Positions 1 to 64,000 of a stretch of 64,000 nt of DNA are shown in pieces. Both the position numbers and the translations under genes were made by a program. This DNA is from Aureimonas ureilytica (GTDB lineage: Bacteria; Pseudomonadota; Alphaproteobacteria; Rhizobiales; Rhizobiaceae). Numbering within the stretch: position 1 is the first letter of the stretch; each line of letters opens with the position of its first letter. The stretch lies in contig NZ_LDQA01000024.1 in assembly GCF_001475935.1 (NCBI RefSeq), forward strand, positions 1-64,000, given 5' to 3'. The notes under the pieces are model-generated. The model saw only the letters and a program-made list of their open reading frames with translations, searched no databases and was not told the origin of the DNA.

Positions 1-404
1 CCCGCCATGGCGGGGTCGAGCAGGCGATGGGTGTAGTCGAAGGTCGGACCCAGAAGCTGGCCGCCCGGCAGGTCCTTGTAGGTCGCCGACACGCGGCGCT
101 CCAGGCGCATCCGCCCGGTGTCGATCGGCTCGGCGGCGCGAAAGCGCGGCAGCGTGGTGCGATAGGCGCGTAAGAGGAAGATCGCCTCGATCATGTCGCC
201 GCGTGCCTGCCGAATGGCGATGGCGGCAAGTTCCGGGTCGTAGAGCGAGCCCTCGGCCATGACGCGATCGACGGCGAGCGACAATTGCCCGGTGATCTGG
301 TCGAGGCCCAGCACCGGCACGTCGCGCGCGCCCCGGCGGCGGTCGGCAAGAAGGCGATGCGCGTTGCGGATGGCGGCTTCACCGCCCTTGACGGCCACAT
401 ACAT
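1..404 (-). CDS. phnI: PhnI, C-P lyase core subunit (partial)
   Basis: This is the N-terminal 134 residues of PhnI; the rest lies beyond the left edge of the window. PhnI is part of the PhnGHIJ carbon-phosphorus lyase complex. With PhnM it starts phosphonate breakdown by coupling the phosphonate to ribose of ATP. The reading MYVAVKGGEAAI and a later PGGQLLGPTFDYTHR stretch are typical of the family. The ATG lies only 3 nt from the phnH stop codon, so phnGHI are translated as one tight operon. The other phn genes (J, K, L, M, transporter) are expected to the left but cannot be seen. Confidence 0.95.
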   Translation of the reverse strand, partial: MYVAVKGGEAAIRNAHRLLADRRRGARDVPVLGLDQITGQLSLAVDRVMAEGSLYDPELAAIAIRQARGDMIEAIFLLRAYRTTLPRFRAAEPIDTGRMRLERRVSATYKDLPGGQLLGPTFDYTHRLLDPAMA

Positions 405-407
405 GGC

Positions 408-1019
408 TCAGGCCTCCCGAAGCTTGGTGGTGCGCGGCAGGGCGATCAGCGCGTCGCCCGCCACCAGAACGAGGTCGTGCCCACGCGGGAAAAGCGCGGC
501 ATTGCGCGCCCGCGCCTGAAGGAAGCCTGCCGGCAGGCCAACAGGCCCGATGGTTCGCACCGTCTCGATGCCCGGTCCCGTCAGGGTGAGCGGCTTGCCG
601 CCCTCCAAGGCTTGCACGGGCAGGATCAGCGTCGCGGCGCGGTCGGGATAGCTGTCGGTGCCGATCGGCAGCGCGTTCCAGCCGGCGGGGTCGGAATTCT
701 CGGTCAGCAGCGCGAAGCTCGCCTCTTGCCGAGCGGCGTTGACCCGCGCGCCGGTGTGGAAGGCGAGCCAGGCGCTGGCCTCCGCCAGCGCGGCCGCGCC
801 TTCGAGGAAGATCGGCGCGTCGGCATCGGCCAGCGTCAGAAGCAGGATCGCGGCGGCGGGGGGCAAGGCAGCGGGCGCTTGGACCGACATGTCCAGCCGG
901 GCTAATGTGCCGGGCTCGGCGAAGGCGTTCATGATCCGGCGAAAGGCGCTCTGCGCGTCCAGAACCGGATCGGCGAAACCACCGGCCACGGCGTCTGCGG
1001 CGAAATGGGTCTGTGTCAT
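408..1019 (-). CDS. phnH: PhnH, C-P lyase core subunit
   Basis: A 203-residue protein of usual PhnH length. PhnH is a non-catalytic homodimeric subunit of the PhnGHIJ complex needed for growth on phosphonates. I chose the internal ATG that gives MTQTHFAADAVAGGFADPVLDAQ, because this opening (GGFADPVLDAQxAFR) is the family N-terminus and a GGAGGA ribosome site lies just upstream, inside the end of phnG. A longer in-frame extension toward 1175 overlaps phnG and is not supported. It is followed directly by phnI. Confidence 0.94.
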   Translation of the reverse strand: MTQTHFAADAVAGGFADPVLDAQSAFRRIMNAFAEPGTLARLDMSVQAPAALPPAAAILLLTLADADAPIFLEGAAALAEASAWLAFHTGARVNAARQEASFALLTENSDPAGWNALPIGTDSYPDRAATLILPVQALEGGKPLTLTGPGIETVRTIGPVGLPAGFLQARARNAALFPRGHDLVLVAGDALIALPRTTKLREA

Positions 1020-1020
1020 G

Positions 1021-1509
1021 TCAGTCCTCCCCCCGCGCCACCGTGAAGAAATCGACCCGCGTCGCTTCCGTCTCGCTGGCCAGTTCCGCCGCATCCTCGG
1101 CATCGGCGAGAAGAAGCGGCGCGACGATCTGGGACTCGACCCGCTCGTGCCAGTCCGCATGCTGGCAGAGCGCATCGAGATGGGCGGCGAGCCGCGCCTT
1201 TTCCGGGTCGCGCCCGAGGATCATGGCATGGCCAACCTCGCCAGTGCACAAGCGCACCGTGGCGCGGCAGACGCTGGCTTCGCCGAGGTTGAACGGCGCG
1301 CCGCCGCCGCCCGCCCGGCCGCGCAGCATGACGAGGCCAATCTCCGGCCCCCGCACCGGCATGGCCTCCGGCACGTCGTGACCCGCATCCTTCGCCAGTG
1401 CGGCGAAGAGGGAGCGAAGGCGCGGGGCGGGCGCGAGCGCGAAGGCGCTGATCGCGCGCTGACGCAGGTTCGGAGGCGTCTCGTGCGCCTGACTGGGCGA
1501 GGAGTGCAT
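1021..1509 (-). CDS. phnG: PhnG, C-P lyase core subunit
   Basis: A 162-residue protein and first gene of the visible C-P lyase operon. PhnG forms the core complex with PhnH, PhnI and PhnJ. The family signature is visible as PEIGLVMLRGRAGGGGAPFNLGEA followed by VRLCTGEVGHAMILGRD. Its stop codon is separated by one base from the phnH start. The 80-bp gap upstream holds a palindrome likely to bind the divergently encoded regulator PhnF, so the operon is probably repressed by it when phosphonate genes are not needed. Confidence 0.95.
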   Translation of the reverse strand: MHSSPSQAHETPPNLRQRAISAFALAPAPRLRSLFAALAKDAGHDVPEAMPVRGPEIGLVMLRGRAGGGGAPFNLGEASVCRATVRLCTGEVGHAMILGRDPEKARLAAHLDALCQHADWHERVESQIVAPLLLADAEDAAELASETEATRVDFFTVARGED

Positions 1510-1523
1510 GGGTCGGCCTAACT

Positions 1524-1555
1524 TTGTCTATTGGTCTAGACATCTAGTCTGGACG
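1524..1555. promoter_or_regulatory. Candidate PhnF operator between phnG and phnF
   Basis: The divergent intergenic region contains the perfect palindrome GTCTAGAC (1534-1541) within TTGGTCTAGACAT, followed at once by a related half, CTAGTCTGGAC. It resembles the TGGT-TAGACCA type site known for PhnF of mycobacteria. Its position between the two divergent starts suits a repressor that controls both genes. The assignment is by inference. Confidence 0.5.
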
Positions 1556-1588
1556 AAACCTCTCTAACCGTCCATCGGTGACATCCCA

Positions 1589-2356
1589 ATGACAGCGGGC
1601 GCCGCAGGGCGAGAAACATTTGAACGAGACGGACGCGTGAACGAGACGGACGAGGGCGTGACGCGCTGGCGGCGCGTGGCCGACAGGATCAGGTCGGCCA
1701 TCGCCGAGGGCACGATGGGGGAGCGCCTTCCGCCAGAAACGGAACTGGCGGAAACCTATGGCGTGAACCGGCATACGGTGCGGCGCGCGATCCAGTCTCT
1801 GTCCGCCGAGGGCCTGCTGCGCGCCGAGCGCGGGCGGGGCACCTTCGTCAACGCCGCCCCACCCCGGCTCGCCTATCCGATCGGCCCGCGCACGCGCTTT
1901 TCGGAGAATGTCTCGGCGCAGGGGCGCAGGCCCGGCGGGCGGCTGATCCGCGCCGATACGATGCGGGCGGACGGGGCCTTGGCCCAGTTACTCGACTGCG
2001 CGCCGGGCGCGATGCTGCACAGGCTGGAAACGCTCAGCGTCGCCAATGGCGTGCCGCTGTCCATCGCCACGTCGCATTTCTCGGTGGAGCGTTTTCCCGG
2101 CATCGTGCGGGCCTATGCCGAAACCGGCTCGGTGACGGAGGCACTGCGGCTGGAAGGAGTTGCGGATTATCGTCGCCGCGAAACGCGCATCACGGCCGAG
2201 CGCGTGCATCGGCTGGACGCCGAGCATCTGGCGAGCGCACCGGATGCGATCGTCCTCGTCAGCCTCGCGGTCGATGTCGATCTCGACGGGCGACCCGTGC
2301 AGGCGATCCGCGCGCGCTTCCCGGCCGACCGGATGGAACTCGTGTTGCGCCCCTGA
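1589..2356 (+). CDS. phnF: PhnF, GntR/HutC-family phosphonate regulator
   Basis: A 255-residue regulator with an N-terminal winged helix (about residues 25-90, with LPPETELAETYGVNRHTVRRAIQ) and a C-terminal UTRA-type ligand domain (about 100-245), the HutC arrangement. Divergence from phnGHI supports PhnF rather than another HutC protein. The ATG at 1589 was used; a GTG at 1637 would give a 239-residue protein, nearer the usual 240, and neither start has a strong ribosome site. It probably binds the palindrome at 1524-1555 and controls both itself and the phn operon. Confidence 0.85.
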   Translation: MTAGAAGRETFERDGRVNETDEGVTRWRRVADRIRSAIAEGTMGERLPPETELAETYGVNRHTVRRAIQSLSAEGLLRAERGRGTFVNAAPPRLAYPIGPRTRFSENVSAQGRRPGGRLIRADTMRADGALAQLLDCAPGAMLHRLETLSVANGVPLSIATSHFSVERFPGIVRAYAETGSVTEALRLEGVADYRRRETRITAERVHRLDAEHLASAPDAIVLVSLAVDVDLDGRPVQAIRARFPADRMELVLRP

Positions 2357-2364
2357 ACGCCAAA

Positions 2365-2390
2365 CGGCCCCGGCGGATCAGCCGAGGCCG
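2365..2390. terminator. Hairpin between convergent phnF and kinase gene
   Basis: Imperfect inverted repeat CGGCC-C-CGGC / GCCG-A-GGCCG (9 pairs, one mismatch, 6-base loop) in the 47-bp gap where phnF and the FGGY kinase converge. There is no clear T-run, so it would be a weak bidirectional terminator. Confidence 0.35.
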
Positions 2391-2403
2391 CGCGCTCTGT
2401 TGA

Positions 2404-4029
2404 TCAGGCCGCTGCGGCTTCCGCCTCGCGAATGCTGCGGGCTGTCTCTTGAAGCCGCAGGAAGGCGCTGTAGCGCCCGTCATGCAAAGCTCTCATGCCG
2501 CTATCGGGCTCGCAGCGCGCGCCGACATGCGACATGGCGGGCATCGCGGCCTTCAGACCGTCGAAGAGTTTCGCGGCGGCCGCGCCCAGCATGGCCGAGC
2601 CGAGCAGAACCGGCTCGGGGCAATCGATCACTTCGACCGTACGGTTCGTGGCGTCGGCCAGAAGCTGGCGCGTCAGCGGATGCGCGCCCGCGCCGCCGCT
2701 GATGCTGATCGTGCGGATCGTGAGCCCATGAGCCTCCTGCGTTTCCACGATCTGCCGCAGCCCATAGCCGAGCCCGCAGACGCCCGCGATATAGAGCGCG
2801 GCCAGCGAATCTTCGTCGCTTTCCATACCGAGCCCGGAGATCACGGCGCGCGCATGCGGATCGGCGAAGGGCGCGCGATTGCCGAGGAATTCCGGCACGA
2901 CATGCAGACCCCTCGTAAGGTGCACGGTCTCGCTGGCCGAAGCCGCGCCCCGCAGCGCCCGCTCGCCCAGCCATTGCGGCAGGGACTGGCCCTCCGCCTC
3001 CGCCTGCCGCGAGGCGGCGCCATGGGCGGGATGGCCGAGAAGAAGCTGGTCGATCGCCGCGCCCGCTGCCGACTGGCCGCCCTCGTTCAGCCAGAGGCCG
3101 GGCACCATGGCGGAGAAGTACGGTCCCCAGACGCCCGGCACGAAAACGGGCTTCACCGTCGTCGCCATGGTGCAGGAGGATGTGCCGAAGACATAGGCGA
3201 GGCAGGTCGTGGGATCGCCCGTGCCACCCGCCGCGCCGACCGTGCCGAGGCCGCCGGCATGGGCGTCGATCAATCCGGCCGCGACCGCCGTGCCGGGTCG
3301 GAGGCCGAAGGCGGCGGCGGCCTCGGCGGTGAGGCCCGAGCCCAGCGCCGTGCCGGGCTCGACGACGCTGGTGCCGATGCGGCGATAGCCATCGTCAGGT
3401 TGGTCGCCGAGCCCGATGGCGCGGAAATAGCTGTCGTCCCAGCGCCCTTCGGCGGCGAGATAGGTCCATTTGCAAGTGAGCGTGCAGGCTGAGCGGTCGA
3501 GCGCGCCGGTCGCCTTCCAGGTGAGGAAGTCCGTCAGGTCGAAGAAATGCGCCGCGCCCTCGTAGATCTCCGGCCGGTTCTCGCGCAGCCAGAGGAGCTT
3601 GGGCGTCTCCATCTCGGGCGAGATGCGCCCGCCGACATAGCGCAAAACGGGGTGGCCCATGGCGTTGATGCGCTCGGCCTCGCCGGTCGCGCGATGATCC
3701 ATCCAGACGATGACGTCGCGCTCGGGGTGGGCGGGGTCGCCGACCGGCAGCCCCTTCCCGTCCGGCCCGATCACGACCAGCGAGCAGGTCGCGTCGACGC
3801 CGATGGCGGCAATCCCGGCCGGATCGACGCCGCTCGTCGCCACCGCCTCGCGCACGGCTTCGCAGACGGCGCGCCAGATCGCCTCGCTCGACTGTTCGGC
3901 GATGATGCCGCGCTCGCGATGCATGTCGAAGGGGCGCTTGGCAAGGGAGAGAAGACGGCCCGTTTGATTGAACACGCCGGCCCGCGCGGAGCCCGTGCCG
4001 ACATCGATCCCGATCACATGATCCGCCAT
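2404..4029 (-). CDS. FGGY pentulose kinase, probable D-ribulokinase
   Basis: A 541-residue FGGY-family sugar kinase, close in length to D-ribulokinase (about 535). The N-terminal phosphate-binding motif DVGTGSARAGVF (about residues 8-19), the substrate-region segment VIVWMDHRATGEAERIN and the C-terminal ISGGAGAHPLTRQLLADATN motif mark the pentulose kinase subgroup. It is the last gene of an operon with a ribitol 2-dehydrogenase-like SDR and a sugar importer. The likely reaction is therefore D-ribulose + ATP to D-ribulose 5-phosphate. The ATG at 4029 follows a GGGAGAG ribosome site; an earlier start 21 nt upstream is less likely. Other pentuloses remain possible substrates. Confidence 0.82.
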   Translation of the reverse strand: MADHVIGIDVGTGSARAGVFNQTGRLLSLAKRPFDMHRERGIIAEQSSEAIWRAVCEAVREAVATSGVDPAGIAAIGVDATCSLVVIGPDGKGLPVGDPAHPERDVIVWMDHRATGEAERINAMGHPVLRYVGGRISPEMETPKLLWLRENRPEIYEGAAHFFDLTDFLTWKATGALDRSACTLTCKWTYLAAEGRWDDSYFRAIGLGDQPDDGYRRIGTSVVEPGTALGSGLTAEAAAAFGLRPGTAVAAGLIDAHAGGLGTVGAAGGTGDPTTCLAYVFGTSSCTMATTVKPVFVPGVWGPYFSAMVPGLWLNEGGQSAAGAAIDQLLLGHPAHGAASRQAEAEGQSLPQWLGERALRGAASASETVHLTRGLHVVPEFLGNRAPFADPHARAVISGLGMESDEDSLAALYIAGVCGLGYGLRQIVETQEAHGLTIRTISISGGAGAHPLTRQLLADATNRTVEVIDCPEPVLLGSAMLGAAAAKLFDGLKAAMPAMSHVGARCEPDSGMRALHDGRYSAFLRLQETARSIREAEAAAA

Positions 4030-4060
4030 TTTGTCTCTCCCTCGCAGCACTCGTCTTCGC

Positions 4061-4792
4061 TCAGACGCGGTCGAAATTGGTGGGCAGGACGATCATGTCC
4101 CGCACCGTCACCGTCCGCTTGCGCGTCAGGATATATTCCACCGCATCGGCGACTTCGCTCGGGTCCATCAGGCTGCCCGATTCCTTCGCCTTGCGCAGGT
4201 TCTCCTCCGGCCAGTCCGCGAGCAAGGCCGAAACGACGGGGCCTGGCGAAACCTGCGCGACGCGCACGCCGTGCGGGATCATCTGCCGGCGCATGGTCTG
4301 CACGAAGCAGGTCACGGCCCATTTCGAGGCGGCATAGACCGGCTCCCAATAGGTCGGGTAATGGCCGGCGATCGAGCAGGTGACGATGATGTCGCCCGTC
4401 TTGCGCCCGGTCATATGCGGCACAACGGCATGGACGTTCTTGATCACGGCGTTGACGTTGAGGTTCAGCATCCGGTCGATGGCGTCCGGCGTCGTCTCGG
4501 TCAGATCGCCGCCGATATAGAGGCCGGCATTGCAGTAGAGAATGTCGATATGATCGACCTTCTGCAGGATTTCCGGCACCATGGCGGCGCAGCTTTCCGC
4601 GTCGGTGAGGTCCGTCACCTGCGCGACGGCCTTCTCGCCCAGCTTGGCGGTGAGGCTCTTGAGCGCTTCCGCGTTGCGGTCCACCATGACCACGGTGGCG
4701 CCCGCGCCCAGAAGCTTTTCGGTCGTGGCGAGGCCGATGCCGGAGGCGGCGCCGGTGATGACGGCGATCTTGCCGTTCAGCGATTCAGACAT
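4061..4792 (-). CDS. rbtD: SDR oxidoreductase, probable ribitol 2-dehydrogenase
   Basis: A 243-residue short-chain dehydrogenase with NAD motif TGAASGIG (13-20), NAG (88-90), Ser140 and the Tyr153-xxx-Lys157 pair. Beyond the general fold, several stretches closely recall Klebsiella ribitol 2-dehydrogenase: the LYIGGDLTE region, WEPVYAASKWAV, SPGPVVSALLADWP, GSLMDPSEVADAV and the end VTVRDMIVLP. It should oxidise ribitol to D-ribulose with NAD+. The adjacent pentulose kinase would then give D-ribulose 5-phosphate for the pentose phosphate pathway. The gene sits 32 bp behind the permease in one operon. A related pentitol is the main alternative substrate. Confidence 0.83.
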   Translation of the reverse strand: MSESLNGKIAVITGAASGIGLATTEKLLGAGATVVMVDRNAEALKSLTAKLGEKAVAQVTDLTDAESCAAMVPEILQKVDHIDILYCNAGLYIGGDLTETTPDAIDRMLNLNVNAVIKNVHAVVPHMTGRKTGDIIVTCSIAGHYPTYWEPVYAASKWAVTCFVQTMRRQMIPHGVRVAQVSPGPVVSALLADWPEENLRKAKESGSLMDPSEVADAVEYILTRKRTVTVRDMIVLPTNFDRV

Positions 4793-4824
4793 GACGATGT
4801 TCCATGCTTGGGGGAAGAGGCCGG

Positions 4825-5796
4825 TCAGCGCCACTCGCGACCGATATAGATGGCGAGCAGGATGATGCCGCCCTTGATGACGTCCTGAAGGTAGGGGTTG
4901 ATGCCCATGAGATTCAGGCCGTTGTTGAGGATGCCGAGCAGCACAGCGCCGATCAGCGTGCCGAGGATCAACCCGCGCCCGCCGGAGATGGCGGTTCCGC
5001 CGAGCACCACGGCGGCGATGGCGTCGAGCTCGAAGCCGACGCCGGCATTGGGTTGGCCGCTCATCAGGCGACCGGTCAGGATCACGGCGGCAAAGGCCGA
5101 GGTGAGGCCCGAGATCGCATAGACCGCGAGCTTCACGCGCCGCGTCTTGACGCCCGAAAGCTGCGCCGCCGTCTCGTTGCCGCCCAGCGCATAGACATGG
5201 CGGCCGAAGGCGGTGCGTTGCAGGAGCACGAAGGCCAGTGCGTAGATCACCAGCATGATGACGACCGGGACTGGCAGGATGCCGATGCGCCCGATGCCGA
5301 ACCAGGAAATCCAACTCGGCAAGCCCGAGATCGGATAGCCGCCGGAATAGATCAGCCCGAGGCCGCGCGCCATGCCCATGGTCGCGAGCGTCACGATGAT
5401 GGCGGGCATTCGCCCCCAGGCGACGAGAAAGCCGTTGAGAAGGCCGATGGCGAGGCCCAGCACGAGGCCGATCGGAAGCGCTACTTCCGCCGGCAGGCCG
5501 GAATGGACGATGAGACCGGCCGAGATCGTGCCAACCAACGCCATGACCGCGCCGACCGAAAGATCGATGCCCCCGGTCAGGATCACGAAGGTCATGCCGA
5601 CGGCCAGAACCGCGACGACGGCGACCTGTCGCAGGACGTTGAGAAGATTGCTGACGGTGAAAAAATTGTCGCTGGCGAGCCCCATGAGGCAGGACACGAC
5701 GATCAGACCGGCCAGCGGCAGGACCAGCGGCGAATGGATGAGATTGCCCCAGGCGGCGAGCCGGTTGCGGGGAAGCGTGGTGGCATCAAGCGACAT
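4825..5796 (-). CDS. Sugar/polyol ABC transporter permease (RbsC type)
   Basis: A 323-residue inner-membrane permease of the ribose/xylose (CUT2) family with many hydrophobic segments. It has the family stretch [20 protein letters not shown] and the coupling region [20 protein letters not shown]. It forms the channel for the solute delivered by the binding protein encoded at 7341-8258. Its start overlaps the end of the ATPase gene by 11 nt, which couples their translation. Ribitol is the likely cargo, judged only from the dehydrogenase and kinase that follow. Confidence 0.92.
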
Positions 5797-7288
5797 GTTC
5801 GACCCTCCCGGTCGTGGCGAAACTCATGATCCGTTCGGCGTGGATGGCCTCCCCTTCGACGGTGGCGACGATGCCCCCGGATCGGAAGACGCAGACGCGG
5901 TCGGACATGCCGATCACCTCCGGCAGTTCGGAGGAGATCATGATGATGGCGTAGCCCTGCGCGGTGAAGGCGCGCATCAGCGCGTAGATTTCGGCCTTGG
6001 CGCCGACATCGATGCCGCGCGTCGGCTCGTCGAAGACCAGAACCTTCATCTGGTGGTTGAGCCAGCGGGCGATGACGACCTTCTGCTGGTTGCCGCCCGA
6101 CAGCGTATCGACGCGGGCATGCGGCCCCTGCGCTTTCACGCGCACGCGCGCCATGGCCTCTTCCGTCGCCACCTGTTCGGCCTTCAGATCGAGGAACCAG
6201 TGGTTCTTGCGATATTTGCCGTAATTGTTGAGCGAGATGTTCTGGAGGATCGAGAAGCTGGTGATCAGCCCCTGCTCCTTGCGGCTTTCGGGGAGAAGAC
6301 CGATGCCGCGCGCCAGCGCTTCGTCCGGCCCGGACAGGCGCAAGGACTGCCCGTCGATCCGCATCTCGCAGCGCGCGGCCGGATGCGTGCCGAGCATGGC
6401 GAGAACGGTCTCGGTGCGCCCGGAGCCGACGAGCCCGGCAAAGCCGAGGATTTCGCCCTGGCGCAGCTGGAAGCGCGAGATCGGCCCGCCCTTGCGGAGC
6501 TGGATCGCCTCGACATCGATCATGACGGGCGCGGAGGCATTGGGCGCGGGCTTTGGCGGGAAATTCGCCTCCAGCCGGCGGCCGACCATCATCTCCACGA
6601 GCCGGTCGTTGTCGATGTCGGCTACCGCGCATTCGCCGACGAAATTGCCGTCGCGCAGAACGGTGATGCGGTCGCAGATCTCGAAGATTTCGTCCAGATG
6701 ATGCGAGATGAAGACCACGGCGACGCCCTGCCGACGCAGCTCGCGCATGACCTTGAACAGATGCTCGACCTCGGACGGGGTGAGCGTTGCGGTCGGCTCG
6801 TCCAGAACGAGGATGCGCGCGTCGAGAAGCAACGCCTTGGCGATCTCGACGAATTGCTGCTGGGCGACCGAAAGCCGGCGCACCGGCACGTCCAGCGGCA
6901 CTTCGATGCCGAGCCGAAGAAGAACCTCCGCGGCGCGCCGGCGCATGGTCTTCTTGTCCAGAAGCCCGAGGGGACCGCGCAGTTCGCGCGCCAGAAACAT
7001 GTTCTCGACGGCGTTCATGTCGGGGATCAGGCTGAATTCCTGAAACACGATGCCGATGCCGGCCTCGATCGCCTGATCGTAATCGGCGAAACGCTTGACC
7101 TCGCCGTCGATGCGGATCGTTCCTTCGCTGGGCGCGAGGATGCCGCAGAGAATCTTCATCAGGGTCGATTTGCCGGCCCCGTTCTCGCCCAGCAGGGCAT
7201 GAACCTCGCCGGCGCGCACCGTCAGGTCGATCCCGTGCAGAACCTCGATCCGGCCGAAGCTCTTCTTGATGCCCCTGAGTTCCAGCAT
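5786..7288 (-). CDS. Sugar/polyol ABC transporter ATPase (RbsA type)
   Basis: A 500-residue protein with two fused ABC domains, as usual for CUT2 importers. Domain 1 has Walker [10 protein letters not shown] (34-42) and Walker [13 protein letters not shown]. Domain 2 has a degenerate Walker A (GLVGSGRTE), signature LSGGNQQKV and Walker [13 protein letters not shown]. Such proteins energise uptake with mainly one competent site. It lies between the binding-protein gene and the permease gene, separated from the former by a stem-loop that may lower its expression relative to the binding protein. Confidence 0.93.
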
Positions 7289-7308
7289 GTTGCCTCCCGT
7301 GGAAACGA

Positions 7309-7330
7309 CCCCCGCCCGAGCGAGCGGGGG
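7309..7330 (-). terminator. Stem-loop between binding-protein and ATPase genes
   Basis: Inverted repeat CCCCCGC / GCGGGGG with an 8-base loop in the 52-bp gap after the binding-protein gene. It lacks a T-run. It may stabilise the upstream transcript end or partly terminate, leaving the binding protein in excess, as in many periplasmic-binding-protein operons. Confidence 0.45.
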
Positions 7331-7340
7331 CCGGTGGCGA

Positions 7341-8258
7341 TTACCAGCTGAAGTCGGCGGCGTTCTTGGAGTCCACGACGCGCACGTCGATCAGGACGTC
7401 CTTGGGCACCACGCGCGCGCCCCACTTGTGGGCCAGCGCCATGCCGAGGCCGACGCGCACCTGATCGCGTGGGAACTGGGCGGTCGTCTCGATGAACGGG
7501 GTGCCGTCCGCGATCGCCTTCACCGCTTCCGGCGCGCCATCCACGGAGGTGAGCTTGATGTCGCGGCCCGAGCCCTGAATGGCGGCGAGCGCGCCCATCG
7601 CGCCGCCGTCGTTCACCGAGAAGATGCCGGCCAGATTCGGGTGCGACTGGATCATGTTTTCCACGACGCCGAGCGCGACCGAGCGGTCCTGACGGCCGTT
7701 CTGCGTGTCCACCAGCTTGATGTCGGCGAACTCGCCGAGCGCGGCCTTGCAGCCTTCGACGCGCTGGAGGATCGGCACGACGGGGATGCCGTCGAGGATC
7801 GCGACCTCGCCCTTGCCGCCGAGCTTCTCGCCCAGATACTTGCAGGACATGTAGCCGGCGTCCCGGTTCTTGGAGCCGACGAATGTGTCGACCGGGCCGT
7901 TGGCATTGGCGTCCACCGCCACGACCACGACGTTCTGCGCCTTGGCGGCCTGCACGGCGGCTTCGATGCCGGCGCTGTCGGTCGGGTTCAGAAGCAGAAT
8001 GTCGATCTTCTGCTGCAGCATGTCCTCGACGTCGGAAATCTGCTTGGCGATGTCATGGCCGGCATCCGTGACGACGACATCGGCGCCGATGCTGGCGGCG
8101 GCCGCCTTCAGCGCCTCCTGCATGGACACGAAATACGGATTGTTCAGCTCCTGAAAGCTCATGCCGATCTTGAGCTTGGTCGGCTCCTGAGCGCTGGCGG
8201 GGGCAGCCATGGCGAGCGCCAGGGCCGAGGCGGCGAAAAGCATTGTCTTCGAGAACAT
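7341..8258 (-). CDS. Periplasmic sugar/polyol-binding protein (RbsB type)
   Basis: A 305-residue periplasmic-binding protein of the ribose/galactose (peripla_BP_4) family. Residues 1-23 form a Sec signal peptide ending ASAQ. The mature start [23 protein letters not shown], the hinge segment [19 protein letters not shown] and the C-terminal [12 protein letters not shown] are family features. It is the first gene of the pentitol operon and has a strong GGGAGGA ribosome site. Ribitol or a related pentitol is inferred as ligand from the downstream ribitol dehydrogenase and pentulose kinase, not from binding-site residues. Confidence 0.92.
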
Positions 8259-8303
8259 GGTATTCCTCCCAGATGGTATGAAACGGGCGCACCCGCAGAG
8301 CCC

Positions 8304-8323
8304 CGGCAGCCGAGGGGCTGCCG
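8304..8323 (-). terminator. Hairpin between araC-type gene and transporter operon
   Basis: Perfect 8-bp stem CGGCAGCC / GGCTGCCG with loop GAGG, 32 nt after the AraC-type gene stop and before the binding-protein gene. No T-run follows. It may separate regulator and transporter transcripts. Confidence 0.4.
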
Positions 8324-8354
8324 AATTCGGTGGTTCGTGAAGCTGGCGCTGTGC

Positions 8355-9236
8355 TCAGTCGGCGATGACGAGGTCGCGGTTGGCGGCGAAATTCGCGCGG
8401 AACTGCGAGGGCGACATGCCCTTCAGCTTCAGGAAGTGTCGGTTGAAATTGGAGAGGTTGGAGAAGCCGACCTCGTAGCAGATTGTGGCGACGGCGAGCC
8501 CCGGCTCCGTCAGCAGCATCTTGCAGGCGAGATCGATGCGAAGCTGGTTGCGATAGCGCACCAGCGTCGTGCCGGTGTGCCGCTTGAAGGCGCGCGAGAA
8601 GACGCTGGGGCTCTGGCCCACGATGTCGGCCAGTTCCCGCTCCTCGACCTGCCGCGTCAGATGCTCGCGCAGATGGGCGAGCGCCCGGTTGATGCCGCTG
8701 TCCCCGGCCTGCGACAGGTTCGGCTCATAGCTGAGGCTGGCCAGAACCTCGTGCTCGCCGGTGGTGAGATGGTGCAAGATGTCCCAGAACAGAACGAGGC
8801 GGCGAAGCCCCTGCGCCTCCACCAGTTGGCGCATCAACGGCGCGACGATGGTGCTCGTGCCCTGGTCGAACAGGAGACCGCGCCGGCTGCGCTCCAGAAG
8901 CGCGGGTACCCCTTGCATCTCCGCGATCGTCTCGCAGGCGCTTTGAATGAAATGCTCGGGAAACTGGATGACGATGGAGCGTACCGGAACCACCTCGTCG
9001 GCGGGAACGTCGCTGATCCAGTTCTGCGGCAGATTGGGTCCGGTCACGATCAGCTGACCGGGCGAAAACGTCCCGGCGAAGTCGCCGATAAAGTATCGGC
9101 CCGATGTCGCGACGATCAGGTGAATTTCGTATTCCGGATGATAATGCCAGCGCACCGTGCGGAACGGATAGCCATGCATCCAAGCCGCAAACGACTCGCC
9201 TTTTCGAACATGCACCAGTTCCAGGTCCGGCTGCAT
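8355..9236 (-). CDS. AraC-family regulator of the pentitol operon
   Basis: A 293-residue regulator with an N-terminal cupin-like sensor domain (HYHPEYEIHLIVATSGRYFIGD, about residues 31-55) and a C-terminal pair of helix-turn-helix motifs (about 185-285). The latter include the AraC signature VATICYEVGFSNLSNFNRHFLKLKGMSPSQFR. It lies directly upstream of, and on the same strand as, the ribitol-type importer operon, so it most likely activates it in response to the pentitol. The ATG follows a GGGAGGTGAGG ribosome site. An 8-bp inverted repeat lies about 125 bp upstream (9362-9392). Confidence 0.88.
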   Translation of the reverse strand: MQPDLELVHVRKGESFAAWMHGYPFRTVRWHYHPEYEIHLIVATSGRYFIGDFAGTFSPGQLIVTGPNLPQNWISDVPADEVVPVRSIVIQFPEHFIQSACETIAEMQGVPALLERSRRGLLFDQGTSTIVAPLMRQLVEAQGLRRLVLFWDILHHLTTGEHEVLASLSYEPNLSQAGDSGINRALAHLREHLTRQVEERELADIVGQSPSVFSRAFKRHTGTTLVRYRNQLRIDLACKMLLTEPGLAVATICYEVGFSNLSNFNRHFLKLKGMSPSQFRANFAANRDLVIAD

Positions 9237-9361
9237 GACCTCACCTCCCTTCCCGCAGCCCCTTTTCAGGCTTGGCGAACCCGGTCTCTCCCACGGGGCT
9301 CACGCTGCGAACTTGACGAATTGGTATCAGCGTGCTGGCGCTGTCTTCTACATTTCATCCA

Positions 9362-9392
9362 GCAAAATGCCGATACTTTTTTGTCATTTTGC
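9362..9392. promoter_or_regulatory. Inverted repeat upstream of the AraC-type gene
   Basis: Perfect 8-bp inverted repeat GCAAAATG - 15 nt - CATTTTGC in the most AT-rich part of the intergenic region. It could be a regulator site or a hairpin; nothing in the sequence decides which protein would bind. Confidence 0.3.
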
Positions 9393-9735
9393 AGTGCGGA
9401 AACTATTGGCGTCGCTATGCTTTTCCGTCATCTGCGTGACGGCCGGCGATCGTGCCGCAGAGCGTAGGCCCCGTCGGGAATGCGACGATGGGGGACGCGC
9501 TGGCTCGCTTGGAGCGTCGTAGTGAGGTCTTGAAGGCTGGGCTTCGCGCGTCGTGACCGTCCCGTCGGAGTCGGATCGGTGCTGCGGGAACATCTCTGCG
9601 GCATTCCAGCCTTGACGATACGTGGGGCAATAGCCCCAGCCTCGAAGATCGGCGGCTGGTCGGCGATGTTGGGGGCCGATGTCGGTCCGCGCCTGGATCG
9701 ACCCTCCGGGCAGACAGCCGGGGTGACCTGTGGTG

Positions 9736-9763
9736 ACGCAAGCCCCGGATGGGGCCTGCGTCG
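9736..9763 (-). terminator. Hairpin downstream of rpsU
   Basis: Inverted repeat GACGCA-A-GCCCC / GGGGC-C-TGCGTC (11 pairs with one mismatch, 4-base loop), 38 nt beyond the rpsU stop. It is strong in pairing but lacks a T-run on the minus strand, so its role as the rpsU terminator is likely but not certain. Confidence 0.45.
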
Positions 9764-9800
9764 AGATTTGCTTGCTTGCGGCGAGTCTGCGCGCCGACGC

Positions 9801-10043
9801 TTATCGCTTGCCGGCGGCAGCCTTCGGGCGGGGCGCGGGCAGCAGGCCTTCGCGCTGGGCGCTCTTGCGCGCGAGCTTCTTCATCCGGCGAATGGCCTCC
9901 TTCTTCTCGCGCACGCGCGCTTCGGAGGGCTTCTCGTAGGCGCGCCGCGCCTTCATCTCGCGAAATACGCCTTCCCGCTGGAGCTTCTTCTTCAGGACGC
10001 GGAGGGCCTGGTCGACATTGTTGTCGCGCACGAGAACCTGCAT
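9801..10043 (-). CDS. rpsU: 30S ribosomal protein S21
   Basis: An 80-residue basic protein starting [20 protein letters not shown], the typical alphaproteobacterial S21 opening, with a Lys/Arg-rich helical body and a basic tail ending AAAGKR. S21 binds the 30S platform near the anti-Shine-Dalgarno region and helps initiation. An AAGGAG ribosome site precedes the ATG. It stands alone, with about 500 bp of non-coding DNA upstream. Confidence 0.97.
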
Positions 10044-10543
10044 GTGTGATCTCCTTGAAAGATGAAAACGAGAAAAAATGTCCGACGTCGCGAAAGAAGG
10101 CGGCGCGTGTCGCCATGGCCTTGTCAGCGTTCAAGAGGACGAAGAGCCGGGCAGGAAACGTGTGGATCGTCGATGGACAACCCGGCGACAGATGGCAGCC
10201 GGGAGCGGGATCGGCTGGGAAGCCGCGAAACGAAGCGCCGTGAGGTCGAGGCGAGGTCCGCAGGGGACCGGGCTCATCGGCGTAGAAAGCTGGCCGCGAG
10301 GCGGCATGGGCACGAAGGGGTGCGGTGCGAGTTCGCGGCGCGGAGCCTGCAAGCGGCGACGATGTCCGGTGGCCCGAGGTTTCGCACCATCCGACATTGA
10401 AAGATCTATGATGCTGCGTGGTCTCAGAGGCCAGCCCAGGAGAAGGCGCTCTATCGAAACAGAAGCCTATGCTCGCAAGCCTTAGCCTAAGCCGAGAGAC
10501 CGTTCAGCCCCATTGTCGAGCAAACGCGACAAGGCCTTGAGAC
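10044..10543. other. Non-coding stretch between csp terminator and rpsU
   Basis: About 500 bp without a supportable gene; open frames here show no family motif or ribosome site. It must hold the rpsU promoter and leader. I saw no clear promoter hexamers or structured RNA, so an unannotated small RNA cannot be excluded. Confidence 0.4.
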
Positions 10544-10569
10544 AAAAAAAGGCCGGGCGTGGCCCGACC
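10544..10569 (-). terminator. Rho-independent terminator of the cold-shock gene
   Basis: On the minus strand: GGTCGGGC - CAC - GCCCGGCC (8-bp stem with one T:G pair) followed by seven Ts, 57 nt after the cold-shock gene stop. This is a classic intrinsic terminator. Confidence 0.9.
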
Positions 10570-10626
10570 TCTCTGCGTCGTCAATCGTTCCGTGCCGGTA
10601 CATCCGCGGTCACGGAGCGAGACGAA

Positions 10627-10836
10627 TTAGACAGCGCGAAGGTTCTCGGCTGCGTTCTTGCCCGAACGACGGTCGGCGACGACGTCGTAGCTGACCTTGT
10701 CGCCTTCCTGAAGCGAGCTCATGCCCGAACGCTCGACGGCGGAGATGTGGACGAACACGTCCGTGCCGCCGGTCTCAGGCGAGATGAAGCCGAAACCCTT
10801 AGTGGTGTTGAAGAATTTTACGGTGCCGATAGCCAT
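10627..10836 (-). CDS. Cold-shock domain protein (CspA family)
   Basis: A 69-residue single cold-shock domain starting MAIGTVKFFNTTKGFGFISPE, with RNP1 (KGFGFI) and RNP2 (VFVHIS) RNA-binding motifs. Such proteins melt RNA structure and act as RNA chaperones in the cytoplasm. The ATG at 10836 has an AAGGGA ribosome site; a longer frame adds MKGTV and is not needed. It is monocistronic, with a strong terminator and a long leader region, as is usual for csp genes. Confidence 0.95.
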   Translation of the reverse strand: MAIGTVKFFNTTKGFGFISPETGGTDVFVHISAVERSGMSSLQEGDKVSYDVVADRRSGKNAAENLRAV

Positions 10837-11151
10837 GACAGTCCCTTTCAAGAACGTGCCTGAATGACGATCACGCCGGATGCGTGACCGCTCAAGTTTC
10901 GAGATTGAGAGAGAAGATCATGGGGCGAAGAGGCGCCCAAAAATTCAGTCAACAAGTTCGATAGCTGGAAGGTATGAGTTTGCGTCGTCCGGCGCAAGCC
11001 CATTCCTGATTTTATTTTTCGAGTTTGGATTTATTCTTAAATATCACAACGCCCGATCCTATCCCGACTCTCTCGCGCAAGAGAAAATCTTGGACAGGCG
11101 ATAAAGCGCAGAGCGGGCAAGGCGATGTTTTCGTGCCGGCCTCGCGCGGGA
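10837..11151. other. Leader/promoter region of the cold-shock gene
   Basis: 315 bp without a gene between the cold-shock start and the end of the sensor-kinase gene. It is unusually AT-rich around 11,000-11,050. It likely holds the csp promoter and a long 5' untranslated leader; no specific cold-shock box was identified. Confidence 0.45.
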
Positions 11152-14001
11152 TCAAACGCCCTGCAGGTGTTCCAGCGGAGCCGACATGACAGCCACGAAG
11201 CCAGCGGTCTCGTAGCGCAGATCGACGCTGCCGCTTTGCGCCAGCCCCATGCCGATCAGCCGCGAGCCAAAGCCTTTCGCGCTCGGCGCCACCACCGGAG
11301 GCCCGCCGTATTCGCGCCATTCGAGCACGAGATCCTGGCTGCGCGCCTTGTGTTCGAGCCGCCAGCTGACATCGACACGCCCATCGGGCACGGAGATCGC
11401 GCCATATTTGACCGCGTTCGTCGCCAGTTCGTGCATCATCAAAGACAGCGTGAGCGTACTGCGTGGCCCGAGTTCGACATTGGGCCCCTCGATGGCGAAC
11501 CGCGCCGACTGGTCGAACGTGCCCAGAACCGCCTCGACCGTGTCCTTGATGCGCGCGGCGGTCCAGTTGCGGGACAGAAGCACGTGATGGGCCACCGCCA
11601 GGGCCTGAACGCGCCGGTTGAACGCCTCCACCAGCTCCCGCTCGGTCACGCCGCGCAGCGTCTGCATGGCGACGGCCTGCACCATGGCGAGCGTATTCTT
11701 GAGCCGGTGCGACAATTCCAGATTCAGAACCTGTTGCTCGGCCTCGGCCCGAACGCGCATCAGGGCGGCATAGGTCTGATCGGCGACGGCCTTGGCGAAT
11801 TCGACCTCATCGCTTGTCCAGAGGCGTGGCTCCTTGGCGTGCACATAAAGCGCGCCGACAAGCTCGCTCCGGTCGATGATGGGAACCACGATCTGGGCCA
11901 GCGTGCCCATCGCGCGATAGGTCGGCTCATCCTCCGCAAGCGCAGGAAAATACGAGAGGTCGGGCATCACCAGGGCCTGACCGCCCGTGAGATAGTCCAC
12001 CGTGCCTCGGAAGAGCTGGAGCCCATAATGCCCGACCAGCTTGTCCTCTTCCCGCGATGCCCAATCCTCCGCTACTTCGAAGAGTTCGGCGCGGCGGTCG
12101 ATTCGGCCGTAGCCGGCTCTCGGCGCGCCGAGCGTCACCGCAAGGCACTCGGACGCCCGCGCATAGACCTCGCTCGCGCTCTCAGTCGAGCGGAGCCGAT
12201 CGGCCAAGGCGAGGCGCGCCGACTGATGGAGTTCGGCGCGCTTGCGATCGGTGACATCGATGACCGTCCCGATCATCGCGCGGGCGACACCATCCCCGTC
12301 GCGGATGAACTCGGCGCGCCGGGCCACCCAGCGCAAGCTTTGGTCGCTCGCGCGGCGGATTCGGTACTGCACTTCCAGCGGGGTGCTGCCGTCCCGCCGG
12401 GCGGGGTCGACGCAGATGAGAGGCAGGTCTTCTTCCACGATAAAGGGACGGATGTCGTCGGCCGTGCGGCCAGCAGCGTCGTCCAAGCCGAAAAGCCGCC
12501 AGAACAGAGGCGAACCGAGAATTCGGCCGCTGGCGAGATCCAGCTCGTAGATCCCGATCTGCCCCGCATCCTGCGCGATCCGCGAGCGCTGTTCCGAGGC
12601 GCGCAGCGTGGTCTCGCGATTCAGCCGCTCGCGCGCGATCGATAAGAGGCGGGCGACTGTCTCGAAGAAGCAGAGGGATTCCCGATCGAAACTGGGCGTG
12701 TCGCGCGAGACGAAGGAGACGACGCCCACCAACGTGTCCCGATCGAAGATCGGAAATCCGGCATAGGCGTCGAGGCCTCCCGCCCGCGCGATCTCGAACC
12801 GCGGATCCTCAGAGCTTTGCAGGTGCGACAGCACCAACGGTTCGCCGTTCTGGGCGACGAGACCGCAGATCGGGACTTCGAAGGAGACGTAGCGGAACGC
12901 GCCTAACAGCGTGGGATCGACGCCAACGGCCTGTTGCAGGCAGAGATGCTGCCCGTCCGCAGCGATCTCATAGGCATAGCTCTGGTCGAAGCCGATCGTG
13001 TCCGCGCCGCTCTCCAGGATGGGGCGCAACGCGGCGTTCGGATCGTCGGTGGTAAGAAGGGCTTCCGACAATTGGCCGAGCAGGGCGAGGCGCTGGCCCC
13101 GCCGCCGGTCCTGCGTGCGGTCGCGCAGGATCTTGACATAGCCGACATGGCGATCGTTCGGATCGCGCAGGGGCATGATGTCGGTCAGCGCGAAGAGGCG
13201 CGAGCCGTCCTTGCGGGCAAGCCAGCGCTCGTCCTCGCTACGGCCGACCTCGCGCGCCGTGCGCAGTTCCTGCTCGGGCAGGCCGAGCGCGCGGTCCGTT
13301 GCGCTCATCAGCACGTCGGCGGAGCGGCCGAGCATTTCCTCTTCCCGCCAGCCCAGCACGTTCTCCGCGCCGCGATTCCAGCCGACGACCCGGCCTTCGA
13401 GATCGAGCGAGATGATGGCGTAGTCCACGGCGCTGTCGAGGACATTGCGATGGCGGGTCTCGGCGGCGCGGGCCTTGGTCAACGCACGGCGCAGTTCGAG
13501 TTGCGTGCTGGCCTGCCGCGCCAGCAGCCGCAGCATCTGGGCCTGATGCTCGGCCAGATGGCGAGGCTGGTAGTCGAGAACGCAGACCGTACCGATCGGC
13601 ATCCCGTCCGGCGTCTTGACCAGCGCTCCGGCATAGAAGCGCAGACCCGGTTCGCTCGTGATCAGCGGATTGCTCTCGAAGCGCGGGTCCTTGGTCGCGT
13701 CGGGCACGACCATCAGATCGTCTTCCAAAATGGCGTGGCCGCAGAACGAGGTTTCGAGCGGTGTTTCACGAACTCCGAGTCCGACCTCGGCCTTGAAGAA
13801 CTGACGCCGCGTATCGACGAAATTCACGACACCGATCGGCGTGCCGCAGATTTCCGAGGCCATCTGCGCGAGGACGTCGAACTCCTCTTCCCGCTCCGTA
13901 TCGAGAACGTCATAGGCATGGAGAGCGGCCGAGCGTCGGGCCTCGTTGAGAGGCGAGCGCAGCGACTGGGCTTTGGCGTCGTCTCGCACGGGTTCTCTCA
14001 T
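11152..14001 (-). CDS. Multi-GAF/PAS sensor histidine kinase, HWE family
   Basis: A 949-residue soluble sensor kinase without membrane segments. In order: GAF (about 25-165, with the CGHAI motif), PAS (185-300), GAF (315-460), PAS (475-590), GAF (605-745) and an HWE-type kinase core (755-945). The phosphoacceptor region reads ELSHRLKNTLAMVQA, the N-box MHELATNAVKYGA, the family WxE is in LEWREYGG, and the G-box is GFGSRLI. HWE kinases are common in rhizobia and often feed stress or light responses. No response regulator gene is adjacent, so it is an orphan here. It is divergent from selO. Confidence 0.9.
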   Translation of the reverse strand: MREPVRDDAKAQSLRSPLNEARRSAALHAYDVLDTEREEEFDVLAQMASEICGTPIGVVNFVDTRRQFFKAEVGLGVRETPLETSFCGHAILEDDLMVVPDATKDPRFESNPLITSEPGLRFYAGALVKTPDGMPIGTVCVLDYQPRHLAEHQAQMLRLLARQASTQLELRRALTKARAAETRHRNVLDSAVDYAIISLDLEGRVVGWNRGAENVLGWREEEMLGRSADVLMSATDRALGLPEQELRTAREVGRSEDERWLARKDGSRLFALTDIMPLRDPNDRHVGYVKILRDRTQDRRRGQRLALLGQLSEALLTTDDPNAALRPILESGADTIGFDQSYAYEIAADGQHLCLQQAVGVDPTLLGAFRYVSFEVPICGLVAQNGEPLVLSHLQSSEDPRFEIARAGGLDAYAGFPIFDRDTLVGVVSFVSRDTPSFDRESLCFFETVARLLSIARERLNRETTLRASEQRSRIAQDAGQIGIYELDLASGRILGSPLFWRLFGLDDAAGRTADDIRPFIVEEDLPLICVDPARRDGSTPLEVQYRIRRASDQSLRWVARRAEFIRDGDGVARAMIGTVIDVTDRKRAELHQSARLALADRLRSTESASEVYARASECLAVTLGAPRAGYGRIDRRAELFEVAEDWASREEDKLVGHYGLQLFRGTVDYLTGGQALVMPDLSYFPALAEDEPTYRAMGTLAQIVVPIIDRSELVGALYVHAKEPRLWTSDEVEFAKAVADQTYAALMRVRAEAEQQVLNLELSHRLKNTLAMVQAVAMQTLRGVTERELVEAFNRRVQALAVAHHVLLSRNWTAARIKDTVEAVLGTFDQSARFAIEGPNVELGPRSTLTLSLMMHELATNAVKYGAISVPDGRVDVSWRLEHKARSQDLVLEWREYGGPPVVAPSAKGFGSRLIGMGLAQSGSVDLRYETAGFVAVMSAPLEHLQGV

Positions 14002-14277
14002 GCCTTCCTCTTGTCCGTCTTGTCTCTTAGCGACAGGCGAGGCGATTGCGAAGACGTGACTTGAAATGGGTGAAGTTTTATCGCCGCTTCGGTAAACACA
14101 GGCGAGGCGCGGGTGATTCGGAGCCCGTCACACGCAGCCTCTTCAAAACTCGCCTCTCCGCCCGTCAGCTTTCTCCTGCCGGGCGCTCGCAATCGGCCGA
14201 CCGCTCGCCCAAATGGGGCTCAGTGGCGAAGCGTCCGGCGAAAGCCTCGGCGCCATTCAACCAGAAGGCAGCTGGTC

Positions 14278-15741
14278 ATGACGGCCCATTTCAACTTCGA
14301 CAATCGCTATGCGAGCCTCGGCGTGCCGTTTCATCGGCCGACCTTGCCGACGCCCGTCGCTGCGCCGCTTCTTTTGAAGCTGAACCATGGGCTGGCGCGC
14401 GAACTCGGGTTCGATGTCGAGGCGCTGGAAAGCGCCGAGGGGGCGGAAATCCTGGCCGGCAATCGGATCGCTGCGGGTTCGGAGCCGATCGCGACGGCCT
14501 ATGCCGGCCATCAGTTCGGTAATTTCGTGCCACAGCTCGGTGACGGGCGCGCGGTGCTGCTGGGCGAGATTATCGACCGCCATGGCGCGCGGCGCGATCT
14601 GCAACTGAAGGGCGCGGGGCCGACCCCCTATTCTCGCGGCGGCGACGGGCGCGCGGGGCTCGGGCCGGTGCTGCGCGAATATCTGGTGAGCGAGGCCATG
14701 GCCGCCCTCGGCATTCCGACCACGCGGGCGCTGGCGGCGGTCGCGACGGGCGAATGGGTGATGCGCGACCGGCCGCTTCCCGGCGCGGTGCTGACGCGCG
14801 TGGCTTCCAGCCATATCCGGGTCGGCACGTTCCAGTTCTTCGCCGCGCGCCGCGACGAGGCCGCGCTCCGGCGTCTGGCCGATCACGTGATCGAGCGGCA
14901 CTATCCCGACGCCGCCGGTTCGGAGCATCCCTATCGCGCGCTTCTGGACGGCGTCTGCGCGCGTCAGGCGGCGCTCGTGGCGCGCTGGATGCAGATTGGC
15001 TTCGTGCACGGCGTCATGAACACAGACAATATGTCGATCGCCGGTGAGACGATCGATTACGGCCCCTGCGCCTTTCTCGACGCCTACGACCCCGCCACGG
15101 TCTTCTCCTCCATCGACCGGAACGGGCGCTATGCCTATGCCAATCAGCCCGGCATCGCGAGCTGGAACCTTGCGCGCCTCGCCGAATGTCTGCTCGACCT
15201 TTTGGACCCCGACGAGAACCGCGCAGTGGAGATCGCGCAGGATAGCCTCGCGGGCTTCGCCACCGCGTTTCATCAGGCCTATCTCGACGGCTTCCGGCGC
15301 AAGATCGGACTGACGCAGGCGCGCGAGGGTGATGACGTTCTTGTGCAGGATTGGCTGGGGCTGATGGCGCGAGAGAAGGCGGATTTCACGCGGACCTTCC
15401 GCGCGCTCGGCAGGGCGGCCGAGGGCGACGAGACCGTCCTCGCCTTCGCGGACGCCGATGGCTTCGGTGCCTGGGCGACCCGCTGGCGCGCGCGTCTGGA
15501 CGCCGATGCTCTCGATCCGGGCCAGCGGCGCGCTCAGATGGACCGGGTGAACCCCGCCATCATCCCGCGCAATCATCACGTCGAGGCGGCATTGGCGGCC
15601 GCGATGGAGGGCGATTTTGCGCCTTTCGAAACGTTGAACGCGGCTCTGGCCGAGCCCTACGGCGCCTCGGCGGAGGGCAGCGTCTATGCCGCGCTGCCGC
15701 CGCGCGCGGACGAGCCGTACCGCACTTTCTGCGGGACCTGA
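14278..15741 (+). CDS. selO: SelO/YdiU-family protein adenylyltransferase
   Basis: A 487-residue SelO (YdiU) pseudokinase-fold protein. Family members transfer AMP from ATP to Ser/Thr/Tyr of target proteins in redox stress. The glycine-rich [16 protein letters not shown] segment (about residues 110-125), [22 protein letters not shown] and the C-terminal TFCGT are diagnostic; the near-terminal Cys corresponds to the redox-active Cys/Sec site of the family. The ATG at 14278 ([15 protein letters not shown]) is the family start; a longer frame reaching back to 14113 is not conserved in style. It ends 16 bp from the convergent GntR gene. Confidence 0.93.
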
Positions 15742-15757
15742 GCGCCGGGAAAAGCCG

Positions 15758-16513
15758 TCAGCGCTCCGCCGAAAGGGCGGTGGTGCGGGCGCGGCGGCCG
15801 CGCTCGTCGGCTTCCATCAGCTCCTTGCTGACATTCTGGATATGGCGGGTCATCGCCTTGTAGGCCGCTTCCGGATTGCGCATCCGCAGCGCCGTGAGAA
15901 CGGCATGATGATCGCCGATCCAGAGCGGGCGTACGCTCGGCGCATGGATATGCTCGTGCAGCTTCTTCCACATCAGCGACTCGTCGCGTTGCACCCAGAG
16001 CGTTTCGATGATCGAAAGAATGATGGCATTGCCTGTCATCCGCGCGATGGTCATGTGGAAGTCCCGGTCGCCCTTCTCGTGGTCGAGCTGGGCATTGGTC
16101 TCGTATTCCATCCGCGCCATGCAGTCTTCGAGCGTGGCGAGGTCGTAGCTGGTGGCCCGCTCGGCGGCCATGGCGGCCGCGCTGGCTTCCACCGCCATGC
16201 GCGCGTCCAGAAGCTCGAACGGCCCCGCGCCGGCATCGGCATTGATCTTGTCGAAGGCCGAGATCGGCCCGCGAACCGGCAGGACGGTGATGCCCATGCG
16301 CCCCTTCACTTCCACGATCCCGCGCATTTCCAGCGCGATCACGGCCTCGCGCACCACCGGCCGGCTGACCTCCAACTCCTCGGCCAGTTCGCGCTCGGAC
16401 GGCATCCGCCAGTCCGTGTTCTTCGCGTTGACTTCGATGAGCCGGGCAATGCGGCGCGCGACGGTCTGATACAGGCGTTCGCTCGGTTGGCGGAGGGGGG
16501 CGTCGGCCGGCAT
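15758..16513 (-). CDS. FadR-type GntR regulator of the adjacent sugar locus
   Basis: A 251-residue regulator with a winged helix (about residues 10-80, MPSERELAEELEVSRPVVREAVIALEMRGIVEVKGRMG) and an all-helical FCD ligand domain (about 95-235) with the metal-site His pattern DFHMTIA. The ATG at 16513 gives the usual FadR-family length and has GAGGA upstream; the frame extends further but without a good start. It is the third gene behind two Gfo/Idh/MocA dehydrogenases. Two TGGTNNGACCA sites, the typical operator form for this subfamily, flank the promoter region of that operon. Confidence 0.88.
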   Translation of the reverse strand: MPADAPLRQPSERLYQTVARRIARLIEVNAKNTDWRMPSERELAEELEVSRPVVREAVIALEMRGIVEVKGRMGITVLPVRGPISAFDKINADAGAGPFELLDARMAVEASAAAMAAERATSYDLATLEDCMARMEYETNAQLDHEKGDRDFHMTIARMTGNAIILSIIETLWVQRDESLMWKKLHEHIHAPSVRPLWIGDHHAVLTALRMRNPEAAYKAMTRHIQNVSKELMEADERGRRARTTALSAER

Positions 16514-16620
16514 GTCGTCCTCATGAAGCGGACGCCACCCGGCACCGGGTGGCGCAGTGTCGAGACGTCCGGCGCCGATGATCCGTTTTCGAACCATGGC
16601 GTCCAGAGCGGCCAAACGTC

Positions 16621-17721
16621 CTACGACTGGAACTTCTGCGCCGCGCGCATGTCGTCCGGCAGCCAGGAGCGATAGAGCGGATGGCTTGCGGTGATCGGCA
16701 GCGGCGTCGGCTGGCCGGTGCGCTGCGAATGATAGGCGGCCGTCACGAGTTCGAGCGAGTTGCGCGCGTCCTGCAAGGTCACGGGTGGCTCGCCATCCTC
16801 CACGATGGCGGCATGGAACAGCTCGAACTGCCTCGTATAACCGTCCTCATGAGTTTCATAGGCGGCCAGCGCCTCGTCCACGCGCGCTTGATGCGCTTCG
16901 TCGCCTGCGATGAAGGTCCAGGGATCGCGGCCCATCGTGTAGGGCTCGAGAATACTTTCGGCCACCAGATCATGGAAGCAGAAGCGCAGGCGCGAGATTT
17001 CCTTGCGCGAGCCGAGCGTCATGGAGAGGCTCGCCAGCGAGCCGTTCGCCATTTTCACCGAAAGTGTGGCCGTATCCTCGACCTCGATCGGGTTCACCAG
17101 CGTCGCGCCATAGGAGAAGACCTCCGCGCAGGCCCCATGGACATAGTTCAGCATGTCATGGGCGTGGATCGCGTGGCCGAGTAGGCCGCCGCCGAGTTCC
17201 GACTTCCACTTGCCGCGCCAGGGCACTTCGTAATAGGCCGGCCCGCGCCACCAATGCGTCTCGATCGTGGTGAGGAACGGGCGGCCGGTCAGCCCCTTCT
17301 CGATCAGCATCTTGACCTTCTGGAGGCCGGTCCCGTAGCGATACTGGAAGATCGGCATGAGCTTGGGGCCGTTCGCGCGGGCGACGATCCCGGCCATCTC
17401 GTCCACTTCCGCGATGGAGCCGAAAAGCGGCTTCTCGCAGATGATGTGCTTGCCCGCCTCGATGCCGCGACGGGACAGATCGAAATGCGAATCCGGCGGC
17501 GTGCAGATGTCGACGAGGTCGAGATCGTCGCGTCGGAACAGCGTGTCCACATCCTGCGTATATTCGGGAATGGCATATCGATCGCAGAGCTTGCGGCCGC
17601 GATCCTCGTCCAGCGAGCAAAGGACGACGACCTCGTAGAGATCCTTGATCCAGTCGAAGCCGGCCAGATGCCGCTCGGCGATGCCGGCGCCCACGATGCC
17701 GACGCGCAGTTTCCGGGTCAT
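16621..17721 (-). CDS. Gfo/Idh/MocA-family oxidoreductase
   Basis: A 366-residue NAD(P)-dependent sugar dehydrogenase. It has an N-terminal Rossmann motif (VGIVGAGIAERHL, about residues 6-18), the family EKP motif (CEKPLF) and a C-terminal alpha/beta substrate domain with GGGLLGHAIHAHDML. Family members oxidise sugars, inositols or sugar acids. It starts 14 bp behind a second Gfo/Idh gene and precedes a FadR-type regulator. The pair probably act in sequence on one imported sugar. The ATG at 17721 was chosen because the Rossmann motif follows directly. The substrate cannot be told from sequence. Confidence 0.9.
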   Translation of the reverse strand: MTRKLRVGIVGAGIAERHLAGFDWIKDLYEVVVLCSLDEDRGRKLCDRYAIPEYTQDVDTLFRRDDLDLVDICTPPDSHFDLSRRGIEAGKHIICEKPLFGSIAEVDEMAGIVARANGPKLMPIFQYRYGTGLQKVKMLIEKGLTGRPFLTTIETHWWRGPAYYEVPWRGKWKSELGGGLLGHAIHAHDMLNYVHGACAEVFSYGATLVNPIEVEDTATLSVKMANGSLASLSMTLGSRKEISRLRFCFHDLVAESILEPYTMGRDPWTFIAGDEAHQARVDEALAAYETHEDGYTRQFELFHAAIVEDGEPPVTLQDARNSLELVTAAYHSQRTGQPTPLPITASHPLYRSWLPDDMRAAQKFQS

Positions 17722-17734
17722 GGTATCCCCACTC

Positions 17735-18745
17735 TCAGCGATGGCCGAGGCGCACGGCGTTCGCCTGCGCTTCCAACGACAGGCGGCACACCTCGAAGAC
17801 ATGGCGCTGCGGCATGGCGGTTTGGGTGCGGTGCTTCACGTCGTCGGCGAAGGCCTGGAAATAGGGCAGCTTCTCTTCGCTGCAGTCGATATGGACGTTC
17901 TCGGTTCCGTTGACGAGGAAGAGGTGGTCCTTCCCCGGACGGCCGGAAATGTCGATATATTTGCGCAGCTCGATATAGCCTTCGGTTCCCAGGATCGTCA
18001 GGCGGCCGTCGCCCCAGGTGCCGAGCGCGTCGGGCGTGAACCAGTCGACGCGCACGAAGCCCGACGCCTTGTCCGAGCGCAGCAGGATTTCGCCGTAATC
18101 CTGGAAGCGGGGTTTGTCGGGCATGGCGAAATTGCCGATCGCGCTCGACACGATCTCGGCGGTCTCGGAGCCCGTGTAATAGAGGAACTGGTCGATCTGG
18201 TGGGACGCGATGTCCACGATGATGCCGCCGAAGCGGTCGGGATCGAAGAACCAGTCCGGGCGGGTGGCGAGTTGCAGCCGGTGCGGCCCCATGCCCATGG
18301 TCTGCACGACCCGCCCAATGCGGCCCTCGCGCACGAGTTCGCCAGCCTTCACGGCAGAGCGCACGCTGTGGCGTTCGGTGAAGCAGACCGAGAAGATTTT
18401 TCCGGTTTCCTCCACCGTGCGGCGGACCTCTTCGAGCTGGGCGAAGGTGGTGACGCCCGGCTTGTCGGTCATCACGTCCTTGCCCGCCTTCATGGCGCGC
18501 ACCGCGAGCCCGGCGCGATCGGCGGGAATGGCGGCGATGCAGATGATGTCGATCGACGCGTCGGCGAAGATCGCATCGCGGTCGAGCTTGGGCGCGTTCG
18601 GATAATCGGTTTCGAGGGCCTTGAGGACGCCGGGCGCGGTGGTCTCCGGACAATAGCCCGCGAAGTCGCAGCCCGCCGCGATCAGTCCCTTGATATGGTC
18701 GAAAATGTGCCCGTGATCGATACCCACGGCCGCAAACCTCAGCAT
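17735..18745 (-). CDS. Gfo/Idh/MocA-family oxidoreductase
   Basis: A 336-residue dehydrogenase of the Gfo/Idh/MocA family, more distant from the first copy. The nucleotide-binding start is AAVGIDHGHIFDHI and the family EKP motif is replaced by DKP (TDKPGVT). The substrate domain contains GGIIVDIASHQIDQFLYYTG. It is the first gene of a three-gene operon (two dehydrogenases and a GntR regulator) transcribed away from an ABC-transporter remnant. Its promoter region carries two FadR-type palindromes. The specific sugar is unknown. Confidence 0.88.
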   Translation of the reverse strand: MLRFAAVGIDHGHIFDHIKGLIAAGCDFAGYCPETTAPGVLKALETDYPNAPKLDRDAIFADASIDIICIAAIPADRAGLAVRAMKAGKDVMTDKPGVTTFAQLEEVRRTVEETGKIFSVCFTERHSVRSAVKAGELVREGRIGRVVQTMGMGPHRLQLATRPDWFFDPDRFGGIIVDIASHQIDQFLYYTGSETAEIVSSAIGNFAMPDKPRFQDYGEILLRSDKASGFVRVDWFTPDALGTWGDGRLTILGTEGYIELRKYIDISGRPGKDHLFLVNGTENVHIDCSEEKLPYFQAFADDVKHRTQTAMPQRHVFEVCRLSLEAQANAVRLGHR

Positions 18746-18801
18746 GTCCGAATGCTCCTCCCGTCACGGATCGGCGCGTCAAAACTTCCGGTGCGCGTCG
18801 T

Positions 18802-18812
18802 TGGTCAGACCA
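18802..18812. promoter_or_regulatory. FadR-type GntR operator, copy 1
   Basis: TGGTCAGACCA, a perfect 5-1-5 palindrome matching the TGGTNNGACCA operator form of FadR-subfamily GntR proteins. It lies 57 bp upstream of the first dehydrogenase gene of the operon that encodes such a regulator. Confidence 0.65.
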
Positions 18813-18897
18813 GACACAGCGTTCCAGCGAATGTCAAGACAGCGCGCGCCGCAGGCCTGGGACAAGACTCTCAGCCACTCTTGGATCATCGAAAATC

Positions 18898-18908
18898 TGG
18901 TAAGACCA
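18898..18908. promoter_or_regulatory. FadR-type GntR operator, copy 2
   Basis: TGGTAAGACCA, the second copy of the same operator form, 96 bp from copy 1 and about 50 bp before the start of the transporter remnant. Two copies between divergent transcription units suit shared control by the GntR regulator encoded at 15758-16513. Confidence 0.65.
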
Positions 18909-18960
18909 ATTATTCCGAGCGTATGGCCTGAAATGTGGGAGTCTCGCCAGCGACCAGGGA

Positions 18961-19180
18961 TGACGTTCAACCGGGAAAGCGGCACAGGCCGTTCTTGGCC
19001 GTCTGGGCGCTCGGCGCGTCCATGGCTTTCGCCTCGACGGCCCTTGCGGACGAAATCCCCCGCGCCTGCCAAGACGTCGGCTTCGGCTGCGCGGTGATGG
19101 CGCTCGTGATCGAGCGCTTCGAGGCCTCGAACCAGGGCATCGAGGTCAAGGTCGAGAACTCCCCTATCGGCCACTGGTGA
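18961..19180 (+). pseudogene. Remnant of a sugar ABC transporter binding-protein gene
   Basis: The plus strand encodes a short, broken product resembling the first part of a family 1 extracellular solute-binding protein: a signal-peptide-like FLAVWALGASMAFASTALADE followed by VIERFEASNQGIEVKVE. The latter is the usual 'FExxNPxIxVxV' opening of mature proteins of this family. It then stops at TGA (19178-19180), while family members have about 400 residues. The likely ATG at 18961 is in another frame from the signal peptide, suggesting a frameshift as well. Divergence from the Gfo/Idh operon, with shared operators, fits a lost import operon for the same sugar. Confidence 0.5.
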
Positions 19181-19323
19181 AAAGCCTCCCCGTCCACCTG
19201 GAATGGGGCCATGGGCTGGATATGGCCCAGGTTACCCATCGAGGGCGGCGCGCAGCTCGTGGACGGGGCTTCGGATCGAAGCACGGCCCGACGGCATCCG
19301 CAGGGCCTCGGCTTCGGAGGAAT

Positions 19324-19347
19324 GGCCTCGTCCGAAAGGACGAGGCC
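19324..19347 (-). terminator. Terminator hairpin of the permease-SDR-oxidase operon
   Basis: Perfect 10-bp stem GGCCTCGTCC / GGACGAGGCC with a 4-base loop, 4 nt past the lactone oxidase stop. The T-run is missing, but the position and strength fit an operon-end hairpin. Confidence 0.7.
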
Positions 19348-19351
19348 GGTT

Positions 19352-20590
19352 CTAGCCCAGGAGCATCCGCACATGGTCGTTGAGAAAGCGGCCGGCGGGA
19401 TCGAGCCGCCGGCGCAGGGCGCGGAAATCGTTGGCGTGCGGATAGAGATGCGTCACGTCCGCCTCGTCGAGGAAGTGCATCTTGCCCCAGTGCGGGCGGG
19501 AATCGTAGCGCCGCAGGATCGCATCCACATCGCGCAGAAAGTCCCAATAGTCGATGCCAGGGCCGCCCGAGACCGACAGCGTGATCGAATCCTGCCTGTG
19601 GAACGGGCTCATCCAGGCGTCGTCTCCGGCGGTGAACCGGTATTCGATGGGGTAGATGCAGTTGGTGTGATTGGTCAGCATCAGCTCGCGCACCGCCCGA
19701 ACCGCCTCTTTCCCGTGCCGGAGCGGCACGGCATATTCGAGTTCCACGAAGTTCGGCACGTATTCGATCGGATAGACCTCCGAGGAATAGGCGATCTTCT
19801 CGAAAGGCGCTTCCATCGGCTCGCCCTCGGTGATGTCCATCACCTTCATCTCGCAGACGTCGGAGGTCTTGCGCGTGGTGGAGCGCGGCGCGTCCGATGT
19901 GTCGGCCAGGCAGTAAAGATGCCGGCTTTCGGGCACCGGGCACCAGAAGAAGCCGAAATGGCGGTGGTTCGCCGCCAGCTCGTCATGGCGCTCCATGCAG
20001 GTCTCGAAATCGTCCCGCCAGACATGCTCGTGAAGATTATAGGCGGGGACGGTCTTCAAGGTAATGGCCGAAATGACCCCGAGCGTGCCGAGCGAGACGC
20101 GGGCGGCGAGCAGCAGGTCGGGGTCGGACCCGTCCACGTCCAGAACCGAGCCGTCCGGCTGGACGAGGCGCAGCCCCACGATCTGCGAGGCGAGGCAGCC
20201 GAGCGTTAGGCCGGTGCCATGGGTGCCCGTGGTGAAAGCGCCGGCAATGGCCTGCGTGTCGATATCGCCCTGGTTGGAGAGCGAAAGACCCAGGTCCTTC
20301 AGCGCCCGGCCGACATCGCCGATCCGCGTGCCGGCGGCGACCGTGACATGCTCGCCCTCGACCTTAAGGACGCCCTTCATCTCCTGAAGCGAGAGGCGCA
20401 GGCCGCTCGTGCCGACGACGGGCGTGAAGGAATGGCCCGAACCGGCGACGCGCACGGGCAGGTCCAGCCGGTCCGCCTCGGCCACCATCTCGCAAAGCTG
20501 CGCTTCCTCGGTCGGCATGGCCTTGTAGCGCGAGATGCAGGACTGGTTGCCGACCCAGTTGCGCCAGAGGCCGCCCTTTTCGAATGTCAT
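19352..20590 (-). CDS. FAD-linked lactone/alditol oxidase (D-arabinono-1,4-lactone oxidase family)
   Basis: A 412-residue VAO-family flavoenzyme. The FAD-binding half (about 15-170) contains AGSGHSFTP, where His53 is the expected covalent FAD site. The C-terminal ALO domain carries the catalytic HWGK motif (367-370). Relatives oxidise aldonolactones such as L-gulono- or D-arabinono-1,4-lactone, or free alditols. It is last in an operon behind an APC permease and an SDR, 13 bp after the SDR stop. The substrate is open. I chose the ATG at 20590 because the family N-terminus (WRNWVGNQ) follows directly. Confidence 0.87.
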   Translation of the reverse strand: MTFEKGGLWRNWVGNQSCISRYKAMPTEEAQLCEMVAEADRLDLPVRVAGSGHSFTPVVGTSGLRLSLQEMKGVLKVEGEHVTVAAGTRIGDVGRALKDLGLSLSNQGDIDTQAIAGAFTTGTHGTGLTLGCLASQIVGLRLVQPDGSVLDVDGSDPDLLLAARVSLGTLGVISAITLKTVPAYNLHEHVWRDDFETCMERHDELAANHRHFGFFWCPVPESRHLYCLADTSDAPRSTTRKTSDVCEMKVMDITEGEPMEAPFEKIAYSSEVYPIEYVPNFVELEYAVPLRHGKEAVRAVRELMLTNHTNCIYPIEYRFTAGDDAWMSPFHRQDSITLSVSGGPGIDYWDFLRDVDAILRRYDSRPHWGKMHFLDEADVTHLYPHANDFRALRRRLDPAGRFLNDHVRMLLG

Positions 20591-20603
20591 GAGGCCCTCT
20601 CCC

Positions 20604-21371
20604 TCAGATGGCGGTGAAGCCGTTGTCCACGAAGAGATGCGCGCCGTTGACGAAGCTCGCCTCGTCGCTGAGCAGGAAGAGCGCGGCATTCGCCACTTCC
20701 TCCGGCCGGCACATGCGCCCCTGCCCCGCCGCGATGGCCGCCTCCGAAGCATCGACGCCGTGGGCGGTCAGGAGTTCGACCTCGCGGTTGCCATGGGCCG
20801 TCGCGATGAAGCCGGGGCAGACGGCGTTGCAGCGCACGCCCTTGTCGCGGAACTCCACGCCGATGGCGCGGGCGAACATGTGCACCGCGCCCTTTGTCAT
20901 GTCGTAGAGCACCTCGGCGGGCGTCGCCGCCACGGCCGAGATGGAGGAGGTGCAGACGATCGCCCCGCCGCCCGCCGCGATCATGCCCGGCAGAACCGCG
21001 CGCGTCATCAGAAACATGGAGCGGACATTCACGTCCATCAGCCAGTCGTAGTCCTCGTCGCTCGTCTCCAGGAAGGGCTTCACCACGATCGAGCCGGCAT
21101 GGTTGAAGAGGGCGGTCGGCGCGCCGAAGGCTTGGTGGGCGGCCGCGACCGCCGCCTCCACCGCATCGCGCTTCGACGCGTCGGCCTCGGCGAAGATCGC
21201 CTCGCCGCCGCCCGCCCGGATGTCGGCGGCCAGCGCCTCGCCCTTTTCGCGCTGCCGATCCACGATCGTCACGCGCGCGCCCTCGCGGGCAAAAATCCGC
21301 GCGGCGGCCGCGCCGCATCCATCGGCCCCGCCCGACACGAGCGTGCTGCGGCCGTTCAAACGTCCCGTCAT
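20604..21371 (-). CDS. SDR-family oxidoreductase
   Basis: A 255-residue classical short-chain dehydrogenase. The nucleotide loop is SGGADGCG (13-20), with NHAG in place of the usual NNAG (90-93). Catalytic Ser142/143, Tyr156 and Lys160 follow, with the C-terminal FVNGAHLFVDNGFTA that closes most members. It probably oxidises or reduces a polyol or keto acid with NAD(P). It is the middle gene of an operon between an APC permease (67 bp upstream) and a FAD lactone/alditol oxidase (13 bp downstream). The substrate is unknown. Confidence 0.88.
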   Translation of the reverse strand: MTGRLNGRSTLVSGGADGCGAAAARIFAREGARVTIVDRQREKGEALAADIRAGGGEAIFAEADASKRDAVEAAVAAAHQAFGAPTALFNHAGSIVVKPFLETSDEDYDWLMDVNVRSMFLMTRAVLPGMIAAGGGAIVCTSSISAVAATPAEVLYDMTKGAVHMFARAIGVEFRDKGVRCNAVCPGFIATAHGNREVELLTAHGVDASEAAIAAGQGRMCRPEEVANAALFLLSDEASFVNGAHLFVDNGFTAI

Positions 21372-21438
21372 GTTGGGTCTCCCTGCAAGATCGAATGGGC
21401 GAGGCGACCCGAAGCCACCTCGCCCTTGCGGCCTGACG

Positions 21439-23013
21439 TCAGCGCGTTTCGCCGACGGCGCTTTCGGCGGCACGGATGGCGGCCTGCCGCTTGGCGATCT
21501 CGGCGCCGATGGGAGGCCCCATGAAGCGCCGACGCTCGAACAGGAACCAGACCAGACCCGACACGACGAGGAAGCCGAGCGTGATGTAGAGGGCGTTGTC
21601 ATTGGGCGGCTGCACGCCGAGCACGAAGATCAGCACCATGGCGAGGATGGAGAGAATGCCGGCCAGCATGAACGGCCCGCGCCCGATATTCCACGGCCCC
21701 ATCTTCGGCCATTTCGCGCCGCCATAGGCCAGAAGCCCCGCGACGATCGGGATGGCGAAGGAGAAGAACAGGAAGATCACCGTGCAGGAGACGACGATCG
21801 CATAGGCCGAGGTTTCGCCGAAGCTGACGAGCGAGGTGCCCCAGACGAAGAGCACCGACAGGATCGCGCCCGTCCAGATGGCTGGCACCGGCGTGCGGAA
21901 GCGCGGATGGACCGAGGCGAGCGTCTTGGAGGCCGGCAGGCCGCCGTCGCGCGAGAAGGCGAAGATCATGCGCGAGACGGAGGTGACCGTCGCCATGCCG
22001 CAGAGGAATTGGGCGACGAAGATCGCGGCATAGAGAATGTCGCGCCAGAGCGCGGGCACCTGCGTGTCCATGGCCCAGAAGAAGACGTTCCAGCCCTGCG
22101 CGGCGGCGGCGTCCATATCCGGGATCATCAGGACGAAGGAGCAGAGCACGATATAGCCGGCGATGCTCGACCAGAGGACGGAGGAGACCATGCCCTTCGG
22201 CACGGCGCTCGCCGCGTCCCGCGTTTCCTCCGACGTGTGGGCCGAGGCGTCATAGCCGGTGATCGTATAGATCGGCAGGAGCAGGCCGAGCAGGAAGGCC
22301 CAGCCCGTCGACATTTCCGGCCAGACATTGCCGCCCGCCGCGCCAGAATAATTGTGGAAGGTGAAGAGCCGGGCGACGTCCCAGGACGGGGCGCAGGCGA
22401 GGAAGGTGAGCGCCAGCACGACCGAGGTGGCGAGGATCAGCGATCCCGAGAAGTCGGTGAGCTTGGCCGTCAGTCCGATGCCGACATGGTTGATCACGGC
22501 CTGAAGCGCTGTGATGACGACGAGAAAGCCGATGCGCGTGCCGATCGTGTCGCTCATGCCGAGCGCCGGGCCGAAGGCGCCGTAGAAGAAGTAATAGGTG
22601 CCGACATTGATGGCGCCCAGCACCGTGACGAGGCCGAGAAGGTTGAACCAGGCGGTCAACCAGCCGATGAAGCGGTTGCCGAGGATCGAGCCCCAGTGAT
22701 AGAGGCCGCCCGCCGTCGGATAGGCCGAGGCGATCTGCGCCATGGCGATGGCGAAGACGGCCGAGACCGCGCAGCCGAGCGGCCAGCCGATGCCGATGGC
22801 GGCGCCTCCGGCCCCGGACGTCGCCTGGGCCAGCGAATTGATGCCGCCCGACAGGATGCAGATGATCGAGAAGGAAATGGCGAAGTTGGAAAAGCGGCTC
22901 ATGCGCCGCTCCAGCTCCTGCGCATAGCCCATCGAATGCAGAACCTGCATGTCGGCGTGTTTCTGATCGTCGGTATAGGTGGCGGGAACTCCCGGCGGCA
23001 CTGGGCTTGTCAT
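21439..23013 (-). CDS. APC-family amino acid permease
   Basis: A 524-residue inner-membrane transporter with about 12 hydrophobic segments. The APC hallmarks are FAISFSIICILSGGINSL near helix 1 and the helix-6 stretch ITGYDASAHTSEETRDA. The eukaryote-like GABA/amino-acid permease branch (BAT1/UGA4 type) fits best. The ATG at 23013 has GGAGAGG upstream and gives the usual start; another ATG at 23040 adds nine residues. The gene is divergent from a LuxR-type regulator and leads an operon with an SDR and a FAD oxidase. The cargo may be an amino acid or amine; the following enzymes do not reveal it. Confidence 0.87.
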   Translation of the reverse strand: MTSPVPPGVPATYTDDQKHADMQVLHSMGYAQELERRMSRFSNFAISFSIICILSGGINSLAQATSGAGGAAIGIGWPLGCAVSAVFAIAMAQIASAYPTAGGLYHWGSILGNRFIGWLTAWFNLLGLVTVLGAINVGTYYFFYGAFGPALGMSDTIGTRIGFLVVITALQAVINHVGIGLTAKLTDFSGSLILATSVVLALTFLACAPSWDVARLFTFHNYSGAAGGNVWPEMSTGWAFLLGLLLPIYTITGYDASAHTSEETRDAASAVPKGMVSSVLWSSIAGYIVLCSFVLMIPDMDAAAAQGWNVFFWAMDTQVPALWRDILYAAIFVAQFLCGMATVTSVSRMIFAFSRDGGLPASKTLASVHPRFRTPVPAIWTGAILSVLFVWGTSLVSFGETSAYAIVVSCTVIFLFFSFAIPIVAGLLAYGGAKWPKMGPWNIGRGPFMLAGILSILAMVLIFVLGVQPPNDNALYITLGFLVVSGLVWFLFERRRFMGPPIGAEIAKRQAAIRAAESAVGETR

Positions 23014-23049
23014 CGACCTCTCCGTGTTCTGCGGCTGCATGCACGTCCC

Positions 23050-23065
23050 TGACTGCGATCAGTCA
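23050..23065. promoter_or_regulatory. Inverted repeat upstream of the permease gene
   Basis: Perfect 6-4-6 inverted repeat TGACTG-CGAT-CAGTCA, in the divergent region between the permease and the LuxR-type regulator. It is a candidate binding site for that regulator. Confidence 0.4.
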
Positions 23066-23228
23066 TGGGTCTCCAGCGGGGGCGATCTTCCAGCCGACCC
23101 GCCAATCTGCCTAGTCTGGAGGCAGGGTTAAGACCTGTGCAATATCACCAAAGGGCTATTCCACCGTCCAGTCGCTTTGTTAGGCTCCCTTCCGTCCGAT
23201 CGGTTGGGTGAATGGGGGTGCTGAGCAT

Positions 23229-24122
23229 ATGGCGCGATCTCCGGCGGGAGGCGGGCGGGAAGCCCATGCGGGCGCGAGCTGGCTGTCGGATGTCTCGCGA
23301 CTGATCGCGCGTCTGGGGGAGCCCGATCTGCCCGATGTGCTGGATGAGGCGCTGCGCGGGCTGGCCCCGTTCGATCTCAGCGTTGTCTTCGCCTATCCCG
23401 CGAGCGGTCGGCCGCTGTATCTTCACGACGGGTTCGGCGGGCATCGGCCGGGAGCGGCGCTCGACGCCTATCTCGACGGGGCCTATCTGCTCGACCCCTT
23501 CTATGTCGCCTGCGCCGAGCCCGTACCATCGGGCCTTTACCGGATGCGCCAGTTGGCGCCCGACGCCTTTTTCGAGGGCGAATACGTGAACAATTGGGAG
23601 GTGCATCCCTGCATCTCCATGGAGTCCGGGTCGCTCGCGGAGGAAATCGGCTTCATCGTGGATCTGCCGCGCGGGCTGACGGCGGTCTACTCGCTGATGC
23701 GCAGCGCCGGCCGCCCGCCCTTCAGCGAGGCCGAGTTCGACCGCCTGAGCGCCGCCGAGCCGATCGTTCGAGAGACGCTGCGCCGCCAGTGGACCGATCT
23801 CGCCGCGCCGCAAGGCGAGCCGGCGCTCGGCGCGGACCCGTTCGACGCGGATCATGGATTGGACGACGCCTTCGCCCGCTTCTGCCCGGGTCTTCTCTCG
23901 ACGCGCGAGCGCATGGTGACGCAGATGGTGCTGCGCGGCCATTCGACCCATTCGGTCGCCTCGCTGCTCGGGATCGCCGAGGGAACGGTGAAGAATCACC
24001 GCAAGAGCATCTATGCCAAGCTGGGGATCGCCAGCCAGCAGGAGCTGTTCAGCCTGTTTCTGGGCCATGCCCTGTCGGGTCGCGAAACGGCCCGTGAGCT
24101 TCCCGGCGTCGATATAAGTTAA
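23229..24122 (+). CDS. LuxR-type HTH transcriptional regulator
   Basis: A 297-residue regulator with a C-terminal LuxR/GerE helix-turn-helix (about 230-285: [45 protein letters not shown]). The N-terminal alpha/beta domain (about 20-200) has no motif of acyl-homoserine-lactone binding that I can see. It is divergent from an APC permease operon and probably controls it. The ATG at 23229 was chosen over a GTG at 23208 because a GGGGG ribosome site precedes it; both are possible. Confidence 0.85.
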
Positions 24123-24333
24123 GTATTTCCGGTTTGCGATCGCGCACCCGCGTCAGAGGCTTTGCGATTTTTCGGGGAGCCCAGTAGAGGCTGATTTGCG
24201 GCCAAGAGGAGCCGGTTTGAAAGGTACGGTTCGTCTTGTCGAACCGGGCCTTCCGAGCCGAGGGAGACGCGTTCGAGCGAACCGAGGGGGAGAGGAACCC
24301 TTGTGTCCGTCTCGTGGGAGGAGAGTGATCGAT

Positions 24334-25902
24334 ATGAAGTTCGGTGTCCCTAGGGAAACCAGACCGGGCGAGCGGCGGGTGGCGCTGAGCCCGGACAGCG
24401 TCGAGCGGTTGCGCAAGCTCGGCTATAGCTGCCTCGTGGAATCGGGTGCGGGCGAAGCGGCGCGCTTCTCGGATGCGGCCTATGAGGCGGCCGGCGCGCG
24501 GGTCGTGCCGGATGCGGCCGCGCTCTTTGCCGAAGCCGACATCGTTGCCAAGGTGCGCCCGCCCGAGCCGGACGAGGTCGCGCTGGTCCGTTCGGGCCAG
24601 ATCCTCATCTCTTTCCTTTATCCCGCGCAGAACCCCGCTCTTCTGGAAGCGCTGCGCGAGCGGGGCGTGACCACGCTCGCCATGGACATGGTGCCGCGCA
24701 TCAGCCGCGCGCAGAAGATGGACGCCCTGTCCTCCATGGCCAATATCGCGGGCTACCGCGCCGTGATCGAGGCCGGCAACCGCTTCGGCCGCTTCTTCAC
24801 GGGTCAGATCACCGCCGCCGGCAAGGTGCCGCCGGCCAAGGTTCTCGTCATCGGCGCGGGTGTCGCGGGCCTCGCCGCCATCGGCGCGGCGCAGTCGCTC
24901 GGCGCCCAGGTCCGCGCCTTCGACGTGCGCCCCGAAGTCTCCGAGCAGATCCAGTCCATGGGCGCGGAGTTCCTGTTCCTCGACTTCACGGATGCGGCCG
25001 ACGGCGCGGCGACGGGCGGCTATGCCGCGCCTTCCAGCCCTGAATTCCGCGCCAAGCAGCTCGAACTCTTCCGCGCGCAGGCGCCGGAGGTCGATATCGT
25101 CATCACCACGGCGCTGATTCCCGGCCGCGACGCGCCCAAGCTCTGGCTCGCCGACATGGTGGCGCTGATGAAGCCGGGCTCGGTCGTGGTGGATCTCGCC
25201 GCCGAGCGCGGCGGCAATTGCGACCTGACCGTGCCCGACGAGGTGGTGGAGACGCCGAACGGCGTCACGATCGTCGGCTATACCGACTATCCCAGCCGCA
25301 TGGCGACACAGGCCTCCAGCCTCTACGCCACCAATATCCGCCATATGATGGACGATCTGACGCCGAAGAAGGATGGCGTGCCGGTCGTCAACATGGAGGA
25401 TGACGTCATTCGCGGCGCGACCGTGACCCATCAGGGCGCGATCACCTACCCGCCGCCGCCGCCGAAGATTCAGGCCATCGCCCGCCAGCCCGCCAAGAAG
25501 GCTCCCGAGGAAAGCGCCGAAGCGAAGGCTTTGCGCGAGGCCGCGACGGCGCGCAAGGCCGGCCAGCGGCAGGTCGCGCTGCTGGCGGGGGGCGCTGCGC
25601 TGATGCTGCTCATCGGCCTCGTCGCGCCGCCGAGCTTTCTTCAGCATTTCGTGGTCTTCGCCCTGTCCTGCTTCGTCGGCTATCACGTCATCTGGAATGT
25701 CAGCCACGCGCTGCACACGCCGCTCATGGCCGTGACCAACGCCGTGTCGTCCATCATCATCCTGGGTGCGCTGCTTCAGGTCGGCTCGTCCAGCGCGATC
25801 GTGACGATCCTGGCGGCCATCTCCATCCTCATCGCATCGGTCAACATCTTCGGCGGCTTCATGGTGACGCGCCGGATGCTGAAGATGTTCCAGAAGAGCT
25901 GA
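24334..25902 (+). CDS. pntA: NAD(P) transhydrogenase alpha subunit
   Basis: A 522-residue Re/Si-specific transhydrogenase alpha subunit. The NAD-binding domain I (about 1-380) starts [21 protein letters not shown] and has the Rossmann stretch [23 protein letters not shown] linker rich in Pro/Lys/Ala follows, then four membrane helices (about 410-520). Length and layout match the single-chain PntA of E. coli, unlike the split PntAA/PntAB of some alphaproteobacteria. With PntB it uses the proton gradient to make NADPH from NADH. A GGGAGGAGAG ribosome site supports the ATG at 24334. Confidence 0.96.
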
Positions 25903-25918
25903 GCGGGAGGACGCATCC

Positions 25919-27352
25919 ATGAGCCAAGGACTTGTCGGCGCGGCCTATATCGTCGCGGCCATTCTTTTCATTCTCTCGCTGGGCGGCCTGTCCAACCAGG
26001 AAAGCGCCAAGCGCGCCGTCTGGTACGGCATCTCCGGCATGGCGCTCGCCATCGTCGCCACGATCTTCGGGCCGGGCGTCTCCGGCCATTGGCTGATCCT
26101 GCCGATGATCGGCATCGGCGCGGTGGCGGGCGGCGTGCTTGCGGGCCGCGTGCAGATGACGCAGATGCCCGAACTCGTCGCCGCGCTTCACTCCTTCGTC
26201 GGGCTCGCCGCCGTGTTCATCGGCTTCAACGCCGATATCGAGGCGAGCCGGGTCGCTGCCGCTCATGCGAGCGGCGCGGTGGAGGCGCTGTCCGGCTTTG
26301 CCGCGACGCTCGCGCACAAGACGCCGGTGGAACTCACCATCATGCGGGTCGAGGTGTTTCTGGGCGTCTTCATCGGCGCGCTGACCTTCACCGGCTCGGT
26401 GGTCGCCTATGGCAAGCTGTCGGGACGCCTCAACTCCAAGGCGCTGGTTCTGCCGAACCGCCATGCGATCAACCTTGCGGGCCTCGCACTCGCGCTCCTG
26501 CTCGGCCTTCTCTACTTCAACGGGGCCGGCATCTGGACGCTGATCCTCGTCGCGATCCTGGCCGGCGCGCTCGGCTGGCATCTCATCATGGCGATCGGCG
26601 GGGCGGACATGCCCGTCGTCGTCTCCATGCTGAACTCCTATTCCGGCTGGGCGGCGGCGGCCATCGGCTTCACCCTGTCGAACGATCTCCTGATCGTCAC
26701 CGGCGCGCTCGTCGGCTCGTCCGGCGCGATCCTGTCCTACATCATGTGCCGCGCCATGAACCGGAACTTCGTGTCGGTCATTCTCGGCGGCTGGGGCGGG
26801 ACCACGGGACCGGCGCAGGAGATCACGGGCGAACAGGTGGCGATCTCGGTCGATGGCGTCGCGCAGGCGCTGGACGAGGCCGATTCCATCATCATCGTGC
26901 CGGGCTACGGCATGGCGGTGGCGCAAGCGCAGGGCTCGATTTCGGAGTTGACGCGCCGGCTTCGTGCCAAGGGCAAGAATGTGCGCTTCGCCATCCACCC
27001 GGTCGCGGGCCGTCTGCCGGGCCATATGAACGTGCTGCTCGCCGAGGCCAAGGTGCCCTACGACATCGTTCTGGAAATGGACGAGATCAACGAGGACTTT
27101 CCGTCCACGGATGTCGCGATCGTCGTCGGCTCGAACGACATCGTGAACCCGGCGGCCGAAGAAGACCCGAACTCGCCGATCGCCGGAATGCCCGTGATCG
27201 AGGTGTGGAAGGCCAAGCAGGTTTTCGTGTCCAAGCGCGGCCAGGGCACGGGCTATTCCGGCATCGAGAATCCGCTGTTCTACAAGGAGAACACGCGGAT
27301 GCTCTATGGCGATGCCAAGGCCTCGATCGACGAGTTGCTGAAGCAGCTTTGA
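25919..27352 (+). CDS. pntB: NAD(P) transhydrogenase beta subunit
   Basis: A 477-residue PntB: membrane part (about 1-270, many hydrophobic helices) followed by the NADP-binding domain III. That domain is marked by [40 protein letters not shown] and [14 protein letters not shown]. It starts 16 bp after pntA and forms the proton channel with it. The operon ends with two strong hairpins and converges on the formate dehydrogenase operon, the main NADH source visible in the window. Confidence 0.97.
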
Positions 27353-27360
27353 GAACACGA

Positions 27361-27430
27361 GGCAGCCTGAGCGCAGGCTGCCTTCCCACAACGAGAAAGC
27401 CCCCGCCGAAGGAATTCGGCGGGGGCTTTC
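27361..27430. terminator. Double bidirectional terminator between pntB and fdsD
   Basis: First hairpin GGCAGCCT / AGGCTGCC (27361-27382), then a perfect 16-bp stem GAAAGCCCCCGCCGAA / TTCGGCGGGGGCTTTC with loop GGAA (27395-27430). Each side of the large stem carries a short T-run, so it can end both the pntAB and the fds transcripts. Confidence 0.92.
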
Positions 27431-27462
27431 TTGTAAGCTCAAAGGCTTGAGGCTTTGCGCCG

Positions 27463-27780
27463 TCAGCCGGCGTCCGCGCCCGGCATGGTGCCGACGGAGA
27501 TACCGCCGGCGGCTTCCAGTTTCTTGCGGGCGGCTTTGGGCGGGCGGGCGCGCAAGGATTCCAGACCTTCGCGGGCGAGCGGGCGCAGGCCTTGGCCACC
27601 CGCGTCCAGATGCCGGAAGATCATGTCACGCATGCGTGGCGTCCAGAAGGCCGCCACATGATCGGCGATCCCCAGAACGCCCGGTTCGTGCGCCTGGCTT
27701 TCGAAGAACTGCGCCACCTGATTGACCATGATGACGAGGCGCTCGGCCTCGCCGGCATGCTTTTCCTCCACGGCGCTCAT
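27463..27780 (-). CDS. fdsD: Formate dehydrogenase delta subunit FdsD
   Basis: A 105-residue protein with the FdsD core ERLVIMVNQVAQFFESQ, then IADHVAAFWTPRMRDMIFRHLDAGG. FdsD is a small accessory subunit of the soluble NAD-dependent molybdenum formate dehydrogenase, needed for a mature, active enzyme. The ATG overlaps the fdsA stop by 4 nt. The C-terminal 35 residues are Ala/Pro/Gly-rich and longer than in many homologues. It is the last gene of the LysR-OFA-fdsGBAD run. Confidence 0.9.
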   Translation of the reverse strand: MSAVEEKHAGEAERLVIMVNQVAQFFESQAHEPGVLGIADHVAAFWTPRMRDMIFRHLDAGGQGLRPLAREGLESLRARPPKAARKKLEAAGGISVGTMPGADAG

Positions 27781-30650
27781 TCGGCAGGCTCCGCTTGCGC
27801 GACGCGGCGCGAGGTCGCTGCGAAGGAGTTATAGTGCTCCTGCCAGTCCGAAGGCCCGTTGGAGGGCGAGACCTGCACCGCCGTGACCTTATATTCCGGG
27901 CAGTTGGTGGCCCAGTCGGAATAATCCGTCGTCACGACATTTGCTTGCGTCAGCGGATGGTGGAAGGTCGTGTAGATGACGCCCGGCGCGACGCGGGTCG
28001 TGATCTTGGCGCGCAAGGTCGTGTCGCCTGCCCGGCTCGCGACCTTGACGAAGGCCCCCTCGCGAATGCCACGCTCCTCGGCGTCATGCGGGTGAATTTC
28101 GAGAAGATCCTCCTCATGCCACATCACGTTGTCGGTGCGCCGCGTCTGCGCACCGACATTGTACTGCGACAGGATGCGGCCGGTTGTGAGCAGCAGCGGG
28201 AAGCGCGGGCCGACCTTCTCGTCGGTCGGCACATATTCGGTGACGACGAAGAGGCCCTTGCCGCGCACGAAACCTTCCATGTGCATCAAGGGCGTCCCGA
28301 GCGGAGCCTTGTCGGTGACGGGCCACTGGAGGCTTTCCGTCTCCAATCGCTTGTAGGACACGCCCGCGAAGGTCGGGGTGAGCGCCGCGATCTCGTCCAT
28401 GATCTCGCTCGGGTGCGCGTAGTTCATCGGGAAGCCAAGCGCGTTGGCGAGGAGCTGCGTGATTTCCCAGTCGGCATAGCCGTTCTTCGGCTTCATCACG
28501 CGGCGCACGCGCTGGATGCGGCGCTCGGCATTGGTGAAGGTGCCGTCCTTTTCCAGGAAGGTCGAGCCCGGCAGGAAGACATGGGCGTGGACGGCCGTCT
28601 CGTTCAGGAACAGGTCCTGCACCACGACGCATTCCATGGCAGCGAGGCCCGCCGTCACATGGCGCGTGTTCGGGTCGGACTGGAGAATGTCCTCGCCCTG
28701 GATATAGATGCCCTTGAACTCGCCCTCGACGGCGGCGTCCAGCATGTTGGGGATGCGCATGCCGGGCTCGTCGTCCAGCTCGACGCCCCACATGGTCTCG
28801 AACAGCGCGCGCGCCGTATCGTCCGACACGTGGCGATAGCCCGACAGTTCGTGCGGGAAGGAGCCCATGTCGCAGGCGCCCTGCACGTTGTTCTGGCCGC
28901 GCAGCGGGTTCACGCCCGCGCCCCGCACGCCGATATTGCCGGTGGCCATGGCAAGGTTGGCGATGGCCATGACGGTGGTGGAGCCCTGGGAGTGCTCCGT
29001 CACGCCGAGACCGTAGTAGATCGCGGCGCGACCGCCGGTGGCGTAGAGGCGGGCGGCGGCGCGAAGATCGCCCGACGGCACGCGCGTCATCGGCTCCGTC
29101 GCTTCGGGCGAGCGCGAAGCGTCCGACACGAACTCGGCCCAGGCCTGGAAGGCCTCCAGGTCGCAGCGCTCGCGCACGTAAGCTTCGTCCACCAGCCCTT
29201 CGGTCACAATCACATGCGCCATGGCGGTGAGCACGGCGACGTTGGTGCCGGGGCGCAGCGGCAGATGGTGCGCGGCCTCGACATGGGGCGTTTTCACGAG
29301 GTCGATGCGGCGCGGGTCGATGACGATGAGTTCGGCACCCTCACGCAGACGCTTCTTCATGCGGCTGGCGAAGACCGGGTGGCCGTCGGTCGGGTTGGCG
29401 CCGATCACGAGGATGACGTCGGCTTCCTCGACGGAATCGAAGTCCTGCGTGCCCGCCGAGGTGCCGAGCGTCGTCTTCAGGCCGTAGCCCGTCGGCGAAT
29501 GGCAGACGCGGGCGCAGGTGTCGACATTGTTGTTGCCGAAGCCCGCGCGGATCAGCTTCTGGACGAGGAAGGTCTCTTCGTTGGTGCAGCGGGACGAGGT
29601 GATGCCGCCGACCGAGTTGCGCCCGTATTTCGCCTGGATGCGGCGGAACTCGGACGCCGTGTGGGCGATGGCCTCCTCCCACGAGACTTCGCGCCAGGGC
29701 TCAGACGTCGAGGCGCGGATCATCGGCGAGGTGATGCGTTCGCGATGGTTGGCGTAGCCATAGGCGAAGCGGCCCTTGACGCAGCTATGCCCGTGGTTGG
29801 CCTTGCCGTCCTTCCACGGCACCATGCGCACCAGCTCCTCGCCACGCATCTCGGCCTTGAACGAGCAGCCGACGCCGCAATAGGCGCAGGTCGTGACCTT
29901 GGAATGCTCCGGCACGCCGAGTTCGACGACGGACTTCTCCATCAGCGTCGCGGTCGGGCAAGCCTGCACGCAGGCGCCGCAGGAGACGCATTCGGACGAG
30001 AAGAAGTCCTGACCCTGGCTGGGCGACACGCGGCTGTCGAAGCCTCTGCCGGCGATCGTCAGCGCGAAGGTGCCCTGCACCTCCTCGCAGGCCCGCACGC
30101 AGCGCGAGCAGACGATGCATTTCGACGGGTCATACTGGAAATAGGGGTTGGAGAGATCCTTCTCCATGAAGAGCGGGTTCGGGGCGCCGTGCTCGTGAGC
30201 GTGAACATGGTTTTCGCCATGCTGGCCGTATCGGACCTCGCGAAGGCCGACTTCCCCGGCCGTGTCCTGCAATTCGCAGTCGCCATTGGCGGAGCAGGTC
30301 AGGCAGTCCAGTGGGTGGTCGGAGATGTAAAGCTCCATCACGCCCCGGCGCAGCTTCGCCAGCCGGTCGGTCTGCGTCTTCACCACCATGCCCTCGGCCA
30401 CCAAGGTCGTGCAGGAGGCCGGCGTGCCGCGCATGCCTTCGACCTCGACGAGGCACATGCGACAGGAGCCGAAGGGCTCGAGCGAGTCCGTCGCGCAGAG
30501 CTTCGGAATCTTGGTGCCCATCTCGGCCGCCGCGCGCATCAGCGAGGTGCCTATGGGGACGGAGACCGTCTCGCCGTCGATGGTGAGCGTCACATTTTTG
30601 TCGGCGTGACGGGCGGGCGTGCCGTAGTCGGTTTCGGGAACGAGAGACAT
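27777..30650 (-). CDS. fdsA: Formate dehydrogenase alpha subunit FdsA (Mo, Fe-S)
   Basis: A 957-residue catalytic subunit oxidising formate to CO2. The N-terminal [2Fe-2S] domain has KLCATD, GSCRMC and ASC. A His-Cys cluster site (CLTCSANGDCELQ) and two 4Fe-4S motifs (CIVCSRCVRAC and CVSCGACVQACP) follow. Next come the 4Fe-4S cluster of the molybdopterin domain (CAYCGVGC) and the molybdopterin domain itself. The Mo ligand is cysteine, in DTCARVCHSPTG, not selenocysteine. Length matches Rhodobacter FdsA. The start has a GGAGGA ribosome site 13 bp behind the fdsB stop. Confidence 0.97.
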   Translation of the reverse strand: MSLVPETDYGTPARHADKNVTLTIDGETVSVPIGTSLMRAAAEMGTKIPKLCATDSLEPFGSCRMCLVEVEGMRGTPASCTTLVAEGMVVKTQTDRLAKLRRGVMELYISDHPLDCLTCSANGDCELQDTAGEVGLREVRYGQHGENHVHAHEHGAPNPLFMEKDLSNPYFQYDPSKCIVCSRCVRACEEVQGTFALTIAGRGFDSRVSPSQGQDFFSSECVSCGACVQACPTATLMEKSVVELGVPEHSKVTTCAYCGVGCSFKAEMRGEELVRMVPWKDGKANHGHSCVKGRFAYGYANHRERITSPMIRASTSEPWREVSWEEAIAHTASEFRRIQAKYGRNSVGGITSSRCTNEETFLVQKLIRAGFGNNNVDTCARVCHSPTGYGLKTTLGTSAGTQDFDSVEEADVILVIGANPTDGHPVFASRMKKRLREGAELIVIDPRRIDLVKTPHVEAAHHLPLRPGTNVAVLTAMAHVIVTEGLVDEAYVRERCDLEAFQAWAEFVSDASRSPEATEPMTRVPSGDLRAAARLYATGGRAAIYYGLGVTEHSQGSTTVMAIANLAMATGNIGVRGAGVNPLRGQNNVQGACDMGSFPHELSGYRHVSDDTARALFETMWGVELDDEPGMRIPNMLDAAVEGEFKGIYIQGEDILQSDPNTRHVTAGLAAMECVVVQDLFLNETAVHAHVFLPGSTFLEKDGTFTNAERRIQRVRRVMKPKNGYADWEITQLLANALGFPMNYAHPSEIMDEIAALTPTFAGVSYKRLETESLQWPVTDKAPLGTPLMHMEGFVRGKGLFVVTEYVPTDEKVGPRFPLLLTTGRILSQYNVGAQTRRTDNVMWHEEDLLEIHPHDAEERGIREGAFVKVASRAGDTTLRAKITTRVAPGVIYTTFHHPLTQANVVTTDYSDWATNCPEYKVTAVQVSPSNGPSDWQEHYNSFAATSRRVAQAEPAE

Positions 30651-30663
30651 GGGGACGTCCTCC

Positions 30664-32241
30664 TTATTCCGCCGCCTGGAGCCCGGCCGGAAGGGGCTGA
30701 GCGTCGAGGTCGAAATCTTCGGGGAAATGGGTCATGGCGCTGGTGACGGGATAGGGCGTGAAACCGCCGAGCGCACAGAGCGAGCCGAATTTCATGGTGT
30801 CGCAGAGATCGGCCAAAAGCGTCAGTTCAGCGGCGACCGGCTGGCGTGCCGACCGCTTTTCGAGGATGCGGTCCACCGTCTCGACGCCGCGCACCGCGCC
30901 GATGCGGCAGGGCGTGCACTTTCCGCAACTTTCCGCCGCGCAGAACTCCATGGCGAACCGGGCCATATGGGCCATGTCCACCGTGTCGTCGAAGACGGTG
31001 ATGCCGCCATGGCCGATGAGGCCGTCGCGCTTGGTGAATTCCTCGTAGTCGAAAGGCGTGTCGAAGAGCGAAGGCGGAAAGTAGGCGCCGAGCGGGCCGC
31101 CGACCTGCACCGCGCGCACCGGCCGGCCCGAGGCCGTGCCGCCGCCGATTTCGTTGACGAGTTCGCCGAGTGTGATGCCGAAGGGCACTTCGACCAGGCC
31201 GCCATATTTCACGTTGCCGGCGAGTTGCACGGGCATGGTGCCGCGCGAGCGACCGAGGCCGAGCCGCTCATAGGCTTCCGGGCCTTCGGCGAAGATCGCA
31301 GGCACGGCGGCGAGCGAGAGGACGTTGTTGACCACGGTCGGCTTGCCGAACAGGCCCTGGAGCGCGGGCAGCGGAGGCTTGGCGCGCACGATGCCGCGCT
31401 TGCCCTCGATGGAGTTCAGAAGCGAGGTTTCCTCGCCGCAGACATAGGCCCCCGCGCCGACGCGCACTTCCATGTCGAAGGCGAGGCCGGAACCGCCCAC
31501 CGATGCGCCCAGCCAGCCGGCGCGCCGCGCGCCGAAGATGGCCTGTTCCATCGCCTCGATCGCGTGCGGATATTCGGAGCGGATGTAGATATAGCCGTAG
31601 GTCGCGCCGACCGAAACGCCCGCGATGGCCATGCCCTCGACCAGCCGGAACGGATCGCCTTCCATGGTCATGCGGTCGGCGAAGGTGCCCGAATCCCCTT
31701 CGTCGGCATTGCAGACGATATACTTCTGATCGGCGACAGCGCGGCGCACCGTGTCCCACTTGATGCCGGTCGGGAAGCCCGCGCCGCCGCGCCCGCGAAG
31801 GCCCGACGCCGCGACCGTCTTGACGCGCGCCTCGGCGTCCGTGCCGAGGGCGACCTTCAGGCCGCGCCAGCCGCCATGCGCGGCATAGTCGCTTTCCGAG
31901 CGCGGATCGACCACACCGCAGAGCGCCATGGTGGAGCGCGTCTGGCGAGCCAGGAACGGATGCTCTTCCGGCCGCCCTATGCAGAGCGGATGCGCGCCGC
32001 CCTCCAGAAGGCCCGCCGCGATCAGGGCGGACACGTCCCCCGGCACGACGGGCCCGTAGCCGATGCGCCCGCTCGGCGTCTCGACTTCGACCAGCGGCTC
32101 CAGCCAGTGCATCCCGCGCGAGCCCGTGCGCACGATCTCCAGCGCTTGCCCGGATGCGGCAAAGGCGGCGGCGACCTCGTCGGCCCCGACGGCGACGGCG
32201 GCCGCATCGCGCGGCACGAAGATGCGGATGGGCGCGCTCAT
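30664..32241 (-). CDS. fdsB: Formate dehydrogenase beta subunit FdsB (NADH site)
   Basis: A 525-residue NuoF-like subunit that passes electrons from the Fe-S chain to NAD+. The NADH/FMN motif GRGGAGFPTG is at 150-159 and the 4Fe-4S motif ESCGKCTPCR at 437-446. The first about 100 residues are a thioredoxin-like domain, as expected for FdsB fusions. The ATG at 32241 overlaps the fdsG stop by 4 nt, which fixes the start; an upstream extension of the frame overlaps fdsG and is rejected. Confidence 0.96.
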   Translation of the reverse strand: MSAPIRIFVPRDAAAVAVGADEVAAAFAASGQALEIVRTGSRGMHWLEPLVEVETPSGRIGYGPVVPGDVSALIAAGLLEGGAHPLCIGRPEEHPFLARQTRSTMALCGVVDPRSESDYAAHGGWRGLKVALGTDAEARVKTVAASGLRGRGGAGFPTGIKWDTVRRAVADQKYIVCNADEGDSGTFADRMTMEGDPFRLVEGMAIAGVSVGATYGYIYIRSEYPHAIEAMEQAIFGARRAGWLGASVGGSGLAFDMEVRVGAGAYVCGEETSLLNSIEGKRGIVRAKPPLPALQGLFGKPTVVNNVLSLAAVPAIFAEGPEAYERLGLGRSRGTMPVQLAGNVKYGGLVEVPFGITLGELVNEIGGGTASGRPVRAVQVGGPLGAYFPPSLFDTPFDYEEFTKRDGLIGHGGITVFDDTVDMAHMARFAMEFCAAESCGKCTPCRIGAVRGVETVDRILEKRSARQPVAAELTLLADLCDTMKFGSLCALGGFTPYPVTSAMTHFPEDFDLDAQPLPAGLQAAE

Positions 32242-32723
32242 CGGATCGCCTCCTCGATAATGGTGGTCAGTCGGTCTTCGCTCAAGCGGCCGTGGAGCTT
32301 GCCGTCCACCATGGCGGCAGGCGCTACGGAGCAGAGGCCGAGGCAATAGACCGGCTCCAGCGTCGCCGCGCCGTCGCCGGTGGTTGCGTTCATCGGGACG
32401 CCCAGAAGCCGTTCGGCAGCCGCCTGCAACCGGCGCCCGCCCGCCGCCTGACAGGCTTCGGCGGCACAGATCTTGACCACGGTACGCCCGGCCGGCTGGC
32501 GGCGGAAGTCGTGGTAGAAGGTGAGAACGCCGTGCACGTCCGCGCGCGACAGGTTCAGCGCCTCGGCGATCACGGGAACGGTGGCGTCGTCCACCATGCC
32601 GAACTCGGCCTGAATGTCGTGAAGGATCGGCAGGAGCGCGCCGGCCCGGTTCTTATGCGCGGCGATGATCTCATCGAGCCGTTCGCGGTCGAAGGGTGCG
32701 GAGCGCCGTGCGGAATCGAGCAT
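32238..32723 (-). CDS. fdsG: Formate dehydrogenase gamma subunit FdsG
   Basis: A 161-residue NuoE-like [2Fe-2S] protein. The cluster ligands are visible as Cys86, Cys91, Cys127 and Cys131 (CAAEAC and CLGLC). It pairs with FdsB to form the NADH-oxidoreductase module of the enzyme. It is the first fds gene, behind the OFA transporter and separated from it by a strong GC hairpin. fdsG, fdsB, fdsA and fdsD follow the usual order. Confidence 0.95.
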   Translation of the reverse strand: MLDSARRSAPFDRERLDEIIAAHKNRAGALLPILHDIQAEFGMVDDATVPVIAEALNLSRADVHGVLTFYHDFRRQPAGRTVVKICAAEACQAAGGRRLQAAAERLLGVPMNATTGDGAATLEPVYCLGLCSVAPAAMVDGKLHGRLSEDRLTTIIEEAIR

Positions 32724-32746
32724 GAAGGTCTCCCGAAAGAATGGAA

Positions 32747-32773
32747 GGCCGGCGCAGCGGAAGCGCGCCGGCC
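32747..32773 (-). terminator. Stem-loop between OFA transporter gene and fdsG
   Basis: Stem GGCCGGCGC / GCGCCGGCC in the 60-bp gap between the transporter stop and the fdsG start. The T-run is weak. It may be a partial terminator or a processing/stability element that sets transporter and enzyme levels apart. Confidence 0.5.
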
Positions 32774-32783
32774 TGAATTGAGA

Positions 32784-34448
32784 TTAGAAGAGGGCTGTCG
32801 CCTTCATGAGCGTGATGTAGACGCCCCAGAGAAGCGGCAGGCCAACGGCCAGCCAGGCGATCACGGCCGGGCCGCTGACGCCGCCGCGTCCGATGCCGTA
32901 GTCGCCGCCGACGCTTGCCGCAGCGGTCGAAGAGACGGTCGCAAGCTTCGGCTTCGCCCCGCCCTTGGCCTCTTGGCGCATCTGCCATTTCTCCGCCACC
33001 GGCCGCACCAGGAGGTTGGCCACGAAGCCCACCGCCAGAAGCGCCGCCATGGTGAAGAAGATCGGCTGATAGACCGCCTCGCGCGGCACGCCGGAGGCGA
33101 TCCGCGCATCGCGGATATTGCCGGTGATGAGACCGCCGAAAATGCCTGCCAGCGACCAGGCCGTCAGGAGGCGTCCGTGGATCGCGCCGACGAACTTGGT
33201 GCCGAAGACGTCGGCGAGATAGGCCGGCACGGTGGCGAAGCCGCCGCCATACATGGAGGCGATCACGCAGAAGGACGCGACGAAGACGAACAGCAGGCGG
33301 CTCGACGCTGCGAAGGGGATCAGCGCGGCATAGAGCGCGATGCCGAGCGCCAGGATCACCGCATACATGGTCTTGCGGCCGACCTTGTCGGAGAAGGACG
33401 CCCAGAAGAAGCGCCCGCCGATATTGAACAGCGAGACAAGGCCGACGAAGCCCGCGCCGACGGCGGCCGCGGCCGTGCGCTGCTCGGGGGTGAAGTTCAG
33501 GAAGGCGACGCCATCCGCGCCGATCAACCGGCCGCCGAAGATTTCCTGCAGCATGGGCGAGGCGACGCCGATCAAGCCGATCGAAGCCGTCACGTTGAGG
33601 AGGAGCACGGTCCAGATCAGCCAGAACTGCGGGGTCTTGTGCGCGTCCTTGAGGTGCACGTCGCCGGTCGCGATCATGCGGTTACCGGTCGCGGCCGGTG
33701 GTGTCCAGCCTGCCGGACGCCAATTCTCAGGGGGTACGCGGTAACCGAGCGCGCCGGCCACCATGAAGACGAAATAGCCGGCCGCGAGCACCAGGAATGT
33801 CTGCCAGACGCCGACGCCCTGGGCGGTCGCGAAATGGCGCATCAGCATGTCGGCGAGCGGCGAGCCGATCATCGCGCCGCCGCCAAAGCCCATGATGGCC
33901 ATGCCGGTCGCCATGCCGCGCCGGTCGGGAAACCATTTGATGAGGGTCGAGACGGGCGAAATATAGCCGAGGCCAAGCCCGACGCCGCCGATAATGCCGG
34001 AGCCCAGCCACATCAGCCAGAGCTGGTGCACATAGATGCCAAGGGCCGAGATCACCATGCCGCCGCACCAGCAGAGGGCGGCTACGAGGCCTGCTTTGCG
34101 CGGACCCGCCCGCTCCAGCCAACCGCCCCAGATGGCGGCGGAGGCGCCAAGGACGACAAAGAAGAGCGTGTACATCCAAAGAAGGTCCGACACGCGCCAG
34201 TCGCACGTTGTCGTGAACAGAGCGGAGCCAAGCGTCATGCCTTCGCAGGCGACTGCTTGGCTGACGCCGATGGCGCGCGACAAGGGCAGCCAGAACACCG
34301 AGAAGCCATAGGCCATGCCGATGCACAGATGGATGGCGAGCGCGCAGGGCGGGATCAGCCAGCGGTTGAATCCGGCTTTCGCGACCGTGTTTTCCCGGTC
34401 GAGAAAGCCCGTTCCAGGCGGGCGGGCGGCTTGGGTCGTTGAACTCAT
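32784..34448 (-). CDS. OFA-family MFS formate/oxalate transporter
   Basis: A 554-residue MFS protein of the oxalate:formate antiporter family, with 12 hydrophobic segments plus a likely extra one at the C-terminus (WLAVGLPLLWGVYITLM). Family marks are IPPCALAIHLCIGMAYGFSVFWLPLS at helix 1 and GGVGLGLGYISPVSTLIKWFPDRRGMATGMAIMGFGGGA. It lies between a LysR regulator and fdsGBAD, so uptake of formate for the dehydrogenase is the likely role. No oxalate decarboxylation genes are visible, so oxalate exchange is less likely. The ATG at 34448 follows GGGGGAAG; the frame also has a TTG at 34460. Confidence 0.87.
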   Translation of the reverse strand: MSSTTQAARPPGTGFLDRENTVAKAGFNRWLIPPCALAIHLCIGMAYGFSVFWLPLSRAIGVSQAVACEGMTLGSALFTTTCDWRVSDLLWMYTLFFVVLGASAAIWGGWLERAGPRKAGLVAALCWCGGMVISALGIYVHQLWLMWLGSGIIGGVGLGLGYISPVSTLIKWFPDRRGMATGMAIMGFGGGAMIGSPLADMLMRHFATAQGVGVWQTFLVLAAGYFVFMVAGALGYRVPPENWRPAGWTPPAATGNRMIATGDVHLKDAHKTPQFWLIWTVLLLNVTASIGLIGVASPMLQEIFGGRLIGADGVAFLNFTPEQRTAAAAVGAGFVGLVSLFNIGGRFFWASFSDKVGRKTMYAVILALGIALYAALIPFAASSRLLFVFVASFCVIASMYGGGFATVPAYLADVFGTKFVGAIHGRLLTAWSLAGIFGGLITGNIRDARIASGVPREAVYQPIFFTMAALLAVGFVANLLVRPVAEKWQMRQEAKGGAKPKLATVSSTAAASVGGDYGIGRGGVSGPAVIAWLAVGLPLLWGVYITLMKATALF

Positions 34449-34553
34449 CTCTTCCCCCAATTGCGAGGCTTACGGTGATCACACCGCGCCCCTTCTTATC
34501 CCGTGAGGGTTGAGGGAAATTTGGAACGAGTCAAATCTGCATGGATCAATCAA

Positions 34554-34572
34554 TGATAGAGGAAATCTATCA
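34554..34572. promoter_or_regulatory. Candidate LysR-type box for the OFA-fds operon
   Basis: TGATAGA-GGAAA-TCTATCA, a perfect 7-5-7 inverted repeat that contains ATAG-N7-CTAT, the T-N11-A form of LysR-type boxes. It overlaps the LysR stop codon and lies about 110 bp before the transporter start, where an activator site for the OFA-fds operon would be expected. Confidence 0.55.
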
Positions 34573-35499
34573 AATAGCCGGTTCATCTGAGTTTCGAAGG
34601 GACTCGATCCGCTTGCGGAACTCTACCGAGCGCACGCAGGTGAGAACGGCCCGCGTCAGCGGCGACATGGGATGACGATCGAGCACGACGAGACCGACGG
34701 CCTGCGGCGGCGACGGGTCGTCGAAGGGAAGGATCAGGATGCTCGGATCGCGCGCGGCGGTTCCCGCCTGGGGATGGGGCAGGATCGAGGACAACTCGCC
34801 CATGCCCACAAACGACAAAAGCGCGGCGTACGAATTGGCCGTCGCGCGCGGGCGCGGCTCCATGCCGACGCGCTCCATCTGCGCGTCGAGAATGCGCCGG
34901 TTCTGCATATCTCGTGTCAGGAGGCAGAGCGGCGCTGCGGCAGCTTCTGCCCAGGTAATGGACGTGCGGCCCGCAAAGGGGCCGTTCGCGGGGGTCGCGA
35001 AGCGATAATGTTCCTCGTAGAAGGTCCAGCTGATCACGCCCGACAAGGGTTCGTTATCGAGATAGGTGATGCCGCCTTCGATGTCGTGTGCGTGAAGAGC
35101 GCGCTCGATCTCGCGCGAGGTCATGGACAGGACGACCAGCTGCAATTCGGGATGCTCGGCCGCGAGCACCGGGGCGATGGCGCCGACCGCCGGCATGGCG
35201 GCGGGGATGACGCCGAGCCGAACACGCCCCGTCAGCCCGATGCCGGGCCGCCCGGCCGCCCGCAGCAGGCTATCGAAGTCATGGAGCATCTGCTGCGCCC
35301 AGGGCAAGGCGGCCTCGCCCTCCTCCGTCAGGCCGACGAAGCGTCGGTCGCGCCGCACGAGTTCCACACCCATCGTCGTCTCCAGCGAGCCGATGCCGGC
35401 CGAGAGCGTGGGTTGCGACACGCCGCAGCTTTCGGCGGCGCGCCGGAAATGCCCGACCCGCGCCAGCGTGACGAAATAGCGGAGATGGCGGATCTGCAT
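34570..35499 (-). CDS. LysR-type regulator, probable formate regulator
   Basis: A 309-residue LysR-type regulator. The N-terminal winged helix (MQIRHLRYFVTLARVGHFRRAAESCGVSQPTLSAGIGSLE) is followed by a periplasmic-binding-like effector domain (about 90-300). Same-strand position just upstream of the OFA-fdsGBAD genes suggests it is the FdsR-type activator of formate oxidation. A LysR-type palindrome overlaps its own 3' end. Effector identity (formate or oxalate) is inferred only from context. Confidence 0.88.
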   Translation of the reverse strand: MQIRHLRYFVTLARVGHFRRAAESCGVSQPTLSAGIGSLETTMGVELVRRDRRFVGLTEEGEAALPWAQQMLHDFDSLLRAAGRPGIGLTGRVRLGVIPAAMPAVGAIAPVLAAEHPELQLVVLSMTSREIERALHAHDIEGGITYLDNEPLSGVISWTFYEEHYRFATPANGPFAGRTSITWAEAAAAPLCLLTRDMQNRRILDAQMERVGMEPRPRATANSYAALLSFVGMGELSSILPHPQAGTAARDPSILILPFDDPSPPQAVGLVVLDRHPMSPLTRAVLTCVRSVEFRKRIESLRNSDEPAI

Positions 35500-35843
35500 G
35501 GACGGGCCTGCGATGGATTCACGGTCGGGAGTTGAGCGCTGTGGCGGGGGCGTTCATACCCATCGAACGCCTGTGAGCGTCGGCGACCCAAGACGGCGAT
35601 GCGGGCGCGATGCTCCCGCGACGGCCCCTTGATCGCTTGTTTCGATCACAGACTAGCGAGTGTCCGGCATCGGGGCAATGCGGGTCGCGCCCGCCGCCAC
35701 AGCGGCAAACGGTCGGCGATGGTGCCGGCCGGTTTCGCAAACATGTCAGTCCGCTACGGATTTTCCGCTACGTCACCCGTCCGTGAACGGGAAATTCGTG
35801 AATCCAAACTAGGGTTGGGGACGCAAGGGAGCGTTGGCGCCCG
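35500..35843. other. Non-coding divergent region, LysR to GGDEF-EAL gene
   Basis: 344 bp without a gene. It must contain two divergent promoters. I saw no convincing operator, structured RNA or extra small gene. Confidence 0.4.
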
Positions 35844-37859
35844 ATGCCGAACGAGGGCGAACCTCGAACGGCTCGGGCTTTGGACGCCAAGTCCGTCGGA
35901 CCAAGTGGAAGCCAAATGATGGTGTTGAAATCCTTCGGGGATTGGTTGACCCTTCGATCCGTGGACCCGGCTCTCGCTTCGGCCCAGCTGAAGGAGCTTC
36001 GGCGGCAAATTCCGCTTCTCTACGCTCTGCTCACCGTGAATGCGCTGATCGTTTCCTACACGCATTACGCTATTGCGCCTGTCTGGATGACCGTCTGGGT
36101 GCCGATGGCGCTGGTTTTCGTCTGCATGGTGCGGCTGGCGAGCTGGGTGCGTCCGCATCGACAGGTCATCGATGGGGCCGAAGCGATCCGCGCCCTGCGC
36201 CGAACGACGATTTTGGCGTGCCTTCTGGCGATGACCTATATCGCATGGTCGCTGGAACTGGGGCGCTACGGAGATGTCCGGCAGGAGGCCCATGTCGCCA
36301 TCTTCATCGCCATCACGGTGATCGGCTGCATCTTCTGTTTGATGCATCTTCCGCAGGCGGCCTTGGGCGTCACGGCCATCGTCACGCTGCCTTATCTCAT
36401 CTTCTACTCATCGGGGAACGATGCGGTTTATACCGCGATCGGCATCAACATCTTTCTCGTCACGGTGGTGCTGATCCGGGTTCTATTGAACAGTTTCGAC
36501 GGGTTCCGAAAGCTGATCCGAACCCAGGCGGAAACCGAGCGGCTGAACGGCGAAATCACCAAGCTGGCTCATACCGACATGCTGACCGGCCTGCCAAACC
36601 GGCGGCTGTTCTTCGCGGAAGCGGACGCGCGTATCGCGCGCTGCCGAAATTCGGACCAGGATCTGGCCGTCGGCGTGATCGATCTCGATCGCTTCAAGGC
36701 GGCGAACGACACGTTCGGCCATCTTCTGGGAGACCAGATCCTGGAGGCGGTCGGCCAGCGCCTGCAAAGCGTGTTCGAAACGCATGGGATGGTGGCGCGT
36801 CTGGGCGGGGACGAGTTCGCCTTCGTGGTCGAGGGAAGCCCCGAGCACGCGCTTTTCGTCGCCACCCGCGCCTGCGAAAGCCTGTCTCAGCCGTTTCATC
36901 TGGGCGACATCATCGTTTCCATCGGCGCGTCCTGCGGGCTGGCCATGATGCGCGATGTGGAGGGCAGTTCTCGCGCCCTCTATGATGGCGCCGACTATGC
37001 GCTCTACACCGCCAAGAACCAGCGGCGTGGCTTCGCCATTCTGTATTCGCCCGAGCATGAGCGGCGCATCCGCTCGGAGCGCGCGGTGGAAGCAGCCCTT
37101 CAACTGGCCGATCTCGAAGCGGAGATGGAGGTTCATCTCCAGCCCATCGCCTGCATCGCCACCGAATCCCTCAAAGCCGTGGAGGCGCTGGCGCGCTGGA
37201 CCAGCCCGCATCTGGGGCGGGTCGGACCCGATGTCTTCATTCCATCGGCCGAGCGGGCCGGCATGATCCATCGCCTGACGCTGACGCTTCTGGGCAAAGC
37301 CCTCGCCTGCCTTGATCAGCTTCCCCCCGACATCAGGCTGTCCTTCAACCTGTCGGCGCATGACATCACCAATCGCGAAACGGTGCTGAGCATCATGTCG
37401 CTCGTGCGGCGCTCCAAGATCGTGCCCTCGCGCCTGATCGTCGAGCTGACCGAAACGGCGGTGCTGCGCGATTTCGAGGCGGCTGAGGCCTCGGTGCGAT
37501 TGCTGCATTCCCTGGGAATTCAGATCGCGCTCGACGATTTCGGCACGGGCCAGTCGAGCCTGAGCTATCTCCGCCAATTACCGATCGACAAGGTGAAGAT
37601 CGATCGCAGCTTCATGGCGGGCGCCAAGGACGGAAAGGGACGGGAAATCCTGTCCGCCATCATCGCCTTCTGCGAATCGATGCGGATGCAGTGCGTGGCG
37701 GAGGGCGTCGAGACCGTTACGCAACTGCGTTTCCTGAAGGCGGTCGGCTGCAACGACTTCCAGGGCTATCTCTTGGCCAAACCCATGCCGCTCGGCGATT
37801 TGCTGGTCTGGATCGAAGACCACAACCAATCGTCCCGCCGGCTGATCCATGGTGGATGA
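35844..37859 (+). CDS. Membrane GGDEF-EAL c-di-GMP turnover protein
   Basis: A 671-residue protein with about six membrane helices (55-220), a GGDEF diguanylate cyclase domain (240-405) and an EAL phosphodiesterase domain (415-665). The active motifs are intact: LGGDEF (321-325), EAL (447-449), DDFGTG and EGVET. Either activity is therefore possible. The RxxD inhibitory site before GGDEF is absent (ETHG instead), so product inhibition of the cyclase is not expected. An ATG at 35916 (MMVLKSFGDWLTLRS) is an alternative start. It has no partner gene nearby. Confidence 0.92.
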   Translation: MPNEGEPRTARALDAKSVGPSGSQMMVLKSFGDWLTLRSVDPALASAQLKELRRQIPLLYALLTVNALIVSYTHYAIAPVWMTVWVPMALVFVCMVRLASWVRPHRQVIDGAEAIRALRRTTILACLLAMTYIAWSLELGRYGDVRQEAHVAIFIAITVIGCIFCLMHLPQAALGVTAIVTLPYLIFYSSGNDAVYTAIGINIFLVTVVLIRVLLNSFDGFRKLIRTQAETERLNGEITKLAHTDMLTGLPNRRLFFAEADARIARCRNSDQDLAVGVIDLDRFKAANDTFGHLLGDQILEAVGQRLQSVFETHGMVARLGGDEFAFVVEGSPEHALFVATRACESLSQPFHLGDIIVSIGASCGLAMMRDVEGSSRALYDGADYALYTAKNQRRGFAILYSPEHERRIRSERAVEAALQLADLEAEMEVHLQPIACIATESLKAVEALARWTSPHLGRVGPDVFIPSAERAGMIHRLTLTLLGKALACLDQLPPDIRLSFNLSAHDITNRETVLSIMSLVRRSKIVPSRLIVELTETAVLRDFEAAEASVRLLHSLGIQIALDDFGTGQSSLSYLRQLPIDKVKIDRSFMAGAKDGKGREILSAIIAFCESMRMQCVAEGVETVTQLRFLKAVGCNDFQGYLLAKPMPLGDLLVWIEDHNQSSRRLIHGG

Positions 37860-37862
37860 AAG

Positions 37863-37878
37863 CCCGAGATCGCTCGGG
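37863..37878 (+). terminator. Short hairpin after the GGDEF-EAL gene
   Basis: CCCGAG / CTCGGG stem with loop ATCG, 3 nt past the stop codon, followed by a short TT. This would be a weak intrinsic terminator. Confidence 0.45.
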
Positions 37879-37915
37879 TTGGTCGCATTGCGGACCCCGA
37901 CAACCGCCGGGCAAA

Positions 37916-37932
37916 CTTGGAACGGTTCCAGA
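37916..37932. promoter_or_regulatory. Candidate Irr (ICE) iron-control box before efeU
   Basis: CTTGGAACGGTTCCAGA contains the perfect palindrome TGGAAC-G-GTTCCA. It matches the rhizobial Irr box TTTAGAANNNTTCTAAA at 10 of 14 fixed positions, including the GAA-N3-TTC core. It lies about 90 bp before efeU. Irr is the usual iron-status regulator in this bacterial order; binding here is inferred. Confidence 0.4.
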
Positions 37933-38020
37933 ACATAGTTATTGCTGACACTTTCGTGAAGGATTAAGGAGGTCGGGCGGGCTCAGCCCGCGATGTCCTC
38001 CAATTCACCGGGTTCCAGCC

Positions 38021-38875
38021 ATGCTCGTCCCGTTTCTCATCATGCTCCGCGAGGGGCTTGAAGCTGCTCTGATCGTCGGAATCGTAGCCGGCTATCTATC
38101 TCGAAGCGGTCGCGGCGACTGGATGCCGGCCGTGTGGATCGGAATTTTTCTGGCCGTCGCGCTGGCGCTCTTCACGGGCGCAGGGCTGCAGTTGGCGAGC
38201 GCGGAATTCCCGCAACGCACGCAGGAATTGTTCGAGTCCGGCGTCGGCTTCGTCGCCGTCATTATCCTGACATCCATGGTACTCTGGATGCGCCGCGCGG
38301 CGCGCTCGCTGAAAGTCGAGCTGCAAGGCTCGATCGACGCGGCCCTGTCGGGTTCGCGCGGCAAGGGTCTGGCGCTGGTCGGGCTCGTCTTCTTCGCCGT
38401 GGCGCGCGAAGGCTTGGAGTCGGTGTTCTTCCTCCTGGCGATTTTCCAGCAGAGCCCCGGCGCGTCGGGCCCGCTCGGCGCCTTGCTGGGGCTCTTCGTC
38501 TCGGCGCTCTTGGGATACGGCATTTATATCGGCGGCGTCCGACTGGATCTCGGGCGCTTCTTCCGCTGGACGGGCGTTTTCATTCTCTTCGTCGCGGCCG
38601 GGCTTCTCGCGGGTGCCTTGCGCCATCTTCATGAAGCCGGGCTCTGGAACCACCTTCAAACCGTCGCCTTCGATCTCAGCCCGGTTTTGCCGACCGATGG
38701 GTTGGTGGGAAGCGTCTTGTCCGGTCTGTTCGGCTATATGGCGGACCCGACGATCGGTGAGCTTCTGGCCTATGTCGCCTATCTCGTGGTGACCCTGCCG
38801 CTGTTCCTGAAGCCGGCGACGCCCCGGCCCGCCGCCGGGCCGTCGATGCTTCGCCGCGCGGGAAACGTGCGATGA
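38021..38875 (+). CDS. efeU: EfeU, FTR1-family ferrous iron permease
   Basis: A 284-residue seven-helix permease of the FTR1/OFeT family. The two iron-binding REGLE motifs are intact at 10-14 (REGLEAALIV) and 129-133 (REGLESVFFL). It carries Fe(II)/Fe(III) across the inner membrane, served by EfeO and EfeB, often under mildly acidic or low-iron conditions. Its stop overlaps the efeO start by 4 nt, and efeO, efeB and an EfeM-like gene follow in one operon. Confidence 0.95.
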   Translation: MLVPFLIMLREGLEAALIVGIVAGYLSRSGRGDWMPAVWIGIFLAVALALFTGAGLQLASAEFPQRTQELFESGVGFVAVIILTSMVLWMRRAARSLKVELQGSIDAALSGSRGKGLALVGLVFFAVAREGLESVFFLLAIFQQSPGASGPLGALLGLFVSALLGYGIYIGGVRLDLGRFFRWTGVFILFVAAGLLAGALRHLHEAGLWNHLQTVAFDLSPVLPTDGLVGSVLSGLFGYMADPTIGELLAYVAYLVVTLPLFLKPATPRPAAGPSMLRRAGNVR

Positions 38876-40071
38876 GCGCGCCATCCCCTCGGTCCGCCGG
38901 TTCGAACCGCATTCTCAAGTGGGGCGCGGCGGGGTCCGGGCTCCTGATGCTGGCGGGGCTGGGAGCCTTTGCCTATGCCTCGAATGTCGCGGCGGGCCGC
39001 GCGTCGGGCGGCGGGGCGATCACCGTCACCTTACGCGACAACCGATGCGAGCCCGGCGAGTTGCGCGTTCCCGAAGGCCGGTCAACCTTTCGCATCGTGA
39101 ACCAGACGGATCGCGCCGTGGAATGGGAAATTCTCGATGGCGTGATGGTGCTGGAAGAGCGCGAGAATATCGCGCCCGGCCTGTCGCAGACGCTCGGTGC
39201 GAAGCTTCGCCCCGGCGAATATGAGATCACCTGCGGCCTCCTCTCCAACCCACGCGGCAAGCTGATCGTCGCGCCCTCGCAGGCGGGTCAGGATGGTGAA
39301 GCCGAGCGTCCGGCGCTGACCGCCTTTATCGGTCCGCTTGCGGAATATCAGGTCTATCTGGCGCTCCAGTCCAACAAGCTGGTGCGCGAAGTCGGCGCAC
39401 TGAACGACGCCATCCAGGCCGGCGATCTCGAAAAGGCGCGCGCGCTCTATGCGCCTGCGCGTGCCCCCTACGACACGCTCACCCCGGTCATGCCTCATCT
39501 GTCCGATCTCGCCAACGCGATCGATCCGCTGCCGGCCTATCTCGCCGGGCGTGAGAAGGACCCGGGCTTCACCGGGTTTCACAAGCTGGAGCATGGGCTC
39601 TTCGCCGCCCAGAGTCTGGATGGTCTCGCGCCGGTCTCGGTGAAGCTGCTGGCCGATGTCGAGGCGCTGCGCGGCCGGCTGCGCGCTTTGCGGCTTAAGC
39701 CGGAGGATATGGGCGATGGGGCCGCGCGCGCCCTGCGTGTGATGGCCGATGCCCTGTCCTCGGGCGGGACCGAGCTTTATGCCGGAACGGATCTGGCCGA
39801 CATCGAAGCGCGGCTGGCGGGCGTCGCGAAGATCATCGCGCTTCTAAAGCCGGTCGCCGGCGAGGCCGCGCCCGCGCCCCTTGCCGCTGTGGAGGCCAAG
39901 CTTGCCGCTGTGGAGGGTCAGCTTTCGGCGCTGCGAAAGCCGGGCGGCGATCCCGCTTTCGACGCTCTGTCGCAGACGCAGAAGATCGCCCTGTCGGACG
40001 GGGTCAACGCCCTCGAACAAGCGATGGAAACGCTCAACGAAAAGGTTGGGTTTGGTCAGGATAACGTATGA
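38872..40071 (+). CDS. efeO: EfeO, cupredoxin-M75 iron-binding protein
   Basis: A 399-residue exported protein. A membrane-anchor or signal segment (about 18-42) is followed by a cupredoxin domain (about 48-135, with Cys59 and Cys121 as possible metal ligands) and a peptidase M75 (imelysin) domain (about 148-395). The M75 domain carries the iron-binding HxxE motif at His237-Glu240 (HKLEHGLF). EfeO is thought to bind and hand iron to EfeU. Overlapping 4-nt junctions on both sides show tight coupling with efeU and efeB. Confidence 0.94.
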   Translation: MSAPSPRSAGSNRILKWGAAGSGLLMLAGLGAFAYASNVAAGRASGGGAITVTLRDNRCEPGELRVPEGRSTFRIVNQTDRAVEWEILDGVMVLEERENIAPGLSQTLGAKLRPGEYEITCGLLSNPRGKLIVAPSQAGQDGEAERPALTAFIGPLAEYQVYLALQSNKLVREVGALNDAIQAGDLEKARALYAPARAPYDTLTPVMPHLSDLANAIDPLPAYLAGREKDPGFTGFHKLEHGLFAAQSLDGLAPVSVKLLADVEALRGRLRALRLKPEDMGDGAARALRVMADALSSGGTELYAGTDLADIEARLAGVAKIIALLKPVAGEAAPAPLAAVEAKLAAVEGQLSALRKPGGDPAFDALSQTQKIALSDGVNALEQAMETLNEKVGFGQDNV

Positions 40072-41387
40072 TGGATCGGGAAAAGCCAGTCGAGAACGGG
40101 TTCGTCACCAACCGGCGTCGGCTTCTGGCCGGGCTGGCGGGAGGCGCGGCCGCTGCCGCCACGTTCCACCCCGCCCATGCCGCGAGCCAGAGCCGCGACA
40201 CGCAGGACAATCAGGTCGCGGAAGCGCCGCAGAGCGACACAGCGCGCGAAGCGCAGCCCTTTCACGGTCGACATCAGAGCGGCATCGTCACGCCTCGGCC
40301 GGCGGCCGGCATGGTCGTGTCCTTCGACACGGTGGCGCAGAGCCCGGAGGATGTCGAGCGTCTCCTGCGCGGCCTGACGGAGCGGTTTCGCTTTCTGATG
40401 GCGGGCGGCCCGGTGCCCGAACTCGACCCCAGGCTGCCCCCGGCCGATTCCGGCATTCTGGGCCCGGTCGTGCCACCCGACAATCTCACCATGACCCTGT
40501 CGCTCGGCTCGTCCTTCTTCGATGACCGGCCCTGGCTGACGCCGGCCAAGCCCCGCCGTCTCCAGCGCATGACGCAGTTCAAGAACGACGCGCTGGTGGC
40601 CGATCTCTGCCATGGCGACCTCACCGTGCAGATTTGCGCCAACACGCCGGACGCCACGATCCACGCCCTGCGCGATCTCATCAAGACCCTCCCCGACCTG
40701 CTTCTGGTGCGCTGGAAGCAGGAGGGCACCGTGCCGATCCTGCCGCCGAGCCCCAAGGGCGTGCATGAAAGCGCGCGAAACTTTCTCGGCTTTCGCGACG
40801 GCTCGGCCAATCCGAACTCGCAGGATGGCGACGTGATGAACCGCGTCGTCTGGGTGGGCGAGGACGATGACGAGCCTGAATGGGCGCACGATGGCACCTA
40901 TCAGGCGGTGCGCATCATCCGCAATTTCGTGGAGCGCTGGGACCGCACGCCGCTGGGCGAGCAGGAGGCGATCTTCGGCCGGCACAAGGCCAGCGGCGCG
41001 CCGCTGAGTGGGGGTACGAGCGAGCACGACGTGCCCGACTATGCCAAGGACCCGAAGGGCGAGCTCACCCCGCTCGACGCCCATATCCGCCTCGCCAATC
41101 CGCGCACGCCGCAGACGCAGAAGAGCCTGATGCTGCGCCGGCCCTTCAACTATTCGAACGGCGTGACGAAGAACGGGCAGCTCGACCAGGGGCTTCTGTT
41201 CATCGCCTATCAGGCCGATCTCGAACGCAGCTTCATCACCGTTCAGTCTCGCCTCGATGGCGAACCCTTGGAAGAATACATCAAGCCGATCGGCGGCGGA
41301 TATTTCTTCACTCTGCCCGGCGTGCGGGACGAAGCGGACTTCTTGGGCCGCTCGCTGCTCCAGGCGGCGACCCAGCTCAAATCCTAA
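40068..41387 (+). CDS. efeB: EfeB, Tat-exported DyP-type haem peroxidase
   Basis: A 439-residue dye-decolourising peroxidase of the EfeB/deferrochelatase group. A twin-arginine signal is visible (NRRRLLAG, Arg16-18, hydrophobic stretch to about 38), so it is exported folded with haem. The DyP motif GFRDG is at 241-245 (distal Asp244) and the likely proximal haem ligand is His339 (HIRLANPR). In the Efe system it oxidises Fe(II) or extracts iron from haem in the periplasm. The ATG overlaps the efeO stop by 4 nt. Confidence 0.95.
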
Positions 41388-41404
41388 CGGAGACCTTGAA
41401 ACCG

Positions 41405-42220
41405 ATGACGTCTTTTCTCCTGCGCGGCGTGGCGCTGGCCGCTCTCCTTGCGACTCCCGCTCTTGCCAAAGTCTCGCCGCTCGACATCGTGCAGCCCGTC
41501 GCCGACTACAAGATCTACGTGTCGGAGAAGCTGGAGCAGCTGACCAAGGACACGAAGACCTTCACCGACGCGGTGAAGGCGGGCGATCTGGATAAGGCCA
41601 AGTCGCTCTTCGCGCCGACGCGCATGAGCTACGAAGCGGTGGAGCCGATCGCCGAGCTCTTCAGCGATCTCGACGCTTCGATCGATTCGCGCGCCGACGA
41701 CCACGAGAAGCGCGAGCAGGACCCCGGCTTCACCGGCTTCCACCGCATCGAATACGGCCTGTTCGAGAAGAACTCGACCGAGGGTCTCGCGCCCTTCGCG
41801 GACAAGCTGATGGCTGACGTCACCGAACTGGACAAGCGCATCGCGGGCCTCGCCCTGCCGCCCGAGAAGGTCGTCGGCGGTGCCGCCGCCCTGATGGAGG
41901 AAGTGGCGGCCACCAAGATTTCCGGCGAGGAAGACCGCTACAGCCACACCGACCTCTGGGACTTCAAAGCCAATTTCGACGGCTCGAAGAAGATTTACGA
42001 TCTGGTTCGCCCCTTGATCGCGAAGGATGATGCCGGTTTCGTCAAAAAGGTCGATGACAGTTTTGCCACGGTCGACACCACGCTCGCCAAATACCGCACG
42101 GCGAAGGGCTACGAGACCTATGACAAGCTGACGGACGGCGACCGCAAGATCCTCTCCGCCAATGTCAACGTCCTGGCCGAGGAACTCTCCACCCTGCGCG
42201 GCAAGCTCGGGCTGAACTGA
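41405..42220 (+). CDS. EfeM-like M75 (imelysin) iron-binding protein
   Basis: A 271-residue periplasmic protein: Sec signal peptide (1-21, ending ALA) followed directly by an M75 domain. The HxxE iron-site motif (FHRIEYGLF, His113-Glu116) is intact but there is no cupredoxin domain. This is the short, EfeM-type layout, so the operon has two M75 proteins, one with and one without cupredoxin. It starts 17 bp after efeB and is the last gene before a strong terminator. It probably shares iron capture or delivery with EfeO. Confidence 0.92.
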
Positions 42221-42271
42221 GTTCGGGTCCGATCGGATCGCCGGCGCATCTGATGCCGGCGATGCCTCTTG

Positions 42272-42310
42272 TGCAAAAGGCCTGCCGCAGGGAGCGACAG
42301 GCCTTTTGCA
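42272..42310. terminator. Bidirectional terminator after the efe operon
   Basis: Perfect 13-bp stem TGCAAAAGGCCTG / CAGGCCTTTTGCA with a 13-base loop. Runs of A and T within the stem let it work for the efe operon and for the convergent FAD-protein gene. A smaller hairpin (CGCCGGC / GCCGGCG) lies just before it at 42239-42261. Confidence 0.85.
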
Positions 42311-42343
42311 TCTCGAAGGATCCCTATGCGTTTTTCGCAGCGC

Positions 42344-43789
42344 TCACGCGCTCCGACGGTGAGACCCGGTTTCGACGTGGGAGCTGGCGGGTTCGCGGCG
42401 CGCCAGTCCATGCGCCAGCGTTTCGGAAAGATGTTCCGCATAAGCGGTTACCTGCGGAAGGCCCATCAATTCGCCGAATGTTCCGCGCGCCAGCGGGCCG
42501 GCGATGTAAAGGCCCTCCACCGGCTCGCCGTTCGAACCAAGGGCCGATCCATCCGATGCCGTCGCAAGCCCGAGGCCGACGCGGTCGAGGGCAATGAGGC
42601 CCGCCTCATGGAGCGAGCGCGCAGGCTCCGCTGCAATGACCGAGCGATGGGCCGGACCCGTCGTGTTGATGATCACGTCGAAGCGCTGGGTTTCGACCTC
42701 AACCGAGCGGCGGGGGCGCAGTCTCACGTCAAATCCGTCCGCCACCGCCTCTGCACCTCTGAGCGTCGCCGCGACCCGGCGAAGGCGGCCGCCCCGTTCC
42801 AAGCGCTCCAGCGTGGCCTCGACCTCGGGCGCGATGCGGAAGCGATGGACGTCCCAGATCGTCCGCAGATGGCGCACGATGCGAGCCCGCTCGGGCTCCG
42901 GCAGCCCTTGCCAAATCACTTGCCCCTGCGAGCGAACGGCGTCGAGAACCCCGTGCCACGACAGGCCCTCGCGCCCCGCCGCCTCGATCTCGCGCCGGAT
43001 GCGCCTGAGCAGCGACACGGCACTGGTTTCGGGATCAGTGGTGAAGTCGCCGCGCGCTTCGACCGGCGCGGGCGCGTGGCCGCGCGAGCGCAACCCGTTG
43101 CGCGACAGCGTGACGATCGATCCGCGATGGCCGAGCCGGTCGAGCGTCGCGACCATATCGGCCGAGGTCAGCCCATTGCCCACAATGAGCACGCGCGCCT
43201 TGTCGGGCACAGAGGCCAGCGCCGCGGGATCATAGGGATCGGCGAGGAAGCCTTTCGCGTGCGCCAGACGCGCCAAGGGCAACGGGACGGCCGGCAGGGG
43301 ATGGGTCGCCGCCAGCGCCACGATATCGGCCGTCAGCTCCACCGTGTCGCTCAGCTGGATGCGGAAGCGGCCCTTCGTTTCTCGCGTGATGCGCTCGGCC
43401 CTCGCGCGACAATGCTCGATCCGCCCTGCCCTCACGAGCGGCGTCAACGCTTCATGGACATAGCGGCCGAACAGGCCGCGCTGGGCATAGACATCGCTCG
43501 CCGCGCGCTCTCCGTTTTCCAGAAGGCGCGCGCCCTCCAGCCAGCGGGCGAACTGATCCGGCTCGGCCGTGTCGAGGCTCATGCGCCCGGCCGGCACGTT
43601 GATGCGGTGGCTGGGCTCCGCGCTGGAATAGGCAAGGCCGGCGCCGAGCCGTTCGCGCGGTTCCACGACGATGATGCGTGCGCCCGCGCTGTCCGGCCGG
43701 CGCGCCAGATGGTAAGCGAGCGCCGCGCCGGAAAATCCACCGCCGATGATCGCCACGACCGGCGGGTGCTCGGCTGGACGCCGTGTCAC
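42344..43789 (-). CDS. FAD/NAD(P)-binding protein (COG4529 type)
   Basis: A 481-residue flavoprotein. N-terminal dinucleotide motif [20 protein letters not shown] (about 10-29), then [26 protein letters not shown], which typifies the COG4529 group, a second nucleotide motif [17 protein letters not shown] and a C-terminal [22 protein letters not shown]. Its reaction is not known to me. It follows ssuD with a GTGA overlap (GTG start at 43789), so it is co-translated with the sulfonate monooxygenase and may supply or recycle flavin or act on a sulfonate-derived product. Confidence 0.85.
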
Positions 43790-44961
43790 GACTGGCTGGC
43801 GAGGCGCGCGACGGGGCGGCGGTCTCCCGCGATCGACTCGCCGAAAGGCCCCGTATTGATGTCGCTGCCCGCGCGTTTCACCGGGTGCGCCAGCGGCAGG
43901 TTCGGCAGGACGAGTTCGCCGAAGCGATAGGCTTCCTCCAGATGCGGATAGCCCGACAGAATGAACGTATCGATGCCGAGCCGGCGATACTCGTCGATGC
44001 GCTCGGCCACCGTCTCGGGATCGCCCACCAGCGCCGTGCCCGCGCCGCCGCGCACCAGCCCGACGCCGGCCCAGAGATTGGGGCTGACCTCCAGCTTGTC
44101 CCGCCGCCCGCCATGCAACTGACTCATGCGGGACTGGCCGACCGAATCCATGCGCGCGAAGACCTTCTGCGCCTCGGAGATCGTGTGGTCGTCGAGACGG
44201 CTGATCAGCTCGTCCGCGGCGGCCCAGGCCTTTTCGTTGGTTTCGCGCACGATCACATGAAGGCGGATGCCGAAGGAGACCTGACGCCCACGCGCCTGCG
44301 CCAGAGCGCGCACCGTGTCCAGCTTCTCGGCGACGAGCGCGGGCGGCTCGCCCCAGGTGAGATATTTGTCGATCTCGCCTGCCGCGACCTCGTTGGCCGC
44401 TTCCGACGAGCCACCGAAATAAAGCGGCGGATAGGGCGACTGAACGGGCGGGAAGAGAAGGCGGCCATCCTCGATGGTGAAGTGCTTGCCGCTGTGCTCC
44501 ACCGTCTCGCCCGACAGGACGCGCTTGTAAATCTGCAGGAACTCGCGCGTCACCTCGTAGCGCTCGGCATGGGACAGGAAGATCCCGTCGCCCTTGTTCT
44601 CTTGGGGATCGCCACCGGTCACCACGTTGATCAGCAGGCGACCGTTGGAGATGCGATCGAGCGTCGCGGTCATGCGCGCGGCGAGCGTCGGTGATTGCAG
44701 GCCAGGGCGCACCGCCACGAGAAAGCGGAGCTTCTCGGTGAGCGGAGCCAGCGCGGAGGCCACCACCCAACTATCCTCGCAGGAGCGCCCGGTCGGCAGG
44801 AGAACCCCGTAATAGCCGAGCTGGTCGGCGGCCTGCGCCACTTGGCGCAGATACGGCAGATCGACGGCGCGCCCGCCCTCGCTGGTGCCGAGATAGCGGC
44901 TGTCACCATGGGTCGGCAGGAACCAGAGGACGTTGATCTTGTCGGGCGTATCGAAGGACAT
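43786..44961 (-). CDS. ssuD: FMNH2-dependent alkanesulfonate monooxygenase
   Basis: A 391-residue luciferase-like monooxygenase. Long stretches match E. coli Ssu[67 protein letters not shown] and [20 protein letters not shown]. The enzyme splits C1+ alkanesulfonates to aldehyde and sulfite using FMNH2, for use as a sulfur source. A flavin reductase gene lies 195 bp upstream on the same strand. No ssuABC transporter is present in the window. The C-terminus is longer by about ten residues than in E. coli. Confidence 0.95.
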
Positions 44962-45061
44962 GAAGGGGGTCCTGAAAGGAAGCGGGGACTGCGGGCGCGA
45001 AAGGGCTGGCGGTCGATATCAGGCACTTGCCGGGAGCAGCACTCACCCGTCTCCGTCGCAT
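44903..45061 (-). other. Possible upstream ORF before ssuD
   Basis: An ATG at 45061 opens a 52-codon frame beginning [16 protein letters not shown], which runs into the ssuD coding region in another frame and ends at 44903. It has an Arg cluster and a single Cys at position 13. The 195-bp gap between flavin reductase and ssuD is otherwise empty. A short Cys-containing leader would suit sulfur-responsive control, but no ribosome site is obvious. Confidence 0.25.
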
Positions 45062-45156
45062 AGCGTCGAAGGCCCCAGTGAGCGATAGGCAGGTTTGGAG
45101 CGCCGACACGAGGGTCCCTCGCGGGAGATGAGGGTCGAGCGAGTGCTCAGGCCCTG

Positions 45157-45702
45157 CTAATCGCCATGATGCACGCGGCCATAGCGGCCATGGCTATAGA
45201 CCAGCGGCTGGCCGCCGGACACGATGACGCTGCGCACCGCGCCGAGAATCAGCGCGTGGCTATGGCGCTCGATGATCTCGTCCACCTCGCAATCCACCGA
45301 CGCCAGCGCGCCCGCCAAGACGCCCGCGCCGGTTTCCAGTGTGGACCATTGCGCTCCGAGATAGCGATCGGCCCCCTTTACGCCGCCGCGCCCGGCAAAG
45401 CGATCGGCGATTTCCTGCTGATCGTCGGCCAGAATGTTGACGCAGAAATGGCCGAAGCGGCGGATCACCGGCCAGGTCGAGGAGGAGAGGTTGATCGAGA
45501 CGACCATGGTCTCGGGCTCGACCGAAAGCGAATGGGCGCTGGTGACGGTCGCGCCCGTGCGCTCGTCCCCGGTGCCAGCCGTCACCACGGACACGGCGCC
45601 AGCCAGATGGCGCATGGCGTCTTTCAGCTGCGGTCCGTTGGCCGGCAGCGAGGCGAGCGGAGCCGGCACATGAAGGCGGGTCGGCAGGGAGGTCAGAGAC
45701 AT
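45157..45702 (-). CDS. Flavin reductase family protein
   Basis: A 181-residue NAD(P)H:flavin reductase of the HpaC/FlaRed fold. The FMN-binding stretch is MRHLAGAVSVVTAGTGDERTGATVTSAHSLSVEPETMVVSINLSSSTWP, and the family end HALILGAVRSVIVSGGQPLVYSHGRYG is visible. It would supply FMNH2 to the SsuD monooxygenase downstream, replacing SsuE, which is of a different family. The ATG at 45702 has AGGA upstream; an earlier ATG at 45726 lacks a ribosome site. The upstream region (45765-45800) is AT-rich and likely the promoter of the sulfonate operon. Confidence 0.88.
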   Translation of the reverse strand: MSLTSLPTRLHVPAPLASLPANGPQLKDAMRHLAGAVSVVTAGTGDERTGATVTSAHSLSVEPETMVVSINLSSSTWPVIRRFGHFCVNILADDQQEIADRFAGRGGVKGADRYLGAQWSTLETGAGVLAGALASVDCEVDEIIERHSHALILGAVRSVIVSGGQPLVYSHGRYGRVHHGD

Positions 45703-45884
45703 GGCGGCATCCTGATTGTGAACCATGCGGATGACGACAGATTAGACCGAGCCGGCTGACCTGTGGGACAAATAATATACCAAAGTAATGGATTATATGG
45801 AACGATCCCATCGTCTGAGCGGCGCTCCGTAGCATCCTGACGCTGACGGGCCGCCCTGGCTCGGCCCCTCTTCATGGTGAGCGC

Positions 45885-48800
45885 TCACAGTTTGGGGCAG
45901 CGGAAGTTCTCCATCAGCTTCAGCTCGAACGGGCTGCGCGTGCTGGATGGGGTGAGCTTCACCATGAAGGCGCGCCCCCCGAGCGAAAAGGTGACAAGCT
46001 GGGCGTTACCTTCCACCACGCGGTGTGAGTCCGCTTGATCCATCAGGCGGAACAGTGCCCAAGGCCCCTCCCCCATCTTCATCGCGCCCGGCCCGTCGAT
46101 CTCCGGCGTCATGGTCAAAAGTGCCGGAGCGTTGGGCGTGGCGGGCGGCCAGGATGCGCTCATAGGCACGGAGGGCCCATGGGCGTAACGCAGCGTTTGC
46201 CCGCCAAGGTCGAGGCGAACCGTCTCCGCCTTCGGATCGAGCTTGAGGGGGAGCAGCGTGAAGCGCGCCGCCGGCCCGTCACCACCCGGAAAGAACGCCT
46301 GCGTGATGGCGTCGGCGCGTTCGAAGCCGGCGAGGGCGGCGTCGTTGATCCTGAGATCCTGCGGACGGCCGGGACGCCAGACCCAAGGCCGAGCGCTCGT
46401 GTCGATCAGCGGCTTCAGATAGGTTTCGCGGAAAGCCGCGATCTGCCCTTGCGGCCCGAACATGGCCTTGAAGTCGTCGAAGGGCGTGTCGTCCCCAGCT
46501 CTCGCCTTGAAGGGAAAGCGGTTCGCGGTCGCCGCCTCGCAGGCCGGCAGGACGGTCGTGTTCCAGACTTCGCGCAGCCGCTTGCCCGACGCGCCCCGGA
46601 TCAGGTCCATCGCCGCGCCTTCGAGCCGCCGGAAGAAGGGTTGGAGCGAGGCCGGCAAGGCAGCGATGAGATTGTCGATTTCGGCCGCGACCGTCTCTGG
46701 CTGGACGCCGAGCTCCAGCACGTTGCCGCCCTTGGCGACATGGTTGATCTGGCGATAGAGCGGCTCGAAAGCGGCGATGACGCCCGCCACCTGCGATGTC
46801 CCGCCCTGCGGCGCGGCCATGGCGCGGCGCAGGGGCGCGAAGGCGGCCGTGATCGCCTGACCGGGATCGCTGGGCGCCGGCAGACCGAGAGCGTCGGCGG
46901 CCGGCGCGACGGCCGCCGCCAGCGCGCCCGCGACCGCCGCTTGGGCCGGTGGCGGCGAGAAGTCGGTTTCGTGCGCGATGGCCGACAGAAGATCGGCGAT
47001 CGGCGAGGGCGGCGTGATCAGAAGCGAGAGGAGGCGTGTGCCCTCGGTCGGCGTCGTCATGGGGCGCGTGGTGAGGTCCGAGAGAAGCCCGTCCCAGAGC
47101 CCGATCGCTTCCGAAGCATAAAGGCCGAGCGTGCCCTCCAGAATGTCGCGTGCCTTCGTCCCCTCGCTCGACCCGAGCACCCAGGCGTCGCGCTCGATGT
47201 CGCCGGCCGCCCCGCGCAGAGCGGGAAGCGAGACGGTTCGGAAGGCGCTGGCCGTGAAGAAGCCGGGAAGCTCGTCCCAAAGCGAGCCGCCATTGAGGCG
47301 CGCCAGAACGAGCGAGCCGGACGCGCCGGCGTGATCGCTCGGCCGCCAGGGCGGAAGCGACGCGACATCTGGCTGCGCGCGGGCGAGATCCAGCGCGAGT
47401 TGCGCCAGCGTGTAAGCGGCGATGCGCTGGCGCGTGGCCGCCACCAGCGCGGGGTCGGCCGGGCGCGGGGTGATGGCGTGGTGGCCGAGGGCCGCGACAT
47501 GGCTCGCAAAGGCAGCCCGATCCGTCTCGGCGCCGTTCACGAGCCAAAGCCGGGCGAGCCGGTCGCCGAGCGCGGCCAAGTCGATCGAGGACAAGGGCCG
47601 CTCGCCGGTGAGCGCCAGATAGAGTTTCAGCGTGTGATAGAGATCGGCCGCGCCGGTCGTCTCGCTGTCCAGCGTCGCCTGGAGGCCGGCCATGAGATAG
47701 GGCACGAAGAGGCGGTCGAGGCCTGCGCCATAGGCCGCCTGTGCGTCCGCTTCCAGCTGGGGGATCGCCGCATTCGCTTCGGCCTTGGTGCCAGGCTCGC
47801 GCCCGGCCAGCGCGCTGAGGCCGTTGAGGCTCGGCAGGATGTCGGTGAACGGCGGCAGATCCGGCCCGAAACGCTGGGCGGCCAAGCGGCCCTCGATCGC
47901 ACCCGCCTCGCGCGCCATGCCGCTGGCATAGGCGGAGGCCTCGCTCTGGCGCGCGATGAGATGGACCGCAAGACCCAGCGCGGCGACGATCAGAAGCGCG
48001 GCGGCCACCGCCTGCCAACGCTGCGTGATGCGTCGTGTGGTCGTGGACAGACCGCCGCGTACCGCTTCGCCGGGCGCGAGCGTGCTCAAAAGCTCGCGCA
48101 GGAAAAAGGGGCGCGAACGCGCCGGACCCATTTCGCCGCGTCGCGGCAGGCCGGAGGGCACGGCGAAGCCCTCGCTGGCCCCCAAACCGATCAGATCGAT
48201 CGCCGCCCCATCCTGCCGGGCCGACGCGAAGAAGACGCCGCGTAGGAAGGGAGGCCGGTCGAAGCGATGGGGCACGGCCAGAATTTGCACGAAGGGCGCG
48301 GCGAGTTCGCCGAGCGCCGCGAACTGTTCGGGAAATTCATAGACCAGCGCGCGGCGTCTTGCGTCCGGCTCTTCCTGCAAACGCGGCAAGCGCCACTCGG
48401 CGGCGCGGCGCGCGAGGTCGGCAAAGCCGGCGCGAAACCGCTCGGCCGGCGCGAACTCGCGCTCGTCCTCGGACTCCAAGAACGGCAGGCCCCAAGGCGC
48501 ATCGCGCTCGCTGCGGTCGGTGGATTCAAAGAAGGCGGAGAAGCCGAGGAGCCGGTCCAGCTTGGAGAAGACGAGATAGATCGGGGGCCGCGCGCGAAAG
48601 CGCTCGCCGGCTTCATCGAGCCGCCGACGCAGGAGCTTGGCGAGTGCCCGCCTTCCCTCCTCGCCAATCTCCGAGAAGTCGGCGGCATCCACCACGAGGA
48701 CGATGCCGCAGGCCGGTTGGCGGCGGCGCAGCCGGCGCATGAGATCGAGCACGCGCAGCCATATCTGACCGTCAGCGTCCCCTTGCGCGCCGGGGGCGAT

Positions 48801-49376
48801 CAGACGGCCCGACAGGTCGAGATAGATGGCGTTCTCGGCAAAGAGGAAATCGACGTCGTCGGTCGGCCCGCCCGCGCCCTGCGGCGGGCCGAAGGGTAGG
48901 TTGAGATCGGCATTCAGCATCAGGCTGGTCTTGCCCGAGCCTTCCGGTCCGAGCACGAGATACCAGGGCAGGCGATAGACACGGCGTGCGATCCGGCCAT
49001 GGCCGTGGTCGCGCCCCAGCCGCGCCAGGGTCTCGTCGGCCTTGCGGCGCACCAGAGCGAAGCGACGCTCGACCTCGGAGCGATGCGCTTCGCCCTTGGC
49101 CGCGCCTTCCGCTTCCTGCATCCGCAGCGAGGACACGAGACGTTCGTCCGCGCCGGATTTGCGCCATCCCAGGATCGCGGCCGTGATGCCCCAGGCCAGC
49201 ACCAGAGCCAGAAGCAGGGCGAGGCGGGGCGTGCTGCCTTCCAGCGGGCTGATTTCGCCGAAGGCCAGAAGCGGCGCGACGAACCAGATGGCAAGCGCCA
49301 GAAGCAGGGCCGCCAGCGTGATCCAGGTCAGCGGATGCGCCAGGAGACGCCGGAAGCGCGAGCGCGAGCCCGTCAT
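45885..49376 (-). CDS. tssM: TssM (IcmF), T6SS membrane complex protein
   Basis: An 1163-residue TssM. Two membrane helices near the start (15-38, 51-70), Walker A GPEGSGKT (143-150), an IcmF GTPase-like domain with CGIVLVVDAADF, a further helix (about 455-475) and a long periplasmic C-terminal part. TssM with TssL and TssJ anchors the type VI secretion machine. Its start overlaps the preceding short IcmF-like gene by 4 nt. No tssJ is visible here. The gene looks intact, although the operon is truncated upstream at tssK. Confidence 0.93.
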   Translation of the reverse strand: MTGSRSRFRRLLAHPLTWITLAALLLALAIWFVAPLLAFGEISPLEGSTPRLALLLALVLAWGITAAILGWRKSGADERLVSSLRMQEAEGAAKGEAHRSEVERRFALVRRKADETLARLGRDHGHGRIARRVYRLPWYLVLGPEGSGKTSLMLNADLNLPFGPPQGAGGPTDDVDFLFAENAIYLDLSGRLIAPGAQGDADGQIWLRVLDLMRRLRRRQPACGIVLVVDAADFSEIGEEGRRALAKLLRRRLDEAGERFRARPPIYLVFSKLDRLLGFSAFFESTDRSERDAPWGLPFLESEDEREFAPAERFRAGFADLARRAAEWRLPRLQEEPDARRRALVYEFPEQFAALGELAAPFVQILAVPHRFDRPPFLRGVFFASARQDGAAIDLIGLGASEGFAVPSGLPRRGEMGPARSRPFFLRELLSTLAPGEAVRGGLSTTTRRITQRWQAVAAALLIVAALGLAVHLIARQSEASAYASGMAREAGAIEGRLAAQRFGPDLPPFTDILPSLNGLSALAGREPGTKAEANAAIPQLEADAQAAYGAGLDRLFVPYLMAGLQATLDSETTGAADLYHTLKLYLALTGERPLSSIDLAALGDRLARLWLVNGAETDRAAFASHVAALGHHAITPRPADPALVAATRQRIAAYTLAQLALDLARAQPDVASLPPWRPSDHAGASGSLVLARLNGGSLWDELPGFFTASAFRTVSLPALRGAAGDIERDAWVLGSSEGTKARDILEGTLGLYASEAIGLWDGLLSDLTTRPMTTPTEGTRLLSLLITPPSPIADLLSAIAHETDFSPPPAQAAVAGALAAAVAPAADALGLPAPSDPGQAITAAFAPLRRAMAAPQGGTSQVAGVIAAFEPLYRQINHVAKGGNVLELGVQPETVAAEIDNLIAALPASLQPFFRRLEGAAMDLIRGASGKRLREVWNTTVLPACEAATANRFPFKARAGDDTPFDDFKAMFGPQGQIAAFRETYLKPLIDTSARPWVWRPGRPQDLRINDAALAGFERADAITQAFFPGGDGPAARFTLLPLKLDPKAETVRLDLGGQTLRYAHGPSVPMSASWPPATPNAPALLTMTPEIDGPGAMKMGEGPWALFRLMDQADSHRVVEGNAQLVTFSLGGRAFMVKLTPSSTRSPFELKLMENFRCPKL

Positions 49377-51151
49377 GGCTGGCTGTCCTTCCAGGCGATG
49401 ATGCGCCGCGCCGTGTCGAGATAGACCGGATCGGGGCGTGGCGGCGTGAGCGCCACGGCCAGCCGCGCCTCGACAAGGAAGGCGGCGCGCTGACCTTCAT
49501 CGGGCAGCGAGGCGGCGGTGTCTTCCAGCCAACTCGCCAACGCCGCGCCGTGATCGGCGGCTTCGGGCGAGGCGGCGGCCAGACGAAGCGTGAGCGCATC
49601 GGTGGAGGCGTCGAGGTCGGTGAGATCAGCGGCCAGCGTGGCGGCGAGATGCGGCGCGAGCGCATGGCGCAGGGCGCGCTCATGCGCTGCCCGCGCGGCA
49701 TCCTTGGGATCGGCCGATGGGAAGGGGCGGAACAGCCAGCCCTGAACGTCGCCGGTGCCCAGCCGATCGAGCCGGTCCGCCGCAGCCGCAATCGGGCCGA
49801 GCGCGGCATCGCGCGATGCGAGAGCCTGCGCGTCGATCGGGGCCGCCTGCGCTTCCACACGCTCCAGACGCGCGTCCGCCTTCTGATAGGCCTGCACCAG
49901 TCCGACCGCGCCAAGCAAGGAGACGATGAGCGAGACAGCGAGAACGAGAAACCCGAAAGCGGGGCGGCGGAACCAGGGCGGGCGAACCATGCCGACGAGG
50001 CCGGCTTCGCGGATCACGGCGTCGCGCAGCATCCCGGCGACGAAGAACCCGTGCTCGGCATCGCCCATGTCGATGTCCGGCAAGGTTCCGCTGCGCGGCA
50101 TGGCGTAGCGCGCGGCCAGCTCGGGCAGAAGCGCGTCGATCGTCAGCGGGTCCTGCCGGGAACTCGTGAGATAGACGCCGCGCAGGAACGCGCCCTTGCG
50201 CCGGCGCACGTCGGAAGGGAGGATCGGCCGGAGCACCGTGTCCACGATCGGGTCCATCGCCGCGACCTGCGCCCCGAAGCCGATGAGCCGCCCGCCGCGC
50301 AGGGGATCGTCCACCCGCGCCAAGGCGTCCATCAGGCGGCTACGGGTGGATTCCACGAGGCTGCGAATGCCCGCATGAAAGGCCTCCACGACCTCGGCGC
50401 TCTTGGCGCCATCGCGCAGAGACAGCGGAAAGGCGAAACCCCAGGGCTGGTGGCGCTCGCCGGGCTCCAGCGTGTCGAAGCCTTCGGCGAAGCCGGGGGC
50501 GAGATCGATCTTGGTGAGAACCACATAGACCGGCGGGCGGGCGCGAAGCCGGGTGTCGAGCGCGGAGAGGCTGGCGGCGAGTTCGTCCGCGATCTCGCGG
50601 CGCTCCAGCGCGTCGGCAAGGGTCAGGTCGGCCGGGCTGACGGTGAGGATCACGCCGTTCAACGGGCAAGCGGGGCGAAAGCGCAGGAGCGCCGCCGCCA
50701 GGCGCTCGACCGCCGCTCGCTCGCTTGCCACTTCCACGAAGATTGCTTCCGAGCCGAGCCACCAGAAGGCTCCGTCCGCTTCCACCGGCGCGTCGAGATC
50801 GAGCCCCGAGCGTTCCAGAAGCTCCGACTTGCCCATGCCGCGCGGCCCGACCACGACGAAGAGCGGCAGGCGATAGCGCTGGTGCGGGCCGGCGAGCCGA
50901 CGCGCCGCCAGGGCCGAGCGCCAATCGGTGCTCTCGCCTTCGGGCTGCGGGTCGAGAGAGGGCGTGCGCTCGCCCGCGCCCGCGCGATGCCCGAGCGCCA
51001 AAAGGAGAATGGCCCAAAGGATGAGCGGTGTCGCCGACAGGACGAGGCGCACATCCTCGGTGCCGACAGGCGCAAGTCGCCAGACCAGAAGGCCAGCCCC
51101 CAGCGCCAGAACGAGCCCGAGACACCAGGCCGCGAGAAGACGTCCTCTCAC
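49373..51151 (-). CDS. Short IcmF/TssM-like protein, second copy
   Basis: A 592-residue protein related to the N-terminal half of TssM. Two helices at the start (5-27, 35-55), a Walker A GPRGMGKS (102-109), the IcmF segment RARPPVYVVLTKIDLAPGFAEGF and a third helix near 400-420. The long periplasmic TssM C-terminus is lacking. Both ends overlap neighbours (GTGA with tssL, ATGA with tssM), so it is a designed part of the operon rather than a broken copy. A short IcmF paralogue next to full TssM is not part of the standard T6SS set. Its role is unknown. Confidence 0.85.
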   Translation of the reverse strand: MRGRLLAAWCLGLVLALGAGLLVWRLAPVGTEDVRLVLSATPLILWAILLLALGHRAGAGERTPSLDPQPEGESTDWRSALAARRLAGPHQRYRLPLFVVVGPRGMGKSELLERSGLDLDAPVEADGAFWWLGSEAIFVEVASERAAVERLAAALLRFRPACPLNGVILTVSPADLTLADALERREIADELAASLSALDTRLRARPPVYVVLTKIDLAPGFAEGFDTLEPGERHQPWGFAFPLSLRDGAKSAEVVEAFHAGIRSLVESTRSRLMDALARVDDPLRGGRLIGFGAQVAAMDPIVDTVLRPILPSDVRRRKGAFLRGVYLTSSRQDPLTIDALLPELAARYAMPRSGTLPDIDMGDAEHGFFVAGMLRDAVIREAGLVGMVRPPWFRRPAFGFLVLAVSLIVSLLGAVGLVQAYQKADARLERVEAQAAPIDAQALASRDAALGPIAAAADRLDRLGTGDVQGWLFRPFPSADPKDAARAAHERALRHALAPHLAATLAADLTDLDASTDALTLRLAAASPEAADHGAALASWLEDTAASLPDEGQRAAFLVEARLAVALTPPRPDPVYLDTARRIIAWKDSQP

Positions 51152-52713
51152 GGGCTGCTGTCCTTGGCCGGAATGCGGAACTCGACGCGGCGATTGCGGG
51201 CGCGCCCCTCAAGCGTCGCGTTGGAGGCGATGGGGGCGCTGTCGCCTTTGCCCACGAAGGACACGCGCGCCGGATCGCTCAGGAACCGCTGTAACATGGC
51301 GGCGGCCGACGCCGCTCGCTCGCGCGACAGCGTTTCGTTGTTGCGCGTCGGCGAGGCGTTGGCGATCGGCACATTGTCCGTGTGGCCGACGACGCTGATC
51401 GGGCCGGGCTCGGGGTTCAGCGCGGCCGCGATCCGGCGCAGCATCGGCGCTTCCGTCTCGGCCAGCGTGGTGCCGCCCGTCGGGAAGGAGGCGCGCAGGA
51501 GGCGCACGGCGATGTCGCCGCTATCGGGCACCACTTCGACCTCGCCGCTGGCGATTTCCGGCGCGAGCGCCGTGCGGATGCGCTGGAGCTGCGTTGACGC
51601 AGGCGCGACCTGCGGCACGAAGGGCTCGGGAACGGCCGGCACAGCGGGCGCGGCGACGAACACGGGCATGGCCGGGGCGAGCGCCGCGATCCGCTCGGCC
51701 GCCGCGTCCACCCGCGCGGACAGGAGAAAGCCGAGCACGAGATAAAGGAGCGCGAGGGCGGCCAGCACCGAGGCGGACAGAACCCAGAACCAGATCATCC
51801 GGGCGGGCGGGCGATAGGGCGCGTCGACGCTCGCAAAGCTGGCCGACAAGCGACGTTCATGCGGGCCGCGCAGGCGGCGAATGGTGCGGTAGAGATCGGC
51901 CCGCAGCCGCGCCAGATGAAGCGGGCCGCCCTCACCCACGCGATATTTGCCGACGAAGCCGATCGACAGGCAGAGCGCCATCAGCTCCAGCGCATCGAGA
52001 GTCTCTTCCGGCTGCGCATAAAGCTGGCCGAGAAGATCGAAGAAACGCTCGCCGCCCCAGGTCTCTTGATAGAAGGTGCTGACCAGCCCCTTGGACGGCC
52101 AGTCTGACTGCCCGCCCCAGAGCGTGTTCAGAACGATGTCGTCGATCGTGGCGCAGAGCGCATAGCGCGCCACGCGCGCCAGACGCGGCGCGACGCCCCG
52201 CGCCATGGCGTTGGACTCGAACCGCGCGACATCCTCCATCACGCGCGTGCGGAACTGCGCGATGTCATCCACCGGCAGGCTTTCGTTCAAGCGCGCGGCG
52301 AGCCAGAGAAGCGGCGAGGCGACGGCCACCAGCGGATTGAGCGCGGCGAGTTCGAAGGCCTGTTCGACGCTGGAGTCGGGGCCGAGGCGGATTGGGTTGG
52401 CGAGCGGGCCGAAATCATAGCCCGCGCCCGTTGGCGGCGCGCCGAACGGAGCGGAAGCCGAGCCGAAGCCGAAATCCAGCGGATCGCGCGCAGGTCCCGA
52501 AAATCCGAACGGATCGTCTCTCGGCGGGGCTCCGAAACCGGACGGGCCAGCGTTGGGCGCCCCCCAAGCCGGCGGCGCGCCGAAGGCGGCCGGGCGGGGC
52601 TGCGCGGGATAGGGCGCGCCTGTTCCGAGCGGGCGACGGATGGTGGCGTCCGGGTCCGTCGCGCCGGCCGCGAACGGGTTCGGGTCGAACGGGTTGGGCG
52701 GTCTCGTGGACAC
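51148..52713 (-). CDS. tssL: TssL with C-terminal OmpA domain
   Basis: A 521-residue T6SS inner-membrane protein. A Pro/Gly/Phe-rich N-terminal tail (1-95) is followed by the cytoplasmic DotU domain (about 110-290, with DIVLNTLWGG and GERFFDLL). Then come one membrane helix (about 305-330) and an OmpA-like peptidoglycan-binding domain (about 400-515, VVGHTDNVPI and GRARNRRVEFRI). The fused OmpA domain ties the membrane complex to the cell wall, as in evolved TssL forms. The GTG start lies 3 nt after the tssK' stop. Confidence 0.93.
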   Translation of the reverse strand: MSTRPPNPFDPNPFAAGATDPDATIRRPLGTGAPYPAQPRPAAFGAPPAWGAPNAGPSGFGAPPRDDPFGFSGPARDPLDFGFGSASAPFGAPPTGAGYDFGPLANPIRLGPDSSVEQAFELAALNPLVAVASPLLWLAARLNESLPVDDIAQFRTRVMEDVARFESNAMARGVAPRLARVARYALCATIDDIVLNTLWGGQSDWPSKGLVSTFYQETWGGERFFDLLGQLYAQPEETLDALELMALCLSIGFVGKYRVGEGGPLHLARLRADLYRTIRRLRGPHERRLSASFASVDAPYRPPARMIWFWVLSASVLAALALLYLVLGFLLSARVDAAAERIAALAPAMPVFVAAPAVPAVPEPFVPQVAPASTQLQRIRTALAPEIASGEVEVVPDSGDIAVRLLRASFPTGGTTLAETEAPMLRRIAAALNPEPGPISVVGHTDNVPIANASPTRNNETLSRERAASAAAMLQRFLSDPARVSFVGKGDSAPIASNATLEGRARNRRVEFRIPAKDSSP

Positions 52714-52716
52714 GGC

Positions 52717-53391
52717 TCAGTCCTTCACCGCCCAGAGTTCCAGCTCCAAGCCCGGAAAATCGCCGCCCACATGCAGCGCCATGCCGCTCGACGTCGCGAA
52801 CTGCCGCCAGAGCGGTGAGGACCGGTCGAGTTCGCAATAAGCCTTGCCCGTGTGATAGGGGATCTGCCGGGGCGCGACGGGCAAGCCGCGCAGCGGCACG
52901 CCGGCCAGCGCCGTGTTCACGAGATCGCGGATCTGCTCCACGGGGCCGATCTTCACCTGACCCACGAGCCCGCGCATCAGCACCTCTGCCGGCATATTGG
53001 CTTTTGCGGCGAGGAAGAACGAGTAGCGCACGAACATCGACCGCTCGGGCACCTCGGCGACGCGGATGCCATAGCGATGCTCGGTCAGCGGGATCGCGAC
53101 GGCCCCCTGGTCAAGAACAGTGGAGAGCGCCTGACGCACGGCCATGACCACGGGTGCGAAGGTCAGCTGGAGCTGATCATGCCGATAGGCCGGGAGAGAG
53201 CGGGGGCGCCGCTCCGCGCTGGTGAAGGTCGAGAGTTCGCCCGCGAGCGATGCGATCGCCATGAAAACCGTTTCAGGATGGACGGTCGAGGCGCCGGCCA
53301 GATGTTCGAGGACGGGCTGCCAGCGATTGATGACCTGAAGCATCAGCGTGTCGGTCATGTCGGACAGCGTTCCCGTGCCGCCGCCCGCCAG
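52717..53391 (-). pseudogene. tssK: tssK 3' fragment (5' half lost)
   Basis: Only the C-terminal half of TssK, the T6SS baseplate-membrane connector, is present. About 224 codons remain, against about 445 in the family. The preserved part is clear: VINRWQPVLEHLA, YRHDQLQLTFAPVV, EHRYGIRV, LVGQVKIGPVEQIRDLVNTALAGVPLRGLPVAPRQIPYHTGKAYCELDR and DFPGLELELWAV. Upstream of about 53,391 homology stops and the opposite strand encodes the C-terminal half of TssG. An in-frame ATG at 53358 could start a 213-residue product, but it lacks the N-terminal shell that docks to the baseplate. It remains in frame with tssL translation. Confidence 0.85.
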
Positions 53392-53400
53392 AAGCCGGCC

Positions 53401-54117
53401 GGCGATGGCCTCGCCGCGCTCCTGTTCGAGGCCTTCGCCAAATATCGCCCGGTGATCGAGGCCGAGCGCCGGCCGCTGACGGGGCGGGCGACATCGGACG
53501 AATTGATGCGCTCCGTGCTCGGGCTGGCGCAGCGCTCGCTCGCCGAACGGATGCAGGTGCCCGACAGCGTCGCGCTGCACCATGCAGGGCTGCTCGGCCC
53601 CAGAACCCGCTCGGCCCATGCGGTCGAGAAGGTCCTGTCCAGCGCCTTCGGCCAGCCGATCCGCGTCGAGCAATTCGTCGGCGAATGGCTGCCCATCGCG
53701 GAGACCGAGCGTACGCGGCTGGGGCGGCCGGGCTTCGGGGGCGGCGCGTTTTCGAGCCTCGGGCGCGATGCCGTGGTCGGGCGCAAGAGCTGGAGCGTGC
53801 AAGGGCGCGTACGCCTTCTCGTCGGCCCGCTGGATCACGCGGCTTTCGACAGTTTCCTGCCCGGCGGCTGGCGGCAGAAGCAATTGGCCGATCTTGCCGC
53901 CTTTTCGCTGGGGCCGGATCTCTCCTTCGTTCAACGCCTGACGCTGAAGGCGAAGGCCGTGCCGCCCTTGCGTCTCGGGGGGCCGGCCCAAGCGCTCGGT
54001 GCCAGCCGTCTGGGCTGGAACACCTGGATCGGCACGGCCGGTCCGCGAAAGGATGTGGGCGTCGTCGATCTCGCGCCCGCCTCCGCTCTTCTGTCTCCAT
54101 CAAAAGGTTCGCCATGA
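53401..54117 (+). pseudogene. tssG: tssG 3' fragment (5' part lost)
   Basis: The plus strand encodes the last 238 residues of TssG, a T6SS baseplate subunit of usually about 330-350 residues. The conserved blocks are LLFEAFAKYRPVI, HHAGLLGPRTRSAHAVEKVL, IRVEQFVGEWLPI, LGRDAVVGRKSWSVQGRVRLLVGPLD, FLPGG and LGWNTWIGT. Homology begins at about 53,401, immediately beside the truncated tssK on the other strand. No start codon with ribosome site is evident. The stop overlaps the start of the following methyltransferase gene (ATGA), showing the original operon direction. Confidence 0.85.
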
Positions 54118-55649
54118 GCGACTGGGCTTCCGGCTATGTGGCCGATATCGACTATGTTCCCGGCTTCTATCCCGAGCAGATGCCGGCGCATCTCGATCTC
54201 GTTTGCCTGATCAAGGGCGTCTATCCCCCGCGCCGCGACGGCGAGCGCTTCACCTATTGCGAGCTGGGCTGCGGCCTCGGTGAAACGGCGCTGACGCTGG
54301 CCGCCTGCCATCCCGAAGCGGACATCCACGCTTTCGACTTCAACCCCGGCCATATCGCCTATGCCCGCGAGGCGGCGCGGCGCGCCGGCCTTCTCAATGT
54401 TCACTTCGAAGAGCGCTCCTTCGCCGATCTGGCGGCGCTCGACCAGGACGACCTGCCCGCCTTCGACTATGTGACGCTGCACGGCATCTGGACCTGGATC
54501 GCGCGCGAGCACCAGCTGGAGATCGTCACGATCCTGTCGCGCTTCGTGCGGCCGGGCGGCGTGGTGGCCGTGACCTATAACGCCCAGCCCGGCTGGAGCC
54601 GCCAGATGCCGCTCCAGCGTCTGCTTCTGGACTATGCCGCAACGCGCGAAGGGCGCAGCGACGCGCTGGTGAACGAGGGGCTGGATTTTGCGCAGGCTCT
54701 TCACGACGCGGGTTCGCTGGGTCTGGATGCGGACTTCATGAAGGTGACTCAAGCCAAGCGCGAGCGCAGCTCGACCTATCTCGCGCATGAATATCTGAAC
54801 GGCTCCTGGAAGCCGGTGTATCACGTCGATCTCGTGGCCGACCTTTCGCGCGCCAAGCTCGGCTATGTCGGCAGCGCGACGCTTCTCGAGAACTTCCCGC
54901 CGCTGTTCCTGTCCGAGGAGCAGCGCCGGCTCGTGGCCGCCGTGCCGCCCTCCATGCGCGAAACGGTGAAGGACCATTTCAACCCGCGCATTTTCCGGCG
55001 CGACGTCTTCGTTCGCGGGCCTCGCACGATCACGCCGCTGACCAAGGCGCGGCTGCTGGATCAAACGCGGGTGACGCTGGCGGCTTCCGAGCCGCAGCTT
55101 CAGCCCAAGCTCACGTTGCCAAGCGGTGAGGTCGAGTTCAAGTCGCCCTTCTATGCCTTCATGGCGGAGGCTCTGGTCCGGGGCGATGCCACGCTTGGAG
55201 AACTGCGTGCGCTCCCCGATGCGCCGCCCGCTCCGTCCAGCGAGGAGTTGCTGGCCGTCGGGATCGAGACGAAAAACGCCGTCCCGGTCGATGCCGATCT
55301 GAGCGAAGAGCGGCGCGCCGTCGTGCGGGATGCCAACCTCGCCTTCGCGCGTCATGCGATCGAAATGGGGCGGCCGTCCATGACGCTGGCCGCCGCCGCG
55401 ATCCAGAGCGGGGTCCAGATTCCGCTCCTGTCCATGCTGGTGTTCGAGGCGCTGGCCACCGGAACACCGGCCGAGCCAGAGGCGGTGGCCCGTCGCTGCG
55501 CGGAGCTGCTTCTGTCGCGCGGTGAACATCTGCGCCGCGAAGGCGAGATTATCGACGATCCGGATGAAATCCTCAACCTGATGCGGCAGAAGACGGGGGC
55601 GATCCTGGCCGACGAGCTGCCGGTCTGGCGGCGGATCGGTGCCTTCTGA
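54114..55649 (+). CDS. Class I methyltransferase with regulatory domain
   Basis: A 511-residue protein with an N-terminal SAM-dependent methyltransferase domain (about 20-190, motif I YCELGCGLGETALTLA and FDFNPGHIAYAREAA) and a C-terminal region of the MethyTransf_Reg type (about 200-310) plus a long tail. The start overlaps the tssG stop by 4 nt, and a kinase-like gene overlaps its end. It was therefore part of the T6SS operon. The target of methylation is unknown; a role in modifying a secretion component or effector is speculative. Confidence 0.85.
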   Translation: MSDWASGYVADIDYVPGFYPEQMPAHLDLVCLIKGVYPPRRDGERFTYCELGCGLGETALTLAACHPEADIHAFDFNPGHIAYAREAARRAGLLNVHFEERSFADLAALDQDDLPAFDYVTLHGIWTWIAREHQLEIVTILSRFVRPGGVVAVTYNAQPGWSRQMPLQRLLLDYAATREGRSDALVNEGLDFAQALHDAGSLGLDADFMKVTQAKRERSSTYLAHEYLNGSWKPVYHVDLVADLSRAKLGYVGSATLLENFPPLFLSEEQRRLVAAVPPSMRETVKDHFNPRIFRRDVFVRGPRTITPLTKARLLDQTRVTLAASEPQLQPKLTLPSGEVEFKSPFYAFMAEALVRGDATLGELRALPDAPPAPSSEELLAVGIETKNAVPVDADLSEERRAVVRDANLAFARHAIEMGRPSMTLAAAAIQSGVQIPLLSMLVFEALATGTPAEPEAVARRCAELLLSRGEHLRREGEIIDDPDEILNLMRQKTGAILADELPVWRRIGAF

Positions 55650-56376
55650 AGCGTCAGTGTCCGTTCTCGCCGATCTGCCGGGCTGGCGGATCGGGCGCTG
55701 TCTGTCGGCCCGCAACGGCATCTGCGTTCACGAAGCCCAAGCGCCGGACGGGCGGGCCGCGATCCTCAAGCGGCTCGACCTCGGCCTCAGCGATCCGATC
55801 GCCCGGCTGCGCTTCGCGCGCGAGCAACGGCTCGCCCAGATCCTGCGCCACCCCGGCCTTGCCATGTGTCTCGGGAGCGGCGAAGGCTGGCTGGGTTTCG
55901 AAGCGCTGGCGAGGCCGTTGGTGGTTCAGGATGGCGATGAGTGTGCCCTTTCCATCCTGTGCGCGCTCGCGCGGACGCTGGCCTATCTCCATGGGCGCGG
56001 CGTGGTGCATCAGGACGTGAAGCCCGCGCATGTCCTGTTCGACGCCAGCGGGCGCGTGGTGCTGATCGATCTCGGCTCGGCGGGCCTGATGTCGGGCGAT
56101 CCTCTGGTCGGCCGAGAGGCGGTCGGCGCGCCGGCCTGGGCCGCGCCCGAGCAATGGGACGGCGCGCCGCCCGCACCCGCCGCCGATCTGTGGTCGCTCG
56201 CGCAGCTGGCGCTCTGGCTGCTCGGCGCGAGCGAGCCGGGCCAGCTGGCGGAGCCGCTCGGCGGCCTCCTGCAACGCTGCCTCGCGCCGGAGCCGGAGGC
56301 GCGGCCAAGCGCCGCCGAGTTCGCCGAGACGTTGAAGCAAGCCGCGTCGATTGCCGCCGGTGCTGGCCCCTTGTAA
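55639..56376 (+). CDS. Ser/Thr protein kinase-like protein (PpkA position)
   Basis: A 245-residue cytoplasmic kinase-fold protein without membrane or extra domains. The ATP Lys is probably Lys44 (AAILKRL). The catalytic loop reads HQDVKPAH (124-131), with Gln for the usual Arg and His for the usual Asn, and the DFG motif is DLG (144-146). Activity is therefore plausible but not certain. GTG start inside the methyltransferase end (11-nt overlap). With the PP2C gene downstream it resembles the PpkA/PppA switch that controls T6SS by phosphorylation. Confidence 0.82.
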   Translation: MPSEASVSVLADLPGWRIGRCLSARNGICVHEAQAPDGRAAILKRLDLGLSDPIARLRFAREQRLAQILRHPGLAMCLGSGEGWLGFEALARPLVVQDGDECALSILCALARTLAYLHGRGVVHQDVKPAHVLFDASGRVVLIDLGSAGLMSGDPLVGREAVGAPAWAAPEQWDGAPPAPAADLWSLAQLALWLLGASEPGQLAEPLGGLLQRCLAPEPEARPSAAEFAETLKQAASIAAGAGPL

Positions 56377-56427
56377 CTTGCGCGAGCCAGCGGCCTGCCC
56401 GCTGCCCATGCCGAAAGCGACAGACTG

Positions 56428-57597
56428 GTGACCCTTCCTCCTTCCCGTGTTCTGGTGGTCGATGACGTCGCGGAAAACCGCGACCTCCTCCTGCGTCGCC
56501 TCCGGCGGATGCAACTCACCGACACGGCCGAGGCGGCCAATGGGCGCGAGGCGCTGGAGTTCATCCGCCGCGAGCCCTTCGATCTCGTGCTGCTCGACGT
56601 CATGATGCCCGAAATGAGCGGAATCGAGGTTCTGCGCGCGCTGCGCGAGGACGGCCGACTGACGGATCTGCCGGTCGTGATGATTTCCGCCGCGTCCGAG
56701 ATCGAGAAAGTGGTGGAATGCGTGGAGCTTGGGGCGGAGGACTATCTGCCCAAGCCCTTCAATCCTGCGCTCTTGGCAGCGCGGGTGCGCGCGGCTCTGG
56801 AGCGGCGGCATCTGCGCATGGAGAACCGTCGCCAGCTGGAACGCCTGACGCTCGAACTCGAAAAGGCGCGCCGTCTCCAGATCGGCATGATGCCTGATCA
56901 TGTCGCCTTCGACCCCGCCCGCTGGGACATTGCGGGGCGGATGGAGCCGGCGCTCGAAATCGGCGGCGATCTCTACGATCTGTTCGAGCCCCTCCCCGGC
57001 ACGCTCTGTGTGGCGATCGGCGATGTCGCGGGCAAGGGGATGCCGGCAGGGCTCTTCATGGCGCGCGCACGCAGCCTCCTGCGCGCCGGTGTCTTGCAGC
57101 ATGTGGCGCTGAAAGGCGCGCTGCCTCGGCCATCCGAGATTGCCGGGCTTCTCAATGACGAGCTGTGCAAGAACAATCCCGACACGACCTTCGTCACGCT
57201 CTTCGTCGGGCTTCTCACGCTCGGCACCGGGGAGATCGAGTTCTGCAATGCCGGCCATGTCTATCCCCTGCGCGTGGAGCCGACGGGGCGCGTGGAGGAG
57301 ATCGTGACGCCCGCCGACCCTGCGCTCGGCGTGGTCGAGGATTTTCCCTTCGCCGATCATCGCGCCACGATCCGGCCCGGCGAGACCTGGCTTCTTTCGA
57401 CGGATGGGTTGGGCGACACGCAGAACCCGGACGGCGAGGCGCTGGAAATCGAGCGTGTTCTCAAGCTCGTATCGGCGGTCGCGGGTCAAGGAGTCGGGGC
57501 GGCGCTCGATCAGCTCACGGCCGCTGCCCGCACCTTTGCCGACGGCGCCCCGCCTTTCGACGATGTGACCCTGGTGGCCCTGCGCCGACTGGCCTGA
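56428..57597 (+). CDS. Response regulator with PP2C/SpoIIE phosphatase domain
   Basis: A 389-residue protein: REC domain (1-125, phosphoacceptor Asp57 in LLDVMMPEMSG, Lys in PKPF), a short coiled linker (130-150) and a PPM/SpoIIE Ser/Thr phosphatase domain (about 165-385, with GGDLYDLF, GDVAGKGMPAG and STDGLGDTQ). Phosphorylation of the REC domain probably sets phosphatase activity. It may reverse the kinase encoded 51 bp upstream, and it may receive phosphate from the hybrid kinase encoded convergently at 57966-60731. The GTG start is at 56428. Confidence 0.88.
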   Translation: MTLPPSRVLVVDDVAENRDLLLRRLRRMQLTDTAEAANGREALEFIRREPFDLVLLDVMMPEMSGIEVLRALREDGRLTDLPVVMISAASEIEKVVECVELGAEDYLPKPFNPALLAARVRAALERRHLRMENRRQLERLTLELEKARRLQIGMMPDHVAFDPARWDIAGRMEPALEIGGDLYDLFEPLPGTLCVAIGDVAGKGMPAGLFMARARSLLRAGVLQHVALKGALPRPSEIAGLLNDELCKNNPDTTFVTLFVGLLTLGTGEIEFCNAGHVYPLRVEPTGRVEEIVTPADPALGVVEDFPFADHRATIRPGETWLLSTDGLGDTQNPDGEALEIERVLKLVSAVAGQGVGAALDQLTAAARTFADGAPPFDDVTLVALRRLA

Positions 57598-57606
57598 GCG
57601 GGCGTC

Positions 57607-57969
57607 TCAACCGGCCGGCAGAAGCGCCGTCATCTTTGCCAGAAGGCGTTTGATATCGACGGGCTTGGTGTCGAAATCGTCGCAGCCCGCCGCCAGAGCC
57701 CTCTCACGTTCGCCGCTCATGGCATGGGCGGTCAGCGCGATGATCGGGCCGTTCCAGCCGGCGGATCGAATGCGGCGCGTCGCCTCCCAGCCGTCCAGCA
57801 CCGGCAGGCCGAGATCCATCAGCACGAGATCGGGATTCTCCTTGGGCACGCCGTCCACCGCCTCCTGCCCGTCATGGGCGAAGGCGACGGTGAAGCCGGC
57901 GCGGATCAGCCGGCGCGAAAGCATGTCGCGGTTCAGCTCGTTGTCCTCGACCAAGAGAATATGCCTCAC
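57607..57969 (-). CDS. Single-domain response regulator
   Basis: A 120-residue stand-alone REC protein with acidic pocket VEDN (8-9), phosphoacceptor Asp52 (LVLMDLGLPVLDGW), Thr in ALTAHAM and Lys in DTKPVD. No output domain, so it acts by protein contact or as a phosphorelay step, as DivK-like proteins do. The GTG start overlaps the end of the hybrid kinase gene by 4 nt (GTGA), which makes the hybrid kinase its likely partner. It converges with the REC-PP2C gene 10 bp away. Confidence 0.9.
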   Translation of the reverse strand: MRHILLVEDNELNRDMLSRRLIRAGFTVAFAHDGQEAVDGVPKENPDLVLMDLGLPVLDGWEATRRIRSAGWNGPIIALTAHAMSGERERALAAGCDDFDTKPVDIKRLLAKMTALLPAG

Positions 57970-60731
57970 GCCTCCGCCTCCTCGCGTGGCGTGCCGACTT
58001 GCGCTGCCGGCATGGTCGCCCGTGCCTGCCGTAGGGCCTCTGTCAGTTCGAGATAGGCGGCCTTGCCCTTGGCGACGACGCGGTGCGTGCTGGCCTCCAG
58101 AATGCGGCGCTCGTCCAGCGTCAGCTCCTTGGCGGTAACGACGACCACCGGTATCTGCGACCAGCGCTCTTGCGACCGGATACGGGCCAGGAACTCGAAT
58201 CCGTCCATCTCCGGCATCTGGAGATCCAGCAGGATGGCCGAGGGCGGCTCATGCGCCGAGAGCCAGTCCAGCGCCTCGCGCCCGTTAAAGGCCATGGCGA
58301 CCGAAAGGTTCAGCCGCCCGACGGCGCGGGCCATCAACTCGCGCGTCGGCGGGTCGTCCTCCACGATGAGCACCGTCCCATCGCCCCCCGGCCCGGCGAG
58401 GCGGCGCACGATTTCGCTGAGCGCATTGCGGTCGATGGGCTTGGTCATCATGGCGGCCGCGCCGAGCGAGAAGCCCAGCGCCTTTTCGTTGGACACGCTG
58501 ACGATGACGACGGGGATATCGGCCAGCGCCGGATCGTTCTTGAAGGCCGACAACGTGCTCCAACCGTCGAGCTGCGGCATCAGAATATCGAGCGTGACGA
58601 TATCGGGCCGCTCCAGACGCGCGAGTTCCAGCGCCGCGTGCCCGTCCGAGGCGTAGATCAGGCGATAGCCCTCGCGCGCCAGATGCGATCCGATGATATG
58701 CGCGCTGGCCGGATCGTCGTCCACCACCAGCACGAGGCCCGAGCCCGAGACGGCAGACGCCCCCGCCTCCGCGCCCGGGAGAGCTCCGCCGTCTCGCAGG
58801 GCCGGATCGTAGGGCAGCGACAGAACGAAGGTCGAGCCCTCGCCAGGCCGGCTCGACACGGTGATGTCGCCGCCCAGCATCCGCGCGAAGGATCGGCTGA
58901 TCGCGAGCCCGAGCCCGGTGCCGCCGAACTTGCGCGTGGTGGACGTGTCGGCCTGGCTGAAGGCCTGAAACAGACGGCCCATCTGCTCCTCGCTCATGCC
59001 GATGCCCGTGTCGGACACGGCGATGCGCAGCCAGCGCGCGCCATGCTTCTCATCGGTTTCGGCCCGAAGCGTGACCTTGCCCTCTTTTGTGAACTTCGAG
59101 GCGTTGCTCAGAAGATTGAGGACGGCCTGCTTCACTTTGGTCGCATCCGACAGGATGAAGCCGAGACCGGTCTCCTTCTCGACCACCAACTCGTTTGCGT
59201 TCTGGCGCGCCAGCGGCTGGATCAGCGCTTCGACATCGTGCAGCATGGCCTCGATCGAGAAGCTCTCGTCGTAGATTTCCATGCGCCCGGCTTCGATCTT
59301 TGAGAGGTCGAGAATGCCGTTGATGAGGCCGAGGAGGTGGTTGCCGGCCGACTCGATCTTGGCGAGATCGGGCAGGAACGCGTCCTGGCCATCATCGCGC
59401 GCGTCTTCCTGAAGGATCTGGCTATAGCCGATGATGGCGTTGAGCGGTGTGCGCAGCTCGTGGCTCATATTGGCAAGGAATTCGGATTTCACCCGCGTCG
59501 CGCGCTCGGCTTCCTCGCGCGCGTCTTCGGACTCGATCTGGCGCTGACGCAACTCGCTGATATCGGAATAAAGAACGGTGAAGCCGCCATCATGCGTGGG
59601 GCGCTCGGTGATCTGCATCCAGCGCCCGTCGCGAAACCGATCGATCCGGCTTTCCCGCGCGCGATGGGTCGAGAGGCGGGACGTCAGCCATGCGTCCGCG
59701 CCGTGCTCGGTCTCGATGAGATCGCGGCCGGCCAGCGCCACGACCTCCTCGAAGGTCGCGTGCGCGGCCGCCATCGCGCCGAAGCCGGGATGGAAGCTGC
59801 GGAAGCGGGCATTGGTGATGCGAAGCCGGGCGTCCGGCCCGTAGAGCGCGAAGCCCTGCGCGATGCTCTCGATCGCGTCCGACAGGGTGGAGCGCTGCCG
59901 CTCGGCCTCGCGCGTCAGCCGCGCCCGCTCGGCCAGGCTCTCGCGCAACAGTTGAAGCGCCTCCGTGACGCGTCCGAGTTCGTCGCGCGAGGGCGGCGGC
60001 AGGACCACCTCCGCTTCCCCCCGCGTGATCGCGCCGACGGCATCCACGATGCCGCGAAGGGGGCGCAGGATGGAGGCGAGGATCACCAGCGTCATGATCG
60101 CGCCGATCAGCACGGCCGCCAGCGTCACCAGAGCCGACACGCGCGCGGCCGACGCGAACTGGTCGAGAATGCCGGCGCGCGCGTCCTGCGCCTGTCGCAT
60201 CAGCGTTTCGGACAGGCCGGCAAAGGCCTTGTCCACCACGATGCCGAACTGGCGCGCCTGCGCGAACTGCGTGTTGCCGATGACGCGCTGGTCGCTCGTA
60301 TAGGCTTCGACGGCCGCTTGCGCGAGCGTATCGAAGCGCTCGGAATCCTGAGAAATAGTCGCCGCGATGTCGGGATAGGTCTGCGACAGAAGCGCCAATT
60401 CGCTCTTCAGCCGCGCGCGGGCCGAGGCCGCGTTGCGCTCCGAGAGGGTGAGAAGGCTCACCGCCAGATCGGCCTGCCAGTAGCGCAAGTCGTTGAAGGC
60501 GGCGCGCGCGCGATCCGCCACTTCGATCGTCGCGGCGATGCGGCTGGCGCCGGCTGCCGTGTCCCAGGAGCGCGTCAGCATTCCACCGACATAAAGGCTC
60601 GCGCCGATCATGGCGACGAAGAAGCCGGCGGCGAGCACCACGAGCCGCACACGGATCGAAAAGCGGCGCAGCGCCTCCAGCCCGCGCGCCCGGCGACGGC
60701 CGGTCAAAAACGGAGCGGCGGTGACGCTCAT
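57966..60731 (-). CDS. Hybrid sensor histidine kinase with two REC domains
   Basis: A 921-residue membrane hybrid kinase. Helices at about 30-50 and 200-221 flank a helical periplasmic sensor. HAMP (about 222-275), PAS (285-395), HisKA with His424 (NMSHELRTPL), HATPase with NLLSNASKFT and GTGLGLAIS, then REC domains with Asp715 and Asp836. The start overlaps the stop of a haem-binding DUF3365 gene, so the two probably form one sensor. Its output may pass to the single REC protein downstream and to the REC-PP2C protein. Confidence 0.92.
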   Translation of the reverse strand: MSVTAAPFLTGRRRARGLEALRRFSIRVRLVVLAAGFFVAMIGASLYVGGMLTRSWDTAAGASRIAATIEVADRARAAFNDLRYWQADLAVSLLTLSERNAASARARLKSELALLSQTYPDIAATISQDSERFDTLAQAAVEAYTSDQRVIGNTQFAQARQFGIVVDKAFAGLSETLMRQAQDARAGILDQFASAARVSALVTLAAVLIGAIMTLVILASILRPLRGIVDAVGAITRGEAEVVLPPPSRDELGRVTEALQLLRESLAERARLTREAERQRSTLSDAIESIAQGFALYGPDARLRITNARFRSFHPGFGAMAAAHATFEEVVALAGRDLIETEHGADAWLTSRLSTHRARESRIDRFRDGRWMQITERPTHDGGFTVLYSDISELRQRQIESEDAREEAERATRVKSEFLANMSHELRTPLNAIIGYSQILQEDARDDGQDAFLPDLAKIESAGNHLLGLINGILDLSKIEAGRMEIYDESFSIEAMLHDVEALIQPLARQNANELVVEKETGLGFILSDATKVKQAVLNLLSNASKFTKEGKVTLRAETDEKHGARWLRIAVSDTGIGMSEEQMGRLFQAFSQADTSTTRKFGGTGLGLAISRSFARMLGGDITVSSRPGEGSTFVLSLPYDPALRDGGALPGAEAGASAVSGSGLVLVVDDDPASAHIIGSHLAREGYRLIYASDGHAALELARLERPDIVTLDILMPQLDGWSTLSAFKNDPALADIPVVIVSVSNEKALGFSLGAAAMMTKPIDRNALSEIVRRLAGPGGDGTVLIVEDDPPTRELMARAVGRLNLSVAMAFNGREALDWLSAHEPPSAILLDLQMPEMDGFEFLARIRSQERWSQIPVVVVTAKELTLDERRILEASTHRVVAKGKAAYLELTEALRQARATMPAAQVGTPREEAEA

Positions 60732-61495
60732 TGCGGCAGAAGCTGGATCGAGATGACGCCGCCGAGATCGCCGAGCGCCGCGCCCTCGCGCGGATAGCCG
60801 GTGATGTCGAGTTCGCCCTGCGGCGCGCCGTGGCAGGACAGGCAGGACTGCGAATAATATTCCGGCACGGCAACGCGCACCCGCCGGTCCGCGCCCTCGC
60901 CCGTCACCTCGGCGAAAAGCTCGCCCTTCGGCCAGTCCTTCGTCTCGAACCGGCCGTCGATCGTCGCGATCTCCCAGGCGTCGGGGCGCGACTGCCGGTT
61001 GCGCACGAGCTGCGGCGGCGCGGTGACCTTGATCCGTGCCTCATTACCGACGCGCCGCTCGAAAGCCTCGTTCACGAGGCGCGCGAAGGTGGCGGGAATG
61101 AAGCCTTTGAACCCGATGCCTTCCTGGTTGATCGTCGCCTGATTGGCGTCCATTACCTCCACGATCGAGTCCATCTGTGCATGGAGCAACCGACCGGCGT
61201 AGGAGGTCGGGTCGATGGTCGAAATATCGGTCCCGGTCTGTGTCTGGAACCGCGCGGTCGCCTCCTTCAGAACCACGTCGCCTGTCAGATGCTTGTCGCC
61301 GCGCGCCGGATCGTTGATCTCGTCCTGATGGCTGGAGATGACGCCGCGCGCCGATTGGAGCATGGCGGCCAGGAGACGGGCGGTCGTCAGATCGGCGTCG
61401 GTCTGCACCACGGGCGCGTTCGTCGCCGAGAAGGCCGCTCCACCCCCGGTTGCCGCCAGCGCCAGGAAAATCGCGGCGAACCTCAGTCGTTCCAT
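60728..61495 (-). CDS. DUF3365 (Tll0287-like) haem-binding sensor protein
   Basis: A 255-residue exported protein: signal peptide (1-24), a DUF3365 domain and a CLSCH haem c site at 218-222. Related domains act as haem- or redox-linked sensors attached to signalling proteins. Here it is a separate gene that overlaps the start of the hybrid kinase by 4 nt. It may therefore be the periplasmic redox or ligand sensor for that kinase. The ATG at 61495 was chosen because a clean signal peptide and an AAGGTG site result; a longer frame adds 17 residues. Confidence 0.85.
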   Translation of the reverse strand: MERLRFAAIFLALAATGGGAAFSATNAPVVQTDADLTTARLLAAMLQSARGVISSHQDEINDPARGDKHLTGDVVLKEATARFQTQTGTDISTIDPTSYAGRLLHAQMDSIVEVMDANQATINQEGIGFKGFIPATFARLVNEAFERRVGNEARIKVTAPPQLVRNRQSRPDAWEIATIDGRFETKDWPKGELFAEVTGEGADRRVRVAVPEYYSQSCLSCHGAPQGELDITGYPREGAALGDLGGVISIQLLPQ

Positions 61496-61795
61496 GGCAG
61501 ACACCTTTCCGGCCAGCCATGCCTGACGGCATGACTGTTTTCTCAAGAAGCCTTAGGGAGGACAAAGGCTAGGGGGAAGGCATGTGAGACATAGGGTCAA
61601 GTCATGGGGCGCGACCCCACGAATTTTCCGCTGCGAGCGAAATTTCGTTGAGCCTTGCAGCGTGCCAGCGCCTTGTAGTTTCGTTCAAGTGACTTGCATT
61701 ATCTTCCAACCGCTTGCCCCGGATTGCGTTTCACGCGATGGTGTGGTTCGGGAAACGATACCCCGAGCGATTGTAAGCTGCTGGAGCCAGACCGC
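61496..61795. other. Divergent regulatory region, DUF3365 to XRE gene
   Basis: 300 bp without a gene. It holds divergent promoters and the palindrome at 61684-61699, which recurs in front of the downstream sugar ABC operon. Open frames extending the XRE gene upstream lack family features. Confidence 0.5.
61684..61699. promoter_or_regulatory. TTCAAGTnnCTTGnAT palindrome, copy 1 (XRE gene)
   Basis: TTCAAGTGACTTGCAT with a perfect CAAGT-G-ACTTG centre, about 100 bp upstream of the XRE-cupin regulator start. The same motif occurs before the sugar-binding protein gene at 62676. A shared site suggests control of both by the regulator. Confidence 0.5.
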
Positions 61796-62410
61796 GTGAG
61801 TTCGACGAGATTGTCCAAGAGCGCTGCGGGCGACATGGCTGGAGAAGCTGCCGCGACCAAACTGGGCGTGCGGCTGAAACTGGCGCGGCAGACGCGCGGC
61901 TTGACCTTGAAGGAACTGGCGCTCGGCGCGGGCTGTTCGGAAAGCCTCCTGTCCAAGATCGAGAACGGCAAGGCGTCGCCTTCTCTCCCTATGCTGCACA
62001 AGCTGGTGGAGGTGCTGGGCACCAATATCGGGCGCATGTTCGAGGAGGTCGATGGCGACGAAGGCATCGTCTTTCGCGCAGGCAAGCGGCCCTTTATCGC
62101 GCTCGATCCACTGCGCCAAGGCGAAGGCATCTCGCTGGAGCGGGTCATCCCGTATTCCTCGGGCCATCTCCTTCAGTGCAACATCCATCATATCGAAGGG
62201 GGCGGCGCGAGCGATGGGCCGATCAGTCACGCTGGCGAAGAGGTCGGCTATGTCGTCGCCGGTAAGGTCGAACTCACCGTGGAAAGCCGCACCTTCCAAC
62301 TCAAGATGGGCGACGCCTTCGCCTTTCGCTCCGAACTTCCGCATCACTACCGCAACACCGGGACGGTGCGGGCCAGTATTTTTTGGGTGAACACGCCGCC
62401 GACATTCTAA
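61796..62410 (+). CDS. XRE-family regulator with cupin domain
   Basis: A 204-residue regulator: HTH_3/XRE domain (about 20-75: LGVRLKLARQTRGLTLKELALGAGCSESLLSKIENGKASPSLPMLHKL) and a C-terminal cupin ligand domain (about 125-200, SHAGEEVGYVVAGKVELTV and MGDAFAFRSELPHHYRN). The GTG at 61796 has GGAG upstream; ATG at 61835 is an alternative. It lies directly upstream of, and in the same direction as, a sugar ABC operon, with matching palindromes before both, so it is the likely local regulator. Confidence 0.87.
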   Translation: MSSTRLSKSAAGDMAGEAAATKLGVRLKLARQTRGLTLKELALGAGCSESLLSKIENGKASPSLPMLHKLVEVLGTNIGRMFEEVDGDEGIVFRAGKRPFIALDPLRQGEGISLERVIPYSSGHLLQCNIHHIEGGGASDGPISHAGEEVGYVVAGKVELTVESRTFQLKMGDAFAFRSELPHHYRNTGTVRASIFWVNTPPTF

Positions 62411-62756
62411 CGACGGATCTGGACGAGTTGCGCCCGCCCTCGTTGTTTCCGTTGGACTGTGGTTCATGAAGTCGCACAGCCATCCCGCGCGCATGGCTTC
62501 GCCTGCCTTGCTTCGCGTCTTTCCGTTCACCGAAGCCCTTGCTCATCCGCTGGCGCAGCCACGCGCGAACGCAGCTTTCATTCCGATTGCGCTGCCACAA
62601 AAATCACCTCGCGCTGCCATAAAACTGAGCAGCCGCAAAATATGCCGTTTTCTTCTTCAAATGCATTGACAGAAATTCAAGTCTCTTGAATTCTGCTCCT
62701 GTGCCCATGAGGGCGAGAGGGTGGCCGATGGCGGCCCCTCATGAAGGAGATCCGAA
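62411..62756. other. Promoter region of the second sugar ABC operon
   Basis: 346 bp without a gene, AT-rich near 62,610-62,700. It contains a TTGACA hexamer (62666-62671) and the TTCAAG palindrome overlapping the expected promoter core, followed by an about 60-nt leader to the binding-protein gene. Confidence 0.55.
62666..62694 (+). promoter_or_regulatory. Promoter with overlapping palindrome, copy 2 (sugar ABC operon)
   Basis: TTGACA (-35 like, 62666-62671) overlaps TTCAAGTCTCTTGAAT (62676-62691), whose ATTCAAG-TCT-CTTGAAT core (62675-62691) is a perfect 7-3-7 palindrome. An operator placed over the promoter core suits repression. It shares TTCAAGT-N2-CTTG with the site before the XRE regulator. 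Confidence 0.55.
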
Positions 62757-63698
62757 ATGCGCCTCTCCCAATTCCTGGCCGGCGGTGCCGCCGCCCTCAC
62801 GCTTCTGGCCGGCCTCGGCGCCAGCGCGGCGCAGGCCGAGACCTTCGCCCTGGTGACGATCAACCAACAGGCTCTCTTCTTCAATCAGATCAACGACGGC
62901 GCGAAGGCGGCCGCCAAGGCGGCCGGCGCCGATCTGGTGATCTTCGACGCCAACAATGTTCCGGCCGCGCAGAACACCGCGATCGAGAATTACATCACCC
63001 AGAAGGTGGACGGGATCATCCTGATCGCCATCGACGTGAACGGCGTGAAGCCCGCCATCACCGAGGCCAAGAAGGCCGGCATCCCGGTAATCGCCATCGA
63101 CGCGCAAATTCCGAACGGCGACAATGTTTCCTTCGTGGGCGTTGATAACACCAAGGCAGGTGAGGAGATCGGCAAGTATTACGCCGACTACGTGAAGAAG
63201 GAGATGAAGGGCGAGGCGAGCGTCGGCGTCGTCGGCGCGCTCAATTCCTTCATCCAGAACCAGCGGCTGGACGGCTTCAAGAAGGCCGTCACAGCGAGCG
63301 GCGACAAGGTCACCTTCCTCGACACGGTGGACGGGCAGAACGTGCAGGATGTCGCGCTGGGTGCGGCCGAAAATCTGATGACCGCCAACCCGACCATGAG
63401 CACGCTCTATGCCACGGGCGAGCCGGCGCTGATCGGCTCGGTCTCAGCCGTCGAGAGCCAGGGTCGTCAGAGCGACGTGAAGGTCTTCGGCTGGGATCTG
63501 ACCGCGCAGGCCGTGAAGGGCATCGACGAGGGCTGGGTGGTCGCCGTCGTGCAGCAGGACCCCGCCGGCGAAGGCAAGGCCGCCGTCGAAGCGCTGGCCA
63601 AGCTGAAGAAGGGCGAAAAGGTCGAGCCGATCATCAACGTGCCGGTGACGATCGTCACCAAGGCGAATGTCGATCAGTTCCGGGGCATGTTCAAGTAA
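62757..63698 (+). CDS. Periplasmic sugar-binding protein (RbsB type)
   Basis: A 313-residue CUT2-family binding protein: signal peptide (1-27, ending AQA), mature start ETFALVTINQQALFFNQINDGAK, then VDGIILIAIDVNGVKPAITEAKKAGIPVIAIDAQIP and SFVGVDNTKAGEEIG, all typical of ribose/fructose-like binding proteins. An AAGGAG site precedes the ATG. It opens an ABC operon that continues past the window. The sugar cannot be told from sequence; a six-carbon sugar or polyol is as likely as ribose. Confidence 0.93.
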   Translation: MRLSQFLAGGAAALTLLAGLGASAAQAETFALVTINQQALFFNQINDGAKAAAKAAGADLVIFDANNVPAAQNTAIENYITQKVDGIILIAIDVNGVKPAITEAKKAGIPVIAIDAQIPNGDNVSFVGVDNTKAGEEIGKYYADYVKKEMKGEASVGVVGALNSFIQNQRLDGFKKAVTASGDKVTFLDTVDGQNVQDVALGAAENLMTANPTMSTLYATGEPALIGSVSAVESQGRQSDVKVFGWDLTAQAVKGIDEGWVVAVVQQDPAGEGKAAVEALAKLKKGEKVEPIINVPVTIVTKANVDQFRGMFK

Positions 63699-63714
63699 CG
63701 GCCAATGCCGGTTC

Positions 63715-63750
63715 GGGCGGTGCCATCGAGTACCGCCCTCCCTTTTTTTT
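63715..63750 (+). terminator. Terminator/attenuator after the binding-protein gene
   Basis: Stem GGGCGGT / ACCGCCC followed by eight Ts (63743-63750), between the binding-protein and ATPase genes. It has the full form of an intrinsic terminator, so most transcripts may end here, giving excess binding protein. Confidence 0.8.
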
Positions 63751-63770
63751 CCACCAGCCGGAACGACGCC

Positions 63771-64000
63771 ATGACAGCCATTCCCGACCGGGTCCGGATG
63801 ACCGGCATTTCCAAACGCTACGGGCCGATCCAGACGCTGCACGATGTTTCGCTGCGCCTTGCGCCCGGCGAAGTGCTGGGTCTCGTCGGCGACAATGGCG
63901 CGGGCAAATCCACACTCTCGAAGGTCTTGTCGGGGGCGGTCGTGCCCGACAGCGGCACGATCGAGATCGACGGGCAAGTGGTGCATTTCACCTCGCCGGC
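63771..64000 (+). CDS. Sugar ABC transporter ATPase (partial)
   Basis: The first 76 codons of a RbsA-type ATPase, cut by the right edge. Walker A GDNGAGKST is at 40-48, and the context ISKRYGPIQTLHDVSLRLAPGEVLGLVGDNGAG is typical of sugar ABC ATPases. It follows the binding-protein gene after the terminator hairpin; the permease is expected beyond the window. Confidence 0.93.
   Translation, partial: MTAIPDRVRMTGISKRYGPIQTLHDVSLRLAPGEVLGLVGDNGAGKSTLSKVLSGAVVPDSGTIEIDGQVVHFTSP

Follow-up and report, generated by a model that had tools for sequence, protein, structure and literature searches.

Regulators of the FadR subfamily of GntR proteins recognise palindromes with TKGT and ACMA boxes, in which GT and AC usually lie 3 nt apart; this spacing is also given for ExuR, and the part of the source available to us (PMC4494728) further describes divergons of this subfamily that have double sites, each near its own operon. 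In Rhodobacteraceae, glucuronate loci have been described that combine a novel ABC importer with a GntR regulator named UxuR, the importer being predicted to be co-regulated by GntR with the genes of the UxaC route, and one genome was reported to be without both importer and regulator (PMC5507952, in part). Background on the Escherichia coli UxuR is available in PMC12842492 (in part). The literature that we searched yielded no description of a divergon that pairs a gfo1-gfo2-gntR operon with an ABC importer.

The window analyzed here is a stretch of 64,000 nucleotides from Aureimonas ureilytica (contig NZ_LDQA01000024.1, positions 1 to 64,000). With a probability of about 85%, we read one of its loci as a half-dead divergon, whose importer operon has decayed and whose enzymes, regulator, and operators have been kept. 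Like the FadR-subfamily divergons described in the available part of PMC4494728, it has two sites, one per operon, but here the importer operon is dead. The combination of an ABC importer with a GntR regulator is also shared with the Rhodobacteraceae glucuronate loci, a likeness of description rather than of compared importer families. As far as that partly available source goes, the present case is of the same kind as those loci; it is unusual in having a clear fossil, none being described in the available part of PMC5507952, as well as copies at different stages of decay within one genus.

The enzyme-regulator operon lies on the minus strand and consists of gfo1 (17735..18745, first gene), gfo2 (16621..17721), and gntR (15758..16513, last gene). 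Gfo1 and Gfo2 are Gfo/Idh/MocA oxidoreductases, in both of which the N-terminal GFO_IDH_MocA domain and a C-terminal domain score over the Pfam cut-off. Members of the Gfo/Idh family usually have a glycine-rich motif near the N-terminus, where Gfo1 and its relatives show GIDHGH, GLDHRH, or similar; the closest solved structures to Gfo1, 3u3x and 2p2s, are each named merely oxidoreductase. The regulator belongs to the FadR subfamily (with an FCD domain) by its domains, PF00392 (4.3e-14) and PF07729 (3.1e-25) both being above cut-off, and its helix-turn-helix stretch is conserved among 15 aligned orthologs. Its best NCBIfam scores are to ExuR (6.6e-45) and UxuR (7.3e-44), which, together with the TKGT/ACMA boxes and 3-nt GT-AC spacing of the window sites (PMC4494728, in part), likens it to these proteins. 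However, since both scores are far under the equivalog cut-offs (153.6 bits vs 396 and 150 vs 442, respectively), we file it as nearest to ExuR/UxuR rather than as a member, and it further differs from them in its linked genes, which encode the Gfo/Idh pair and, in intact relatives, an ABC importer.

An intact counterpart of the locus was found by a Gfo1 scan of GTDB species genomes, which gave 255 pattern stretches, 210 of them encoding a relative, the best 80 of the 210 being kept. The ORF caller was trained on window genes, and in some loci (e.g., L070, L143, L148, L150, and L158) it found hardly any genes or none; there, the absence of a gene depends on the caller and the absence of a site does not. 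The top relative locus, L088, belongs to A. ureilytica DSM 18598, in which gfo1-gfo2-gntR stands opposite divergent genes for a binding protein, two permeases, and an ATPase; their Pfam domains (SBP_bac_1/SBP_bac_8, BPD_transp_1 twice, and ABC_tran with TOBE) are those of a binding-protein-dependent carbohydrate ABC importer. The sequence-only reading had proposed that an importer was lost and that enzymes and operators remain, and had suggested looking for an intact ABC operon in relatives; such an operon, in the same order, occurs in L088 and in 12 further loci (L129-L139 and L154) of Devosia, Pelagibacterium, Chelativorans, Martelella, and one Rhizobiales isolate, and in the window about 90 binding-protein codons are left in place of an intact importer operon. 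The divergent layout is also present in L169 (Rhizobiales). In another Rhizobiales locus, L170, the GntR occurs together with the binding protein, permeases, and ATPase, with no match to Gfo1 or Gfo2, and Rhizobium sp. P32RR-XVIII (L112) has gfo1-gfo2-gntR and two sites without the divergent importer. No credible match to a binding-protein fossil was found upstream of Gfo1 in L112, L188, L099, or L089.

Between the window and A. ureilytica DSM 18598, Gfo1 is 98% identical over 336 aa and Gfo2 93% over 356 aa. The dN/dS values for this pair are 0.036 for Gfo1, 0.20 for Gfo2, 0.17 for GntR, and 0.37 for the binding-protein fossil, pairwise values from which the loss of the importer is not datable. 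The dS between the window and L088 is uneven, at about 0.3 for Gfo1 and Gfo2, 0.83 for GntR, and 0.5-0.7 for three genes of the phn region, which looks as though recombination had swapped part of gfo1-gfo2-gntR (15758-18745).

The fossil of the binding-protein gene occupies 18977..19245 on the plus strand, as delimited by tblastn and by DNA alignment to L088. Its first part (18977-19165) corresponds to codons 3-65 and is 67% identical over 63 aa to the binding protein of A. ureilytica DSM 18598, which bears out the earlier proposal that a plus-strand fragment at this place is the start of a sugar-binding protein. The second part (19159-19245) corresponds to codons 64-92 in another frame, with 62% identity over 29 aa, and at the junction of the frames the window has one base fewer than L088. 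The extent first given to the fragment has to be revised, since homology runs on in another frame to 19245, past the end of the plus-strand ORF (18935-19180, 81 aa), and the fossil is therefore both longer than the ORF and frameshifted. In the profile search suggested as a check, the 81-aa ORF alone matched nothing in Pfam, with E allowed to reach 1, or in PDB, with E allowed to reach 10; it was direct comparison with the L088 binding protein that settled the homology. A weak further trace at 19246..19265 (plus strand; 19 of 20 bases; score 35 vs 32 for the best of 200 shuffles) is a possible scrap of the same gene, from about codons 200-206, left after an internal deletion. Neither importer permease has a match within the window, and the importer ATPase has only weak matches, to other ATPases. 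A genome-wide search covering the binding protein and the first permease gave 28% identity for the next best binding-protein match by E-value and 35-37% for the best match to the first permease.

Other readings of this fragment were weighed. That the ORF encodes a small secreted peptide still in use might be suggested by its 81-codon open frame with a hydrophobic leader and by the dN/dS of 0.37 over 63 codons; a value below 1 is expected in any case, as some of the divergence may have arisen before the loss, and the start codon of the parent gene is lost (comparison of start contexts), a frameshift lies within the longer homologous stretch, and the -35 box has decayed, all of which make such a peptide very improbable. 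We give even less credit to an assembly or sequencing artefact: a lone single-base frameshift could be an error, but the remainder of the importer operon is also absent from the window, and the site lies within a contig of 168 kb, in a genome whose completeness is rated at 99.46%. A more serious competitor, which we nevertheless consider the less probable account, is that a rearrangement moved gntR-gfo2-gfo1 together with the first part of the binding-protein gene, the importer being lost at that moment without decay in place. Both flanks indeed differ between the two genomes: in A. ureilytica DSM 18598, the ATPase gene adjoins that of a phnF-like GntR and gntR is followed by an M19 dipeptidase, and the window has SelO plus the ALO cluster on one side and phnI-phnH-phnG with a phnF-like gene (3-2356) on the other. 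However, the frameshift, lost start codon, and decayed -35 box of the fossil indicate that point decay occurred too.

The two palindromes that had been noticed between the Gfo/Idh-GntR operon and the plus-strand fragment are both exact copies of the pattern TGGTNNNACCA. The proximal site, TGGTCAGACCA (18802-18812), is the presumed operator of the gfo1 operon and is identical in A. ureilytica DSM 18598; the distal site, TGGTAAGACCA (18898-18908), is the presumed operator of the lost importer operon and is identical in both A. ureilytica DSM 18598 and a third Aureimonas genome, G210. In its looser form, TGGTNNGACCA with one mismatch allowed, the motif did not hold up as enriched by raw count (4 matches, at two places on both strands, vs 6.6 expected). 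The exact pattern TGGTNNNACCA occurs only at these two positions in the 64 kb, whereas dinucleotide shuffles of the window contain 0.19 on average and reached two in 1 of 100 shuffles; two copies within 150 bp arose in none of 200 first-order Markov simulations. Both sites fit the TKGT/ACMA boxes of the FadR subfamily with GT and AC 3 nt apart, and GntR is their presumed binder. All 22 site bases are identical between the window and A. ureilytica DSM 18598, against a background of 128 identical columns among the 215 others of the intergenic region (Fisher p 2.3e-5). The pattern also follows the regulator: it is found within 270 bp upstream of Gfo1 in all 14 loci with a GntR ortholog of at least 67% identity and, in 600 bp examined, in none of the remaining 66 loci (Fisher 6.6e-16 over the 80 loci, relatedness ignored). 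L169 and L170, whose GntR orthologs are near 60-62% and whose importer is present, have no exact TGGTNNNACCA in 19.9 kb each. The motif is not private to the GntR of the gfo operon, as a similar pair of TGGTNNNACCA copies lies at 7670 and 7745 of a G210 locus (L218, G210:C4:156000-171499), between another FadR-type GntR and UxuA; the corresponding genes of the window genome (L216) have no such site.

Promoters were approached by comparing -35 boxes, in place of a generic scan for sigma-70 promoters and terminators, which found none in 18700-19400; no -10 box was found, and an Rfam search of 18500-19600 gave no family. On the enzyme side, the gfo1 operon has a presumed -35 box, TTGACA (18832..18837, minus strand), which lies 19 nt before the proximal site, an arrangement seen in all 10 rows with an exact proximal site, including the window. 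For the importer, 9 of the 13 intact divergons, that of A. ureilytica DSM 18598 among them, have TTGACA 3 nt ahead of the site, the four without it being three from Chelativorans and one from Martelella; at this position the window has a putative decayed box (18889..18894, plus strand) that matches TTGACA at 4 of 6 bases, and G210 one that matches at 1 of 6.

Taken together, the following history would account for the locus. An ancestral GntR nearest to ExuR/UxuR would have governed both gfo1-gfo2-gntR and the binding protein-permease-permease-ATPase operon through one operator per promoter. At the predicted importer promoter the operator comes right after the -35 box, and at the predicted enzyme promoter it follows at 19 nt, positions that would each suit a repressor. 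Of the importer operon, the window lineage has kept about 90 codons, which are frameshifted, and the start codon and -35 box have decayed; the regulator, the enzymes with their -35 box, and the two operators are all still there. Induction of the enzymes by a ligand of the hexuronate type therefore probably persists. The substrate probably enters by another route now, most simply a second hexuronate ABC importer elsewhere in the genome.

A more advanced stage of decay is seen in G210. Its locus L188 (G210:C4:171500-191400) has intact genes for Gfo1 (86%) and Gfo2 (84%), no credible importer match in 19.9 kb, and a GntR reduced to a 42-residue fossil containing a stop, the further-decayed copy being traceable at 8382-8507 and 10595-10760. 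The proximal site is eroded and no longer matches; the distal site and the enzyme-side TTGACA are intact. Constitutive expression of the enzymes is predicted for this copy. Since G210 keeps the distal site despite its fossil GntR, retention of that site may be a matter of chance as well as of selection. Close Gfo1 proteins (at least 86%) occur in 3 of 21 Aureimonas genomes, with relatives at 51% in two more. In a Gfo1 tree of 83 rows (the 80 loci plus the window, L188, and L169), the window and A. ureilytica DSM 18598 are sisters (100/94) and G210 falls outside (100/97). As the sister of the window is intact, the window and G210 would most simply have lost the importer independently; the tree is built on one protein and could mislead, given that silent divergence is uneven along the operon.

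With regard to the substrate, the imported compound seems rather likely to have been a hexuronate or hexuronide, because GntR is nearest to ExuR/UxuR and UxuA was called beside 7 of the 13 intact divergons. UxaC and UxuB were called beside two of these, and all three enzymes are present in L170; the exemplars used for UxuA and UxaC score above the respective NCBIfam cut-offs, and the one for UxuB does not, its best match being fructuronate reductase. None of the three was called within the 19 kb locus of A. ureilytica DSM 18598, so the link to hexuronates comes from other genera and from the regulator. The Gfo pair would oxidise the imported compound. Gfo2 weakly matches the solved glucuronide-3-dehydrogenase 8tdi (7.7e-12), which makes C3 oxidation of a glucuronide by Gfo2 a possible chemistry; the glycoside 3-dehydrogenases of the Gfo/Idh family, of which 8tdi is an example, are distant relatives of Gfo2, and Gfo1 has no match to 8tdi at E 0.001. 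Another sugar or a polyol acted on by the Gfo pair appears less likely. Such a compound would agree with the best NCBIfam score of Gfo2, to inositol 2-dehydrogenase (1.2e-32, under cut-off), and with the six of 13 intact divergons in which UxuA was uncalled (in one, L139, UxuA was seen in pieces), but it sits poorly with the affinity of GntR to ExuR/UxuR, the linkage of UxuA, UxaC, and UxuB in several genera, and the weak match to 8tdi.

A candidate for the present route of a hexuronate-type substrate is a second module, UxuA-GntR-UxaC-binding protein-ATPase-permease-permease-UxuB, which is present in all three Aureimonas genomes with a close Gfo1. In the window genome it lies at 6952-16155 of L215 (G000:C101:90000-109900), its importer parts being confirmed by Pfam, and the copies in A. 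ureilytica DSM 18598 (L217) and G210 (L219) are 86-99% identical to it, gene by gene. No TGGTNNNACCA occurs in 19.9 kb around each of the three copies. It is plausible that this second importer took over substrate uptake. A related module (UxuA, GntR, binding protein, ATPase, and two permeases) adjoins gfo1-gfo2 in L112, where the GntR of the gfo operon is present, and in L093, from which it is absent. Among the 21 Aureimonas genomes, UxaC was found in 16 and UxuA in 20. Importers near Gfo1 (up to 6.5 kb away) were also tallied over the 80 loci, as judged by the ORF caller and with a TRAP reference whose identity was confirmed: 13 have the importer of the original type, 6 a 38-59% relative of its binding protein, 4 the importer type of the second module (one of these also with TRAP), one TRAP alone, one a third ABC type, and 55 none of these. 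Tentatively, gfo1-gfo2 might be a portable uronide-processing module whose importer is swapped from lineage to lineage, some having the module's own ABC type, others a different ABC type, TRAP, or no importer nearby; in Aureimonas, its own ABC importer would have been dropped at least twice independently, the enzymes being kept under selection and fed by the second hexuronate importer, with the regulator and both operators retained in the window and, in G210, enzymes without the regulator that may be constitutive.

Intact, half-dead, and nearly dead copies of one regulated transport-catabolism divergon are found in Aureimonas, and the fate of a regulator and its operators after importer loss becomes testable within a single genus. 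In addition, sites, promoter geometry, and a probable ligand class are predicted for an uncharacterised system of GntR, Gfo/Idh, and ABC proteins, which is intact in Devosia, Pelagibacterium, Chelativorans, and Martelella.

Several neighboring genes of the window may also be recorded. Positions 3-8258 hold the phn genes phnI, which the window edge truncates, phnH, and phnG, together with a UTRA-type GntR; after these comes an operon encoding an FGGY kinase and a periplasmic binding protein of the sugar type. In A. ureilytica DSM 18598, the phn genes instead adjoin the importer ATPase. Beside the fossil, 19352-24122 holds a D-arabinono-lactone oxidase type enzyme, an SDR, an amino acid permease, and a LuxR-type regulator, and the first of these is found in 3 of 21 Aureimonas genomes, including that of the window.
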